From Eudorina sp. 2006-703-Eu-15 (taxonomy: Eukaryota > Chlorophyta > Chlorophyceae > Chlamydomonadales > Volvocaceae): a stretch of 64,000 nt of DNA. The stretch is from the NCBI GenBank assembly GCA_003117195.1, contig BDSI01000025.1:1-64000 (forward strand), given 5' to 3'. Of the stretch, positions 1 through 64,000 are shown piece by piece. Both the position numbers and the translations under genes were made by a program. Within the stretch, counting starts at the first letter, position 1. Each line of letters begins with the position of its first letter. Below the pieces are notes generated by a model that was not told the DNA's origin, ran no database searches, and worked only from the letters and a program-made list of their open reading frames with translations.

Positions 1-318
1 TTTGGCATGTGCGCCGCATTCTTGCCAACTTTGCCGCCAACGGCGCCAGCGTCCAACGGGTCGCTGAGTTCCACGCCCACATTATGAATGGCACGCGTGG
101 CCTCACGGCGAAGACGAAGCAGCTACTCACCATCTCACTCCCGGTGCAGCGGCTCATATGCTTCAGGCGACGGCACGGCGTCGTGCAGCAGCATGGCATC
201 AGTCCTGAAGCGGCGACTTTGCCCCCAGGCGCAATGGATTCAACTGCTGGCTCGGCAAGCATGGAACACCAGCTGCACCGGGCGCGCGCCTGCTCGGAGC
301 TCTCGGCGCCGGATCTAA

Positions 319-939
319 ATTGCTGCGGACAGTTACCCTCTTCAGGGCCTTCTGAGCTGCGCTGCAAGTGCAGCCGACTGCACCATCGCAGCGCTGGAGG
401 GAGTGCTTGCGTCCACGCGAAAAACCAGCTTCTTCAGAGAAACAGCCATGAACGCGGAGCTTATGTCGCCTGCATGGAGGGCAGTGCTGACGGGCGGCAC
501 CGAATCGTCTACCGAGCAACTGTCTGGGACGGTCGGGCTTTGTGCTGCCCTTCGATTGGTGGCAGTGGCTCTAGGGAGGCTTGGTATTACAACTGTGTAC
601 CTAGTGGAGCCGTTCGAGGGCCTTGTGTGGGCCTACCCAACATTCCCGGGTTTCACTGTCCACATGCCACTAAGCAGCATGGCAGGGGCGCCGTCCGTCA
701 CCGTTCATGCCAACGGCTGCACCGCACCTGGCTTTCGGATGGTAATGGATGTGGACCCTCTACCTCGCGGCCTTAGCCATGGCTCGAGTGTCGTGCTTTG
801 GCATGAGAACGGGATCCTGTACCCAGTGGTCCGGCGTCTTGGGCGGGCGCCTGGTGTGCAGCACAACGGCGGGGCGGCACCATCCGGGAGAACGTGGTGG
901 ACGTTGAGCTTCGACGGGACAAACGGCGTCACTCAGTGA
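319..939 (+). other. Unidentified open reading frame, possible exon
   Basis: This frame stays open for about 206 codons, from just after a stop at 316-318 to a TGA at 937-939. The composition is protein-like, with mixed hydrophobic and polar segments and a stretch reading LVWAYPTFPGFTVHMPLSS near 622-680. I do not recognise a family. It lies directly upstream of a coding-type minisatellite and in the same direction as the recombinase-like gene, so it could be an N-terminal exon of that gene or an unrelated fragment. No start, splice site or promoter could be fixed. Confidence 0.25.
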
Positions 940-941
940 TA

Positions 942-1904
942 ACCGGAGGCGCTGGCCCTCAGCTTGGTGGGCAGCCGCCGCTGGCGCCTGGCGCCCTGGC
1001 GCTACACCCGGCATGCCGTCAGCGCCCAGAGGCGCTGGCCCTCAGCTTGGTGGCAGCCGCCGCTTGGCGGCCCTGGCGCTACACCCGGCATGCCGTCAGC
1101 GCCCGAGGCGCTGGCCCTCAGCTTGGTGGGCAGCCGCCGCTGGCGCCTGGCGGCCCTGGCGCTACACCGGCATGCCGTCAGCGCCCGGAGGCGCTGGCCC
1201 TCAGCTTGGTGGGCAGCCGCCGCTGGCGCCTGCGGCCCTGGCGCTACACCGGCATGCCGTCAGCGCCCAGAGGCGCTGGCCCAGCTTGGTGGCAGCCGCC
1301 GCTGGCGCCTGGCGGCCCTGGCGCTACACCCGGCATGCCGTCAGCGCCCGGAGGCGCTGGCCTCAGCTTGGTGGGCAGCCGCCGCTGGCGCCTGCGGCCC
1401 TGGCGCTACACCCGCATGCCGTCAGCGCTGGCCCTCAGCAGCCGCCGCTGGCGCCTGTGGCGCTACACCCGGCATGCCGTCAGCGCCGGAGGCGCTGGCC
1501 CTCAGCTTGGTGGGCAGCCGCCGCTGGCGCCTGGCGGCCCTGGCGCTACACCGGCATGCCGTCAGCGCCCAGAGGCGCTGGCCCTCAGCTTGGTGGCAGC
1601 CGCCGCTGGCGCCTGGCGCCCTGGCGCTACACCCGGCATGCTGTCAGCGCTGGCCCTCAGCTTGGTGGGCAGCCGCCGCTGGCGCCTGGCGGCCCTGGCG
1701 CTACACCGGCATGCCGTCAGCGCCCAGAGGCGCTGGCCCTCAGCTTGGTGGGCAGCCGCCGCTGGCGCCTGGCGGCCCTGGCGCTACACCCGGCATGCCG
1801 TCAGCGCCCGGAGGCGCTGGCCCTCAGCTTGGTGGGCAGCCGCCGCTGGCGCCTGGCGGCCCTGGCGCTACACCCGGCATGCCGTCAGCGCCCAGAGGCG
1901 CTTT
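942..1904 (+). repeat. GC-rich minisatellite, about 12 units of up to 84 bp
   Basis: The motif GCATGCCGTCAGCGC recurs at about 1011, 1088, 1170, 1252, 1333, 1414, 1472, 1554, 1636 (as GCATGCTG), 1709, 1793 and 1877. Spacings are 77, 82, 82, 81, 81, 58, 82, 82, 73, 84 and 84 bp. In the frame of the last two full units it encodes a 28-residue Gly/Pro-rich repeat containing GGAGPQLGGQPPLAPGG. That frame runs straight into the following exon at about 1,905. Most spacings are not multiples of three, so the array as a whole does not keep one frame. It probably began as a coding repeat and has decayed. Confidence 0.85.
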
Positions 1905-4900
1905 GCAGGGAGCACAGGATGATGGTGGCGATGACGAGGATCCGCGAGATGTGGCTCAGCGTTGGCTGGCTGAGGCGGCAGCCTACCTTGGCACAGTTGC
2001 TGGAATCCCTAGCACTCAGGATGTTACAGTGGGAAGGCGGCATGTGGGCAAACGACAGCGCCGCAAGGGGCGCCGTGGTGAGGAGGACAGCGATGAGTCC
2101 GCCAGCTGCAGTGACGCGTCTCCTGTCCGTGGCCCGGTCAAGTGTGCCAAGCCTGGGTCCACACCGGACACATCACCATCCGGAAAAACTCCCAAACGCA
2201 GGTACATGCTTGCTTGGATCATGTCATGCAATGTAGTACGATTATGCAACATCTTGTGCATGTGCTTTTAACTGCCTCGTTAAGGTCCCTGGTATCGCTT
2301 GTTGCAGGCGGCCAGCGGCCCCGCAGCCGCTCGTACTACCTCCTACGCTGTCACAACAGCCGCCATCTAGGCCGGAATCCGCGACACAGCCTTATCGCGC
2401 TGTTTCCCTACCAGCACGTAAAAACTGGCTGGGCTTTTCAGCCGCCAAAGTGAGTGTTGCGGAACTAATCCAACGTCATGCTAGCTGCCTTAGAGGAATT
2501 TAGCTTGCCTAATCCAGTCAAAGGGGACGACATGTCTTGACACTTGTATGCGGCCCCGCTTGTTTTCAATTCGTAGGGCACAGAAATTGACTGCGGCGCT
2601 GGCACGGTATAAGGAGCTGGATGAGCGGGCGACACGCAATGCTCGGGAGAATCTAGACCTGGCTGGAGCTCAGCAGCTCACGTGTCAGGTGTTGGGATCG
2701 ACTTCGCCAGTGTCAGCAGCGAGGCGCGCAACGCCTCTCAGCACCCATGGGCACAACGGTTCCGAACTCATGCCGTGGGGGCCGTGCTGACGAAGCTGCC
2801 GGGGTCAAGGGCACCTTTAGCCAGTACTACAACAGGTGCGTACTATGCCAGTGCCGGCTGTGCACCTCAGCATTGCGCCTAACCATTAATACTTTGTGCA
2901 AGTAGGGCCATGGACGCGATGAAGGACTTCAAGGAGTATGCGCCTGCGTACACCAGCACCGAGCGTGAGATTGAGGTTTACGGTGCTGGGCATTTCATTG
3001 CAACTCCTGGTCGGATATACACCTTCCTCGTGCGCTTACGTGCTGGGGTGGTTCAGCGGCTCAACTACGGCAGGACGCTTCAGGGACGACAGGGGTGACA
3101 ACTGCCGGTGATGAGAGTGGCGGAAGTGACATGGAGGCCCAGCCATCCTGCTCGGGTGCGTTACAGGGTTCCTCCACCTTGTTGAATTACAAATGCCTAT
3201 CACGGTTCCGGCATGGCATCTTAAAGCTTTTGGACACTTACTATGTCTTTCACCCTGTATACGCCTCAGGCTTGAGCTATGCGGCCTGTAGGGCGTGGGT
3301 AAACGCTCTGGGCTGGCTGCAGGAGACACAGCACTCCCTGATCACGGCAGCGCCTTGCCAGAGGATCTCTCCGTCCACAAGGATCCGACCGTTAAGGCGC
3401 TGCTGAAGGAGGTATAAGAGACCGAAAATCTACGCAACCATGGCAACAGGTGAGTTTCAGGGCTGGATCCTCGAAGCATTTAGGGTCTTTTTGGTGGGTC
3501 GGTTAGGTGGTTCGTTGGTTGGAACGAAGGGGCCGGATTGGGTGGGACGGGGTTTGATGACGCGGGAGGCTGGCATCCGTGGGGCAGCAATGCTAACAGG
3601 TCTTTGGTCCACGGCACCCAATCCGAACTGCACCACTCGTGCCGTCCTCAGGAAGGACATGGGGGTTCCATGCCGGAGCTACTACGGTGGAGCAGCTGAA
3701 GCGCCTGTCAGATTTCTGGGCTGGCCCGGACCGGAAGACTGAGGAGGCCGCCTGGCAAGGGTTCCGCTCAGCTTTCGAAACCTGCCTGCCCATGCAGAAC
3801 TTTGCACGGGGGTGCAGTGTGCGGGACCTGATGTACCACACCATGGCGTACTTCCCGTACGTGCCAATGACAAGTGCATGATTCCAGACGTCGACATGCC
3901 AGTTTGCGTCTTTGCGACCTCGGCGGCCAAGACTGGGGCGGGCAACGAGCTGTATCATCTGGTCGCCACGCGTGCCAAGGAGTGGCACAGGTGCCCGTGA
4001 TGTGGCTGGTGCTGCTGATCTACATGCAGCAGGAAGTGATTGGGGTCCACGTAGAGGTTACTGACACCGGTGCAAGCGAGACTGTGCGGGGCTGCGGACA
4101 TCCACCTGTCACCAGTGGCAAAGATGCCTACTACGACTGGATGGTAAGGGGATTGGTGTGTTATGTCTCAGTCTCCTGCCACTCACCCACCCACCTGCCC
4201 TGCCTGCCAATCGCCTAACCGCCACCCGTTGTCGCTTGCCCACTCAACCACAAGGCCTATAACGTTCTTGTACAAATTGTGGCGTCCCCTATTTATGCGC
4301 TTGTGATCTACCCTCCCCCTGCCCGCCGGCCGCACGCCCACCCTCGCTTGACCTCTTTCCAGCTGGTGAACAGCGGTGTGGTGACAAGTCGGCTCAGCAA
4401 GACCTAGCATCACAACGATGTGGCCCGTGCACACGAGGCCGCTGACATCCACGCTCAACAGGTGACGCACCTGTACCGCAAGATCGGACCCCTTTGGATG
4501 CGCACCAAGTACAGCACGGACAAGCAAGAGCTTCAGGACGTGGGCCTTTGGGAGTTGAAGGTGATGACCAAGTGTTACGCCATGCTACCAGGTGCTGGCG
4601 CACTGGCGAACATGGCCGACTTCATGGACGCGCCTCTTACTACACCCCACGCTCCGACCTCCACCCCGACCAATTCCCTGAGTTCTCGGAAGTGGTCGAG
4701 GACTCCCCCTTCCGTTGGGCGCACCATATGCTGGCCGAGCTGGTGAAGGTGAGCACCCATGCTTGCTTGTTGGCGGGGCAATGGGTATTGCTCCACAGCG
4801 CAGGAACACTTCACTACAATGTTCCTTCTCTGCTCGTTGCCCATGACAGAAAAACAAGTCCGCGAAGGAGGCAGACCGGGACCTGGCTGGTGAAAAGATG

Positions 4901-5542
4901 CTGCGCCTGTATGTGTCGGTCCTGGAGCCTGCTTTTTTCCAGGACCTGCCGTTCTTCCTTGAGGCGTACCCTGACAACCCGCTATGCAGGTGGGGTTGCG
5001 CGGGCCATCTTGCTGCTGTTGTTTTCCATTTGGACGCCTTGTTGAACATTTTGCCATTCCCTTGCTTTGTTCTCTTCATTCAGGACAACGTGGCTGCGGA
5101 AATGGGTCAACAGTGGCGTACTGCCCGGTGGTGCGCAATCCAGCTGGCGTACTGCAAGCACATGGACAGCTATACACAGCACTGCAAGCGGACCATGGGT
5201 TCGGACGGCGCCGCTGTCGCCATTCGGCGCCACCGGGACGAAGCAATGGCCAATGCGCGATCGGGTGTCATACTCCCCCGCGTGATGGTGTGTGAGGGCA
5301 AGGAGCCGACGTCGGCCGTGCTCGCTATGAAGGTGAGAAGTAAGGTATTTCTCAAACCTGGCACCCATTCCAGTCCCTGATAAGCAAATGACTCATCGTA
5401 GGTTAATAATCGTTCTTCGTCTGAGCGCCCACAGGCCGTCAAAGATTTCCATCAGGGACTGACTGCGTCAGCATTGAACCTCGCAACAAGCAGCTCTGGT
5501 GCCGGATCCTTGGATGCGAGGGCAGCGCGCACGAACGTGCAG
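1905..5542 (+). pseudogene. Crypton-like tyrosine recombinase (Ndc10-type core), frame-damaged
   Basis: The best splice model has exons ending at 2201, then 2308-2449, 2577-2835, 2906-about 3100, about 3260-3435, about 3640-4143, 4408-4748, 4850-4989, 5084-5332 and 5435-5542. The pieces follow the order expected of the Ndc10/Crypton catalytic fold. A helical core-binding part comes first (FSQYYNRAMDAMKDFKEY, spliced across 2835/2906). Next is the box-A arginine region (NFARGCSVRDLMYHT, about 3,800), then a lysine loop (ATSAAKTGAGNE) followed by EWHRCP (about 3,915-3,996). The HxxR motif THLYRK is at about 4,466, and GLWELKVMTKCY, which would carry the nucleophilic tyrosine, is at about 4,545-4,580. 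At least four single-base frame changes interrupt it (near 2,690, 3,350, 3,860, 3,995 and 4,630), so it is a decayed copy or carries assembly indels. The last exon is frame-compatible with the repeat exons that follow, so this is probably the first half of the gene ending at 8,530. Confidence 0.6.
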
Positions 5543-7222
5543 GTACGGCAGTGCGCCATGGGAACGTGCAGTATGGCGGCAGTGTAGCAGGTTCATGTGC
5601 TTGTCCACATCCATTCGTGTGCCTGGCTGCTGCGATGAAAGGGGCATGAGATTTGGGGGCAAACTGGTAACGTGCCAGTATAGCACCAGTACAGCAGCAG
5701 TACAATCCCAGCTCTGTGCTATGGGGGCCTCGGGTTTAAACAGTAGGCGGCAGGGTAGGGGGGTGCGGCTCGCCACACCATTGACACGTTGCCCCAAATC
5801 AAACCCAACCCTGCCCCGCTTTCCTCTCCGCCAATCACCCGACGCGTTAGGAGGGGGCTAACCCGCCGGCGGTTGTGGGCCTGGGCGGCGGCGGCTGCGG
5901 TGGCTGGCCAGTGGGCGGCGGCGGCGTGCAGGTCGCCCACATGCACGGCATGGCCAGCAGCCACGCGAGGGCAGCGCGCACGGACGTGCAGGTACGTCAG
6001 TGCGCCATGGGAACGTGCAGTATGGGGGCAGTACGGCGGCAGTATAGCAGGTTCATGCACTTGCCAAAGCCAAGTGGAACCCAACCCTGCCCCGCTTTCC
6101 CCCTCCGCCAATCACCCGACGCGTTAGGAGGGGGCTAACCCGCCGGCGGTTGTGGGCCTGGGCGGCGGCGGCTGCGGTGGCTGGCCAGTGGGCGGCGGCG
6201 GCGTGCAGGTCGCCCACATGCACGGCATGGCCAGCAGCCACGCGAGGGCACCGCGCACAGACGTGCAGGTACGGCAGTGCGGCATGGGAACATGCAGTAT
6301 GGCGGCAGTATAGCAGTATTTATGTGCTTGCACACCGCCATTCATCTGCCTGGCTGCTGCGATGAAAGGGGCAGGGGAGGTAGGGGCGAACTGGTAACGT
6401 GCCAGTATAGCACCAGTACAGCAGCAGTACAGTCCCAGCTCTGTGCTATGGGGGCCTCGGGTTTGAACAGTAGGGGGGTGCGGCTCGCCACACCATTGAC
6501 ACGTTGCCCCAAATCCAACCCAACCCTGCCCCGCTTTCCCCCTCCGCCAATCACCCGACGCTTAGGAGGACGGGGCTACCCCGCCGGCGGTTGTGGGCCT
6601 GGGCGGCGGCGGCTGCGGTGGCTGGCCAGTGGGCGGCGGCGGCGTGCAGGTCGCCCACATGCACGGCATGGCCAGCAGCCACGCGAGGGCAGCGCGCACG
6701 GACGTGCAGGTACGTCAGTGCGCCATGGGAACGTGCAGTATGGGGGCAGTACGGCGGCAGTATAGCAGGTTCATGCACTTGCCAAAGCCAAGTGGAACCC
6801 AACCCTGCCCCGCTTTCCCCCTCCGCCAATCACCCGACGCGTTAGGAGGGGGCTAACCCGCCGGCGGTTGTGGGCCTGGGCGGCGGCGGCTGCGGTGGCT
6901 GGCCAGTGGGCGGCGGCGGCGTGCAGGCCGCCCACATGCACGGCATGGCCAGCAGCCACGCGAGGGCAGCGCGCACGGACGTGCAGGTACGTCAGTGCGC
7001 CATGGGAACGTGCAGTATGGGGGCAGTATAGCAGTATTCATGTGCTTGCACACCGCCATTCGTCTGCCTGGCTGCTGCGATGAAAGGGGCAGGGGAGGTA
7101 GGGGCGAACTGGTAACTTGCTAGTATAGCTCCAGTATAGCAGCAGTACAGCTGCAGTTCAGCCGTTGCGGGCCATAGCCAATCTGACCCAACCTCGTTTC
7201 GGCTCCCCCCGGGAGCATGCAG
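5543..7222 (+). repeat. Tandem exon-intron array 1 (4 copies, 718-bp higher-order unit)
   Basis: Four copies of a phase-0 exon lie at 5851-5991, 6128-6268, 6566-6709 and 6846-6986 (141, 141, 144 and 141 bp). Each starts after a TTAG acceptor and ends at GACGTGCAG or a near match, followed by a GTACG donor. The third has one extra codon and stays in frame. The introns are 308, 136, 297, 136 and 236 bp. Long and short introns alternate, so the array repeats with a period of 718 bp. The encoded unit is Gly-rich in its first half and ends in a segment like ASSHARAARTDVQ. The exon before it (ending 5542) already ends in the same residues, so the array probably arose by tandem duplication of that exon edge. 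Confidence 0.75.
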
Positions 7223-8530
7223 GCCGGCGGCGGGGCCCGCGATCTTGGCGCCGTGACAGCAGGCCAGAGCCCCATCCGCAGCACCACAGCTGGTGTCGTG
7301 CAGGATTTGACTCCATACCGGGCTTCACTGATTCGAGCTCTTGTGCCCGTGGTGGAGCAGACCGTCTGCAGCCAGCTGCAGCAGCAGTTGCAGCAGCAGT
7401 TGCAGCTTCAGGTTCGCCCTCTGGTGCAGCAGTTTGATCGGCTTCGCGCCGAGCAGCTCAATACTGGGTTACAGCTCGCTGACGCACTAAACGCTGTGTC
7501 AAGGAGTGCAGCCGATGCTGCTAGTCTGGCGCAGACCGCTCTACTCGCGCGCACTTCCGGGTCTGGGGCCGCCCAGATTGCTCATGCAGAGGCGGACAAG
7601 GTGGGCTTCTTCGCTAAGCGGTCGCTGAAAGCGATGCGGCTACAACGTCGGCAGAGACTTCTTACCACTGCATTGAAGGAGGCCGCCGCTGACGTGACAC
7701 CTGGCGGGAATGGCAATGAGGCGCCTGGCGGGAGCGGAGCTAAAGCTAGGGAGCCCTCTCCACCTTCACTTTCTACACTTGTCGAGCAGCCACGGATTGC
7801 AATGGAGCCAGCCGCTTCAAGCACCATATGCTACCTCAGAGTTGTAGGCCGTGGCGCCGACGCCAAGGGGTGCGTCGTGGAGAAGCAGCTGTCGTTTCAC
7901 TTGGCGCCGGGGTGGGTCATCCCGAACGTCCTTGGCACGGGCCGTGATGGACCCGCTCATTCGCAGTGGACGGACTGGTCTGGCGAATTCAACCAACTGG
8001 ACAGTAAGTGCTTACGGGTCCGGGCCGGAAGTTGGAGTCTTAGATTCTACCAGAGGCAGCTTGTGTCCACCTGCCCTCGCTGATGCATATCCGCTGTTCA
8101 TGCCGACCACGCAGAGTATCGGTCTGTGGAGGATCTATGGCTCGAGTGGACGGAGGGGGTACTGCTGCCAAAGCGTGAGGGGCGACTAGCCCCACTCTGC
8201 GTCCTGGAGCACCCCGAGCTTCGGTCGGTATGGAGGAGCGGAAGGGAGATGATTAAAGAAATAAACTTCCGTAAGACTGTGATATACGCGCTGCATCGGC
8301 GCATTCATGGTCAACCGCTCAGCAAGGAGGCGGCTGCGGGCGCGGCTCAGATGCAGCACGAGGTCATGGACCTGGCAGCGGCGTGGTCTGATCTGCAGCG
8401 AGAGTATCAGCAGGGCGGCCAGGCGCAGCCGCCCAGCGTGAGCGTGCTGTCGCGCTCGATTCGTGAGTGGCAGCCGTCCAATTATGAGGAGTACGCCCAG
8501 CAGTCTGGGTTGCGCCTGTTCGGGTGCTAG
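5851..8530 (+). CDS. C-terminal half of the recombinase-like gene: repeat exons plus GCR1-C-like domain
   Basis: After the four repeat exons, the coding sequence continues in 7223-8003 and 8115-8530. The acceptor at 7222 is phase 0 and the 111-bp intron 8004-8114 is phase 1; both join in frame with no internal stop. The first long exon has a Gln-rich stretch (about 7,375-7,430) and a likely coiled coil. The last exon begins with YRSVEDLWLEWTEGV and continues through SVWRSGREM and ALHRRIHGQPL. I read this as a GCR1-C-type DNA-binding domain, which is known at the C terminus of CryptonF-type recombinases. Stop TAG is at 8528-8530. The order Ndc10-like core then GCR1-C fits one Crypton-family gene, although this half is intact and the first half is not. 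Other possibilities are a separate host gene using a co-opted domain. Confidence 0.55.
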
Positions 8531-8649
8531 CCTTGCGTGAGGTGCTGTTTGGTTTATGGGTGTCGGCTGTGGGGGCTAGCAGCTGAACTTAGAGTTGTCC
8601 ACTGGTTCATTTCTCTTTGAGTGGCGGCCCGTGGATGGCATGACGGGAG

Positions 8650-9973
<1,324 letters not shown>

Positions 9974-12900
9974 GAAATGCGTCACATACCTACACGGCCG
10001 GGTTAACGAATCCTGGGTGAAGTCGCGACAGCGGAGGAGAGGTATGTCAATAATACATCTGGGCGCATGACTGGTCGCAAGTGTGTCACCCCTGCCCGCG
10101 TGTAATCCTTGCCCTTGCCCTTGCCCGTGTTCGTACCTCTGCGACAGGCGAGAACCCGGACGCGCTAGGCCTTGTGAAAGCCCCTAAGAGGGCCCGGGTA
10201 TCGGTCGACGGGGCGGTTGAGGCCCTTTCAGCTGCCGAGCGAGCGACCAAAATGGCCCGTAGGGCGTTGGAGGCAAAAGACGCCACCAACCAGACGGAGC
10301 AGATTCATGCCGCTGCCGTTGCTCTGGCGGCAGCGTCAAATGTGCTATTCGCATCTGCCGGTTCACAACTCCACCCTGGTTCGGCTTCCCTCTTAGCCAA
10401 ACACCCGTCGAGCAAAGTGGCGGCTGCTCCGACGGGACACGGCACGGACCGTGCCGCCCAGTCCCCAGCAACCATTGCCAACGCTAACTGCATGGTCAGC
10501 GGCCAGGCGAGCGAAGCGCGCACGGACGTGCAGGTACGGCATTGCGACCTGGGAAACGTGCAGTATGGCGGCAGTATAGCAGGGTTCATGCGCATGGGCC
10601 AAAGCCAATCGGAACGCAACCCTTCCCCCCGCCTTCCCCCTCCGCCAATCACCTGACGCGTTAGGAGGCCGGGGCTACCCCGCCGGTGTTTGTGGGCCTG
10701 GGCGGCGGCGGCGGTGACTGGCCCTCGGGCGGCGGTGGCGTGCAGGTCGCCCACATGAACGGCATCGTCAGCGGCAAGGCGAGCGAAGCGCGCACGGACG
10801 TGCAGGTACGGCATTGCGACCTGGGAAACGTGCAGTATGGCGGCAGTATAGCAGGGTTCATGCGCATGGGCCAAAGCCAATCGGAACGCAACCCTTCCCC
10901 CCGCCTTCCCCCTCCGCCAATCACCTGACGCGTTAGGAGGCCGGGGCTACCCCGCCGGTGGTTGTGGGCCTGGGCGGCGGCGGCGGTGACTGGCCCTCGG
11001 GCGGCGGTGGCGCGCAGGTCGCCCACATGAACGGCATGGTCAGCGGCAAGGCGAGCGAAGCGCGCACGGACGTGCAGGTACGGCATTGCGACCTGGGAAA
11101 CGTGCAGTATGGCGGCAGTATAGCAGGGTTCATGCGCATGGGCCAAAGCCAATCGGAACGCAACCCTTCCCCCCGCCTTCCCCCTCCGCCAATCACCTGA
11201 CGCGTTAGGAGGCCGGGGCTACCCCGCCGGTGTTTGTGGGCCTGGGCGGCGGCGGCGGTGACTGGCCCTCGGGCGGCGGTGGCGCGCAGGTCGCCCACAT
11301 GAACGGCATGGTCAGCGGCCAGGCGAGCGAAGCGCGCACGGACGTGCAGGTACGGCATTGCGACCTGGGAAACGTGCAGTATGGCGGCAGTATAGCAGGG
11401 TTCATGCGCATGGGCCAAAGCCAATCGGAACGCAACCCTTCCCCCCGCCTTCCCCCTCCGCCAATCACCTGACGCGTTAGGAGGCCGGGGCTACCCCGCC
11501 GGTGTTTGTGGGCCTGGGCGGCGGCGGCGGTGACTGGCCCTCGGGCGGCGGTGGCGTGCAGGTCGCCCACATGAACGGCATCGTCAGCGGCAAGGCGAGC
11601 GAAGCGCGCACGGACGTGCAGGTACGGCATTGCGACCTGGGAAACGTGCAGTATGGCGGCAGTATAGCAGGGTTCATGCGCATGGGCCAAAGCCAATCGG
11701 AACGCAACCCTTCCCCCGCCTTCCCCCTCCGCCAATCACCTGACGCGTTAGGAGGCCGGGGCTACCCCGCCGGTGTTTGTGGGCCTGGGCCGCGGCGGCG
11801 GTGACTGGCCCTCGGGCGGCGGTGGCGCGCAGGTCGCCCACATGAACGGCATGGTCAGCGGCCAGGCGAGCGAAGCGCGCACGGACGTGCAGGTACGGCA
11901 TTGCGACCTGGGAAACGTGCAGTATGGCGGCAGTATAGCAGGGTTCATGCGCATGGGCCAAAGCCAATCGGAACGCAACCCTTCCCCCCGCCTTCCCCCT
12001 CCGCCAATCACCTGACGCGTTAGGAGGCCGGGGCTACCCCGCCGTTGGTTGTGGGCCTGGGCGGCGGCGGCGGTGACTGGCCCTCGGGCGGCGGTGGCGT
12101 GCAGGTCGCCCACATGAACGGCATGGTCAGCGGCCAGGCGAGCGAAGCGCGCACGGACGTGCAGGTACGGCATTGCGACCTGGGAAACGTGCAGTATGGC
12201 GGCAGTATAGCAGGGTTCATGCGCATGGGCCAAAGCCAATCGGAACGCAACCCTTCCCCGCCTTCCCCCTCCGCCAATCACCTGACGCGTTAGGAGGCCG
12301 GGGCTACCCCGCCGGTGTTTGTGGGCCTGGGCGGCGGCGGCGGTGACTGGCCCTCGGGCGGCGGTGGCGCGCAGGTCGCCCACATGAACGGCATGGTCAG
12401 CGGCAAGGCGAGCGAAGCGCGCACGGACGTGCAGGTACGGCATTGCGACCTGGGAAACGTGCAGTATGGCGGCAGTATAGCAGGGTTCATGCGCATGGGC
12501 CAAAGCCAATCGGAACGCAACCCTTCCCCCCGCCTTCCCCCTCCGCCAATCACCTGACGCGTTAGGAGGCCGGGGCTACCCCGCCGGTGGTTGTGGGCCT
12601 GGGCGGCGGCGGCGGTGACTGGCCCTCGGGCGGCGGTGGCGCGCAGGTCGCCCACAAGAACGGCATGGTCAGCGGCCAGGCGAGCGAAACGCGCACGGAC
12701 GTGCAGGTACGGCATTGCGACCTGGGAAACGTGCAGTATGGCGGCAGTATAGCAGGGTTCATGCGCATGGGCCAAAGCCAATCGGAACGCAACCCTTCCC
12801 CCCGCCTTCCCCCTCCGCCAATCACCTGACGCGTTAGGAGGCCGGGGCTACCCCGCCGGTGGTTGTGGGCCTGGGCGGCGGCGGCGGTGACTGGCCCTCG

Positions 12901-15900
12901 GGCGGCGGTGGCGCGCAGGTCGCCCACAAGAACGGCATGGTCAGCGGCCAGGCGAGCGAAGCGCGCACGGACGTGCAGGTACGGCATTGCGACCTGGGAA
13001 ACGTGCAGTATGGCGGCAGTATAGCAGGGTTCATGCGCATGGGCCAAAGCCAATCGGAACGCAATCCTTCCCCGCCTTCCCCCTCCGCCAATCACCTGAC
13101 GCGTTAGGAGGCCGGGGCTACCCCGCCGGTGGTTGTGGGCCTGGGCGGCGGCGGCGGTGACTGGCCCTCGGGCGGCGGTGGCGCGCAGGTCGCCCACATG
13201 AACGGCATGGTCAGCGGCCAGGCGAGCGAAGCGCGCACGGACGTGCAGGTACGGCATTGCGACCTGGGAAACGTGCAGTATGGCGGTAGTATAGCAGGGT
13301 TCATGCGCATGGGCCAAAGCCAATCGGAACGCAACCCTTCCCCCCGCCTTCCCCCTCCGCCAATCACCTGACGCGTTAGGAGGCCGGGGCTACCCCGCCG
13401 GTGGTTGTGGGCCTGGGCGGCGGCGGCGGTGACTGGCCCTCGGGCGGCGGTGGCGTGCAGGTCGCCCACATGAACGGCATGGTCAGCGGCCAGGCGAGCG
13501 AAGCGCGCATGGACGTGCAGGTACGGCATTGCGACCTGGGAAACGTGCAGTATGGCGGCAGTATAGCAGGGTTCATGCGCATGGGCCAAAGCCAATCGGA
13601 ACGCAACCCTTCCCCCGCCTTCCCCTCCGCCAATCACCTGACGCGTTAGGAGGCCGGGGCTACCCCGCCGGTGTTTGTGGGCCTGGGCGGCGGCGGCGGT
13701 GACTGGCCCTCGGGCGGCGGTGGCGTGCAGGTCGCCCACATGAACGGCATGGTCAGCGGCAAGGCGAGCGAAGCGCGCACGGACGTGCAGGTACGGCATT
13801 GCGACCTGGGAAACGTGCAGTATGGCGGCAGTATAGCAGGGTTCATGCGCATGGGCCAAAGCCAATCGGAACGCAACCCTTCCCCCGCCTTCCCCCTCCG
13901 CCAATCACCTGACGCGTTAGGAGGCCGGGGCTACCCCGCCGGTGGTTGTGGGCCTGGGCGGCGGCGGCGGTGACTGGCCCTCGGGCGGCGGTGGCGCGCA
14001 GGTCGCCCACAAGAACGGCATGGTCAGCGGCCAGGCGAGCGAAGCGCGCACGGACGTGCAGGTACGGCATTGCGACCTGGGAAACGTGCAGTATGGCGGC
14101 AGTATAGCAGGGTTCATGCGCATGGGCCAAAGCCAATCGGAACGCAACCCTTCCCCCGCCTTCCCCCTCCGCCAATCACCTGACGCGTTAGGAGGCCGGG
14201 GCTACCCCGCCGGTGGTTGTGGGCCTGGGCGGCGGCGGCGGTGACTGGCCCTCGGGCGGCGGTGGCGCGCAGGTCGCCCACAAGAACGGCATGGTCAGCG
14301 GCCAGGCGAGCGAAGCGCGCACGGACGTGCAGGTACGGCATTGCGACCTGGGAAACGTGCAGTATGGCGGCAGTGTAGCAGGTTCATGCGCATGGGCCAA
14401 AGCCAATCGGAACGCAACCCTTCCCCCGCCTTCCCCTCCGCCAATCACCTGACGCGTTAGGAGGCCGGGGCTACCCCGCCGGTGGTTGTGGGCCTGAACG
14501 GCGGCGGCGGTGACTGGCCCTCGGGCGGCGGTGGCGTGCAGGTCGCCCACATGAACGGCATGGTCAGCGGCCAGGCGAGCGAAGCGCGCACGGACGTGCA
14601 GGTACGGCATTGCGACCTGGGAACGTGCAGTATGGCGGCAGTATAGCAGGGTTCATGCGCATGGGCCAAAGCCAATCGGAACGCAACCCTTCCCCGCCTT
14701 CCCCCTCCGCCAATCACCTGACGCGTTAGGAGGCCGGGGCTACCCCGCCGGTGGTTGTGGGCCTGAACGGCGGCGGCGGTGACTGGCCCTCGGGCGGCGG
14801 TGGCGTGCAGGTCGCCCACATGAACGGCATGGTCAGCGGCCAGGCGAGCGAAGCGCGCACGGACGTGCAGGTACGGCATTGCGACCTGGGAACGTGCAGT
14901 ATGGCGGCAGTATAGCAGGGTTCATGCGCATGGGCCAAAGCCAATCGGAACGCAACCCTTCCCCGCCTTCCCCCTCCGCCAATCACCTGACGCGTTAGGA
15001 GGCCGGGGCTACCCCGCCGGTGGTTGTGGGCCCCAACGGCGGCGGCGGTGACTGGCCCTCGGGCGGCGGTGGCGTGCAGGTCGCCCACATGAACGGCATC
15101 GTCAGCGGCCAGGCGAGCGAAGCGCGCACGAACGTGCAGGTACGGCATTGCGACCTGGGAACGTGCAGTATGGCGGCAGTGTAGCAGGTTCATGCGCATG
15201 GGCCAAAGCCAATCGGAACGCAACCCTTCCCCCCGCCTTCCCCCTCCGCCAATCACCTGACGCGTTAGGAGGCCGGGGCTACCCCGCCGTTGGTTGTGGG
15301 ACTGGGCGGCGGCGGCGGTGACTGGCCCTCGGGCGGCGGTGGCGTGCAGGTCGCCCACATGAACGGCATGGTCAGCGGCCAGGCGAGCGAAGCGCGCACG
15401 GACGTGCAGGTACGGCATTGCGACCTGGGAACGTGCAGTATGGCGGCAGTATAGCAGGGTTCATGCGCATGGGCCAAAGCCAATCGGAACGCAACCCTTC
15501 CCCGCCTTCCCCCTCCGCCAATCACCTGACGCGTTAGGAGGCCGGGGCTACCCCGCCGGTGGTTGTGGGCCCCAACGGCGGCGGCGGTGACTGGCCCTCG
15601 GGCGGCGGTGGCGTGCAGGTCGCCCACATGAACGGCATCGTCAGCGGCCAGGCGAGCGAAGCGCGCACGAACGTGCAGGTACGGCATTGCGACCTGGGAA
15701 CGTGCCGTATGGCGGCAGTATAGCAGGGTTCATGTGCTTGCACACCGCCATTCGTGTGCCTGGCTGCTGCGATGAAAGGGGCAGGGTAGGTAGGGTTTGG
15801 GAACGTGTATAGCACCAGTATAGCAGCAGTATTACCCCATTGCGGGCCATAGCCGATTGGAAAGGGCTAGCCGGCCCGCCATAACCTAATCCCGTTGCCC

Positions 15901-17076
15901 CAATCGAAAATCAACTATGTCCCGCTTCCCCCCTTCGTCACACAACTGATGACGGCTGACACCGCATCCCTAGGGCGATGTGGACGTGCTCAGCAGGCTT
16001 CGTGATCCCAGCGGTGTTGTACGGCTCCCTGCCAGCGGGAAGACGGCGGATATGCTCATTGCTGCGGCCTACCAGCGGATGGGGGGTGAGCGTTGCTTTT
16101 TGACTATTGGTATTGCCCTGGCACTGATGAAGTGTAGTTGCACTTTGCAGAAACGGCCGCGCCCGTTGAAATCCAACCAACCGCCAAGGCCGTCGCAGCC
16201 GCACACATGAAATGGACATCTGCGGAGGTATGCTAAGGGAACCCCCGCCGCTTGCGAGCACACAACAGGTGAAAACCGATGTGAGTTTACCCCTTGCTTA
16301 CCACACATCCAGAACCTGGCGGGCGGCGGTAACAATGGAGGGGACGGCCTATACGGCACGCTGACCAACAAGGGTACCTCCATCGTCTTCGCGCTTCTTA
16401 TCCTTCTCACTGGCATGTGCTCGGTCAGTGTTTTAGTGGACCCCGGCGCGGGCCTCGGGAGGGCGCTGGTACACGCCGCTCTGCTTGGCTTGCAGTACGC
16501 CTGGGGCTTCGAGCTGGATGCTGGCAGGACCTACGATGCCATGGGGATATACCGCCAGGTTTTATACTCTTCCTTCTTGGAAAGTCATGGTAAGGAGGGG
16601 GGCCGCACATAGCTGCAAGCGTGGCGATTCCTGACAGGTGTACTTGAATCCCGCAGGGGAAGATGCCGCTGACTATGTGGCTTCCAAGTGGCCGGTTATA
16701 CAGCACGCATCGGTTGCTCAGATGCCGCTCGATTGCCTGGATGGCACAACGCACCTTTACACCTTCTGGGAGGGTTGGAACCCTGGCGACCGCAAGGAGC
16801 TCGCGGCCAGGGTGAACGCAAGCAGGCAACTCAAGGTTCGTGTTGCACACATGCCTTATACTTGGTCTTGCGCTCTGCGCTCTGCGTCCATCTGAACCAC
16901 ACTCCATGTGCGTACAGGGCCTCGCCATCGTGCAGCGCGGTAGAACCAACATGGGGACGGAAATGGCAGCGGCTGGCTTCCGCGACCTGGAACTGGTTGC
17001 AGTATGCACAGGCGTCGCCATGTCGGGCGGCAGCCACTTTACCGCTTACATCTACAAGCGGCTACTGCCTGTGTAG
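9974..17076 (+). CDS. Repeat-exon protein with C-terminal SAM-dependent methyltransferase domain (5' end unresolved)
   Basis: Supported exons are about 9974-10041, 10148-10533, nineteen 141-bp exons (10665 to 15678), 15974-16085, 16151-16227, 16313-16558, 16638-16835 and 16918-17076. Every junction matches in phase and there is no internal stop. Counted from the codon split by the intron at 10042-10147, they give 1,286 codons including the stop. The N-terminal part has a basic, nuclear-signal-like KAPKRARV and an Ala-rich helical stretch. The C terminus has class I methyltransferase features: motif I VLVDPGAGLGRALVHAALLG, acidic strand GFELDAG, a motif-IV-like HLYTFWEGW, and a closing SGGSHFTAYIYKR. 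The glycine loop followed by an acidic GFEL resembles the DOT1/class I fold, but the substrate (DNA, RNA or protein) cannot be told. A TGTAA signal is at 17,562. Unlike the neighbouring recombinase, this gene is intact, so it may be expressed. Confidence 0.65.
10534..15973 (+). repeat. Tandem exon-intron array 2 (19 exons of exactly 141 bp)
   Basis: Nineteen units of 269-272 bp are present. Exons start at 10665, 10937, 11209, 11481, 11752, 12024, 12294, 12566, 12838, 13108, 13380, 13650, 13921, 14192, 14461, 14730, 14999, 15269 and 15538. Each is 141 bp (47 codons), phase 0 on both sides, free of stops, preceded by a C-rich tract ending GACGCGTTAG and followed by GTACGG. Introns are 128-131 bp, except the last (15679-15973, 295 bp). 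All length variation lies in the introns; exon differences are substitutions only. The translated unit starts EAGATPP, passes through a Gly-rich centre with GGDWPSGGGG, and ends with ASEARTDVQ or a near match. The exon before the array (ending 10533) ends in the same residues. The last intron shares a segment (about 15,735-15,830) with the long introns of array 1. Confidence 0.85.
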
Positions 17077-20000
17077 CTGCTGACCGTGTAGCGGTTGCGT
17101 GCGTGCGGCTGTATGGGTTGGTGGGTGTAGAACGTCCGTTCCACAACACCCTGGATGTCACGCAAGCTGGGGACGGGGAGAAGGGGAGGCCTATCTGCCC
17201 CATGGGTCGGCTCAAAGACACAGGGTGTATGGTTCAGTGAAGTCCGGTTGCACGGGGGCACATAGTGTACGCTGGCTTAAGCCTTTAAATGAGGTGTTTC
17301 CAGAGCTCCACATCACGCCCATCGAGATCACGCCCATGGAGATTGAGATTTCGAGTGGTGTCTTTCATTCGATTAGACGTAAAGTCTGTCATTCTGCGTT
17401 GTTGACAGAGGCTTCTGGGATGGGCTAAGGCTTGGTTCAATGTTTTGCGGCGAGATAGTCGAGTCGTCATTTGCCTCCTCGAGTTTGTCGCGCCTGAAAG
17501 TTATGGCATTGGGCATTCCTAAACAATTAAGAAGAACGTCAGATATTTGTTTCTCCAGCTCTGTAAGCTCGCCGTTGACGTTGACTCTTCATCAGGGTCG
17601 GAGCGACGATGGACAAAATTGGCCAGCTCCATGAACTGCACGTCTCAGTTGGGCCATTCTAATACAAGTAAACATAAGCTTTTCATAGAGTTAATTATTG
17701 GCCGTAGTGTAGGGGTCCCGGACAGGGGTCTCGAGGGGTCTCACCCCCATAGATAACTACTGATATTGAACGCCGCTGTGCTCGTATGAAAAGCGGTTCT
17801 CCATGGCTCCATGAAATGGAGACTTCATCTGGCGCTGTGGTCCATTAACAGGAGCCGGCTGGTAGTACGCATTAGAACCCGTCAAAGCTTTTCCTACTGG
17901 TTTTGTAAGAAGCACTGAGCCTGTAGATGTGCGGCGTGGTATCACACCCGCCTGGTACATGGCGGGACTCGTAAAGTTGCGCTGATGCCCTGTCCCTCAA
18001 ATGGTATGGACTTTATAAAAGATAATCCAAGGGCTACACCAAGCGATGTGCCTTCACACGTGTCGCATGTACCCTAGTCCATGGAAGGTTGTGGTGGTGC
18101 AGGGCGAATCCGCGCGGTAGGGTATACCAAGAAATGTAACACAACAGGTACCCTAAATTTTTCGCGCGTAAAAGCCGCCAAAAGGATCGCTAGACGTCTA
18201 CTCCTGCGTCATAACAACGACGTATGGAGACATAGTTGTTGCAGCTGTCGTCATGAAGTTAGTTGACGGTCGACCGTTCGACCAAAGAGCGGAAGAGTAA
18301 TATCGAGATGCGGAAGTAAGCAGCGGAAGACTTGTATTTGTTGACGGAGATATAAGCTGGATACGTGGCCCTGCTGCGGACACTGAAGTCGAAGTCCAAC
18401 AGGGTACTGTGAAGATGCGGGAGCGTCGGAACTTGTAACAGGGGCGGAAGCGTTAGCAATATTTATGATATTTGGAATATGATAGGGCCGATAGACCGGC
18501 AGAAACGGAAGGGTCGCAGGTAACCAGGCACGATGGCCACGGGCTCGCGCGCGGACCCAAGCTGGCGCGCTCGCACGGTGGACTCCACTGAGTGGGGGTA
18601 CTTCTGAGGATGTTATGGACTTATCGGATTACTGGCGAGGGATGGCTGGGTCTGTTGGGCTGCGCCACCGGGTGCTCGACGTTGGAGTCGTAGGCGGGCG
18701 GCTGCAGGGAGTACGGGCTGTGCGCCCGAGAGAGAACGAAGGCCGGAAACAGGAGAAGGGCACGGCCGAGACGATAGGAGACGCACTTGGACTTGCAATG
18801 CGGAGACAGGCTGCCGCCACACGCGGACTTAGGCCGCGCGGGAGACAGAGCGCCTGTACAGAAGACCGCACGCTAGTTCAGAGACAGTGAGCAGTAAGCG
18901 CTCGTCAGCATCAAGTCGCTGGTATACGCCGGGTAAAACTGCTGACCAGCTCTGGCAGCGGGTGGCCTTTTATACTAGTCCCGAGGACCGGCACTTGCCA
19001 GCACCTCCAAGTCCACCTTCTGCACAAATGCCATCGAGTACCTAAGCTTCCACGCCTTCCCACTGATCCACACGGCGCCCGTAAGCCACCTTCCAGGCCA
19101 GACCGTCGGCTTCCAGCTGCCGGGGACTGCCATGTCAGGCCGGGTAACCGACACCCCGAGTAACCGCACGGGGAATACCGCTAGGCGTGGCAGCTATGGC
19201 TCGACCACCAATAGAATATCAACCGAACCGCAGCCCCAATAGAAGGCTGACTTGAACGAATGGCACCGAAAGCCAAGATAAACCTCCAGCTGGCGCCCAT
19301 AGCTGGCGCAATCGCATTCCATTGGCTCCGGTGCGGGTTCCGACCCGCTGTAACGAGTTCGTACCAACGAAACTTCCCGAAAGCCGTCAATTGTCAGCAT
19401 TATTATGATAGTTTCTTGTTATTTGTTTGTTCAATGTCATTTTTACGATGTTTTGCGAAAGTTGAGAAGAAATGTTTAGAACCCACGGAATGTCGACACC
19501 GACCATCACGGAAATGTATTGAAGATGACCCAGATCGAAACGGCCGTGAAGAACCACATACTGTATGTGCAATGTTTTTTGATTAAGAAGAGAAAACAAG
19601 GCATGCGAGAAACGAACATTCACTGTCCATAGGTTTGGCGTCCATGCGCTGAACCCGCGACACCCACAGTCCAAACAAAACGAAAAGTGATGGGAATGAA
19701 AATATAAAAGCTGGTGCGCAGACGACAGGAGGACGACACCACTGGGTTGTGTTGGCCATCGGCCGTGGATAAGTATGTCCAGGTCCTCAGCGACGTCTGA
19801 ATTGCGAAAAACAATCTCTAGTATAATCTTCACTGTGAAAATGTGAGATTTAGGGTTGACGCAGTGCTGTGGTACCGGCGTTGCTGATTTCCCGTTTTCC
19901 GCCGACCCAGACGCTCCGGCTGTGACTGTATATATCAGCATAACCATATGAGTTTCAAAACCTGTTTCAATCTTTCATTCCTGTGAGCGGCAGGCTTCCG

Positions 20001-20193
20001 GTTACTTCCTTGGCCGAAGCCTATAGGCGCAGTACGGCAATTATAGTAATTTTTAGCAGCAAGACAGTTTTTGGACCTTAGTACGACAATAATTATTATT
20101 GTGCTGGCGAAGTAACCGACAGGGTGTGTTTGGGTCTGTTTGTTCGAGGAAATGGGAGAGCATAGGACCTTTATGGATATCTAGGGTGCATGC
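17077..20193. other. Gene-poor, lower-GC interval
   Basis: I see no gene with splice-consistent exons here. The first 500 bp are probably the 3' untranslated region of the methyltransferase gene, with a TGTAA at 17,562-17,566. A minus-strand frame with an ATG (19,387-19,947, 186 codons) is open but resembles nothing I know. Base composition is closer to the transposon-rich stretch that follows than to the genes on either side. Confidence 0.5.
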
Positions 20194-20395
20194 GTGCACC
20201 GAGCCAAGTTTCACGGATGTGTGTCGTGCCCGCAGCCCCGCACTAGTCTCCCAAGATCAATAAATGTAATATTGGTCATGAGATTGCCTATTCCCGCAGA
20301 TTGCTCCCAACACCGGGTGGGGGTGGGAGGCCACAAAACACGGCTCCGTGCGCGCACCACGCCTTGTGTCTGCACACCTTGTCTCTATAGATCCG
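20194..20395 (-). repeat. Inverted relative of the palindromic tandem repeat at 27.3-27.8 kb
   Basis: Read on the minus strand, this segment has the same landmarks in the same order as about 27,515-27,710. They are a GTGCGCGCAC-type core, CCGTGTTTTGTGGCC, a spacer, AATATTACATTTATTGATCT, then CGGGCACGACACACATCCGTGAAAC and a GGCTCGGTGC end. It stands 760 bp outside one end of the Copia element and the related array stands 330 bp outside the other, in opposite orientation. Confidence 0.6.
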
Positions 20396-20958
20396 TAATT
20401 GTATAATTGGCATTATAACTGGACTGAATAATGATATACCAGGATACAAATAATGCCGGCAAACGGGGATCGACACTATGTATAGTAAACTTGCTCGCCA
20501 ATGAATGGCCTGGGATTTGGTTGCATAGGAAGACTGAATTCGTTATTAAGTCGAGCGGATTTCCGTTCTGACACGTCCCAGTGGTCCGCATAGTCATAAC
20601 ACAGCCCTGGGATGGCGGGTGTGGCTATGCGGCTCGGCGGCGGGCCGTCCTGGGGCTAAGTTGCATCCCAGCGGGGGGGCATGGGAACAGGCTGGGACGT
20701 GCGATGTGCCCCAAGATCAATGGTCATCGGTGTTTCGATAGTTGCCCTTCCACTGCCCGGGAGAGTTGCCCTGAGCTACTGTTCGATGCTGGACATGTTG
20801 GCTGTTCAAAACTCCCTTTTGCAACAATCGTAATGAGATCCAATTTTCAGCACTGCCCTGAATAAAAGGATTTGAAGAGACCGGGCTGTTGCGTTGGAGC
20901 AAACTGGAACGAAAGTAGTCAACGCAGTCTTCTCTCTCCATACGTCCAGCCAGGAAAC

Positions 20959-21186
20959 TGTTGTATTATATGCTTGCTTCCATGAGCTGTGGACCTTTGG
21001 TGCTTACTGCTTCCGAGCCGTTACTCGAGCGTCACTTGCACATTCTGTTACACAACTAAGGAAATGTGTCTCCATTGGACACAGATAAAAGAGCCATGTG
21101 GTACAGATCGTACTGCGACCACAAACGAGCTCAGCACAGCACGGAGGTCTGACTGGAATACCCTGTTAGGCTATTTTATAACAACA
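20959..21186 (-). repeat. Copia 3' LTR (228 bp)
   Basis: This is the left-hand copy on the plus strand and therefore the 3' LTR of the minus-strand element. It starts TGTTGTATTATATGC and ends TTATAACAACA. A short purine-rich stretch on the minus strand (plus positions 21187-21199) sits where the polypurine tract should be. Confidence 0.95.
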
Positions 21187-21278
21187 CTCCCACGCAGACA
21201 GACCTCGATATCTTCCAAACCATCACTTATTAGTGATAGAGGTCCATTCGTGTTTGGACCAAACTCCTGGATCATCCC

Positions 21279-22952
21279 TCAGCGGACGCCCATGGAGTAA
21301 ATGCACTTCGAAAAATCGGGGTACGGCAGCGGCTTCGTGAGGACGTCCGCCACCATATCCTTCGACTTGCAATAGCGAAACTTAATCTCTCCCCGTGCCG
21401 CACGCTCGCGAATAAAATGATGCAGCACATCGATGTGCTTTGACCTGGCGGTTGTGATCAGGTTACTGATCATCTTCAGCGCCGCCTGGTTATCGCAGCT
21501 AATCGGCACGCTAGGAACACGCAGCTTCAAATCGCGCGCTAAGTGACGAAACCACAACGCCTCCTTGGTTGCAGCACCACTCGACATGTATTCAGCCTCA
21601 GCCGTTGACGTGGCCACTGTGGCCTGCAGCCGACTTGCCCAGCTAACAGCTCCACCGGCAATCATGAAGACGTAACCGGTGGTGGACCGCCTTGTGTCCA
21701 CACAGCCCGCATAATCGGAATCACAGTACCCGTGAAGAGCACCCACACTCGACTTCCCATCAAAGACAATGCCCATGCTTTTGGTACCAAGTAGATACCG
21801 CAGCACACCTTTGGCCGCATGCCAGTGCTCGACCGTGGGCTTAGACATGTACCTAGACAAAGCTCCCACGGAGTATGAAATATCGGGCCTCGTGCCCACC
21901 GACAAATACAGCAGGCTACCCACCAGCTCACCGTACGGAAACTGCTGTACGTCCAGTCTGTTACCTTCCGCACGTAGCGCCTTTGACAGTGGCACCTTGC
22001 GCGGATTGGCTTCCTTCAGGCCGTACTTCTCAATCAGCTCCGACACGAACCGCTTCTGAGTAAGCTTCAAGGTGCGTTCAGCCCGATTACGTTCGATCTC
22101 GTAACCGAGGAACACCCGAGCCTCTCCCATATCCCTGATGTCGAACGCCGACATCAATCGCTTCTTGACAGCACTCACCGTCTCCAGAGATTTCGAAGAA
22201 ACTAGGAGATCATCAACATATACCAACACATAGGTACGCTCCCCCTTCACATCTCTGTAAAACAGGCCTGGATCAGCCTGTGACACACGGAAACCCATCT
22301 GCTCTAGTTCTTCCCGCAACCGAGCATACCACACATGAGGGGCTTGTTTCAGCCCGTACAACGACTTGTGAAGCTTGCACACCTTCCGTGGATTTCCCTC
22401 TGCATATCCCGGCGGTTGGAGAACATATACCTCCTCCTCCAGGATACCATTTAGGAACGCCGTTTTCACATCCATTTGATGCAATTCTAGATCAGCAGCC
22501 GAAACTAGAGCCATAAGTGCACGGAGGGTAGCGTGTTTGCTCACCGGAGCAAAAACCTCCTCAAAATCGCGTCCCTCCACTTGCGCAAAACCCTTGGCAA
22601 CCAAACGGGCCTTGTAACGAACAATTTCCCCGTTCTCATCACGCTTGATCATATACACCCACTTCACTGGCAGAGCACGCACCCCTTTCGGCAACTCCTC
22701 CAAAGTCCACACCTGATTCGCACGCAAGGACAAAATTTCCTCGTCCATGGCTTGTTTCCACATTTGAGCTGCCGGCGAACTCATAGCCTCCTCGAGGGTC
22801 CTGGGCACTGAGGGTTCTCCTTCCGGAACAACCGCTAGGTTCAGCCGTTCCTTGGCCTTGCCCCGATTTGGACGGGCAGACCTCTCCAAAACAGGCGTGG
22901 CCTCCGGGCTCGGTCCAGGACCAGGTCCAGAGCTGTAACACAGCGCGGCCAA
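21279..22952 (-). pseudogene. Copia pol, 3' part: reverse transcriptase and RNase H
   Basis: The open frame covers about 550 codons. Reverse transcriptase motifs are NQVWTLEELPKG (start of domain), KARLVAKGFAQ, HQMDVKTAFLNG, LYGLKQAPHVWY and the catalytic YVDD (near 22,212). RNase H motifs are CDSDYAGC, TSTAEAEYM and SKHIDVLHHFIRE, ending DVLTKPLP close to the stop. This part is intact, but it was separated from the upstream frame by the TRIM insertion and a nearby frame change. The first residues of the frame (from 22,952) are read from TRIM sequence and are not native. Confidence 0.95.
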
Positions 22953-23014
22953 AGGCTTCTCGAGATGCTGTGCAGGGTCATTGTTAGGGACTTATACTGT
23001 AACCCAGCGTTACA
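22934..23014 (-). repeat. TRIM 3' LTR (81 bp)
   Basis: Left-hand repeat on the plus strand, bounded by TGTAAC and GTTACA, which are inverted copies of each other. Confidence 0.85.
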
Positions 23015-23264
23015 TTCTCCCCCCCCTGAAGGGAACGTCCTCGTTCCTCACTGCGTCCTCGCAGTGCACAGTCCACTCCGCCATTCCTCCCCCACCACGA
23101 GGTTGGCCAGGCCTCGCGTCACGTCATGCGGCGACACCCGGACCATCTCCGGCACATGCGTCCCTAGCAGGGTTTTTGGAGTGGAAACCTTTGCGCGCCC
23201 GTCCAGAATCGAACTCACGACCGGACGAGGTCGTACGGAAAGAGTACTGATACTCGATACCAAT

Positions 23265-23345
23265 TGTAACACAGCGCGGCCAAAGGCTTCTCGAGATGCT
23301 GTGCAGGGTCATTGTTAGGGACTTATACTGTAACCCAGCGTGACA
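23265..23345 (-). repeat. TRIM 5' LTR (81 bp)
   Basis: Right-hand repeat on the plus strand; 80 of 81 bases match the other copy. The single difference is in the terminal GTGACA versus GTTACA. Confidence 0.85.
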
Positions 23346-25089
23346 AGAGCTGTCTGTTGTCTGTGAAACGGCAGGGGTACTCGATGTCTCTCCACCTGTT
23401 CAGAGCCAGAGCCAGATGGAGCAGAGCCAGAGCCAGTCTCTCCTTCCCCCTCTGGTGAGGCTCCAGCATCGCCCACATCCTCTTCGACCTCGACCTCCAG
23501 ACCTCCAGATCCCTCATCATCATTGGTTTCCTCTTCCTCGGTGTCAGAATCAATGTCTTCTATCAGCGGGGGTGGTGCATCCTCATCACTCGCATCCGCC
23601 AAGACATACTGCTTGCTTGGGCACTTCGCGTCATCCGCCCAGCCAACCTTCGATTCATCGAAAACCACATCACGAGCCACCTTCACACGCCCATCAGGCA
23701 ACATAATACGGTACGCTTTCGTACCTTCATAACCCACGAATACACCCTTTGCGGACATAGGATCCAACTTGCTCCGCTCGGTATCAGGCACACGCATGAA
23801 GGCTTGGCAGCCAAAAACACGCAGGTTGGACACATCCGGCACTTTACCATAGAACCGCTGAAACGGCGTGCCTTCCAGGCCACGTACGGGTGACCGGTTC
23901 CACAGATGGTTAGCAGTGCTGACCGCGAAGGACCACATCTCCGTAGGCAGCTTGCTTTCCTGCAGCATCACACGCGCCTTCTGCATCAGGGTCCTATTTA
24001 GGTGCTCCGCCCGCCCATTTTGTTGCGGTGAGTACGGCGCGGACTTCTGATGCGCAATGCCTTTGCTCGCATAGTACCCACCCAACTCTTGATTCAGGTA
24101 CTCACGGCCACGATCAGTCCGCACCTCCTTCACCTTCCGTCCTGACTGGTTTTCCAATAAGTTCAGCGTCTGCTGCACCGCCGAAACTGCCTCCTTTTTG
24201 GTCTTCAGAAAGCACACTGCAGACAATCCTGAGTAATCGTCAAGAAACGTAGCCACGTACTGACTTCCACCTTGCGACTCCACGGACATCGGGCCACATA
24301 GGTCCATGTGCACCAACTCCAGGCATTGTTCTGCACGCGAGTCATTATCTGGGAACGGTTTGCGCGGGTGGGAGGACATCACACACTCCGCACACAGGGA
24401 CGTACCCAACTCTCGGAAACGATCCGGTAACACATCAATACCATGAACCATCTCCTCTTCCACCAACCTCGCGACATTATAATAGCTGAGGTGACCTAGG
24501 CGCGAGTGCCAGAGTTTCGCGCGATCACGGACAGGCAACACTGCAGCAACTGGTTTGCCTTGTGTACCCCTGCATATTTCTTCAGCCCGGACCGCGTACA
24601 CCGAGGACTTGCAGCAGGCCTCGAAGTACCAGTCTTCTCGCTGGTGGAACACACTCATCACCGTCCCTTGTCCCGAGTATTCTGCACCTCTTGCCGCAAG
24701 CTGTTTCAAGGAGATGAGTCGGAAATGAAATTCCGGCACATGGAACACCCCCTTCACCTTGATGGTAACAGGCTCCCCAGGCTTATCCATGCGAAACGAG
24801 TGCAGGGTCTTGGACGAGTCGATCCGCAACACAATGTCCCCATACCCTACGGCATAGAAAGGCTTTCCCCCAACTGGTGTGAGAGCAACAGGCTCCTCCA
24901 ACTCACGATAATCGAGCAAACTATCCTTGTCGGGCGTCACATGATAATACGATCCCGAATCAACAAACCAGACCCGTTTCCCATCTGAGACAGAGCCCGA
25001 TTTGTCACACAAGAACGTCTGCCCCTTCGTCTGCAGCACAACCATTGCTGCAGGCTGAATCACGTCCATGCCCCACTCACGCTCTAACG

Positions 25090-25330
25090 CGTTCACGTCC
25101 TCCAACAATTTCCCGTTGACGTCTCCCCATGGCAGATCCACCTCCAATGGGTTTGCCTCGTACTTCTTGATGCATACAGCCTCGTACATCGCCACACCAA
25201 GCGACCAGACGTCCAGGCCGAGCTCGCCGGTGCTCTGATCCTGTGGGATGGTCGTGATTCCGACAGCATGGGCCATTTGGAGCAGCTTCTCCACACTCGA
25301 CCCCCAGTCGGACACCTCAGCTCCACGTGC
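25090..25330 (-). other. Protein-kinase-like fragment inside Copia gag-pol
   Basis: Between the zinc knuckles and the protease, the reading frame contains ELGLDVWSLGVAMYEAV (about 25,176-25,225). This matches subdomain IX of eukaryotic protein kinases (D-x-W-S-x-G-V, with a following Y-E). The surrounding 80 residues read as a short kinase C-lobe piece with no catalytic loop or ATP site. Copia elements do not normally carry this, so I infer capture of a host exon. A chance match is possible because only the D-x-W-S-x-G core is diagnostic. Confidence 0.5.
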
Positions 25331-25371
25331 GTCGTAGTCCCACGCCGCACCGTTTAGTCCCGACCGATTTA

Positions 25372-25712
25372 TTGGCGGCTCTATTGCCGCCGCCGCGCTC
25401 TCCTCGCGCGGCTCGTCGGTTGGCGGCTTCATTGCCGCCGCCGCGCTCTCCTCGCGCGGCACCTCGGTTGGCGGCTCCATTGCCGCCGCCGCGCTCTCCT
25501 CGCGCGGCACCTCGGTTGGCGGCTCCATTGCCGCCGCCGCGCTCTCCTCGCGCGGCACCTCGGTTGGCGGCTCCATTGCCGCCGCCGCGCTCTCCTCGCG
25601 CGGCACCTCGATTGGCGGCTCCATTGCTGCTGCCGCGCTCTCCTCGCGCGGCACCTCGATTGGCGGCTCCATTGCCGCCGCCACGCTCTCCTCGCGCGGC
25701 ACCTCGACGCGC
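25372..25712 (-). repeat. 48-bp coding repeat, seven copies, in Copia gag-pol
   Basis: The unit encodes EVPREESAAAAMEPPT with small changes and stays in frame through all seven copies. The terminal copies are the most divergent (a Val for Ala at one end; DEPREES and an Ile for Met at the other). It lies just upstream of the kinase-like fragment and forms an acidic Ala/Pro-rich linker. Confidence 0.9.
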
Positions 25713-26430
25713 ATCTCGACCATGTCGACGTCGTCATCGTACGGCATATCACCCGACGGCTCCCAGGACCCGACCGCAGCCTCCTCCTGCGATTCGGAGC
25801 CCTTCTCCTCTGCCGTCTTGGTCTTCACCAGTGACTCCTTCAGCTCCTCAGCCATCTGCAGCGGAAAAACCAGAAACACTGGGCTGTCCTTCGGGAACGA
25901 GTCCTCGTCATCCTGGTCCTTCTTCTCGTCACGCCACTTTGGTGCGCTCCAGCACTGCGCCAGCGAGTGGCCAGTCTTCTTGCAGTGAGTGCAGAAGGCC
26001 TTGTTCTCCTGCTTAGGCTTCTTGCAATCCTGCGAACGGTGGCCTCGCTGCCCACAGTTAAAGCACCGGCCTCTGAACTCGCCGCGGCTACCGCTTGCCT
26101 TGTTTCCACTGTCATCTTCGCGGCCCTTGTTGTTGCTGTTGCCGGCGGGACGCCCACGTCCAGCGTAGAGTGACACGGTTGTCGACTCAGACGTTGACGC
26201 CTCGACCTGTTGCTCGACCAACAGCAACTTGGGCTCCAGCTCATCAAGCGTTTCCGGCATCTTGATGGCGAAGAAGGACTTCGTGTAGTCTCCGTAGCTG
26301 GGTGGGAGACCCTGCAAGGCGAGGCTGACCTGATTTGGGCCAGACACCTCCTCCTTGCATTCCTTGAGCTCCTTAACAAGGTCCCTGATCTTCTTGATGT
26401 AGCTGCGAACGTCATCTTTGGGCAGCATTT

Positions 26431-26748
26431 TCACCCTTTGAAGTTCCGCCCAGATGACTGGTCGGCGAGGGTCATCAGATCCTTGTAGCGCTTCTCAAGT
26501 GCTTCATACAGCTTGATGACGTCGGGGTTGCCCTCGTAGAGATCTAAGTCGTTGTCGTCCAGAAGATTGACTATGGCCGCCCGAGCGAGATCATGAGTGG
26601 CCGTCGCATCACGTGCCTTTGTGAGCGCATCGCCTGCCTTGGCCGCTATAATTGCAGCCTTCGATCTCACAAGCCATACCGACCTATTCTGTATCGTCAA
26701 CTTCTGGTTATAAACCGCACGAACTGGCGTATCCATTTCGTCACTCAT
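26431..26748 (-). pseudogene. Copia gag, N-terminal part
   Basis: The frame starts with an ATG at 26,748, only 18 bp inside the 5' LTR, and encodes 105 residues of a Copia-type gag. It has an early LTIQNRSVWLVRSKAA (the usual N-terminal gag region) and then DPL-type helices with ALEKRYKDLM. It ends by frame change rather than at a natural gag terminus: the next frame continues the same domain with MLPKDDVRSYIKKIRDLV. Confidence 0.85.
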
Positions 26749-26766
26749 GAGTCGGGGCTCATAACC
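26749..26766 (-). other. Copia primer binding site complementary to an internal tRNA-Met segment
   Basis: On the minus strand, the 18 bp directly after the 5' LTR read GGTTATGAGCCCCGACTC. This is close to the Drosophila copia site GGTTATGGGCCCAGTC, which pairs with the anticodon region of initiator tRNA-Met rather than the 3' end. Priming by a cleaved half-tRNA is therefore likely. The gag ATG follows immediately, so the leader consists only of this site. Confidence 0.65.
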
Positions 26767-26998
26767 TGTTGTATTATATGCTTGCTTCCATGAGCTGTGG
26801 ACCTTTGGTGCTTACTGCTTCCGAGCCGTTACTCGAGCGTCACTTGCGCATTCTGTTACACAACTAAGGAAATGTCTCCATTGGACACAGATAAAAGAGC
26901 CATGTGGTACAGATGCATCTGGTACTGCGACCACAAACGAGCTCAGCACAGCACGGAGGTCTGACTGGAATACCCTGTTAGGCTATTTTATAACAACA
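26767..26998 (-). repeat. Copia 5' LTR (232 bp)
   Basis: Right-hand LTR, bounded by TGTTG and CAACA. Compared with the other LTR it lacks 2 bp near the GGAAATG stretch and has about 6 extra bp near 26,910. It should contain the element promoter on the minus strand. Confidence 0.95.
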
Positions 26999-27329
26999 GA
27001 AACTATTATTAAATGACTATCGCTGTTATAGTGCACAGCATTCACAGGCGTTAAGGCATTCCAGACCCGTCCAAGTAAGGAAACGTTCTCGTTCAGGTCG
27101 ACAAGAGCTGAGCGTGAACTGACATATGCGTCCTTTTAAGTAGATTGGATTTTTTTTTATTATTAGAAATTTAGTAAACTGATTCACGCATGCTTGCTTT
27201 GCGGTTGTGGAGAGAAGAAAACATTGTCCATCAGCTGGTACTGACGTATTTTGCTGGAGTAAATTACGAACAGTGCTGTCCTACGTATATTCGGATACAA
27301 TGGATGCAGTCGTCTCTGTTGGAATTTCT

Positions 27330-27785
27330 GACAGGCTCGGTGCGCGCACGGATCGGTGCGCGCACCGAGCCGTACTTTGCGGCCGCCTGCCCAGCGGTCG
27401 TTTCCCTCCCAGCAACATCTGCCAGGAGGACCCTGATCGTACATTATCAATGCAAATAACAATTCTACGAATCATCGAGATAAGTACGGACATGAGGCAG
27501 ATCCGTGAAACTGGGCTCGGTGCGCGCACCGAGCCGTGCTTTGTGGCCTCCTGTCCCCAACGGCCGGATCCCGGTGCCTGTTGGGCGGCACCTGTGGAAT
27601 CTTCATTCTTAGCGCCAACATTACATTTGTTGATCTGTACGTAGAGACAAGTGCGGGCACGACGCACATCCCTGAAACTGGGCTCGGTGCGCGTACGGAT
27701 ACGGATCGGTGCGCGCACCGAGCCCAGAAACCGCGTCATTTTTCGGTGCGCGCACCGAGCCCACTTCTGAGGCCGTTTCCTTACT
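27330..27785 (+). repeat. Tandem repeat with 22-bp perfect palindromes
   Basis: Two to three units of roughly 165-175 bp are present. Each begins with a GGCTCGGTGCGCGCACCGAGCC-type palindrome (near 27,338-27,375, 27,513-27,534, 27,682-27,722 and 27,743-27,762; some are extended by insertions such as CGGATCG). The palindrome is followed by CGTGCTTTGTGGCC or a near match. Each unit ends with a purine-rich CCGTGAAACTGG or CCCTGAAACTGG. The palindrome can form a stable hairpin in single strands. There is no coding capacity. Confidence 0.8.
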
Positions 27786-27799
27786 GGTCGCCTAACGGT

Positions 27800-27935
27800 G
27801 AATAGACCATCTATAGACGGGTCGTCTATAGACGAACCCATCCGTCGTCTAAAAGAGACGTCTGATGGGCGACTATAGACGAGTCGTCTATATGTCATAT
27901 ACGATATATATATATATATCGTCTATAGATACGTC
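27800..27935. repeat. CGTCTATAGACG hairpin cluster
   Basis: The palindrome CGTCTATAGACG and near copies occur several times, in both halves of an imperfect inverted repeat centred near 27,855 (GTCTATAGACGAACCCATC and GATGGGCGACTATAGAC). An AT dinucleotide stretch follows at 27,904-27,920. It looks like a small hairpin element or a relic of one; no target duplication could be fixed. Confidence 0.6.
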
Positions 27936-28571
27936 TCCATTTTACAGACGGAATCATAACAACAGCAACGAAACCGGTCGGTGGTTGGTCGGTGGTGGGT
28001 CGGTCGGTCGGGGGTCGGTCGGGGGTCGGTCAGGGGTCGTTCGTGGTCGGTCAGGGGTCGATCCGCCAGATGTACATACAGACATGGACCCTGTAGCAAC
28101 ACGGCCTTCCACCCACGAGGACGTCTCAGCCCCGCTCTTACAAAAGTCCGAGTCTTTTACATGCCATAAACCACACACCACACCGTCCAAGCATTCAAGT
28201 CCAGCTTTCAGCTGGTGCACACCAGTCGCACTCTGGGAAAAACTTGGTTCGTAAGATGCCACCCGGTTCGTTTCATGAAACGACAGCCTTGGTAACGAAT
28301 GAAACTACTTCATTATGGTGCTGGGCACTGACAACGAACCCAAGTTACGAAAAGTAATCAACTGGTCAGCACCGCCGGGGGTATCAGGCCGTGTGCCCCG
28401 ACATGCCCACCCGGCATGGGGCCACGACAGGAAAAGCCTAAAAGTCTCCATCCAGAGCAACCTGGCCATCCGAGATCTTACAGTAGCAGCTCTCTTGCCG
28501 TTGCTGTAAACACTGCAACCGCCACCGGCCACCAAGCGGCCCCTTAGGTATACTTCTAGGCACTCAACCTC
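27936..28571. other. Interval without a gene
   Basis: It contains a GGTCGGTGG/GGGGTCGGTC simple repeat (27,975-28,065) and unique sequence leading to the 3' end of MPP10. No gene is visible. Confidence 0.6.
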
Positions 28572-28576
28572 TTACA
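28572..28576 (-). promoter_or_regulatory. TGTAA polyadenylation signal of MPP10
   Basis: TGTAA on the minus strand, 119 bp beyond the MPP10 stop codon. TGTAA is the standard green-algal poly(A) signal. Confidence 0.6.
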
Positions 28577-28694
28577 GCTTTGAATGCCTGGATTACCTGG
28601 ACTGGCGGCATTCACACCATATTCACAGAGACCGATATGTATTACCTCCCCGGTCGATATTTGCGGGGCTGCCACGCCGGCGTTGCATCCGAAT

Positions 28695-31600
28695 TCAGAG
28701 CTTGAACAAAACGGCACCCTTCTTGCCCGCCTCCTGACCCCCTCCGGTCGCCTTTTTCTTGAGCTCTCGGGCGACCTTGCCCACACCGCCACCCGCCGCT
28801 GCCGCTGCCGCTGCCTGTTGTTCCGCCGCCAGCTTGGCGAACACCGCAGAGCTGTTGCCCAGGTCGGTGCGGCCGTGCCGGCCGGCGCCTGCACCCTCCG
28901 CCAGCTTGACACCCTTGCCCGCCACCACCTGCAGTCAGTGTGTGTGTGTGTGTGTATGCAGAGGCCGGTGTTGTGTGTTTAGATAAGAGACCCGCCCGAC
29001 CCATACCAAGCACTGTGCTGGGCGTGATTATGTACCACAACGGGAGAGCATGGGACGAGACGAGCAGGACGGCCGCTGAGAGGGCACAGCACTGGTCGGT
29101 TGGGAGGGGGCTGCTGCAAGTCATCATCGGCCCTCCGCTCACACGCCTCGGACCCCTGACGATGTGAACAGCTTCCTACCTGCTCGGGTAATGCAACACA
29201 CAGCGGCAACCACGTCCCCGACTATGGAGTATGTGACCGCCAACTCCCCAACCCTCCTCGTATTCCTGACTTTCCCACTTCACGTCCCGCCGCGCTCCGT
29301 ACACATCCGGTCCCCCACTCCCCCACCTCGACCTCAACCTCGACTGTCCAGTCCAGACACACTCGCCGAACAGCACCCACTCACCATCACGCCACCCCAG
29401 GGCCACCGCACGCCGTCCCGGCCCAAGTCCCTCCAGACAGATCTCAGGCCCCTGCCCTCAGCCTTTCCCGTCCCAGCCCTCCCTCCTGGCCGGCTCCGCC
29501 CCAACCTCCGGTGAGCCCACCCACCCACCTTGCTGTCCGACTTGCGCCCCACCACCGCCGCCGTGCCGCCCTCCGCCACCGCCTTTGCCCTGCGCTCCTC
29601 CTCCTTGGACGCCTCGCGCGCCTTCCGCTGCCGCTTCTTGCGAGCTCGCCGCTGTTTGCGCTCCTCCCTGTGGCAAGCAACAGGTGGCAGCACCACCGCA
29701 CCGCCCACGCGGAAACGTCTCTAGGTCAGCTCCTCAGCTCCCCACGTCCAGGTCCTCAGCTCCTCAGCTCCTCACGTCCTCACGTTCAGGTTTTTCTTTT
29801 TGATCCTCCTTCGCAGTTCCTCCGTCCGCAGCCTTACTGTGTATTTGGATACGTTTTTCTGGGCTGGGGCTGGGGCAGGGAAAGTCGTATGGCACACGGG
29901 CACTTCCCGCGCATTTTCTCTCGAGCTATGTATGCCCCTTGCTTGTCATGAATCATGCTCTGCCGGCCCACGAACCCACCCATACGCAAGGCACCCACAG
30001 GCCAGAGCACCCACACCCACTTGGTGAGCTCCCCCTCCGCCAGCGGACGTCCATCCTTCGCCCCTGGCTGGTAGACCTCCGACGGCAGCTGCATGGCGGC
30101 CTTGCTGACCGCCACCGGGGCGGCCTCCTCCATGGCGATTGCGGGAACCTGAGGGTGTTAGGGATTAGGGAGGCGCGGGAAGGAGGCCGGGCAAGCAGGC
30201 AGAGTGCAAGGCATCGAACGAACCCCCACGTGGGTGAGGCAGTCAGTATGTATCCAGCGGAAACAGGGAGAGGCGCAGCGAGGGGAAGGGGGTTAAAGTA
30301 AATAAGAAATATACCCAAAAGAACGAGCCCGGGCACACCCAGGGAGGGAGGGGGTAATGTGTGTGGGGGGGTAATGTGGGGAATGTGTGTGAGGGGAAAT
30401 GTGGTCAGCTTCCCCCACCACCGCCGCGACACTCCTCGTTCGCACCCCCTCACCCCCGCGCCCCCCGTACCACCCTTACCTCGCTGCGGACCGTCATGTC
30501 CTCCACCACCGGCTTTGGGGCGAAGTGGAAGCGGCACAACGCGTCCAGCTTGCCGCACAGCGCCTTGAACAGCGACCGCGCCTCCTGGCGCAACTTCTCG
30601 TCCTTGTCCTCCGCCGTACCACCTGCAACCTGCCGTACAAAGTCTTGCTCGTACAGCTCTCCCAGGCCCGACTTGGCCTTGGTGTCATCCAGCTCAATCG
30701 CCTTCTTCTTCGTCTCTAGAGGCTGCGGCACGACGCGTACGACATCGTCGAAGCGGCGGTCGGCAATTCGCTTACGGATCATGACCTCCAGGTCGGTGGT
30801 CATCTCCTCCGTCTGCACCGGCGCGGGCTTGGCTACAGCGGCGGGAAAAGGAAGCCCCCGCCAATGAGGGTGGGTGGATGGGACGTTGGAAGAGAGGGTG
30901 GTACGTTGGAGGGTTAAGTGGTGCGTGTTGAGCGGTAGGTGGGTAGTTCGGTCCAGGGGGATCAAGGTAAAGCGAGCTTCCGACTTGCCACTGGATTGCA
31001 GCAGTGCCGCGCACATGGTGACGGCGGTGGTGGTCGGGGGGAGGGGGGAGGTGAAATTGGTAGACAGGGGTCGGGGGAAGGGGGCCGGGGGGGGGGTCGA
31101 GGGGAGGAGGGAGGGGCCCGGGACCCCGGCGCACGACACGGCACCCCACCGTTGGTGTGTCATCAGCAATGGTGCCCCGGACAGGGCGGGCGCTGGGGGC
31201 GGTGCGCCGGTGGCCGTCAGCGGCAGACCCCCCCATAGCACGATTCGCATGTAGCCAGGCAGCCTTCCTTCAGGGGAGCGGCCCTGCCTCTACCGCTGTT
31301 TCTCCCCACCCACCGGTGGTCTCGAAGTCCATGTCCAGCTCCAGGGCGCTGTTGATCGGCCGCGAGCCCGCCGCGGCCTCCCCAGCCAGGAACCACGCCT
31401 TGTCCGCCAGCGCCTCCGCCTCCAGCTCGGCCACCCGCTCCTGGTGTGGGTGGTGGGGGTGGGGTGTCGGGTGGGGGTGGGGGTGGTGGGAGTGGGGGGT
31501 GGGGTGGGGGTGGGGTGGGGTTGGGGTGGGGGGGGTGGGTGGGGGGGCAAGGGGGTGGGGGTGGGGGTGGGGGGTAAGGGGGTGGAGTGGGGTGCATGGG

Positions 31601-34600
31601 TCAAAAGGGGGTGGGTATAGGCAATTGGCAGACATATTCAAACTGCGTTGCTGCCAATGAGAGCAGAGGTCCGATGAAGACCCCCCGGGGGGAAAGGGGG
31701 GGTGGCACATTGCCATGGCCGCCGGGCGGGGGGGGTCTGGACGCTATGAATGGATGTGCCCTAGCGACGGATGAGATGAGCCCATCTGGGTGGTTGGGGA
31801 GGTGGTTGGGGTGGTTGGGGAGGTGGTTGGGGAGGTGGTTGGGAAGGCGCCAATGGATTCCTGGGATCCTGCGCTACCGGTGCGGCTATCCGCACACGCA
31901 CACGCACAGTACGGCCGTGCTGGTAATGGAGGAAAAGAGACGATGGGTGGCGCGGGCCGTTCGTTGTACGACATATTACTGGACGGGCCCCCACGCGTGA
32001 TGCCGTACGGCCGAGTCCCTGCCCCCCGACCCGACGTCCAAACGCGTGCACACTAAAGAAAGAAAGCGACCCGCGGGTCAGAGCCAGCGGCCCACCGCTC
32101 CTCCCCCCTCCCCTTTTGTCAATAATATTAGACAGTGAAGTCGCGAGAAAAAAATCACCGATTGCGAAGTACTTGTCTCCCCGTCCCTCCTCCCTGCCCC
32201 CACCCGCCATCCGCCCACTTGACCCCGCCGCGCTGTCGCACCTGCAACCGGGCCAGACGCTTTTCGTGGGCAGACATGGCCGCTTGCTGCTGCTGCTGCT
32301 GCTGCCTTCGCTTAGTCGCGGGCTGCCGCTCCGCAGGGCCCCCCGGGTCGCCGTCACGAGGACCTGGCGGCAATAGGGTGGTTGATTAGTTAGTAATTGG
32401 TTGGTTAGGGCAACGAACAACACATCCGGATCAGGCAAGGTGTGTGCAACAGAAGGATCCCGACGGCGGCGGCACCTTGGTCTCCATCCCAGCAAGGGCG
32501 TGTGGTGGAAACGAGTGGAGCGACGGAGGCGAAACAACACTGCGGGGTGTCTGTCTTAACGGCGCACTTGCGCCGGCGGCCTCTGCACCGCGAGCCCCTC
32601 CTCTCCTCGGGGCTGTGGACCCAACCACCCTCACGTTCCCCTGGGGCAGAGCAGGTGCTGTGCCTGGGTGCCCGCCGTCCCGTGGGTCACACAGCCCGCG
32701 CGCCGTCCCGTGGGTCACACAGCCTCGACCCCAAAGGCACGCTTGCGCCATGGATCCCCGGCCACCCACCCGCGTCTTTCCCCGACCGTCGCCGCGCCGC
32801 ACCGCCGTCCTCCTCGTCTCCCTCCATGTCATCCTCCTCGCCGTCCTCGTCCACGTCCGAATCATCCCCGCCGTACAGGAGGCCGCCGCGGCGGCCACCA
32901 CGCTTCCCAGCCCCTTCGCCATCCTTGCCGTCATCGTCGTCGTCGTCATCGCTTTCATCCTCGTCGCCCTCTTCATCATCCTCATCAGCGCCGCCGCCCC
33001 CAAAGAAGTCCTGGTATCGAATCCCGGAGGCGTCCTTGCCCTTTTTCTTGCCTTCAGAGTTGGACGACAACGGGAGGGGGGCGGAGCGGGGAGAATGCAG
33101 GGGCGGAGCGGGGAGAATGCAGGGGCGGAGCGGGGAGGTGGCCGGGTAGGAGGAGAGGGGTTTAAAAAGGAGGGGGCCGGGGAGAGGGAGAGATGGGCAG
33201 ATGTGGGCGATGATAATGATGACCAGGTCTATGGCGCCCAAAGCCTTACATGGCTGTAGCACCAGCCCTGGTACAACTGCACGCGTCTTGAAGTACATCA
33301 TGTTTTGAAGCACACATAGCAGCCACCGAAGAACCAGCCCCCTCCCCCCTCCGTCCTTGTCCCTCCCCCCTTTCCCCTAGGACCCCGCCCCCGCCCCCAC
33401 CCAATCCCACTTACCCCCCGACCCCCACCCCGACCCCCCACCCCGACCCCCACGCGATCCCACCCCCACCAGCTGCCGCGGCGGTGTTGCTGAGCAGCCT
33501 CTCCATCGCCGCCTCCTCGTCGTCGCTGTCGTCGAGGCCTGAGGTCGCGGTGCGCCGCATGATCACACCACAGCACAGCACAGCACAGCACAGCACAGCA
33601 CGGCAAGGCAAAGTCAAAGGGGGGCAACACACGTCTCGGAGGGTTGAGGAGCGCCGCGACGGCCTAGGGCCCGAGGGCAAGGGCCCGAGGGCTAGGGCCC
33701 GAGGGCTAGGGCTCGAGCAGGTGGCGGGAGAGGAGGGGGGGAGGAGGGGGGTCCAGGAGGAGGGGCCTCCAGGGCAGCAGCGGCTGCCGGCCGGGCGGCT
33801 GACGGCCCTGCGCCAGCCCGCACCGACTAGGCACCAGGGTGGCCGGCCGCCGCCGTGGACAGCAAGGCCACCCCCTTCCTGATGCCCATCAAGACAGTGG
33901 GCGGCCCTCCACCCCTCCACCCCGGTGGCTCCATGCTGTCCCGGATGAGCCCCCGTACGGTAACCCCCTCCCCCTCTCCCGTCCCGATCCCCCACCAGTC
34001 GGTCATTCAATGCCATCGCCCCTTACAGCCCCTCCCCCTCCCCTCCCGCGGCCGTGCGTGCGCGTCGCCGCCGCGGCCACCCACCCACCTTCGAACAGGC
34101 CGGCATCGCCCTCATCGTCCTCCTCCTCCCCCTCCGCGCCCTCGCCCGCCCGGCCCATCAGCTCGTCGTCCTCGTCCCCCTCCTCGCTCCCCGCCATGGC
34201 CCGCCGCTCCGCATCCTCCACGTAGCGCTCCAGGTCGCTCAGCCGGAAGAAGCGGTCCTCCAGCCGCCCGTCTCCAGGGGGGGCCGAACGTCCGCCCGGC
34301 TTCCTGCCGCCGCGCGGCTCTGCAGAAGGCGGCAACAGCCGGACGTCATGGAAGGAGATATGACGTCCCGTCACGTCACCTCGCGGTACGGTACAGTACA
34401 TTACAGTACGGTACGGTACATGACGGTACGCGCGTGCACCCAAGGCGGGGAGGATGGTATGGCAACCGATTTGGGGAAAGGGAAGCAACAGCATCCCGGC
34501 AGCATCTCTGCAGCATCCTCCCAGCACTGTCGGCCGCGTGGGCAGGGGTGCGCAGCCACCAGAAATCAAGGACCCGCCGTGGGGCCCGCGCCTCCCTCCC

Positions 34601-37600
34601 CCCACTCATAAACATCTGCGGCTGCGCGCCGGGCTCCAACAACCCCGCCGCCCGCCCGTCGCATCCTCCCCCCGCCCCGCCCCGCCCCGCCCCGGCGCGA
34701 AACGCTCCATCACCCGAGCTGGGTCATACCCGCTGTCAGCCGTACCCATACCACGCTGCTGCATCTCCCCTTCCCGCACGGCCCCCTTCCGAAACCGCAA
34801 AAGAGCAACAACCCTATAACCGCCGATATTGCTTTTCCCCCCCCCACCCGCACCTTCCGACCGACACCAGCTCTTCAGCCACACAACCCACCTGTACGTG
34901 CTTTCTTTGCGCGCTTCCGCCCTTCCTCCTCGTCATCCTCCTCCTCGCCATCCTCCTCCTCGCCATCCTCCTCCTCGCCATCCTCCTCCTCTTGCTCGCC
35001 CTCCTCCATCTCCGAGTCGCCCAGCCCCTCCTCCTCGCCCTCCTCCTCCTCGTCGTCCTCATCGCTGCTGCGGCCGCCGGACAGCAGTCGGTCGATGCCC
35101 GCCGCCGCCTCCGCCGTCAACAGGTCCGCGGCCCCGCCGGCCAGAGGCTCAGCGATGCGGGCCAGGCGCCGTACCCGCCGTACGGCCGCCTCCGTCGCCG
35201 GCTCCAGCTGCGCGCGGATCGCATCGGATCGCATCGCGGGGGAGGAAATGAATGAACGTTACAGCGGGGGAAGAGATGGGGAGGGGAGGAGATGTCTCTC
35301 TCTCAGCGGCTTTTTGAGTGCCACATTTCCAATGTGGATTGGGCTCCAACGGGGATTGCTGCGGCATTCGAGACACACAGCGCCGGGCCCCCCCCTCGTG
35401 GTGGTGGTGACGCACAACCGACAACCGCTGCCGTCCCCAACATCCAACAGGGGATGCAGCAGCAGTGCAGCAGCACACACAAACATGTCAAGAGGTTTTC
35501 GTCTCCGCTCCCAAACCCACATGTGTGCTTCACCGCCGGGTCCGGCACGACTGCCGGCCCTCCTCCGGGTCCCGCCGCCCCTCCCTACCTTACCCGTCCC
35601 CACCCCACCCCGTCGCATTCGCACCCCCTCACTCCCTCCCCTGGCCCTTACCCTGGTCCCAGCCAGCGCACACCTGTCCACAACTTCGTTCCACCCCCTG
35701 CCTCTGCCTTCCCCCCGTCCTCACCTGAACATGTCTACCAATGTCCAATATTTATCCCTCCCCACCTCTCCTTTCCACTTCTCCCGGCCCCCCCCCCCGC
35801 GGCCCCCTCGGGCCACCCCCACACACCCACCTGCAGCCAGATCTGCTCCGGGTCGAAGCTGGCGTCGGTGTGCAGCTCCGGCAGGGGCGCCAGCGAGCTG
35901 CTCCTCAGCGCCCGCCGCTCCGCCCGGGTGCCGGCGCCCGGACCGCCGCCCTCCAGCAGGACGCGGGCGTACTGCTGGTAGAGCAGCTGCGAAAGGGGGG
36001 TGTGTGTGTGCGGGGGGTGTGCGGGTGTGTTTTGTGTGTGGGGGGTGCGGGGGGGTTGGGGGGACGGCAGCGATGGCAGGGCGAGGTTAGGAGGCACGGG
36101 GAATTAGGACTCCAACGGGGGAAGTAGAGTAGGAAGGAAACGGGGGGCTTAAGACTCCATCCGGGTGCATAGGCGCAGCTGAGGGTACTCCGGGGGCGCA
36201 CCTCACATATAACGGTGTATATGACGTAATGTATACGACGTGATATGACGTGGCGCATGACGTGCGACACAGCGATCCGCAAGGGCAACCAATCCAAGGC
36301 AGCACCCGACCATGGGAGGGCGTCATCGGTGCTCATCGCTACTCATCAGTGATGGGCGGGCGGTGGGTGGGCGGGCGGGCGGGCGGGCGAGGACCCCTCG
36401 GCTCATGGCCTCTCATTTTTTGGGTGCAGGTGTGTAGGTTTGAGGGCGAGGAATGCAGAACAGGCGCGGCACCGGCATCGGCAGCAGCTCCCTCTCACCG
36501 GGGGCACACACATGTACGGCACCGATGTACGCACAGTGGGGGCTACCGACCCGCGCGGGCGGGTGGGGGATGGGGGGTGGGGGAGGAGGATGTGCGCCTT
36601 GGCTCCCCGCACCACCACCCTATCACCGCATCACGCCTCCCTCCCACACAACCCGATTCGCCAGCGCTGGTCCGCAGCGCGAAAAGACGACTACACGACA
36701 TCTCCTCCCAATATTTCTTAAAGGCACCTGCCCCATTCCCCACCCCACCCCCTCCCCTCCCCTCCCCTCGCATCGCCGTGTTGGGGGGAGGGGGGGAGGT
36801 CCCCCGTGCCCATCCCCCAAACACACACGCGACACGCCCCGCGACAACCCGCAGACCCCCGGATGCTGCTCCGCGTCTTTCATTTCTCCTTTTGCGGCGC
36901 CCGCCCACCTTGGCCACCTCCCGTGCCGCCGCCGCCACCTCGGCCGAGGGCCGCAGGAAGACCGCCGAGTCGTCCACCCGCGCCTGGTCGGGTCAGGTGA
37001 GGGGGGTCGGCGGGGGAGGGGGAGGGGCGGTTAATAGAAAAACAGCTTAGACACGCCCAGCCCGGCGGGGAAGGGGGAGGGGGAGGTGCGGTGTGGTGCT
37101 GTGTGCGATGCCTTGTTTTGGTTCACGCGTCGAAGAACAGGGGTGCCTGGCAGACAGGTAGAGTGGTAGAGTGGTAGAGTGACCCGCGCTGAGGAGGGGC
37201 GGACGGGTGGCGCGAGGCGGGACGGCCGGAAGACCGGGAGGCCGCCAGGAGCCCAACGGGAGGGGTGCCGTACGTACTGCGCAGACCCAGGCCCGCCCAT
37301 ACAGGCCCTCATGGAGCAACGTGTGGGGTCCACACTGCACAAAGCACCCAGCCCACCGGCCCCGCTCCACTCCGCCCCAGCCCCCGCCCTCCCTTCCCCG
37401 CCCCTTCCTTCCGCCTGTGGCCGCTCCTTTCTCGAAAAAGATTCACTACGACTCCTGATCCCGTGTGCCACCCGCTCCCTCCCCTTGTACCTATTCCTCA
37501 CCTGCAACGTTTCCAGCGCCGCACGCAGCTGCGGCAGCTTGCGGAAGCCGTCCAGCACATCCGCCCCCTCACCGCTGCCGTTACTCGCCGGGGCTGGGCC

Positions 37601-38088
37601 ATTCGCGGCCGAGCCCGTGGATGGTTTCGGAGCTGCGGGACTGCTCTGCAGCTTTTGGGCGGCGAGCTGATCCGAGGGTTCCTGTCTCCGCCGCTTGGCG
37701 GATGGCGGCGAGCCCAGCGCGTCGGGTGCTGCTGCGGGCTCAGCGGCGACCACGACAGCAGGCGCGTCGCCGGCAGGCTGGTCGAGGGGGAGACTTTGTC
37801 CGGCAGGCGTAGGGGCGGGGGCAGGGGGATCGCCGCCGCCGTTGGCAGCTGCAGCTTGCGGGGGGTCCTGCACGGTGGCAGCGACCAGGGGTGGCCGACG
37901 GTTGGGCGAAGAAGACTCAAGTTCCGTTATGTAATAAATAGACTTGGTCTCTATTGTTGTATGTGATGAAGTAACGCTAAATGGCGTTTAGAATTTCACT
38001 ACGGCCCGTCAAGTGCCGAAATGCTGGCGGCGCTCACCTCGGCCCTATCGCTGGCTTGAACACGGGCCGACCTCCTTGTGCCAACCAT
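28695..38088 (-). CDS. MPP10: U3 small nucleolar ribonucleoprotein component MPP10
   Basis: Fourteen exons: 38088-38038, 37915-37502, 36983-36909, 35986-35831, 35207-34892, 34319-34089, 33538-33470, 33051-32770, 32363-32242, 31440-31314, 30832-30480, 30148-30021, 29667-29529 and 28928-28695. All junctions are GT-AG and agree in phase; the sum is 2,697 bp (898 residues). Family landmarks in order are SAVFLRPSAEV, SFDPEQIWLQ, an acidic stretch, RFFRLSDLERYVED, IRYQDFFGG, SAHEKRLARLQ, RPINSALELDMDFE, MIRKRIADRRFDDVVRVV, GLGELYEQDFV, KLDALCRFHFAPKP, AMEEAAPVAVS and ELTKEERKQ, with a basic C terminus ending VLFKL. MPP10 works in the nucleolus in the small-subunit processome, with IMP3 and IMP4, for early 18S rRNA processing. 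The only in-frame ATG is in a 51-bp first exon (MVGTRRSARV), because exon 2 has no methionine; that first exon is the least certain. Confidence 0.93.
31443..31600. repeat. G-rich GGGTGGGGGTGGGG tract in an MPP10 intron
   Basis: About 150 bp of G-runs of three to seven separated by T or TGT, inside the intron between exons ending at 32242 and starting at 31440. The plus strand has many closely spaced G-runs compatible with quadruplex formation. It also creates long artefactual Pro-rich frames on the minus strand. Confidence 0.8.
32117..32170. repeat. Dispersed repeat, copy in an MPP10 intron
   Basis: Contains TTTGTCAATAATATTAGACAGTG followed by ATCACCGATTGCGAAGT. It is a member of the family seen also at 34.8, 39.3, 56.2 and 61.7 kb, closest to the 61.7 kb copy. 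Confidence 0.5.
34793..34837. repeat. Dispersed repeat, partial copy in an MPP10 intron
   Basis: Contains CGAAACCGCAAAAGAGCAAC and ATAACCGCCGATAT, matching the central part of the 39.3 kb copy. The GTCAATAAAGACAG end is missing. Confidence 0.5.
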
Positions 38089-38450
38089 GATGCCGGGATG
38101 AAAAGTGCCGACAGCTAGTGCCCGACAGGGTGTGACGGCAAAAAGCGAATTGGTGCGGCGCCTGCTTCGGAAGACCAGTCGTGAGTCTCCGCTTTGCAAC
38201 CTCAGATTAGTTAATCTGATAATATGTGTGAATAGTATAAGTGAAAATGGTTGTTTGTTATCCAAATCCCGTTCAACACATTTTACTAAGACTGGAGTGC
38301 CTTCCACTACAGTGCCTTACCGCTAGGACGACGTGAAATTGAGAGCAACCATAATGCTTCCAAGCGCACAGACAAAGCTTTGCCCGAAAACCGTTGTTTC
38401 TTTCGTACGACGGTCCTCTCGGTAGTTAACTGCTTCACTTGATCATGGCC

Positions 38451-38455
38451 TTACA
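38451..38455 (-). promoter_or_regulatory. TGTAA polyadenylation signal of the phosphogluconolactonase gene
   Basis: TGTAA on the minus strand, 223 bp beyond the stop codon at 38,678. Confidence 0.5.
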
Positions 38456-38677
38456 CACCCAGCTATTGAATTAAAACGTTCGACAAGGGGTTCAACCGAA
38501 GCGCACTCGGGGGGCATAGCTCGTGTCCCAGAAACAACCAGGAAACCACCCCTTCACCTCGGCAGACACCTGGGCCCGCAATACCGTGCATGGCAACCCC
38601 CTCGACCTTCGCTCCTCCCTCAGCATGACGTCCATCCTCATCACAATGACACAATCCCCCTTCCTCACAATCCCGCA

Positions 38678-41600
38678 TCACAGCACCCGGGCGGCATGGT
38701 CCGCCGCCAGCAGCGACCTCGCCGTGGTCGCGATGTCCAGGCGGCCGGCCGCCGGCGCGTCCATCAGCCACAGCGCGCTGCCGCCCTCCACCGGCCGCAC
38801 CAGCCGCGCGGGCAGGTCGGTCTTGTCGCCGGCGGGGGAGGGCGCCTGCAGCGCCGCGCGCACCGCCTCCGCCTTGCTGGCCCCCGTCATGGCCACCACC
38901 ACCTGCGCGCACGGAAAGCAGCAGCGAGCGGATGGGGAGGGTGAGAGGAAGGGGAGAGCGACAGAGAGCGCGGCGGTCCTCGTCGTGAACACGACGTTCA
39001 GCACCTGCGGGTCCTGTCCGGATTCGGATCCCGTTGCCGTTCTGTCTGCCGTACTGTATGCACGTGTCCAGAAGCGGACGACCGGTCGCACGGAGGGCGA
39101 TCGGCCTTTCGCCGCCCAACGGGGGGTGGGGTGGGGGTGGGGGCATTGACCGAATCGGGTTTGCGGCATCGGGCCCTTGCGGTGACGCGGGCAGGCTGAC
39201 GCAGGCAGGTCGACCCATAGGTCCACAACGGATCTGTTTGTTTCTGACGCAGACCAAGCTACCTCCTCCTTGACGGCGGGGCTCCGACCAACCACTCTTT
39301 TCTTGTCAATAAAGACAGCGAAACCGCAGAAGAGCAACAAACCGATAACCGCCGATGTGGTCATTGACGAAGACGGCGAAGCGTTGACTCCGACGAAATA
39401 ACCCAACCCCTGCGCCTGGGCTCAGTGCTCCAGCCGCCCTGTCTTCAAGCGCCCTTCCCCTTCGCCTCCTCCTTTCCCCCGTCCCCCTTCCCCCTTCCCT
39501 TCCTCCATCCCCTTTCCCCCTCCCGCCCCCTATCCCCTTCGCTCTGCCTCTTCCTCCCCCCGCCTTCCTGCCCCCGCCTTCCTGCCCCCGCCTTCTCCCC
39601 CCCTTTTTACCCCCTTTCCCCCCTCTCCCCTCCCCCCTCTCCCCACCTGCTTCGCCGCGCACATGACGGGCAGCGACAGGGTGATGGACGCCGGCTGCTT
39701 CTTGTCCACCGGCAGCACCAGCGGGGCGCCCGGGCCGCCGATGGACGGCTCGGGCCGCCCCGGGTACAGCGACCCCACGTGCCCGTCCGCGCCCATGCCC
39801 AGCAGCATCAGGTCGAAGCGCGGGACCACGTCGGCGGTCAGGTCCATGTTACGGAGCACGGCAATCTGTACGGGCACGGGCGCGTGCATTAACACGATTC
39901 GGAGGCGACACGGTACCTCCCCTCCCCCCCTCCCTTCCCCCTCCCTTCCCCCCTCCCTCCCCCCTCCCTCCCCCCCCCCCTCCCTCCCCTCCCTTCCCCC
40001 CCCTCCCTTCCCCCCCCTCCCTTCCCCCCCCCCTTCCCTCCCTCCCCTCCCCCCCCCTTCCCCCCCTTCCCCTCCCTCCCTCCCCTCCCTCCCCTCCCCC
40101 CCCTTCCTTTTCCCCCCTATCTCTGTCGCGCGCCGGCCCCTCCTCCCCCCGCCCTAACCAGCCAAGCCGCCGCGCTCCGAAGACTCCGTGCCCGCTGTCC
40201 GTTTGCGGCCAGGCTCATCACCTCCCACAACAAGGCTTACTTCCTATCCTCGTACTGGGCCCTTCCTCACCTGGCTCCTCCCCCCCATCCCACACAAGCA
40301 CGTGTAACATCCTTAATAATAGCAAGCACGCTTGCCACTAGTCCCCCGCCTCCCCCCCGCCTGCCCCCACCTGCCGCAGCTGGGCCTCGTAGTCCCGGGC
40401 TTCCGCCGCGGCATCGGAGCTGCCCTGCATTCGGTTAGGGTCGGGGTACGGCCACGGGGGTCGCCAGGGGCGAGTCGACGCGGGCACGGCGGCGGCGTAC
40501 GCGGAAAGGGATACAGGAGGTACATTGGTAGACATGTTGGGGTGAAGGGGTTTGGCGATGGTGCCGGTGGGGCAGTGGCCGCGGGCAGGGCGGCACACGG
40601 CGAGAGGAGGGGACCTAGGACCTGACGGCGGATGGTGGGCCGTTCACCCAGAACCCAGGCAGGCTTTAGCCCCGCCCAGTATCCCGCTAACCCTGGGCGG
40701 GGCGCTGATGTCGGTCTAAAAGAGGGGTCTCCACCCCCCTGGATTCTTCAGGTGCCGACGCAGACGTGTCGTCGTCCTTGTAGCCGCAGGTCAGCCGCGG
40801 TCGGCCCCGTTCCGTGCAGCCTGACGGCTGCGGCCAGGCCACGGCAACCCGACCGCTCCAACCGCTCCAACCGCTCCGCCACCGCCATCCACCCCACCCG
40901 CTCCAGCCACCCCACCCGCTCCATCCGCGCCCCCCCCCGGCCTTCCCCCAACCGCCGCCGCCGCACCTTGAGCGCGGCCACGTTGGCCGGCGGGATGCCC
41001 ACCCGCGTGAGGAACAGGTCCAGCGCCTTCTGGTGGGTGGAGGACTTGTCGCCCACGGGGACACACTTGTGGTTGACGTAGAAGAGGTAGGTCTGGGGCA
41101 GGAGGGGCCGCGGGAGGGGAGCGGCAGGGGTGCAGGGACAAAGGATTGTGAGGGGGAGGGACGGAGGAGGGGGACAGGGGGGGCTATAGGAGAGAGTAGA
41201 CCCGCGAGTACATAATAGTGATACTCGGATGGGCTGCGCGGGCTGCCCCCCGTCCCACGTCCCACGTCCCACCCCTCCGCTGGGGAGGCGGTTGCAGTGG
41301 GGAAGGACGAGGACGGTAAGAGGTGCGGCTCGTCGTGCTCCCCCTCCCCCCCTCCTACCAAAGCAGGGGTTCATGCGGAAACGACGCGTGCGATGCGACA
41401 AAGCAAGTTCCCCGGCAACAGTGAACCCGCCCTGCTAGTGGCGCGCCCCCTTCCCCCCTAACTACTCTACGTCGTCAGCGCGTGTCCGGATGCGCCGGGG
41501 TTCGCGCTGTGCTCGTCTTTCCTGTCGCTCCTATCCCCCTCCCCCGCAGCACAACGACAGCAGCAACCGACCTTGTCTTGTCGGTGGGGCCCGCTGTGGA

Positions 41601-42534
41601 TTGCCCTGATATACACCGTGGATCTCCTTTCGGGGCTCTCTGTAACGTTCATTCAATAGACAGGCGGTGCCAGACAGGCTGTGTGCTGACATGCCTGCAG
41701 CCGCGGGGCCCCCGACTGCATCGCCGCCCTGCCTCAGAGCTCCCTCAGCCGCCCCCCAGTCGCTCACCCGGTTCCAGGGCATGTCCCTGCCCACCAGCCC
41801 GCCGCACATCTTGAGCACGGAGCCGCCGGGGATGGCCAGGAAGAACACCCCCCGCTGGGCCACCGCCGTCTGTGCGGCTTGGACCACCAACTGCAAAAGG
41901 GGGTGAGGGGGGACGGAGCGGGAAGGGGAGGTGCTGGGAAAGGAGGGCAGGTGTGTAACGCCAGGGATGCGGGAGGGAGGGGCGGGGGTAATGCCGTACA
42001 TACACGCACACGGTGCACAGCCGCGTGAAGTACCCTTCTTCCCAGGGCGTCGCCACTGCTGCTTCCGCCGCCCACCCTACTCCAGTACTCCTGCCCCCGT
42101 TCATCCACTCCCCTGTGCCCAGCCTCACCTCGCAGATGCGGGCCCCCACTGCCGCCTCCGTGGGGTGCACCTCAACCGCCAAGTCCTCCGGGGCGTCATT
42201 GTCTGAGGCGGCGAGGGGGGGGGGGCCCGCATGGAGGGAGGGGCGGCGACGGGTGGGAGTGGGGCGCACATTGGGACGATGGAAGGAAACACGCTCACGC
42301 AGCGTTTACGTCACACGACGAAAAATCAAATGCCCTGTCGTCGGAGGGACGCCGAGTAGCGGTTCCCTTGTGCGCGGTACGATCTTCGCACTTGCGGTAC
42401 CGAGTGGGTTAGATGGTTGGGTGGAGGAAGAGGACGTCGGCCCCTCCGCCTCCGTTGAAACGGATCTCCGGGGCCCCTTTGGAACAGATCTGGCATTGGC
42501 TTGTCCAGGGAGGGGTCAGCCCCCGCACCTCACC
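38678..42534 (-). CDS. PGL: 6-phosphogluconolactonase (5' end unresolved)
   Basis: Exons 42202-42129, 41890-41768, 41092-40967, 40424-40371, 39865-39647 and 38902-38678 join in phase. An upstream exon ends at 42534 (phase 1), and its start was not found. Family marks are FLAIPGGSVLKM (glycine-rich sugar-phosphate loop), YLFYVNHKCVPVGDKSSTH (the usual DER-V-P-x-x-x-x-SN region), PRFDLMLLGMGADGHVGSLYPG (catalytic GxGxDGH) and SITLSLPVMCAAKQ, with LWLMDAPAA near the end. The enzyme hydrolyses 6-phosphogluconolactone in the oxidative pentose phosphate pathway. The region upstream of 42,534 encodes Ser/Ala/Arg-rich sequence that could be a plastid transit peptide, but no in-frame ATG was found, so a further 5' exon is likely. 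The NHK in place of the usual DER is a notable departure. Confidence 0.88.
39302..39400. repeat. Dispersed repeat, fullest copy, in the PGL gene
   Basis: Begins TTGTCAATAAAGACAGCGAA and continues with CCGCAGAAGAGCAACAAACC, GATAACCGCCGATGTGG and GACGAAGACGGCGAAGCGTTGAC. It lies in the intron between exons 39865-39647 and 38902-38678. Shares about 90 bp with 56,223-56,310. Confidence 0.65.
39905..40125. repeat. Pyrimidine-rich low-complexity tract in a PGL intron
   Basis: About 220 bp of C-runs broken by TT or T, on the plus strand, in the intron between exons starting at 39865 and ending at 40371. The minus strand is almost pure purine. Confidence 0.9.
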
Positions 42535-43821
42535 CGCTGTGACCTCCACGTAGGAGATGAGCGCTTCGCAGGACACGCCCCCTCGCGCACTGGGGGCGCC
42601 GCGCCACGCAGAACTGGCGGCCGCCTGGTGCTGCCCCCGCTGGTGCGTCCGACCGAGGCACAAAGGCACGATGGCGTTGACGCGTGGGCGGGCAAGCCCG
42701 ACTGCCGCCGACCTGCCGTACGTGGAATATGAAGCAAGCGAGGTTAGAGAGCCGTGGTATGTCCACTGTCCTGACCAGTATCTCACAGGTTTGCATCGGC
42801 CAACCTTTTGATTATCGGTACAAGGAAGAGTACACAACTGATGTATTTGTGCCCCTGCAGCGTCAACAGACCCACCTCGCGGAACGTTGTGTGAGACTTT
42901 TTAGCGCCATGTCGAGTTGACGTCTCCGGTCATCCAGGAGGAAATCGCTGCAAGTTGACCCAGATCAAGTATCAATTGATAACCGGTTCCGGAGCGGCAA
43001 CCATATTTCAAAGCAGGCTTTCAGTCCTCTATTGCAAACTATTCAAGGCAAATTTCATTGAAAAATACGTGCTCAACAAATGGTATTTGTTGCTGTTTGT
43101 TGACACGGCTTGACCAAGCTTTACTTGCCCTCGGCTTGGATTGGCTTTAAAACATCTAATGCAAGCAGCTTCTGAGAAAACAAACGTTTGCCCTTTTGGA
43201 GAACTGACGAACCGACTGATCAGTTTGAAGAATGCATCGAGTCGCACACCGTACCATGGCTGGTATTATCTTTGCCAACACATCGCGGGGGAGTTATGCT
43301 TCGGGCGCGCGCTGATGCACATAAGCGTCACGAACGAGAAGCGCCACGACACGCGTTAGAGCGGGCTGACGCAAATCTTGGCGTGCCAGTCACCGTCTGT
43401 GACCAGCAACTGGGGGAGCAATGTGGCACTGCGTTCTGCGGTCGGCGGACACGCGTAAGGACGTTGGCGTGTCACCCAAGGGGCCACGCACCCCAAACGG
43501 ATTACCGAGGCACCGCCTACGCAAATCATAACCCTGAAAGGTGTCGACTGGTGTCGACGTAAATTTCTCTCTCTCTCTCTGACTCAAAGCAATCCGTCGA
43601 TGTTGTACGAGTTCTGTACGGGCATGTTCCTGCTCATGACAGCGTGTTTTTCAAGGGACCATCCCCCGGGGTGGGGTGGGGTGTGCGGTGCTCTATCCTT
43701 CTCGGGTCCAGCGATGGGGCACTCACTGATGCGGGCGAGTTCGAGTGTGTACAGCGGCGAGAGGCAAACGGTCGAGGAGAGGTTGCGGGTGGCAAGTCGG
43801 GCAAGCCATCCGGGAAGGTAG
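42535..43821. other. Interval without a resolved gene
   Basis: The first 200 bp probably hold the 5' coding or leader sequence of the phosphogluconolactonase gene on the minus strand. The rest is lower in GC and has no splice-consistent frame. It includes a short CT repeat at 43,566-43,581. Confidence 0.5.
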
Positions 43822-43826
43822 TTACA
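43822..43826 (-). promoter_or_regulatory. TGTAA polyadenylation signal of the secreted-protein gene
   Basis: TGTAA on the minus strand, 223 bp beyond the stop at 44,049. Confidence 0.45.
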
Positions 43827-44048
43827 GCCGAGGCCATTCTCCAAGGATATGTGTGCGTTCATACTTGTTCATAACTCAGAACGGCGGTGTCAAACCTGAC
43901 TCGGTCGCAATAATCTGTTGATAATCTGTGGCGCCAAGCCGACTTGCTCCGCTGTGTGTGATCATGCTTGTTCAAAACGGCGATGTCGCACTCGCTCGGG
44001 CGCAATCATCATCTGATAATCTCTCTACTGGTTATTAGGCTGCCCAAG

Positions 44049-47000
44049 TCATCCAACGACGGACCGGCGCACATCAGGCAGCGCACATCGATCCACACGC
44101 ATTATTCCACCCGCAGCAGCGGCTGCAGCTCCCAGTCCCCGGACACCGGATCCGGTGGACGTGCCTGCCACGGCAGCAGTCAGACCGAAGTCGCCCGCGG
44201 TGCACGTTGCTTCTACTGCATCCTTGAGCTGCAACCCCCCGCCCTCGCCTCGTGAGGTGCACCCCCTCTACACAACGTCCAACCCCCTGCCCCCGGCCTT
44301 CAGTCGATGGCGCCCTGCCTCCCTCAGCCGCTACGGCTGGACAACGCTTGCCTGTGGCGGTAAGGGCGGGGTCCCAAGATGCCAGTCAGGACGCAGGCCG
44401 GTCCTACGTCGTATACTGGTTCTACGGGACCATGTCATTCGGCAGGCCCTGCGCCCCAGTACACGGGCACTGCGCTCCAACGGGCAGCGCTACACTGGCA
44501 CTGCGCTCCAACAGGCAGCGCTACACGGGCACTGCGCTCCCATAGGCAGCGCTACACGGGCACTGCGCTCCCATGGGTAAACATGCTTCTTGCGATGTAA
44601 GGCGGGCGGGATGGGCATCACACAACCCTCTTCGTTACCTACGTGCACCGCTAAATGCACATAAGCTGCTACTGGGCACTCCGATGCCGTGCACACTCAC
44701 AGAGTCAAGATTGCGCACATCAAGATTGCACACGCGCGCACACAATCAAATGGCATGGCAGTCGCGTACGGTACACAGGCGACCTAGCAAGCATTCGAAA
44801 TTAACGCACTTACAGCTTTGCGTCCAGGATGGGGTGCTGCCAACCAGCATTCAAAATCGGCGATAGCACGGCCAGCAGACATGGCGGTGGTGGTGGGGGG
44901 AGTCCGGAGCGGGGGAAGGGGGGGGCCACGGGCGGGTGGGCGGGGCGCATGTCACCATCTACAATCAGTTCCCCTGGCTGCCGTACTGTTGCGCGTACGG
45001 TTGCATCATACGAATGTACATATGAATGTCAACAGCTCAGGGCGCCACGTGCTCATTGCTTCCCGTACGGAAGCGAGCGGACCCGGAAAGAAGGCCAGCC
45101 AGCCAGCAGTGCGCGCACAGGGCAGCCGTCACCGAGAGGTAGGGCCCCGCGGGCCTCCCAGCTCCCAATGCTGCGGACCTCCCAATGCCGCGGACCTCCC
45201 CCCTGTGCACGTACCGGCGGCGCGGGCGTCGTCGCCTTGGCGAGCAGCGGCGCGAAGGCATCGATGGCGATGGGGGTGAGCTGAGGCGCCTTGGGGTGCG
45301 AGCTCAGAATCCTGGGGGACACGACGCAGGAGAGGAGGGGAAGCGCACAGGCAGGCGGCGTGCAGGGCAAGACGTGCGGCGCGGTTGGGGTATGCGATGC
45401 CCCAGGTGGGAGGGCAGACGTGGAGGGCGGACGCCCTGAGCAGCTGGATGCAAGATGTGAGCCGGGTGAATTGGCGGCACGTATCCGCGCGGGCGGGCAG
45501 CGCTGGTCGTGCGGATTGTGTCTATACCCTCGGAAGCAGTGTTGCTATCTTAAATAAAAAGAATATTTACGGGCAAAAAAGCCGGAAATTTTCTATTTCC
45601 CGGACCCCCAAGAAACCTGCGAGATTTCATTTATTTGACGCTGTGGAGAGCCGGAAATCTGCCCTGCCAACTATTTCCCAGACTACCAAAAAGGCCTGGA
45701 AATCTGCAGGCGCAGGGAAACATCCTGCATCGTACACCTGTCTACCGCCAAAACACACTCGAATGCCGTGTCCCCAACTCCTGGTTACCCTCCCATATGC
45801 ATCCGCGACGCAAGGAAAGCGCGCTTCAGGCCTCCATGGACTTAGAATCCCTGTCGTCGCTGTGGTAACAGTGGCCCTGCTGTCGAAACACGCAGAAATA
45901 TTTCCACCCTGCCTCGGAGGTTTTTATTTCCTGGCACCTAGGAAGCCCCCCAAAATCTGCCCTGCCAAAGGTTTTTTGGCTACTGGCGACAGGCCGGAAA
46001 CCTGCGGAATTCTATTTCCCCGTTTTGGAAGATAGCAACACTGCTCGGAAGCCTCTCGATGTACGTATTTATTTGCGGAGCGTGGAAGTGGTTGGTGGTC
46101 TGTCACAGCCCTCAACGGCGCGCCGCCAGGAGACGCGACCCGCCTGCTCAACCCGACCGGACCCGACCCGACCCCTAGGGACCCGACCCGACCCATGGGA
46201 CCCGACCCATGGGACCCGACCCGACCCGCCTCCCCGACCCGACCCGACCCGAACCGATCACCGGGACCCGTCACTCACTGGAGGGCCGCGGGCGCGATCT
46301 CAGCAGCGACGGGCGCAAGCCGGGGCGCCGCGGGGTGGTTGGCCAGCCGCCTGGACCGGCACCAGCACCAGCAACAGGACGAGGGCAGGCGCGGAGGAGA
46401 GAAGGAGGAGGGAGGGGGGGGCCTGTTGTCATCACAGACAGAGAGGGAGGAACAAAGCCGCGGAGCCCTAGCCCCGAGCCCGACAGGACTGACTCCGATA
46501 GGACAGCCCTGTGGTGGCGCAGCTTCGTTTATGCAGTGTGTGGTGCGGAAGCTTTGGCTGTCACCGATGACCCGCGGGGTCCACGGTAACATCCTTAAAG
46601 GCGCTCAGTGACTCCCTCTGGCCGAACCCGCCCCGTCTCTAGAGCCCGGTGACCGACCGACCGACGGACGGACGGACGGACGGACGGACTCACTCGCCGA
46701 ATTGGGTGGCAGCGGCCTCCGCCCTGGCCTGGTGCTGCTGCTGCCAAGCCTGCAGCTGCGGTGCGGAAGGACAGGAGGACAGTGGGGACGGAACTCGGAA
46801 GGGGTGATACCGGAAGGGATGTGTGACCACGCACGGACCGTTGGTTGGATGCTTGACAAGCGGCAGAAGTCACGGACGGCGGCTCCCGTGGAGGAGGTTC
46901 CCCCCCGGCAGTCCCAGTGGGCTCTAACGTGCGTATCCGCACGGCTCGGCACATATCGTACACGAAGCAACAAAGGAAAGGTGATTGACAAGGAGGTATT

Positions 47001-48721
47001 CATGGCAGGTCGCGCAAGGACCGTGCACCACAGCCCCTTTCGACGCGAGCCCGAGGCGCCCTGTCGGGCGGCGGGGTATGTACGGACGACGGGTTATGTA
47101 CGGACGACGGGGTATGTACGGACGGCGTGGTATGTACCAGGCGCATGGTACACAGACACGCGCCGCCGCGCGTGTGTGCTTCGCCCCTTATCCGTACGAC
47201 ATGAAGGACTGCCTTCCGTTTCAAGGCGAACACTGGAATGCTTCCCGGTGTGCGTACCCCGAACAACCCCGGCGCCAAGCCAACCCACCCACCTTTGAAG
47301 GAGGGGCTGAGGGCGCAGCAGCAGCGGATCCGGAGGCTGAGGAGGACGGGGCGGGGGCGGAGGACGGGGCGGGGCCGGAGGAGGACGGGGCGGGGGCGGA
47401 GGAGGACGGGGCGGGGGCGGGCGTGGGGCCACGCCCCGGAGCAGGGGCAGGGTTGGGCGCGGTATCGGGACTGCTGGCAGCAGGCGCCTGAGGTGGGAGC
47501 TGGGTGCCCGGCACCACAATCTGGGTGACCCGTGGGTCTAGGGTCACCGTCACGCCAGCTGTGGGCAGCGTCGTCACGCGACCGCGGAAGGGAGGGCGGG
47601 CAGGGCAGGGGGCAGGGGGCAGCACGCAGGAGAGGGGGAAGAAGGGGGTGCGGGGCCCGACAGGACATGGCCGCGCGCCGGGTCACGACGGGGCTCCATC
47701 AGCCCTCACCCTCTCTCCAGAGACCACCACAGGAGGCCGCACAGGTCCACAGGACACGTTTTCTGCCCCCTTCGACCTATACCTACTCCGGCTACTAAAA
47801 ATGCGCGAGTCCCCGTACATACGGTAACCGTACAAGCAAGCGCGCGCGGAGCTGTCGGCGCACCTACCTGGGACGGAAGTGACGGTGGGGCCGGGCGCAG
47901 TCACCGAGACAGCGACGCCGCTCTGCATGAGCCGGCGCTGCGCCGCGACGGGGCCTGTGGTGGTGGTGGTGGTGGTGGTTTCGGAGTGGGCCGCAGGGGG
48001 GTCGCAGCGAGGAGGGCAGGGGCTGGGTGCGGTCAGCGGAGGGAGGCCGGGACGGCAACTTGTGGTTGTGGTTGTGGTCGTGGTGGTGGTGGCTTTGGGT
48101 CGTGGTGGTGGCTTTGGGTAACAAGGGTCGTGATGGCTTTGGGTAGTGACGGTGGTGGTAGGAACACCTGTCCATCTGGCTGGCTGTGAGGAAGTAAAGG
48201 TTGTGCGCGGGCGCTGGGGAGTGTCAGCCTACCCACCCTCGCGGGCGCTGGGGAGGGTCAGCCTACCCACCCTCGCGGGCGCTGGGGAGGGTCAGCCTAC
48301 CCACCCTCGCGGGCGCTGGGGAGGGTCAGCCTACCCACCCTCGCGGGCGCTGGGGAGGGTCAGCCTACCCACCCTCGCGGGCGCTGGGGAGGGTCAGCCT
48401 ACCCACCCTCGCGGGCGCGCGCATGCAAGCAAGGCAAAAAAGGAAGGGTCCAGGTGCGGTGGTCAGCGGTGCCCAGCCAGGTCCCCGCGATGGGCGGCGG
48501 ATGGCCGTGCGGTGCCCTGCCAGGGCCGCATTGAGATACGAGGGCCACATACATGCCTGGGAGACCCACCCACCCATGCCAGGTGGCGGCGGAACGAGGA
48601 CCCCTCCATCAACACATCGATGCCTGTATGTCGTAACGTACTCACAGTCAGAGCTCGCCATCAGCAGCGCCAGGAGGGAGAGGGCGGCAGCCGCCACTGA
48701 AGAACGGCGGAGGGTGGCCAT
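44049..48721 (-). CDS. Small secreted proline/alanine-rich protein
   Basis: Seven exons: 48721-48646, 47954-47868, 47558-47293, 46749-46694, 46350-46279, 45311-45215 and 44228-44049. All phases agree and the total is 834 bp (277 residues). The ATG exon encodes a clear signal peptide (MATLRRSSVAAAALSLLALL, then MASS before the cleavage region). The mature part starts with Cys and contains short Val/Thr-rich strands (SVTAPGPTVTSVP, GVTVTLDPRVTQIVVPG). A Pro/Ala/Ser repeat follows (APAPSSS units), then a Gln/Ala-rich helical part (AWQQQHQARAEAAATQF), and the end is Gly/Ala-rich. I do not recognise a family; an extracellular matrix or periplasmic role is only a guess from the signal peptide and composition. 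The final exon, after a 986-bp intron, is the least certain. Confidence 0.65.
44461..44576. repeat. Minisatellite, about 4 units of 34-35 bp
   Basis: CACTGCGCTCC followed by AACGGGCAGCGCTACAC-like sequence recurs about four times, inside the last intron of the secreted-protein gene. Confidence 0.85.
45537..46043. mobile_element. hAT-type MITE (507 bp) in an intron
   Basis: Perfect 15-bp terminal inverted repeats CAGTGTTGCTATCTT and AAGATAGCAACACTG are flanked by the perfect 8-bp duplication CTCGGAAG (45529-45536 and 46044-46051). An 8-bp target duplication with CAG-type ends is the hAT signature. The interior has repeated GCCGGAAA/TATTTCC and CCTGCG/CTGGAAATCTGC motifs near both ends (subterminal repeats) and no transposase. 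It lies in the intron between exons 46350-46279 and 45311-45215 of the secreted-protein gene, so splicing is presumably unaffected. Confidence 0.9.
48207..48417. repeat. Minisatellite, about 6 units of 34 bp, in intron 1 of the secreted-protein gene
   Basis: The unit GCGGGCGCTGGGGAGGGTCA plus GCCTACCCACCCTC is repeated with almost no variation, suggesting recent expansion. Confidence 0.95.
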
Positions 48722-50964
48722 GCTTGGGGCGCGAAAGCTAGTCTAGCACTGGATTAGCCGGCTGCTGCTGCTGCGGCGGCGGCGGCTGCTGACGCCGGCA
48801 GGTTGGGTATATCGTGTATGTAATGGCCGGATTGAAGTGCATCACCAGCTGCAGGTCTATCTTTTTGCAGGGACCAGGAAGGGGCCGATGGGTGACTGAC
48901 TCTTGACCGACTTATCAAACTGTGGGTGGGTTGTGGGCTTTTGTGTCTTTGAGCCGCAGGCGCCGCTGCAGTATAGAGACCGTACGGACCCTTCGCCCCA
49001 GGGACGACGCATCCTGGGCTCGCCTGGGCTCCTTTCCCTGAATGATGCATGGGACGGCTGTAGTCGACACGTCCCCCCTCGGCTGGCCTGAGAGGCCACC
49101 TCGTTGCGCCGCCTCGTGACAGGCCTAGGCCGTAATGGTGGCGGCGGTGGCATTGAGGGGGCTGACGGCTGGCTGCTGGTGGGAGACAGAAAAGCGCGGC
49201 GCGACCAGCGCCTCAGCAGGGCCGCCGGAGCGAGGTAGGGTTGCATGGCAGCCGGGGCTGGGAGGCTGAGAGGCTGCATGGGACGGCGCGCGTGCGCTCC
49301 AACGAAACGCGTTCGCAGCGGACGGAAAGTACTTGGGCGATGGGGCCCAAGACGCGAAGGCTTACCTTACCGCACAGACCTACACCACCTTGTTCACGGC
49401 CTGAGACTCGGGCAAACGATTGGTCCCATTTTTTCTACAAAAAGCCGAGATATTAATGAGTAATTGATTGATCTTCATGGCATTTTTCTTGCCGAGGTTT
49501 AAGCTGGGCCCGAGGTCAAACGTCGATGGTCATGATCTCGGTTTCGGAATATTACGAACCGAACGGCGACCACGGGGCGATCCAACACCCGCGTTTCTCC
49601 GCGCTCAATGCAAAGTGTTAAACTGATGCGAAATTAAAAGTTATTTTTTATTTGCAACGACCATGAATGTGTCGATCGCTTGCCTGGAAGCGCGCCTCGT
49701 CCCGTCCTCGTGGAACATGAGCAGTTTCTGTGCGAATGTGCGTGAACTTGGTTGCATTAGGCCCATGAGGTAGATTCGTCGCTACAGGGAGGATAGTTTC
49801 GGGCCATCTGCGTCACTTAGGCTCGCTGCTCAGCCGAGCTGAGCAGCGGTGATACACGATTGCTGTCTTTACAGATACACCTCTTAGTGTATGGGTTGCA
49901 CCTCTCAGTGCGCAGTTCTTGCCTGGACAAGGCATTACTGTAACATCCCAACGAGTACCGCCGCAACAACATCGCTCGTGGACGACAACGCGCAAAGATA
50001 AAGTCAGCTGTGCATTGCAGACCGTGTGCCGCTGACAGAGTCTGCGCAGGTGCTGTCCTGCGTCTGCCCGCACGCAGTGCGCATCTTCCGCTTTGTCCCG
50101 TGCAGCGCACGCAGTGTGTCATGACAACAGCCTGGATCTGTCCGACCGCCTTGCTTGGCCGCACAGCTGATACGGCAAGGCATTCAATACCTAGCGGCGT
50201 ACAGAGGACCTCATTGCGGCACCCTGATCGCTTGATGGCCATCTCGGGGTGGGTGCCGAACGTACATCGTAGGCCGCATCGTAGGCCGCCCGTGCCTGCC
50301 CGTGCCGGGCCGTGGCATTCGTACCGTTCGAGCCCACACGTTGAGGTAATGATATGCCGGTTATTAAGAGCAGGGGCGAGTTTAGGATTTCTAGGATTTA
50401 AACAAATCCTGACAAACGGGAAGGATGGATGGACGGACGGAAGGTATCTTGACCGATGGACGTGCGAACGTCAAAATTCACTTAGTACAATACCAATTTT
50501 TAAATTAACCAAGTCGTAGTAAGCCAGAGCGGAGTAAGCGCGGTCGCCGCGTTTTCCGTGCAAAGTTTCCCTCTGAAATTGAGCGGACATTGCTTCACGC
50601 CAAAACAATACAAGTTTTAAGCATGAGATGCAGATTCTGCTTTCGCTTTTGTATTGGGACTTGCTCGCCCCGTACGGTGTCGCATTCAAGCACTCCAACG
50701 GCCAAGGCCGAACGCAGGGGCCGAGCGTCGATTTCAGTCTGAATCGAATCAGTATCAATGAACTTTTAGCAGGTTGTCGAGAAATAAGGTCAGAAAGAGC
50801 ATGTCATATGATGGCGAGTGAACCAACGACCTTTGTATGATAAGGACAGTCGTAAGAGATCAAAGCAGATCAAAGTGAATCGTGAAGTGCCCTCATCAGT
50901 AATTTTCTGCCAGATATTAGCCATTCCGCACACTAGGAAGTACTGACGTATACCTAAGGTCGGA
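48722..50964. other. Intergenic region between divergent genes
   Basis: It lies between the start of the minus-strand secreted-protein gene and the start of the plus-strand ankyrin-type gene, so it should contain both promoters. Open frames here (for example 50,010-50,519) show no splice pattern or family motif. GC falls after about 49,420. No repeat or RNA gene was recognised. Confidence 0.5.
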
Positions 50965-53010
50965 ATGTCTACTGGAGCGCAAATGGCGACCAGCTGGTCT
51001 GACCTCACGCCCGAGCTGCAGGAGCGTGTTGCTCATCACCTGCCGGGCAACGACGTGGCCTGCACCTTGAGGCTGCTCGACAGGGCCGCCGCGGAGCTCT
51101 TTCGCGCCGCGACCCGGGTCCGGCTGTCCGAGCCGGTGCCGCCGCACGCCTTCGCGCGGCGCTGGGGCAGCCCGGACGTACACCGCAGCCTGACGCTCAA
51201 AGTCCGGAGACAGCTCCTGGCTCTGACTGCGGCCAGCGGCGTCCTGAGCAACCTTCAGCTGGCCATCGCCGCCGCGGGCTGCGGCCCGGATCTGTCAGTA
51301 TCCTCAAGCGCGGCGGCGAGAGGCCACCTCACTGTGTGCGAGTGGCTGGCAGAGCAGTATTACGCGACTCGCCTCTGCGTGCTGGAGGCAGCTGCCGGCG
51401 AGGGCCACGTCGCCCAGGTGCTTCATCTCCTCAGCTGCTGGCCGGATGGAGTCGTGACGGCATGGTGCGCGGCAGCCCGCGCGGGGCGCCAGGACGTGTG
51501 CGAGGCGCTGCGGGTGGCTGGCCTTTTCAGTAGCTATGCGGTGAAAGCGGCTGTGTGCGACGCTGCGCAAAGGGGACACGTCGAGCTGGTGCAGTGGCTG
51601 CTGCCGTACGCGCCTACGGCGGACAAGGGGTTCGTGGAGCAGCTGGTCAAGCAAGCGGCGTACGGATGCGACTTGGAGGGGTTGCAACGTGTGTACGTCA
51701 CCCTCCGATCGGTGCGGGAAGACGGCTGGAGGCCGCGGCCGGACGAACGCGACGGCCCCCTCCTCGCCGCCCTGGCCAGCCCCACCCCGGACTGGCGCGC
51801 CAAAGTGGACTGGCTGCGGGAGCTTGGCTGTGCGCTGAACGGCCCGGACGCGAGCAAGGTCAATTTCCGGCTTCCACATGCGATGCACCGCATGGAGCGC
51901 GCCCAGCTGTACGTGCAGCTGCGGCCGGGGGCCGCATTTGTTGCCGCTGTTTGGCAGGTCCTCTGCAAGGGGCTGGAGCTCGCGGCACCCGAGCTGGTGG
52001 ACTTTGCCCTGGAGCTGTGGCCAAAAGACAAGTTGACTTACCTGGGCTACTGGAGGCCGGACGACAGGAACCCGCGATACCAAATTGTGGAGCTGTTTGA
52101 GCTGCCGGATACCCCGGCCCAGGTGGCGGTTGCCGCGCGGCTCGCGGCTCGAGGCGTCCTCATCTGGCCGATGGTTGTGAAGGCGGCGGCGTTCACGGGC
52201 CATCTGCAGGTGCTGCAGTGGATGGCCGCCGGCGGGGCGGAGGCAGCAGCGAGCCCGGAGGCGGCTGCAGCGGCTGCATGGGCTGAGGCGGAGGGGCTGG
52301 CGGGGGCTGGACCGAAGGTCAGGGCGGCGGCTGCACTGGCACTGGAACTCGCGCTGGAGGACTGGAGGCGCGACCTGTGCAAGAGTTCGGCGCGCTGTGG
52401 CAGCCTGGAGGTGGTGCAGTGGCTGCGGGCGCACGGTTGCGCGTGGGATGACCTCACCTTCACCAGGGCGGCAGAGTCGGGCAACGTCGCGCTTCTCGAG
52501 TGGATGGTGGAGCAGGGCTGTCCACTGCCGGTGAGTGGGTAGGTGGTCCACCTGTGTTTGTTGCGGTATACCCCTAACATGCTACATGGGGCTTATGTAT
52601 GTGACAGCCGTCCGGTGGTATGCCATGCCAGTCCATGTTATTTGGAGCATGCCGTACAGGATGCCCTATATATATACCTGCTAATGCAACACCAAACGCA
52701 TACGTACTTTTCGTCTCCCCGCTGTGTGCGGAATCAACAGACGGACAGCGCCTGCTACAAGTACGCGATCTGCAACCAGGACCTGGCGGTGCTGCGGTGC
52801 CTGCAGCGGCTGGGGGTGCCCTGGGGCGGCAGGGAGCAGGAGCTTGTCGGCATCGCGGTGGAGCACGGCTGCCGGGTGGAGCTGCTGGCCTGGCTGCTGG
52901 AGGAGGGCTGCGCGGTGGACTGGGAGGCGGCCAGGGGGGCTGCAGCCGGCCGCAAGGGTACCACGGCGGAGGCGGTTCGGGCCTTGATCGAGCAGTGGGC
53001 GAACCAGTGA
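50965..53010 (+). CDS. F-box-like/ankyrin-repeat-type protein
   Basis: Two exons, 50965-52530 and 52741-53010, joined at a phase-0 GT-AG intron of 210 bp, encode 611 residues. The N terminus (SDLTPELQERVAHHLPGND, then CTLRLLDRAAAELF) resembles an F-box-like helix set. Degenerate ankyrin-type helices follow: AAARGHLTVCEWLAEQY, AAQRGHVELVQWLLPYAP, AAFTGHLQVLQWMAAGG, SARCGSLEVVQWLRAHGC and AAESGNVALLEWMVEQGC, with HGCRVELLAWLLEEGC in exon 2. Such proteins are very abundant in Volvox and Chlamydomonas genomes. Substrate recognition for a ubiquitin ligase is a possibility only. A second ATG at 50,983 gives a start six residues later and cannot be excluded. The intron holds no feature of note. Confidence 0.85.
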
Positions 53011-55922
53011 CCGAGTAAATATATCGGCCGCGTCTGTACCAGAAGTAAGCAGGTACCAGAAGTAAGCAGGTTGAAGAGTTTTGTTTAAGCTCGAGTCAGG
53101 ATGTGAAGAGCGGCCAGACGGGTGTACCATAGGTACCGAGAGATACCAAGCGGATGGGCATTGGCTGGGCATCAGGTGTACGGCATTAGGTGTACGGCTA
53201 CAGTAAAACGTCGCAGGGAGGAGGAGACGCCTTTATTGTTGTTCAGAATGGGGGAGGCTGTCGCAGGTGTTGTGAAGCATCGGCCCCCAGCCTCGTGCGC
53301 GCCCTGTAGCGGCCGCGCGCACAGCTGCATCACTGTGCATATGGATTGCCGTGCATGTGGATGGAACGTGGACGGGCCGCTGTGCATGTGTGCATGGACC
53401 ACACGATCGGGGGACTGGGGATGCAAGGGGCGCTCGCACCGAATGTAGATGTTGGTCCAGGCCTTCACCTGGGCACGTCGTCCAAGGTCTTCCTTTGGCT
53501 GATCAGGGCGTGTGGTGAGGCTGATCAGGGCGTGTGGTGACATGTGTTGCGTGGAAACCCCGCCCGAACATGCGCATATGCCCAGCAGGCTGGATCGTGC
53601 GTTATTGAACCAGGCAGGGCCTGGCGGAGAGTCGATGCCTGACGGATGTTTGTGTTCGTTAGTTCCGTTGACTGACTGGACGATGCGTGCTGGACTTGGC
53701 GCAGTGGCACGACTGGGTGCCCACATCCGGTGGCACAGTGTCGGTCTCTGATTTCCGGGGTGAGGGCTTGCAGGTGTTTCAACTTACAACGCCTTCGTCA
53801 ACCACCAACCGACGCCTGCGCGGTGCGCGCGCAGCAGGCGGCCTCACCGCAACTCCGGACGAACCGTACATGTGTACGACAGCATGCGCGTAAGGCAACA
53901 TGCAAGCACTATGTACGTGTGTAGACAAACAATTTGCCGTGCATCGTCCTCCTGCTCGCTCAACTGTGCTAGGTGTACGACTACTTGTACGGTTTTACCA
54001 TTGGGCCACCCATCTGCTAATTTCGACTAGTACGGCACCTGGATACGGCAGTACGACATCACATGTACCGAACGTCCTGCCGTACCTTCTAGACATTGGC
54101 ATCATGCGCACGCACATGCGCAGCTCTGTCCGCATGCCGCTGCCGCCGTCCATCCCACCTCGTATTACTGAAACGACGATATCTAGTTACCTCCCGACTT
54201 GGGCAACGCGACGAATCCGACATGAGTTCCCTGCCCTCATCGACCGTCGTAAACTTCTCATTTATTCTGCACTCAGCTTACGTTCAACGTAACGGCGAGT
54301 GCGCTGAAGGCAACGGCGCCCCCTCTAGACAGCGAACCGACCTCGGCCGGGCCCCCTGCATTATTTTGCGGCGGGCCTGACACGTAAACAAGTTGAACCA
54401 ACCAAGTACGACACGGGTGTACGACATGGATGTCCACAGGCGATGACGCACGTGGTTGGCGCAGCAGGACGGTTGTGGAAAGCACCACCGGACGTCCCAC
54501 TGGCCGCCTACTGAACGTATACCGTCGATATCGATCGAGCATCGAGCAAACATGCGCCGAGCAAATAAAGCACGTGACCTGGCGTGGCACTGCACGAAAT
54601 ACGCGGCGACAGATCCTGGCCGCTCACCCAAGCAAGAACAAACAAAGCCCGACTCTATTCAACGATTCTTAACCGTCGATACTTCTATAATCATATGTTC
54701 ATTCAATGATTTGTTCGTCATTTTCGTAATCAAACCGAGCGAGTCGACCAGAGAAACCAGACAGACGGCAGCAACCTCGCCCCTGCCTAAAGCGAAGGCG
54801 AGGGCGTAGGAGGGCATTCACGCGCGGCGGCGGCCCAACGGAACCCAACCAGCGGGCGAGCCAGCAACCTAAAGAATTTCAAAAGATAAGAGCTGTCGAA
54901 CACGGCGAATACAAAAAACCTGCAGTAGTACCGTAAACTGTATACACGACCGGCAACCGAAATGGCGTCAGTAAAGAGCAAACGAATTTGAGCCAGTGCA
55001 AGTGAACGACGAGTGCCCCTCTCCGACTCCCCCCCAACCGAAGTCAAATCAAAAGCCGCTATCTACCCCCCAACGATGAAGTGCGGGGGCAAGCGCCCGG
55101 CGCGCAGTGCTCCGGGTCGCACCAAGTAGCCATCCACCCACCCATCCACCCATCCATCCACCCACCCATCCAGCCACCCACCCATCCATACCCACGCGCT
55201 GCCCCAGGCCGACCGGCCTCACGCGACCCCAGCCACCCACCCGGCAGCCACCCACCCAACCCTGCAGAGCGACCCAACCGCCAACTGCTGAGCAAAGGCA
55301 CGCACATGGGCTCGGGTCCGGAACAACCGCCAGGGGCGGGCGGGCGGCGCACGGGTGGGTAGGCCCCCACACCTGCCGTACGACACGACGCTGCTCACAC
55401 ACTGCTTGACTCCGCTTCCCGCGGCGGTTCAGTTTGCTTAACAAACACATCGTACACAGCGCAAGGGCGCGACGGCGGGAGGGGGAGGGCGGGCCCTACA
55501 GCACCGGGACCCGAGCGACCCACGGACAGACCGACCGACCGACCGACCGACAGACGGACGAACACCGGCACCGCCACCGCGGCTGGCGACGATGGGGCGG
55601 ACATACAACACACCCACAGCCAGCCACCCACAGCCCAATCGACGGCGTGGCCGATCGACCCTAAACAATGTATGAAGGAATAAAGCAAAGGTCGGTGGTT
55701 GCTTGCGCACCACCAATACCCTCAATAACTCCCGAGGCCATCCGACCGACCAACGGCGCTATATTTCTCAACGTTCGATGGCGGCGTGGCGCCCTGCGCC
55801 ATGCATGAATGCATGCATGTCCGCTGTGCACGGGCGTTAAGAGAACAGAACAAAAGAACCCTAGACCCCAGAAACAGTGCACGGCAGAGCGAAGGGGGGC
55901 TCACGCGGCAGCTATCCAGCCA

Positions 55923-55993
<71 letters not shown>

Positions 55994-56222
55994 CGTCCGC
56001 AGGAGTTCAGTCGTTCGGAGGCTCTAGGTAGGTATGCAGGCAGGCAGCTAGGTACGCGGGCACATGCGGAAAAGAAGAGGAATGCAGTCCTTCTCCGGGG
56101 GCGACCCAACCCAGTCTCCGTGCGGGCATGCATGGCCGCACATTGACACTACATCTCACCATACAGACCACACACGTTCATATTCGGGAAGTTTTGCCGC
56201 TGCCGTTGCCGCCCTCCCCAAA
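53011..56222. other. Interval without a gene
   Basis: No splice-consistent gene was found. It has small duplications (GTACCAGAAGTAAGCAGG at 53,037-53,071; CTGATCAGGGCGTGTGGTGA at 53,499-53,541) and a CCACCCATCCA simple repeat at 55,132-55,192. CGACCGACCGAC is at about 55,530-55,552, and an (AGCC)n-type tetranucleotide array is at 55,915-55,995. Confidence 0.55.
55915..55995. repeat. (CAGC)n tetranucleotide repeat, about 20 units
   Basis: CAGC units interrupted twice by CAGT. The artefactual frames across it read as Gln-Pro-Ala-Ser repeats. Confidence 0.95.
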
Positions 56223-56320
56223 TGTCAATAAAGACAGTGAAACCGCAAAAGAACATCAAACCGATCATCGACGATGTCGGGATGGACGGAGACTGCGAAG
56301 CGTCGACACAGCGTTGACCG
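56223..56320. repeat. Dispersed repeat, intergenic copy
   Basis: Begins TGTCAATAAAGACAGTGAAA and continues CCGCAAAAGAACATCAAACC and GACGGAGACTGCGAAGCGTCGAC. Aligned by eye, it follows the 39.3 kb copy over about 90 bp with scattered substitutions. Confidence 0.65.
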
Positions 56321-56869
56321 TTGCGCCCGCCCCTCACTCCCGGATGCCGCTCAGTCCCGTCGCCAGCACGCAAAAATCGACACCGAGCCGAGCGATCGGC
56401 GAAATGCAGCTCCCCCGCCTCACTGTTGAACCCAGCGCTGCCAACCAACATATCTACCAAGTAGCAACCAACATCCACAGCGAAAGAGACGACGACCTAT
56501 GGGGAAGGCTTTCAGCTGCGGCAGCTACACCACAATCCAGTCTGGCGCCGGAACTCCCTCCTCCTCCGCTTCCTCCTCGGCCGAAGCCATCTGCTCAGTG
56601 CCCGCATGCGGAATCCAGCGGCACACCCCTCCTGGGCAGCCCGGCCGCCGACCTCCCAGGCCACAACCCAAGGCAGGCCAGGTTTGCGCAAAGTGAAGCC
56701 AAGTGCCGCAAGAAACGCAGTAGCATCGGCCGCCCCCCTGCAGGAGCAACGACCAGCACCGTGCGCCTAGCAACTCTCGAGCTCGCATCCTGTCACCCGC
56801 AAGCCAACGAGCCCACGAGGGCCCTGAAGGCGCCCCGCCGCCGCCGCCGCCGCCGCCGCGAGGGGGACC

Positions 56870-59800
56870 TTAGGCCGCCCGCCGCCGCGCTCGCGGCTTC
56901 GCCCTTGCCCTCACGTCTCCTGCACCTCCTCCTCCTCCTCCGCCGCCGCCGCCGCCGCCGCCGTGGCCTCCCCCGCTTCGCACCTCGGGCTGCCCCTCCT
57001 CCTCCTGCAGGAAGCTCATCCGCCAGCCCACATCCCGCACCGCCACCAGCACAGCGGACGCAAAGACCACCGACCCCGCCGCGGCCACCGCCGCACTCCA
57101 GTGCGCCCACTCGACCGCCCACAGGGCGCCCGCGGCGGCGGCTGTAGCGGCTGTGCTGCCGCCCGCGGCCTGAACGGCGGCGGCAGCGCCGCCGCCTGCG
57201 GCTGCCGCGGCGGTTGCGGCACCGGCCCCATCAAGGCGCAGGTCCCTGAAGAGCAGCGTCAGGAGCAGCGCGTCCAGCAGCCAGCAGCCCCGGATGCCGC
57301 GCACGTGGAACTGAGGGGAAAGACCGCAACGCACCGGGGAGGGGAGGGGAGGTAGGGAGGGGATCAATGAAAAGGGCTTGAATGAAAAGGGCTGGAGGGA
57401 GGGTAGAGCGAGAGGGGCAGCGGGTGCCAGCGCGAGTTGAGGGCAGCGAGCCCTGCAGACCGTCGCTGCCACCTCCCAAGGCGACTCGGAACGCGGACGA
57501 CGCTTCTGACGACGACGTGGCTGTTTTGGTCGTTACACTGCTGGCGGTCGGTGTCACCGTAGGACGCGTAGGATATAGGTGGGTGGGGCTGCTTGTACAG
57601 GTGTGGGTAATGCAGTGACGCATGGCATGACATGGCATGGCATGGCATGCAGGGGCCGAGGCGCTGGGTGCCCTTCAACCCCCCAACCCCATGCCACAAC
57701 CCCATGCACACATGCACGGGACGGGCTCGTTGGGGTTGGTGGAAGGGGGCAGCGGAGTCGGGGGGGCGGGGATGATGCCGAAAGAGAGGGGCAGGGGGTT
57801 CGGCCCCGGCGGGCAAATCTGCGGGTTGAGAATTAAATGTGTGTGCAGCAGTGTGGGAAGCAGACGCACGGGAGGCGAAGGCTGCTGCATCCGTACGGCG
57901 CTCGTATACTCACGCTGTACGACACCGGCTGGACAACCACCACCAGCGACGCCAGTGCGCGGCTCGTCCTCAGCAGCTGGCGGGCACTCTCGCCCGGGCT
58001 GCCGTACCAGCTGCCGTACATGTACAGCAGCGTGAGGCAGGCCACGTGGCTTGCCAGCAGGAAGGGCTCCCGCAGCCTGTACCGGTACAAGGTACGGGGG
58101 CGGCGGGTGTTACCCCCCGAGCGCACCACCGAGCATGTGAATCCCGCTGAGCGTAAGGGAAACCTCCTGCGAAATGATCATTCAACGGCGCAGTTGTGCA
58201 AGCTAGCTAACCGATATAGTGCAGGTAGGTCCGCAAATGGTCGGTCGTTCATACACCCGCACTGCCCACCGACGAACCCAGGGTCCCAGACAGCATGCGG
58301 TGAAGGCCGGGCAGGGTCCTCCACCCCCTGCAGCCGGTGCGGACCCAGGGGCAAGGCGTGAGCACCCCCTCCCGCCGCTGCTCTGGCCGAACGCAGCCAG
58401 CCACATCCACCGATTCGCTCCTGCCCCTCCCCTCTCTGCCCTCTCCGCCCTCCCCCCCATCCCTGCCCTCCCCTTCCTCGAACCTCCCTGGCCCCTCCCT
58501 GGCCCCTCCCTGGCCCCTCCCTGGCCCCTCCCTGGCCCCTCCCTGGCCCCTCCCTGGCCCCTCCTGGGCCCCTCCCAATCCCTGGCCCCTACCCGCCCTT
58601 AGCCCCGACCCCCGCCCCCCCCTTCACCTCGGGTCGTTGGCCTTGCTCCGCGCGGCCAGCAGCGCCGCCGGCACCACCAGGCTGCCCCCACACAGCGCCA
58701 TCTGAACCACCGCCCACCCGGGCAGCATCGCAGCCGCCGACAGCGGATGCAGCTGCAGTTGCTGAAGCAGCGAGCCCAACCAGTGCACCGCCGCCGCGCC
58801 GCCACCGCCTGGGCCGCCTGCGCCGCCGCCGCCGCCGGGGACGCCGCCGAGAGGCCCCTCGACCCACGGGCCGTCCGACGGCTCCTTGCCGCGCAGGCCT
58901 ATGAAGGCGCCGCCTGCTCCTCCAGCGGCTGCTGCTCCTGCTTTTCCGTGGCTGACCGCCAGCGAGAACCGAGACGGAGGCCACCCGGGGGAGAACGAGG
59001 ATGAGAACGAGGATGAGAACGAGGATGAGAACGAGGATGAGAATGAGGGTGAGGGCAGCGACACGTCCCCCTGGGTGCCGCCGCCGCCTCCGCCGCCGAG
59101 CCCCACCATGACGGCGGTGGTCAGCGCCAACAGCAGGCCGTTTAGCAGGGCGGCGGCCAGGTCCCAGGGCTGCGCGCGGCGGCAGCGGAAGGAGGTGCAC
59201 GCGTCCTCAAGGCGCCGCTCACTGGAAGGGAGGGAGCGGGGAGGGGGAGGCGAGGCGAGGGGGGGGGGTATAGGAAAGTGGTGGACCCAAAATTCACACA
59301 GGGACCTTGGGGAGAGGGAAAAGGGCCGCGTGGGGGCCGGGGCCCGGGGCCGGGGGCGTGTTCGGGGAGTGGGTCCTCCCGCGGGTGTTGCCTGGCACCC
59401 GCGGGAGTGGACAGGCGCACCTCGCTAGGCGAGCCTGGAGAGCGAGCGAGCAGGTGAGGGGGTGGGAGGGTGAGAGGGTGCAGGCAGGTCTGGGTGCCTG
59501 CGGCGGCTGCAGCCAACACGGGCCACAGGGCCACATACACGGGCCACACGCCTCCCCTCTCCTAACTACCCCTCCCGGCCCCAGCCCCGCCAACCCAGGT
59601 CCATCCGCCCAGCCCCACTCTCCCACCCACCCGACGCCCTCCCTCCACCCACCTGAAACCCAGGAACGCCGCCCGCACCGCCGTCTGCAGCCGCCTCCAC
59701 CAGCTGTCCAGCGGCAGCCGGGACGCGGCGTCGGCCGTCGCCGTTGTCGTCGCCGCCGCCGTCGTCGTCATCGTGGTCGTCGTGGGTGCGGACCTGGCCC

Positions 59801-62800
59801 CGGGCTGGGGATCGCCGTCACCGCCGCGGCTGCCTTGGGCGTCGTCGCTGCCACTGCCGCCGTCGCTGCCGCAATCCGCCGCCCCCGCCGTTTCAGCAGC
59901 AGGAACCGCCGCACCGTCGGCAGTAGTGGCGGCAGTAGTGGCAGCAGTGGCGGCAGCAGCGCCGTCAGCCTCCGCGGCACACGGCGGCCTCTGCCTCGGT
60001 GCTGCGCCGCTCTCCTCCTCCTCCTCCCTTGCACCGCGGGCAGCAGCCGCCTCCCCCGATGGGCGGCCTCGGAAGGGGCCGTCGGGGTCGGGGCCGGCGG
60101 GGTTGGGGCCGGGGGCGGGCGGCGGGAGGGACTCCAGGCCGTCGAACATGCGCCAGCCGCCTAAGCGGGGTTGATGGGGCGGAGAAGGGCCAACGCGGCG
60201 AGACACCGCGGCTAAGTGCTCGCTTACTAGTTGGTGGTGCGCGGGTGGATGGGTGGGTGGGTGGGCACGGCACCAGCGCCACCGGCCGCTAAGGGCCTCG
60301 TGGCGGCCGGAACTCGGCAGCGGCCGCTTCCGGCAGCCGTATATGACCCTCCTCGGCACCCCCGCCCCCGCCGTCCCGTCCACCCCGGTCCGACCTGATG
60401 CACCCCGGCCCTCGGTCAAACCCCCCTTCCTATCAGCACAACCACGCCATCGTCTGGAGTCGTGCAGAGGACCCCCGTCCGCACGCGTACGGTGCGTACA
60501 ACATGTCGTACAATCCGTACATATCCGTACACACACGCGCACGTGGCGGGGACCCTTGCCCCCGAACTCACCCGCGTCCCGGAGCTCCTCCAACACGTAA
60601 CGCAGCGTGGCCGTGAGGCCCATGCGGCCCAGGTACGACACTACGTCGATACACTGCTGCTGCAGCGCCGCCACCTCCGCCGCCGTCGCGGCATCGAGAC
60701 CCCCGCCGCCGCCGCCGCTCCTCACCGCCGCCGCCTCCGCGGCCTCAATCTCCCCCGCCAGCCGCTCGCAGCCCAGCAGCAGCGACACGACGTCCGAGAC
60801 CAGCACCGAGAGGTGCTGCGTGAAGGCGCGCGCGCGAGCGACCCGTGGGTCAGTGGCGGCCGCGGCGGGCGCTGCCGCGGCGGCGGCGGCCGCCTCACGC
60901 TCCATCTCGTCCAGGAGGTTTCGGAGCTCGACGGCCACCGGCCTGGGCACCGCCACGATGGGCGTGTGGTACAGCGCCACGGGGGCGGTCTGGGCGGCAG
61001 ATCGTCCTCCGGTGGATGCCGACCCACCCCCCTGGACCGATCCCGCCGCCACCGATCCCGGCGGCGCCTCCCCCGCTGCTTCTGGTGGCTGCGGCAGCTG
61101 CCCCGCACCTCGGCAGGGCAGCACCAGCAGTGCCGCACTGCCCTCCGTCAGCCGCGAAAGGTCCAGCCTGGGGAGGGGGTAGGGGGTAGGGGGCACAGAG
61201 GCAGGTGGTTGAATGGGGGGAGGGGACGCAGAACCAAGAGCATGGGCCGGGTCGATCCCATGGGTCAGGGTCGATCCCAACCAATGGCCGCATGCAGCGG
61301 TGTCCGGATGCACTACCTTCACACGCGACGAGGCGTCGGTCGACTAGGGTTGTTTTCCGGATCATACTAACCGCACACCAACCGCACACCAACCGCCGCA
61401 ACGACACACGCACATACACCTTGGGAGTTCGGGTGGGCTTCTCACTACACACACACACACACCGACGGACACACAAAGTGGGTTTCTAGCACACACGCTT
61501 ACACACAGCTTCCACATCCACTGTGCCACGTACCATGGTGCGTCTCGTTATGCAGTATGCTGCAGGGGAGACAGCCCACCAAGCGGCGCACGAGGCGGAC
61601 CGCCAGGCGGCGCATTAGGCAGCCCGCCAGGCGGCGCATGCGGCGGCGGCCTACCCCGCGGGGCTGCGTTGTGGTTGCGCCGGTTGTGCCTCTCTCTTTG
61701 TCAATAGAGACAGCGACACCGCGATACAATCACCGATTGCGTAGTGGTTGTCCGGTTGGCTGACGCCGCCGTTGAAGTAGGACGGTGCCGACCTGCCCCT
61801 TGGGAGGCTCCGCGCCCTCCCACGATCATTGTTCCCGGGGAGCATTCATCTCGGGGTCACAATCCCGGGGGTCATTGATCCCAATGAGGGGTCACAATCC
61901 CGGGGGTCATTGATCCCAATGAGGGGTCACAATCCCGGGGGTCATTGATCCCAATGAGGTGTCAACCCCAGCAACCTTGGTCGCACCTGACGCTGCCCCC
62001 CTCCCTCGGGTCTACGGTCAGCCGCTCCACCTCCGCCACCACCGCGCCGTGCTGCTTCACCACCACCCGCACGTCCAGGGAGGGCAGGGCCGGCCGCGGA
62101 GGCCCCTGCTCCTGCTGCTCCTGCTGCAGCAGGAAGATCCGCAGCGTCACCATCCGGCGGCTGATGCCGCTGCCGCTCCGAATCCCGCCGCGGTGATGGG
62201 ATGAAGGGGCGGGGCGGTGAAGAGGACGTCGGCCAGCTCCATTGGTGCCGCCGCCGCCGTCGGTGCCGCCGTCGGTGCCGCCGTCGGTGCCGCCGTCGGT
62301 GCCGCCGTCGGTGCCGCCGTCGGTGCCGCCGCCGCCATCGGTGCCGCCGCCGCCGTCGGTGCCGCCGCCGCCGCCGTCGGTGCCGCCGCCGCCGCCGTCG
62401 GTGCCGCCGCCGCCGCCGTCGGTGCCGCCCAGATCGCGGCGGCGCTGGGCACTCACAGCCGTGCGGGCAACGTTGCCCCGCCGCTCCCTTGAACGTGCCC
62501 TGCTGCGGCTGCGACTGCTGCCACCGCTGCCGTACCCGCTGCTGCCGTCCGTACCGTCACCATCTCTTCCATCCGTACCCACGGCAATGACGGGCGGATC
62601 CAGCAGCACCAGGACCTGTACGGCTCGCACCAGCTCGGCGGCGCCTCCGCCGCCTCCGCCGCCACTGCCCCCTCCGCCGACGACGTCGACACTGCGGCTG
62701 GCACCCCGGCTGCGAACGGACCCGCTCATCCGTCCCCCCGCGGCGGCCCCCCCCTGCTCCCCCGCTGCTGCCCCCTCCGCCCTCAAGAGTGAGACCATGG

Positions 62801-63821
62801 CCTCCGCCGTCAGCCCCGCGGTGATGGCGGCCGTACTGAATACCGACAGCGGGTCCACGCCCCCGCCCCCATCGGGGTCCTCGCCCTCATTAGAGTCGTG
62901 GTCGGGGTGGAATGAGCCGTGCGGGTGCGGGTGGGGGGCCTGCGCGGGCACCGACAGGGAGGGGTTGGGGTGGTGTGGTATCAAGGAGAAACCACCCCGG
63001 GGAGGGGTTGGGGTGGTGTGGGTGTGTGCGTATATGTGCATGTGAATGAGGAGTGCACCCCCTCCCCAGAGGTACCCCTGCGGTGGGTGCGATGTGAGGG
63101 CTTGGGGCTTGTGAGGGAAGGGCGGGGAAACGGAACCAGGCAAGGCCGACGAAGGAAGCGGCGCCAGCAGCCGGAGCAACAGCGAGCAACAGGAGCGGAC
63201 AGGCACATCCGCCCCACCTCAACCACTAAGCCCTGCACCCTCTGAACCCACACCCACCCAACCTCTCGGTTGGGTTCACCCTTCACCCTCTAAACCCACA
63301 TCCGTCCGACCCACCCTGGGCCTCGACGTCATTGGGCCCTACGCCCGCGCCGGCAATAACATGCGGCAAGCCCCATCGCAGCATCAATACCAGGAGCTCT
63401 GGCAGTTGAGAGACGCTCGAGTTGAGAGACGCTCGCCATCCGTCCGACCCACCTGCTCCTCGACGCCAGGGGTCCTGGGGCGCCCTGAGGCCGGGGAGGA
63501 GGAGGCGCCGCCGCCGCCGCCCACGCCCGCAAGCTCAGCGGCGGCGCCGCCGCCGCCCCCGCCGCCGTCTCCGCCCCCGCTGGTCCCGGAGATCGGGTTG
63601 GGCGGGTCAGCCGAACGCGCAGGAGGGCAGTCGCCGTCACCGCCGCCGTCACCGCCGCCGCCATCATCAGCGGCGGCGGCCGGGGTCGCGACGTGCGCGA
63701 TCCGCTCCATCAGCTCCTGCCGTACAGCCTCCAAACTAGCCGCCAGATCCCCATCGTCCAGCTCACCGCCGGCGAACTGCAGTGCCGTACGTACGTTATA
63801 AGATAGGGCACAAGGAGGCAT
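56870..63821 (-). CDS. Large multi-pass membrane protein of unknown function
   Basis: Exons 63821-63453, 62939-61987, 61167-60572, 60160-59653, 59221-58628, 58076-57914 and 57310-56870 agree in phase and total 3,624 bp (1,207 residues). The first half is soluble: Asp/Gly-rich linkers, a Thr-Asp-Gly-Gly repeat, then a beta-rich stretch LDVRVVVKQHGAVVAEVERL and helical segments (LRNLLDEMEREA, VLVSDVVSLLLGCERLAGEI, DVVSYLGRMGLTATLRYVLEE). The second half has about six hydrophobic segments, including AAALLNGLLLALTTAVMVGL, AVVQMALCGGSLVVPAALL, ASHVACLTLLYMYGSWYG, ASLVVVVQPVSY, WLLDALLLTLLF and AAAGSVVFASAVLVAV. The architecture resembles large membrane proteins common in volvocine algae, whose function I do not know. 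The start ATG at 63,821 may be replaced by an upstream exon, because CTGCAG at 63,780 could be an acceptor. Confidence 0.75.
58490..58575. repeat. 12-bp repeat CCTGGCCCCTCC in an intron
   Basis: About seven near-perfect copies in the intron between exons ending at 58628 and starting at 58076. Confidence 0.95.
58990..59055 (-). repeat. 12-bp coding repeat encoding Ser-Phe-Ser-Ser
   Basis: GATGAGAACGAG on the plus strand is repeated five to six times, in frame, inside the exon 59221-58628 of the membrane-protein gene. It gives SFSSSFSSSFSS. Confidence 0.9.
61697..61748. repeat. Dispersed repeat, copy in an intron of the membrane-protein gene
   Basis: Contains TTTGTCAATAGAGACAGCGA then ACCGCGATACAATCACCGATTGCG. 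It is closest to the 32.1 kb copy. Confidence 0.5.
61853..61963. repeat. Minisatellite, about 3 units of 35 bp
   Basis: GGGTCACAATCCCGGGGGTC followed by ATTGATCCCAATGAG occurs three times, in the intron between exons ending at 61987 and starting at 61167. Confidence 0.95.
62255..62430 (-). repeat. 12/15-bp coding repeat (Thr-Asp-Gly-Gly)
   Basis: GGTGCCGCCGTC units with GCC expansions on the plus strand encode TDGG and TDGGGGG on the minus strand, within the exon 62939-61987. Unit lengths are multiples of three, so the frame is kept. Confidence 0.95.
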
Positions 63822-64000
63822 TACATTTCACAGTGGAGTGCCTCGTTCGGAACGAGCCGGTGCTGGTCGGTCGGGTGCTGTGCTGCCGACGGAAGTACAA
63901 CCGTCTCCAACCGTCCCCAACCGTCTCCAACCGTCCCCTTGGAAATCATCATGTTCCCCGCTACAGACCAAACAGTCAAAGACCAGACTGTGATGCCACA
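63822..64000. other. Sequence upstream of the membrane-protein gene
   Basis: No gene recognised. It includes a short repeat of CAACCGTCTC/CAACCGTCCC at 63,898-63,939 and may contain the promoter or a missing 5' exon. Confidence 0.4.

What the first reader, a model, noticed from the sequence alone, without database searches (positions are those of the whole stretch)
10534..15973. Nineteen tandem, length-invariant 141-bp phase-0 exons in one gene
Each 269-272 bp unit contains an acceptor (TTAG after a C-rich tract), a 47-codon open exon and a GTACGG donor. All 19 exons are exactly 141 bp and stop-free, while the 19 introns preceding them take lengths of 128, 129, 130 and 131 bp. A noncoding satellite should gain indels evenly, so this pattern suggests the array is spliced and translated into about 893 residues of repeats ahead of a methyltransferase domain. 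I know of no described green-algal gene with this layout. The array could also allow variable repeat number by exon skipping, since every exon is phase-symmetric.
Basis: partly seen in the sequence, partly recalled or inferred. Interest (0 to 1): 0.93.

Follow-up and report, generated by a model that had tools for sequence, protein, structure and literature searches.

The report
Exon arrays in an algal transposon
A mobile DNA element present in many copies in what appears to be a green-algal genome carries, inside two of its genes, strings of near-identical exon-plus-intron units that look spliced and translated, so that the protein could grow or shrink in steps of 47 amino acids without losing its reading frame.

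Summary
In detail: 19 of 19 exon-like stretches in window 10665-15678 are 141 bp and open in one frame; introns before them are 128-131 bp. The coding reading is well supported, though without RNA. A 27-exon model (start codon not fixed) runs through the array to the C-terminal domain with consistent phases. Codon statistics favour the same frame (0 of 5000 shuffles). On seven contigs of at least 160 kb, 54 of 55 exons are multiples of 3; intron lengths are not. A second gene of the element, ending in a GCR1_C domain, carries a diverged array of the same exon. Copies hold from 2 complete exons to about 96. The 47 residues show no purifying selection. Against: 36 of 71 listed exons in the largest array, left out of the 55, are shortened; a same-locus control suggests assembly error but does not prove it. 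The methyltransferase label is sub-threshold. Verdict: probably a spliced coding VNTR in a mobile element, a new variant of a known kind.

The parts
1..17757 (+). Part of the mobile element held in the window (about 675 bp of its 5' end lie outside, because the window starts at base 1 of contig C25)
   Evidence: copies share sequence up to window 17757 and then show 11 different right flanks among 21 places; left ends
943..1902 (+). 83-84-bp minisatellite in the region of the first long ORF; in another copy (L023) an 84-bp (28-aa) unit, 18.9 copies, inside a stop-to-stop frame of 1005 aa
5543..7222 (+). Array 1 in gene 1: exons 5851-5991, 6128-6268, 6566-6709 (144 bp) and 6846-6986; introns of 308, 136, 297, 136 and 236 bp
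   Evidence: exons and splice sites; sequence
7223..8527 (+). Gene 1, 3' exons (7223-8002, 8114-8527) with stop; GCR1_C match at 8114-8341
9195..10533 (+). Gene 2, upstream exons 9195-9635 (from the preceding stop; start codon not fixed), 9843-10041, 10148-10533; the last 48 bp resemble the end of the repeat exon
10534..15973 (+). Array 2: 19 exons of 141 bp (10665-15678) and 20 introns; the last intron, 15679-15973, resembles the long introns of array 1
15974..17076 (+). Gene 2, 3' exons 15974-16085, 16151-16227, 16313-16589, 16657-16835, 16918-17076 (stop): possible methyltransferase-like domain
17740..17757 (+). 3' terminus of the element (CTCACCCCCATAGATAAC)

Best explanation
The array is a spliced, coding VNTR in the second gene of a mobile element of about 18 kb. 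Each unit of about 270 bp carries one whole phase-0 exon (47 codons) and its own intron with donor GTACGG and acceptor TTAG. Adding or losing units therefore changes the protein by 47 residues and leaves the frame intact. Shown from sequence: unit structure, phases, codon signal, multi-copy mobile context, a second array in gene 1, and copy-number differences between element copies. Inferred: splicing and translation; expansion by unequal exchange or slippage; that the repeats form a flexible glycine-rich spacer before the C-terminal domain; that selection keeps the frame (to avoid cutting off that domain) but not the amino-acid sequence.
For:: 3 upstream exons + 19 + 5 downstream give 1503 codons with one stop, the last; the array exons and the first downstream exon are all entered in phase 0; log-odds of exon frame 0 is +0.21 against -0.25 and -0.39 in the other forward frames; 0 of 5000 shuffles as high; the intron part is negative in all six frames; on nine loci of seven contigs of at least 160 kb (C46 left out), 54 of 55 exons are multiples of 3 (53 of 141, 1 of 144, 1 of 140 bp), while 43 introns fall 19/14/10 over the three residues; an array 1 and an array 2 exon differ by gaps of 3 and 3 bp only, their introns by gaps of 1, 2 and 11 bp, at similar substitution levels (14 of 138 and 12 of 125); the C-terminal exons of a 95% copy show dN/dS 0.33, so that part was under constraint; the exon stays 141 bp next to introns of 136 and about 295 bp in gene 1.
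Against: No RNA or peptide evidence. The repeat shows no purifying selection: dN exceeds dS in all 9 array 1 versus array 2 pairs. In the C46 array 36 of 71 listed exons are 138-140 bp; over the 168 units, 49 are frame-broken or hold a stop. One search makes assembly error likely but does not prove it for C46. One of 55 exons on the chosen contigs is frame-broken, and the 95% copy on C2 has a 1-bp deletion in a C-terminal exon. The antisense strand of the exon also scores positive in one frame (+0.14). The acceptor is TTAG, with a CTGAC whose A lies only 8 bases before the intron end (sequence; its role as branch point is recalled). No protein with the repeats was found among 8000 scored candidates. 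Copies share descent, so counts overstate the evidence.
Confidence: 0.68

Rival explanations
1. Non-translated satellite inside one large intron: the array is skipped (10533 joined to 15974), and the exon-like features are relics of an ancestral exon kept uniform by recent amplification.
For: The flanking exons are both phase 0 at the array, so skipping also keeps the frame. The amino-acid sequence is unconstrained. Exon substitutions are about as frequent as intron substitutions between arrays and more frequent within array 2. About 96 units in C46 would be a very long insert in a protein.
Against: Indels in multiples of 3 in exon parts only, between the two arrays and on seven contigs; codon signal in both arrays; the GTACG donor and TTAG acceptor kept in both arrays although intron lengths differ more than twofold.
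Confidence: 0.22
2. Cis-acting DNA array: the units are binding sites for an element-encoded DNA-binding protein (GCR1_C), selected as DNA, and the coding appearance is incidental.
For: GCR1_C in gene 1; arrays in both genes; the unit intron varies less than the exon within array 2.
Against: Does not predict codon bias, phase continuity or 3-bp indels restricted to the exon part. Binding was not tested.
Confidence: 0.06
3. Decaying pseudogene array: it was coding once but is now dead in most copies, including the largest array.
For: Short exons in C46 and the small contigs; copies that lack much of gene 1 or whose last exon is fused out of the downstream frame.
Against: The window copy is open over 27 exons. 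C634, which is the same locus (0 substitutions in 5266 non-array bp), shows 85 deletions in array 2, so short exons can be assembly error. C46 units carry few exon substitutions (23 in 37 units, against 42 in 18 in the window), unlike decay.
Confidence: 0.04

Closest known systems
Human LPA KIV-2 VNTR (PMC11201333, passages seen)
   Same: Tandem units that contain whole exons plus introns; copy number varies (up to 40 per allele); large share of the coding sequence; near-identical units
   Different: KIV-2 units are about 5.6 kb with two exons per kringle domain, in a host gene. Here the units are about 270 bp with one exon coding a glycine-rich stretch, in two genes of a multi-copy mobile element
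Tandem-exon genes with many phase-matched exons (titin, nebulin, collagen; recalled, from no call)
   Same: Many equal, phase-matched exons
   Different: Those exons are, as recalled, old and diverged. Here full units on the listed contigs are 93-100% alike in DNA and their number differs between element copies
Crypton transposons, CryptonF group (PMC3212892, passages seen)
   Same: GCR1_C domain towards the C-end of an element protein; no target-site duplication found
   Different: No tyrosine recombinase domain detected in this element; exon arrays are not mentioned in the passages seen. Element size was not compared
Transposons with internal tandem repeats that seed satellites, such as Tetris (PMC4079207, search listing and start of abstract only)
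   Same: Tandem repeats inside a mobile element
   Different: Here the repeat coincides with an exon-intron unit and keeps a reading frame; whether Tetris repeats are coding was not checked

Membership tests
Coding VNTR of exon-intron units (LPA KIV-2 type) | Repeat unit contains complete exon(s) with splice sites | tested here: met
   (splice sites by sequence, not by RNA)
Coding VNTR of exon-intron units (LPA KIV-2 type) | Exons phase-symmetric and in frame with both neighbours | tested here: met
Coding VNTR of exon-intron units (LPA KIV-2 type) | Copy number varies | tested here: met
   Between element copies: 2 complete array 2 exons in C1409, C26 and C952, 4 in each of two C113 copies, 19 in the window, about 96 in C46. 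Variation between individuals not tested
Coding VNTR of exon-intron units (LPA KIV-2 type) | Spliced and translated | not testable with these tools
   No RNA or peptide data; only statistics
Non-coding satellite | Indels independent of a reading frame | tested here: not met
   54 of 55 exons multiple of 3 on the seven contigs used. But searches show many short exons on other contigs, judged to be largely assembly error
Crypton (CryptonF) | Tyrosine recombinase domain | tested here: inconclusive
   NDC10_II profile: three sub-threshold matches in the genome, none in this element. Pfam scans of ORF pieces found none; introns may hide it
Crypton (CryptonF) | GCR1_C DNA-binding domain | tested here: met
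   26.9 bits for the ORF 8084-8527 and 23.2 for the joined exons, cut-off 23; in the six-frame genome search the window's match scored 21.9, below the cut-off. So met, but barely
Crypton (CryptonF) | No target-site duplication; short terminal direct repeats | tested here: inconclusive
   No duplication of 2-14 bp in 4 of 4 loci (for one locus the left flank comes from C634). Right end TAAC, left flanks TANC in 7 of the 8 printed (two of these share one flank); too few for a target rule
Class-I methyltransferase | Significant match to a methyltransferase family | tested here: inconclusive
   DUF6094 E 0.023, 13.9 bits against cut-off 22.8; best solved structure E 0.24, a putative methylase; no NCBIfam match over cut-off

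The most novel reading that the evidence does not exclude
An exon-intron unit acts as a self-contained growing module inside a mobile element. It was copied between two genes of the element, expands from 2 to about 96 units without breaking either protein, and its coding positions diversify faster than its introns, giving a transposon protein of freely variable length and sequence (for example to vary a spacer or to escape recognition by the host).
Probability: 0.25. Interest if true: 0.78.

Novelty: new variant of a known kind. Interest (0 to 1): 0.55.

Why it matters
It would show that an exon with its own splice sites can behave like a VNTR without frame cost, and that mobile elements can carry and spread such units. 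Many near-identical arrays of different sizes in one genome give a natural dose series for asking how many tandem exons a spliceosome and a protein tolerate. It also warns that assemblies of long reads can lose bases in such arrays.

Tried and rejected
Rejected: (1) That length invariance in the window alone proves coding. The window's intron indels lie in short base runs, so I looked at other copies. (2) Purifying selection on the repeat: absent, dN exceeds dS in all 9 array 1 versus array 2 pairs. (3) A firm claim of positive selection. Nonsynonymous against synonymous-plus-intron variants gave p 0.001 on 40 units and 0.008 on 170, but nonsynonymous against synonymous alone gave p 0.10, 0.12, 0.46 and 0.16 in four counts, and copies are related. 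(4) Taking short exons in C634, C771, C379, C516 and C46 at face value. C634 against the window showed 0 substitutions and 14 indels in 5266 non-array bases but 85 deletions, 11 insertions and 5 substitutions in array 2, at similar rates in exons and introns, so it looks like an error-rich duplicate of the same locus; the window was taken as correct there. (5) Filing the element as a Crypton: the recombinase was not found.

Led nowhere: protein searches with the repeat-containing protein and with the gene 1 C-terminus found nothing among 8000 scored candidates each. The search with the C-terminal domain found one Pleodorina starrii protein, which joins the element's first ORF to the end of the C-terminal domain and has no repeats. 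Paper searches listed 20 of 32, 12 of 1134, 12 of 112, 1 of 1 and 8 of 22 papers; no title or abstract start in those listings describes exon arrays in an algal transposon. That is no proof of absence. The structure job on one repeat (12-row alignment) gave a low-confidence model, mean pLDDT 54.8, with no secondary structure assigned because DSSP gave nothing: compatible with disorder, not evidence for it.
Full report
OBSERVATION. Tandem Repeats Finder gives one array at 10486-15734, period 272, 19.4 copies. Between acceptor TTAG and donor GTACGG, 19 of 19 stretches are 141 bp and open in frame 0. The preceding introns are 131 (8), 130 (3), 129 (4) and 128 (4) bp. Over the 19 units, 15 exon columns vary by substitution and none by indel; the four intron columns with gaps lie at A3, G3 and the C-run. 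The argument from indels alone is weak in one young array.

CONTEXT. The array is not unique. A 541-bp piece has 159 matches, listed on 14 contigs. A 746-bp piece of the 3' gene has 37 matches: 21 places at 89-100% over most of the query, 5 partial places at 95-97%, and 11 rows at 69-78%. The 5' end and gene 1's 3' part have 32 and 24 matches. Copies align up to window 17757 and then differ: 11 different right flanks among 21 places. Left ends begin AGTAACATACG in the eight loci printed; three tandem copies lack about the first 20 bases. The element thus starts about 675 bp before the window's first base, which is base 1 of contig C25, and is about 18.4 kb here. No target duplication was found in 4 of 4 loci. 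Eight of the 20 other right ends share one flank, and on C381, C516 and C771 two copies lie in tandem with a spacer of about 1.6 kb. In one search the region 3001-5500 is matched over most of its length only by C634; the other loci compared lack most or all of it.

GENES. Gene 2 was modelled by hand from splice sites: 9195-9635 (from the preceding stop; start codon not fixed), 9843-10041, 10148-10533, 19 repeat exons, 15974-16085, 16151-16227, 16313-16589, 16657-16835, 16918-17076: 27 exons, 1503 codons with the stop, no internal stop; the array exons and the exon after them are entered in phase 0. The C-terminal part matches DUF6094, a methyltransferase family, at E 0.023, below the cut-off, so 'methyltransferase' is a lead. 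That part has many relatives in this genome, for example 59-74% protein identity in the first matched exon on C66, C98, C203, C86, C682 and C1608. Against a 95% copy on C2 its exons give dN/dS 0.33 (15 synonymous and 15 nonsynonymous differences; one 3-bp insertion and one 1-bp deletion in exons, many indels outside). Gene 1 ends at 8527. Its last exon matches GCR1_C: 26.9 bits for the ORF, 23.2 for the joined exons, 21.9 in the six-frame search, cut-off 23. GCR1_C matches 20 places in the genome, 16 of them in copies of this element. A CBF3/Ndc10-type recombinase profile found nothing in this element.

SECOND ARRAY. Gene 1 carries four full copies of the same exon (5851-5991, 6128-6268, 6566-6709, 6846-6986; 141, 141, 144, 141 bp), with introns of 308, 136, 297, 136 and 236 bp. 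One exon pair between the arrays differs by 14 substitutions in 138 and gaps of 3 and 3 bp; a short-intron pair by 12 in 125 and gaps of 1, 2 and 11 bp. The last intron of gene 2 resembles the long introns of gene 1, so the short intron may be a derived form that was amplified (inference). In both genes the exon before the array ends like the repeat exon.

CODING TESTS. Codon log-odds trained on non-array exons of the two genes: frame 0 of the array 2 exon +0.21, the other forward frames -0.25 and -0.39, one antisense frame +0.14; 0 of 5000 first-order shuffles reached +0.21 in any of six frames; GC at codon positions 81/60/89%; the intron part is negative in all six frames. The training set includes 48 bp of the upstream exon that resemble the repeat. 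On contigs of at least 160 kb (C25, C113, C193, C26, C164, C116, C47; nine loci) 54 of 55 exons are multiples of 3, one is 140; 43 introns fall 19/14/10 by length modulo 3. Copies share descent, so the Fisher value of 3e-10 is not a true probability. Left out of this count: C46, also large, in which 35 of 71 listed exons are 141 bp, 26 are 140, 7 are 139 and 3 are 138; C2, whose fetched locus holds no complete unit; and the contigs under 160 kb. Over the 168 units that one pattern found in the loci scanned, 114 are 141 bp and 49 are frame-broken or hold a stop.

WHY SHORT EXONS MAY BE ERRORS. Contig C634 repeats the window's locus: 0 substitutions and 14 indels in 5266 non-array bases, but 85 deletions, 11 insertions and 5 substitutions in array 2: 49 deletions in 2679 exon bases, 36 in 2514 intron bases. 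So this assembly drops bases in the array, in exons about as readily as in introns. C46 units carry fewer exon substitutions than the window (23 in 37 units against 42 in 18) but 33 exon indel bases against 0, which is unlike decay. This is an argument, not proof. The assembly (181.2 Mb, 3033 contigs) is close in size to a female Eudorina assembly of PacBio RS II reads (184.0 Mb, 3180 contigs; PMC6123790, passages seen), and the only protein relative found is from Pleodorina starrii. The host is probably a volvocine alga; its identity is not established.

SELECTION ON THE REPEAT. dN exceeds dS in all 9 array 1 versus array 2 pairs (dN 0.126-0.209, dS 0.055-0.103). Among 40 array 2 units in eight loci on large contigs, distinct variants are 18 nonsynonymous of 104 sites, 2 synonymous of 37 and 6 intronic of 130 (p 0.001 for nonsynonymous against the rest); over 170 units the counts are 21, 5 and 9. 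Nonsynonymous against synonymous alone is not significant (p 0.10-0.46). So the frame is kept and the residues are free or diversifying. A model of one repeat has low confidence (mean pLDDT 54.8, no secondary structure assigned), and Pfam has no match for an array 1 exon read on into its intron.

COPY NUMBER. Complete array 2 exons: 2 in C1409, C26 and C952, 4 in each of two C113 copies, 7 in C193, 19 in the window, about 96 in C46 (58 listed before 524500, plus 38 acceptors in L049). In the short copies on C1409, C26, C952 and C113, and in C46, the last acceptor leads into an exon fused to downstream sequence in a different frame.

MECHANISM. Most likely a spliced coding VNTR: units with their own splice sites multiply by unequal exchange or slippage (inferred), and each adds 47 residues to a glycine-rich, probably disordered spacer (inferred). 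Frame is selected because a slip would cut off the C-terminal domain (inferred). The main rival is a skipped satellite in one large intron; both keep the frame, and RNA would separate them.

NOVELTY. The layout resembles LPA KIV-2 (PMC11201333, passages), where units of about 5.6 kb with two exons repeat up to 40 times. New here are the small unit, the residence in two genes of a multi-copy mobile element, and the range of sizes in one genome. My paper searches listed nothing like it; their listings are partial, and subscription papers and Repbase reports are not covered.

Noticed in passing
window 943-1902; L023 2873-4461: A third tandem array in the element: 84-bp (28-aa, Gly/Pro-rich) minisatellite in the first ORF; 18.9 copies inside a stop-to-stop frame of 1005 aa in L023; in the window, near the contig end, periods of 83-84 with 6-7% indels.
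   Followed up: partly
C634 (L009, L010) against window 3764-15740: C634 looks like a redundant, error-rich assembly of the window's own locus and also holds the element's 5' end that the window lacks.
   Followed up: yes
L018-L019 (C381), L022-L024 (C516), L025-L026 (C771): Element copies lie head to tail with a shared spacer of about 1.6 kb: a macrosatellite built from a mobile element and its flank. C379, C718, C594, C2075 and C476 share the same right flank or left truncation.
   Followed up: partly
P0001 (Pleodorina starrii hypothetical protein): 343-aa protein that joins the element's first ORF to the end of the C-terminal domain: probably an internally deleted relative of the element in another volvocine alga.
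   Followed up: partly
G000 C35:370567-370716: A single repeat-exon match of 138 bp (one codon shorter), the only one listed on that contig; its sequence could not be fetched.
   Followed up: no
G000 C121, C173, C1541, C912: Another GCR1_C protein family with stronger matches (about 30 bits); on C121, C173 and C1541 a sub-threshold NDC10_II match lies 2-3 kb away: candidate Crypton-like elements.
   Followed up: no
window 21279-26434 (minus strand): Copia-type retrotransposon ORFs (gag, integrase, RVT_2) downstream of the element.
   Followed up: no
window 50965-52542: ORF with ankyrin repeats.
   Followed up: no
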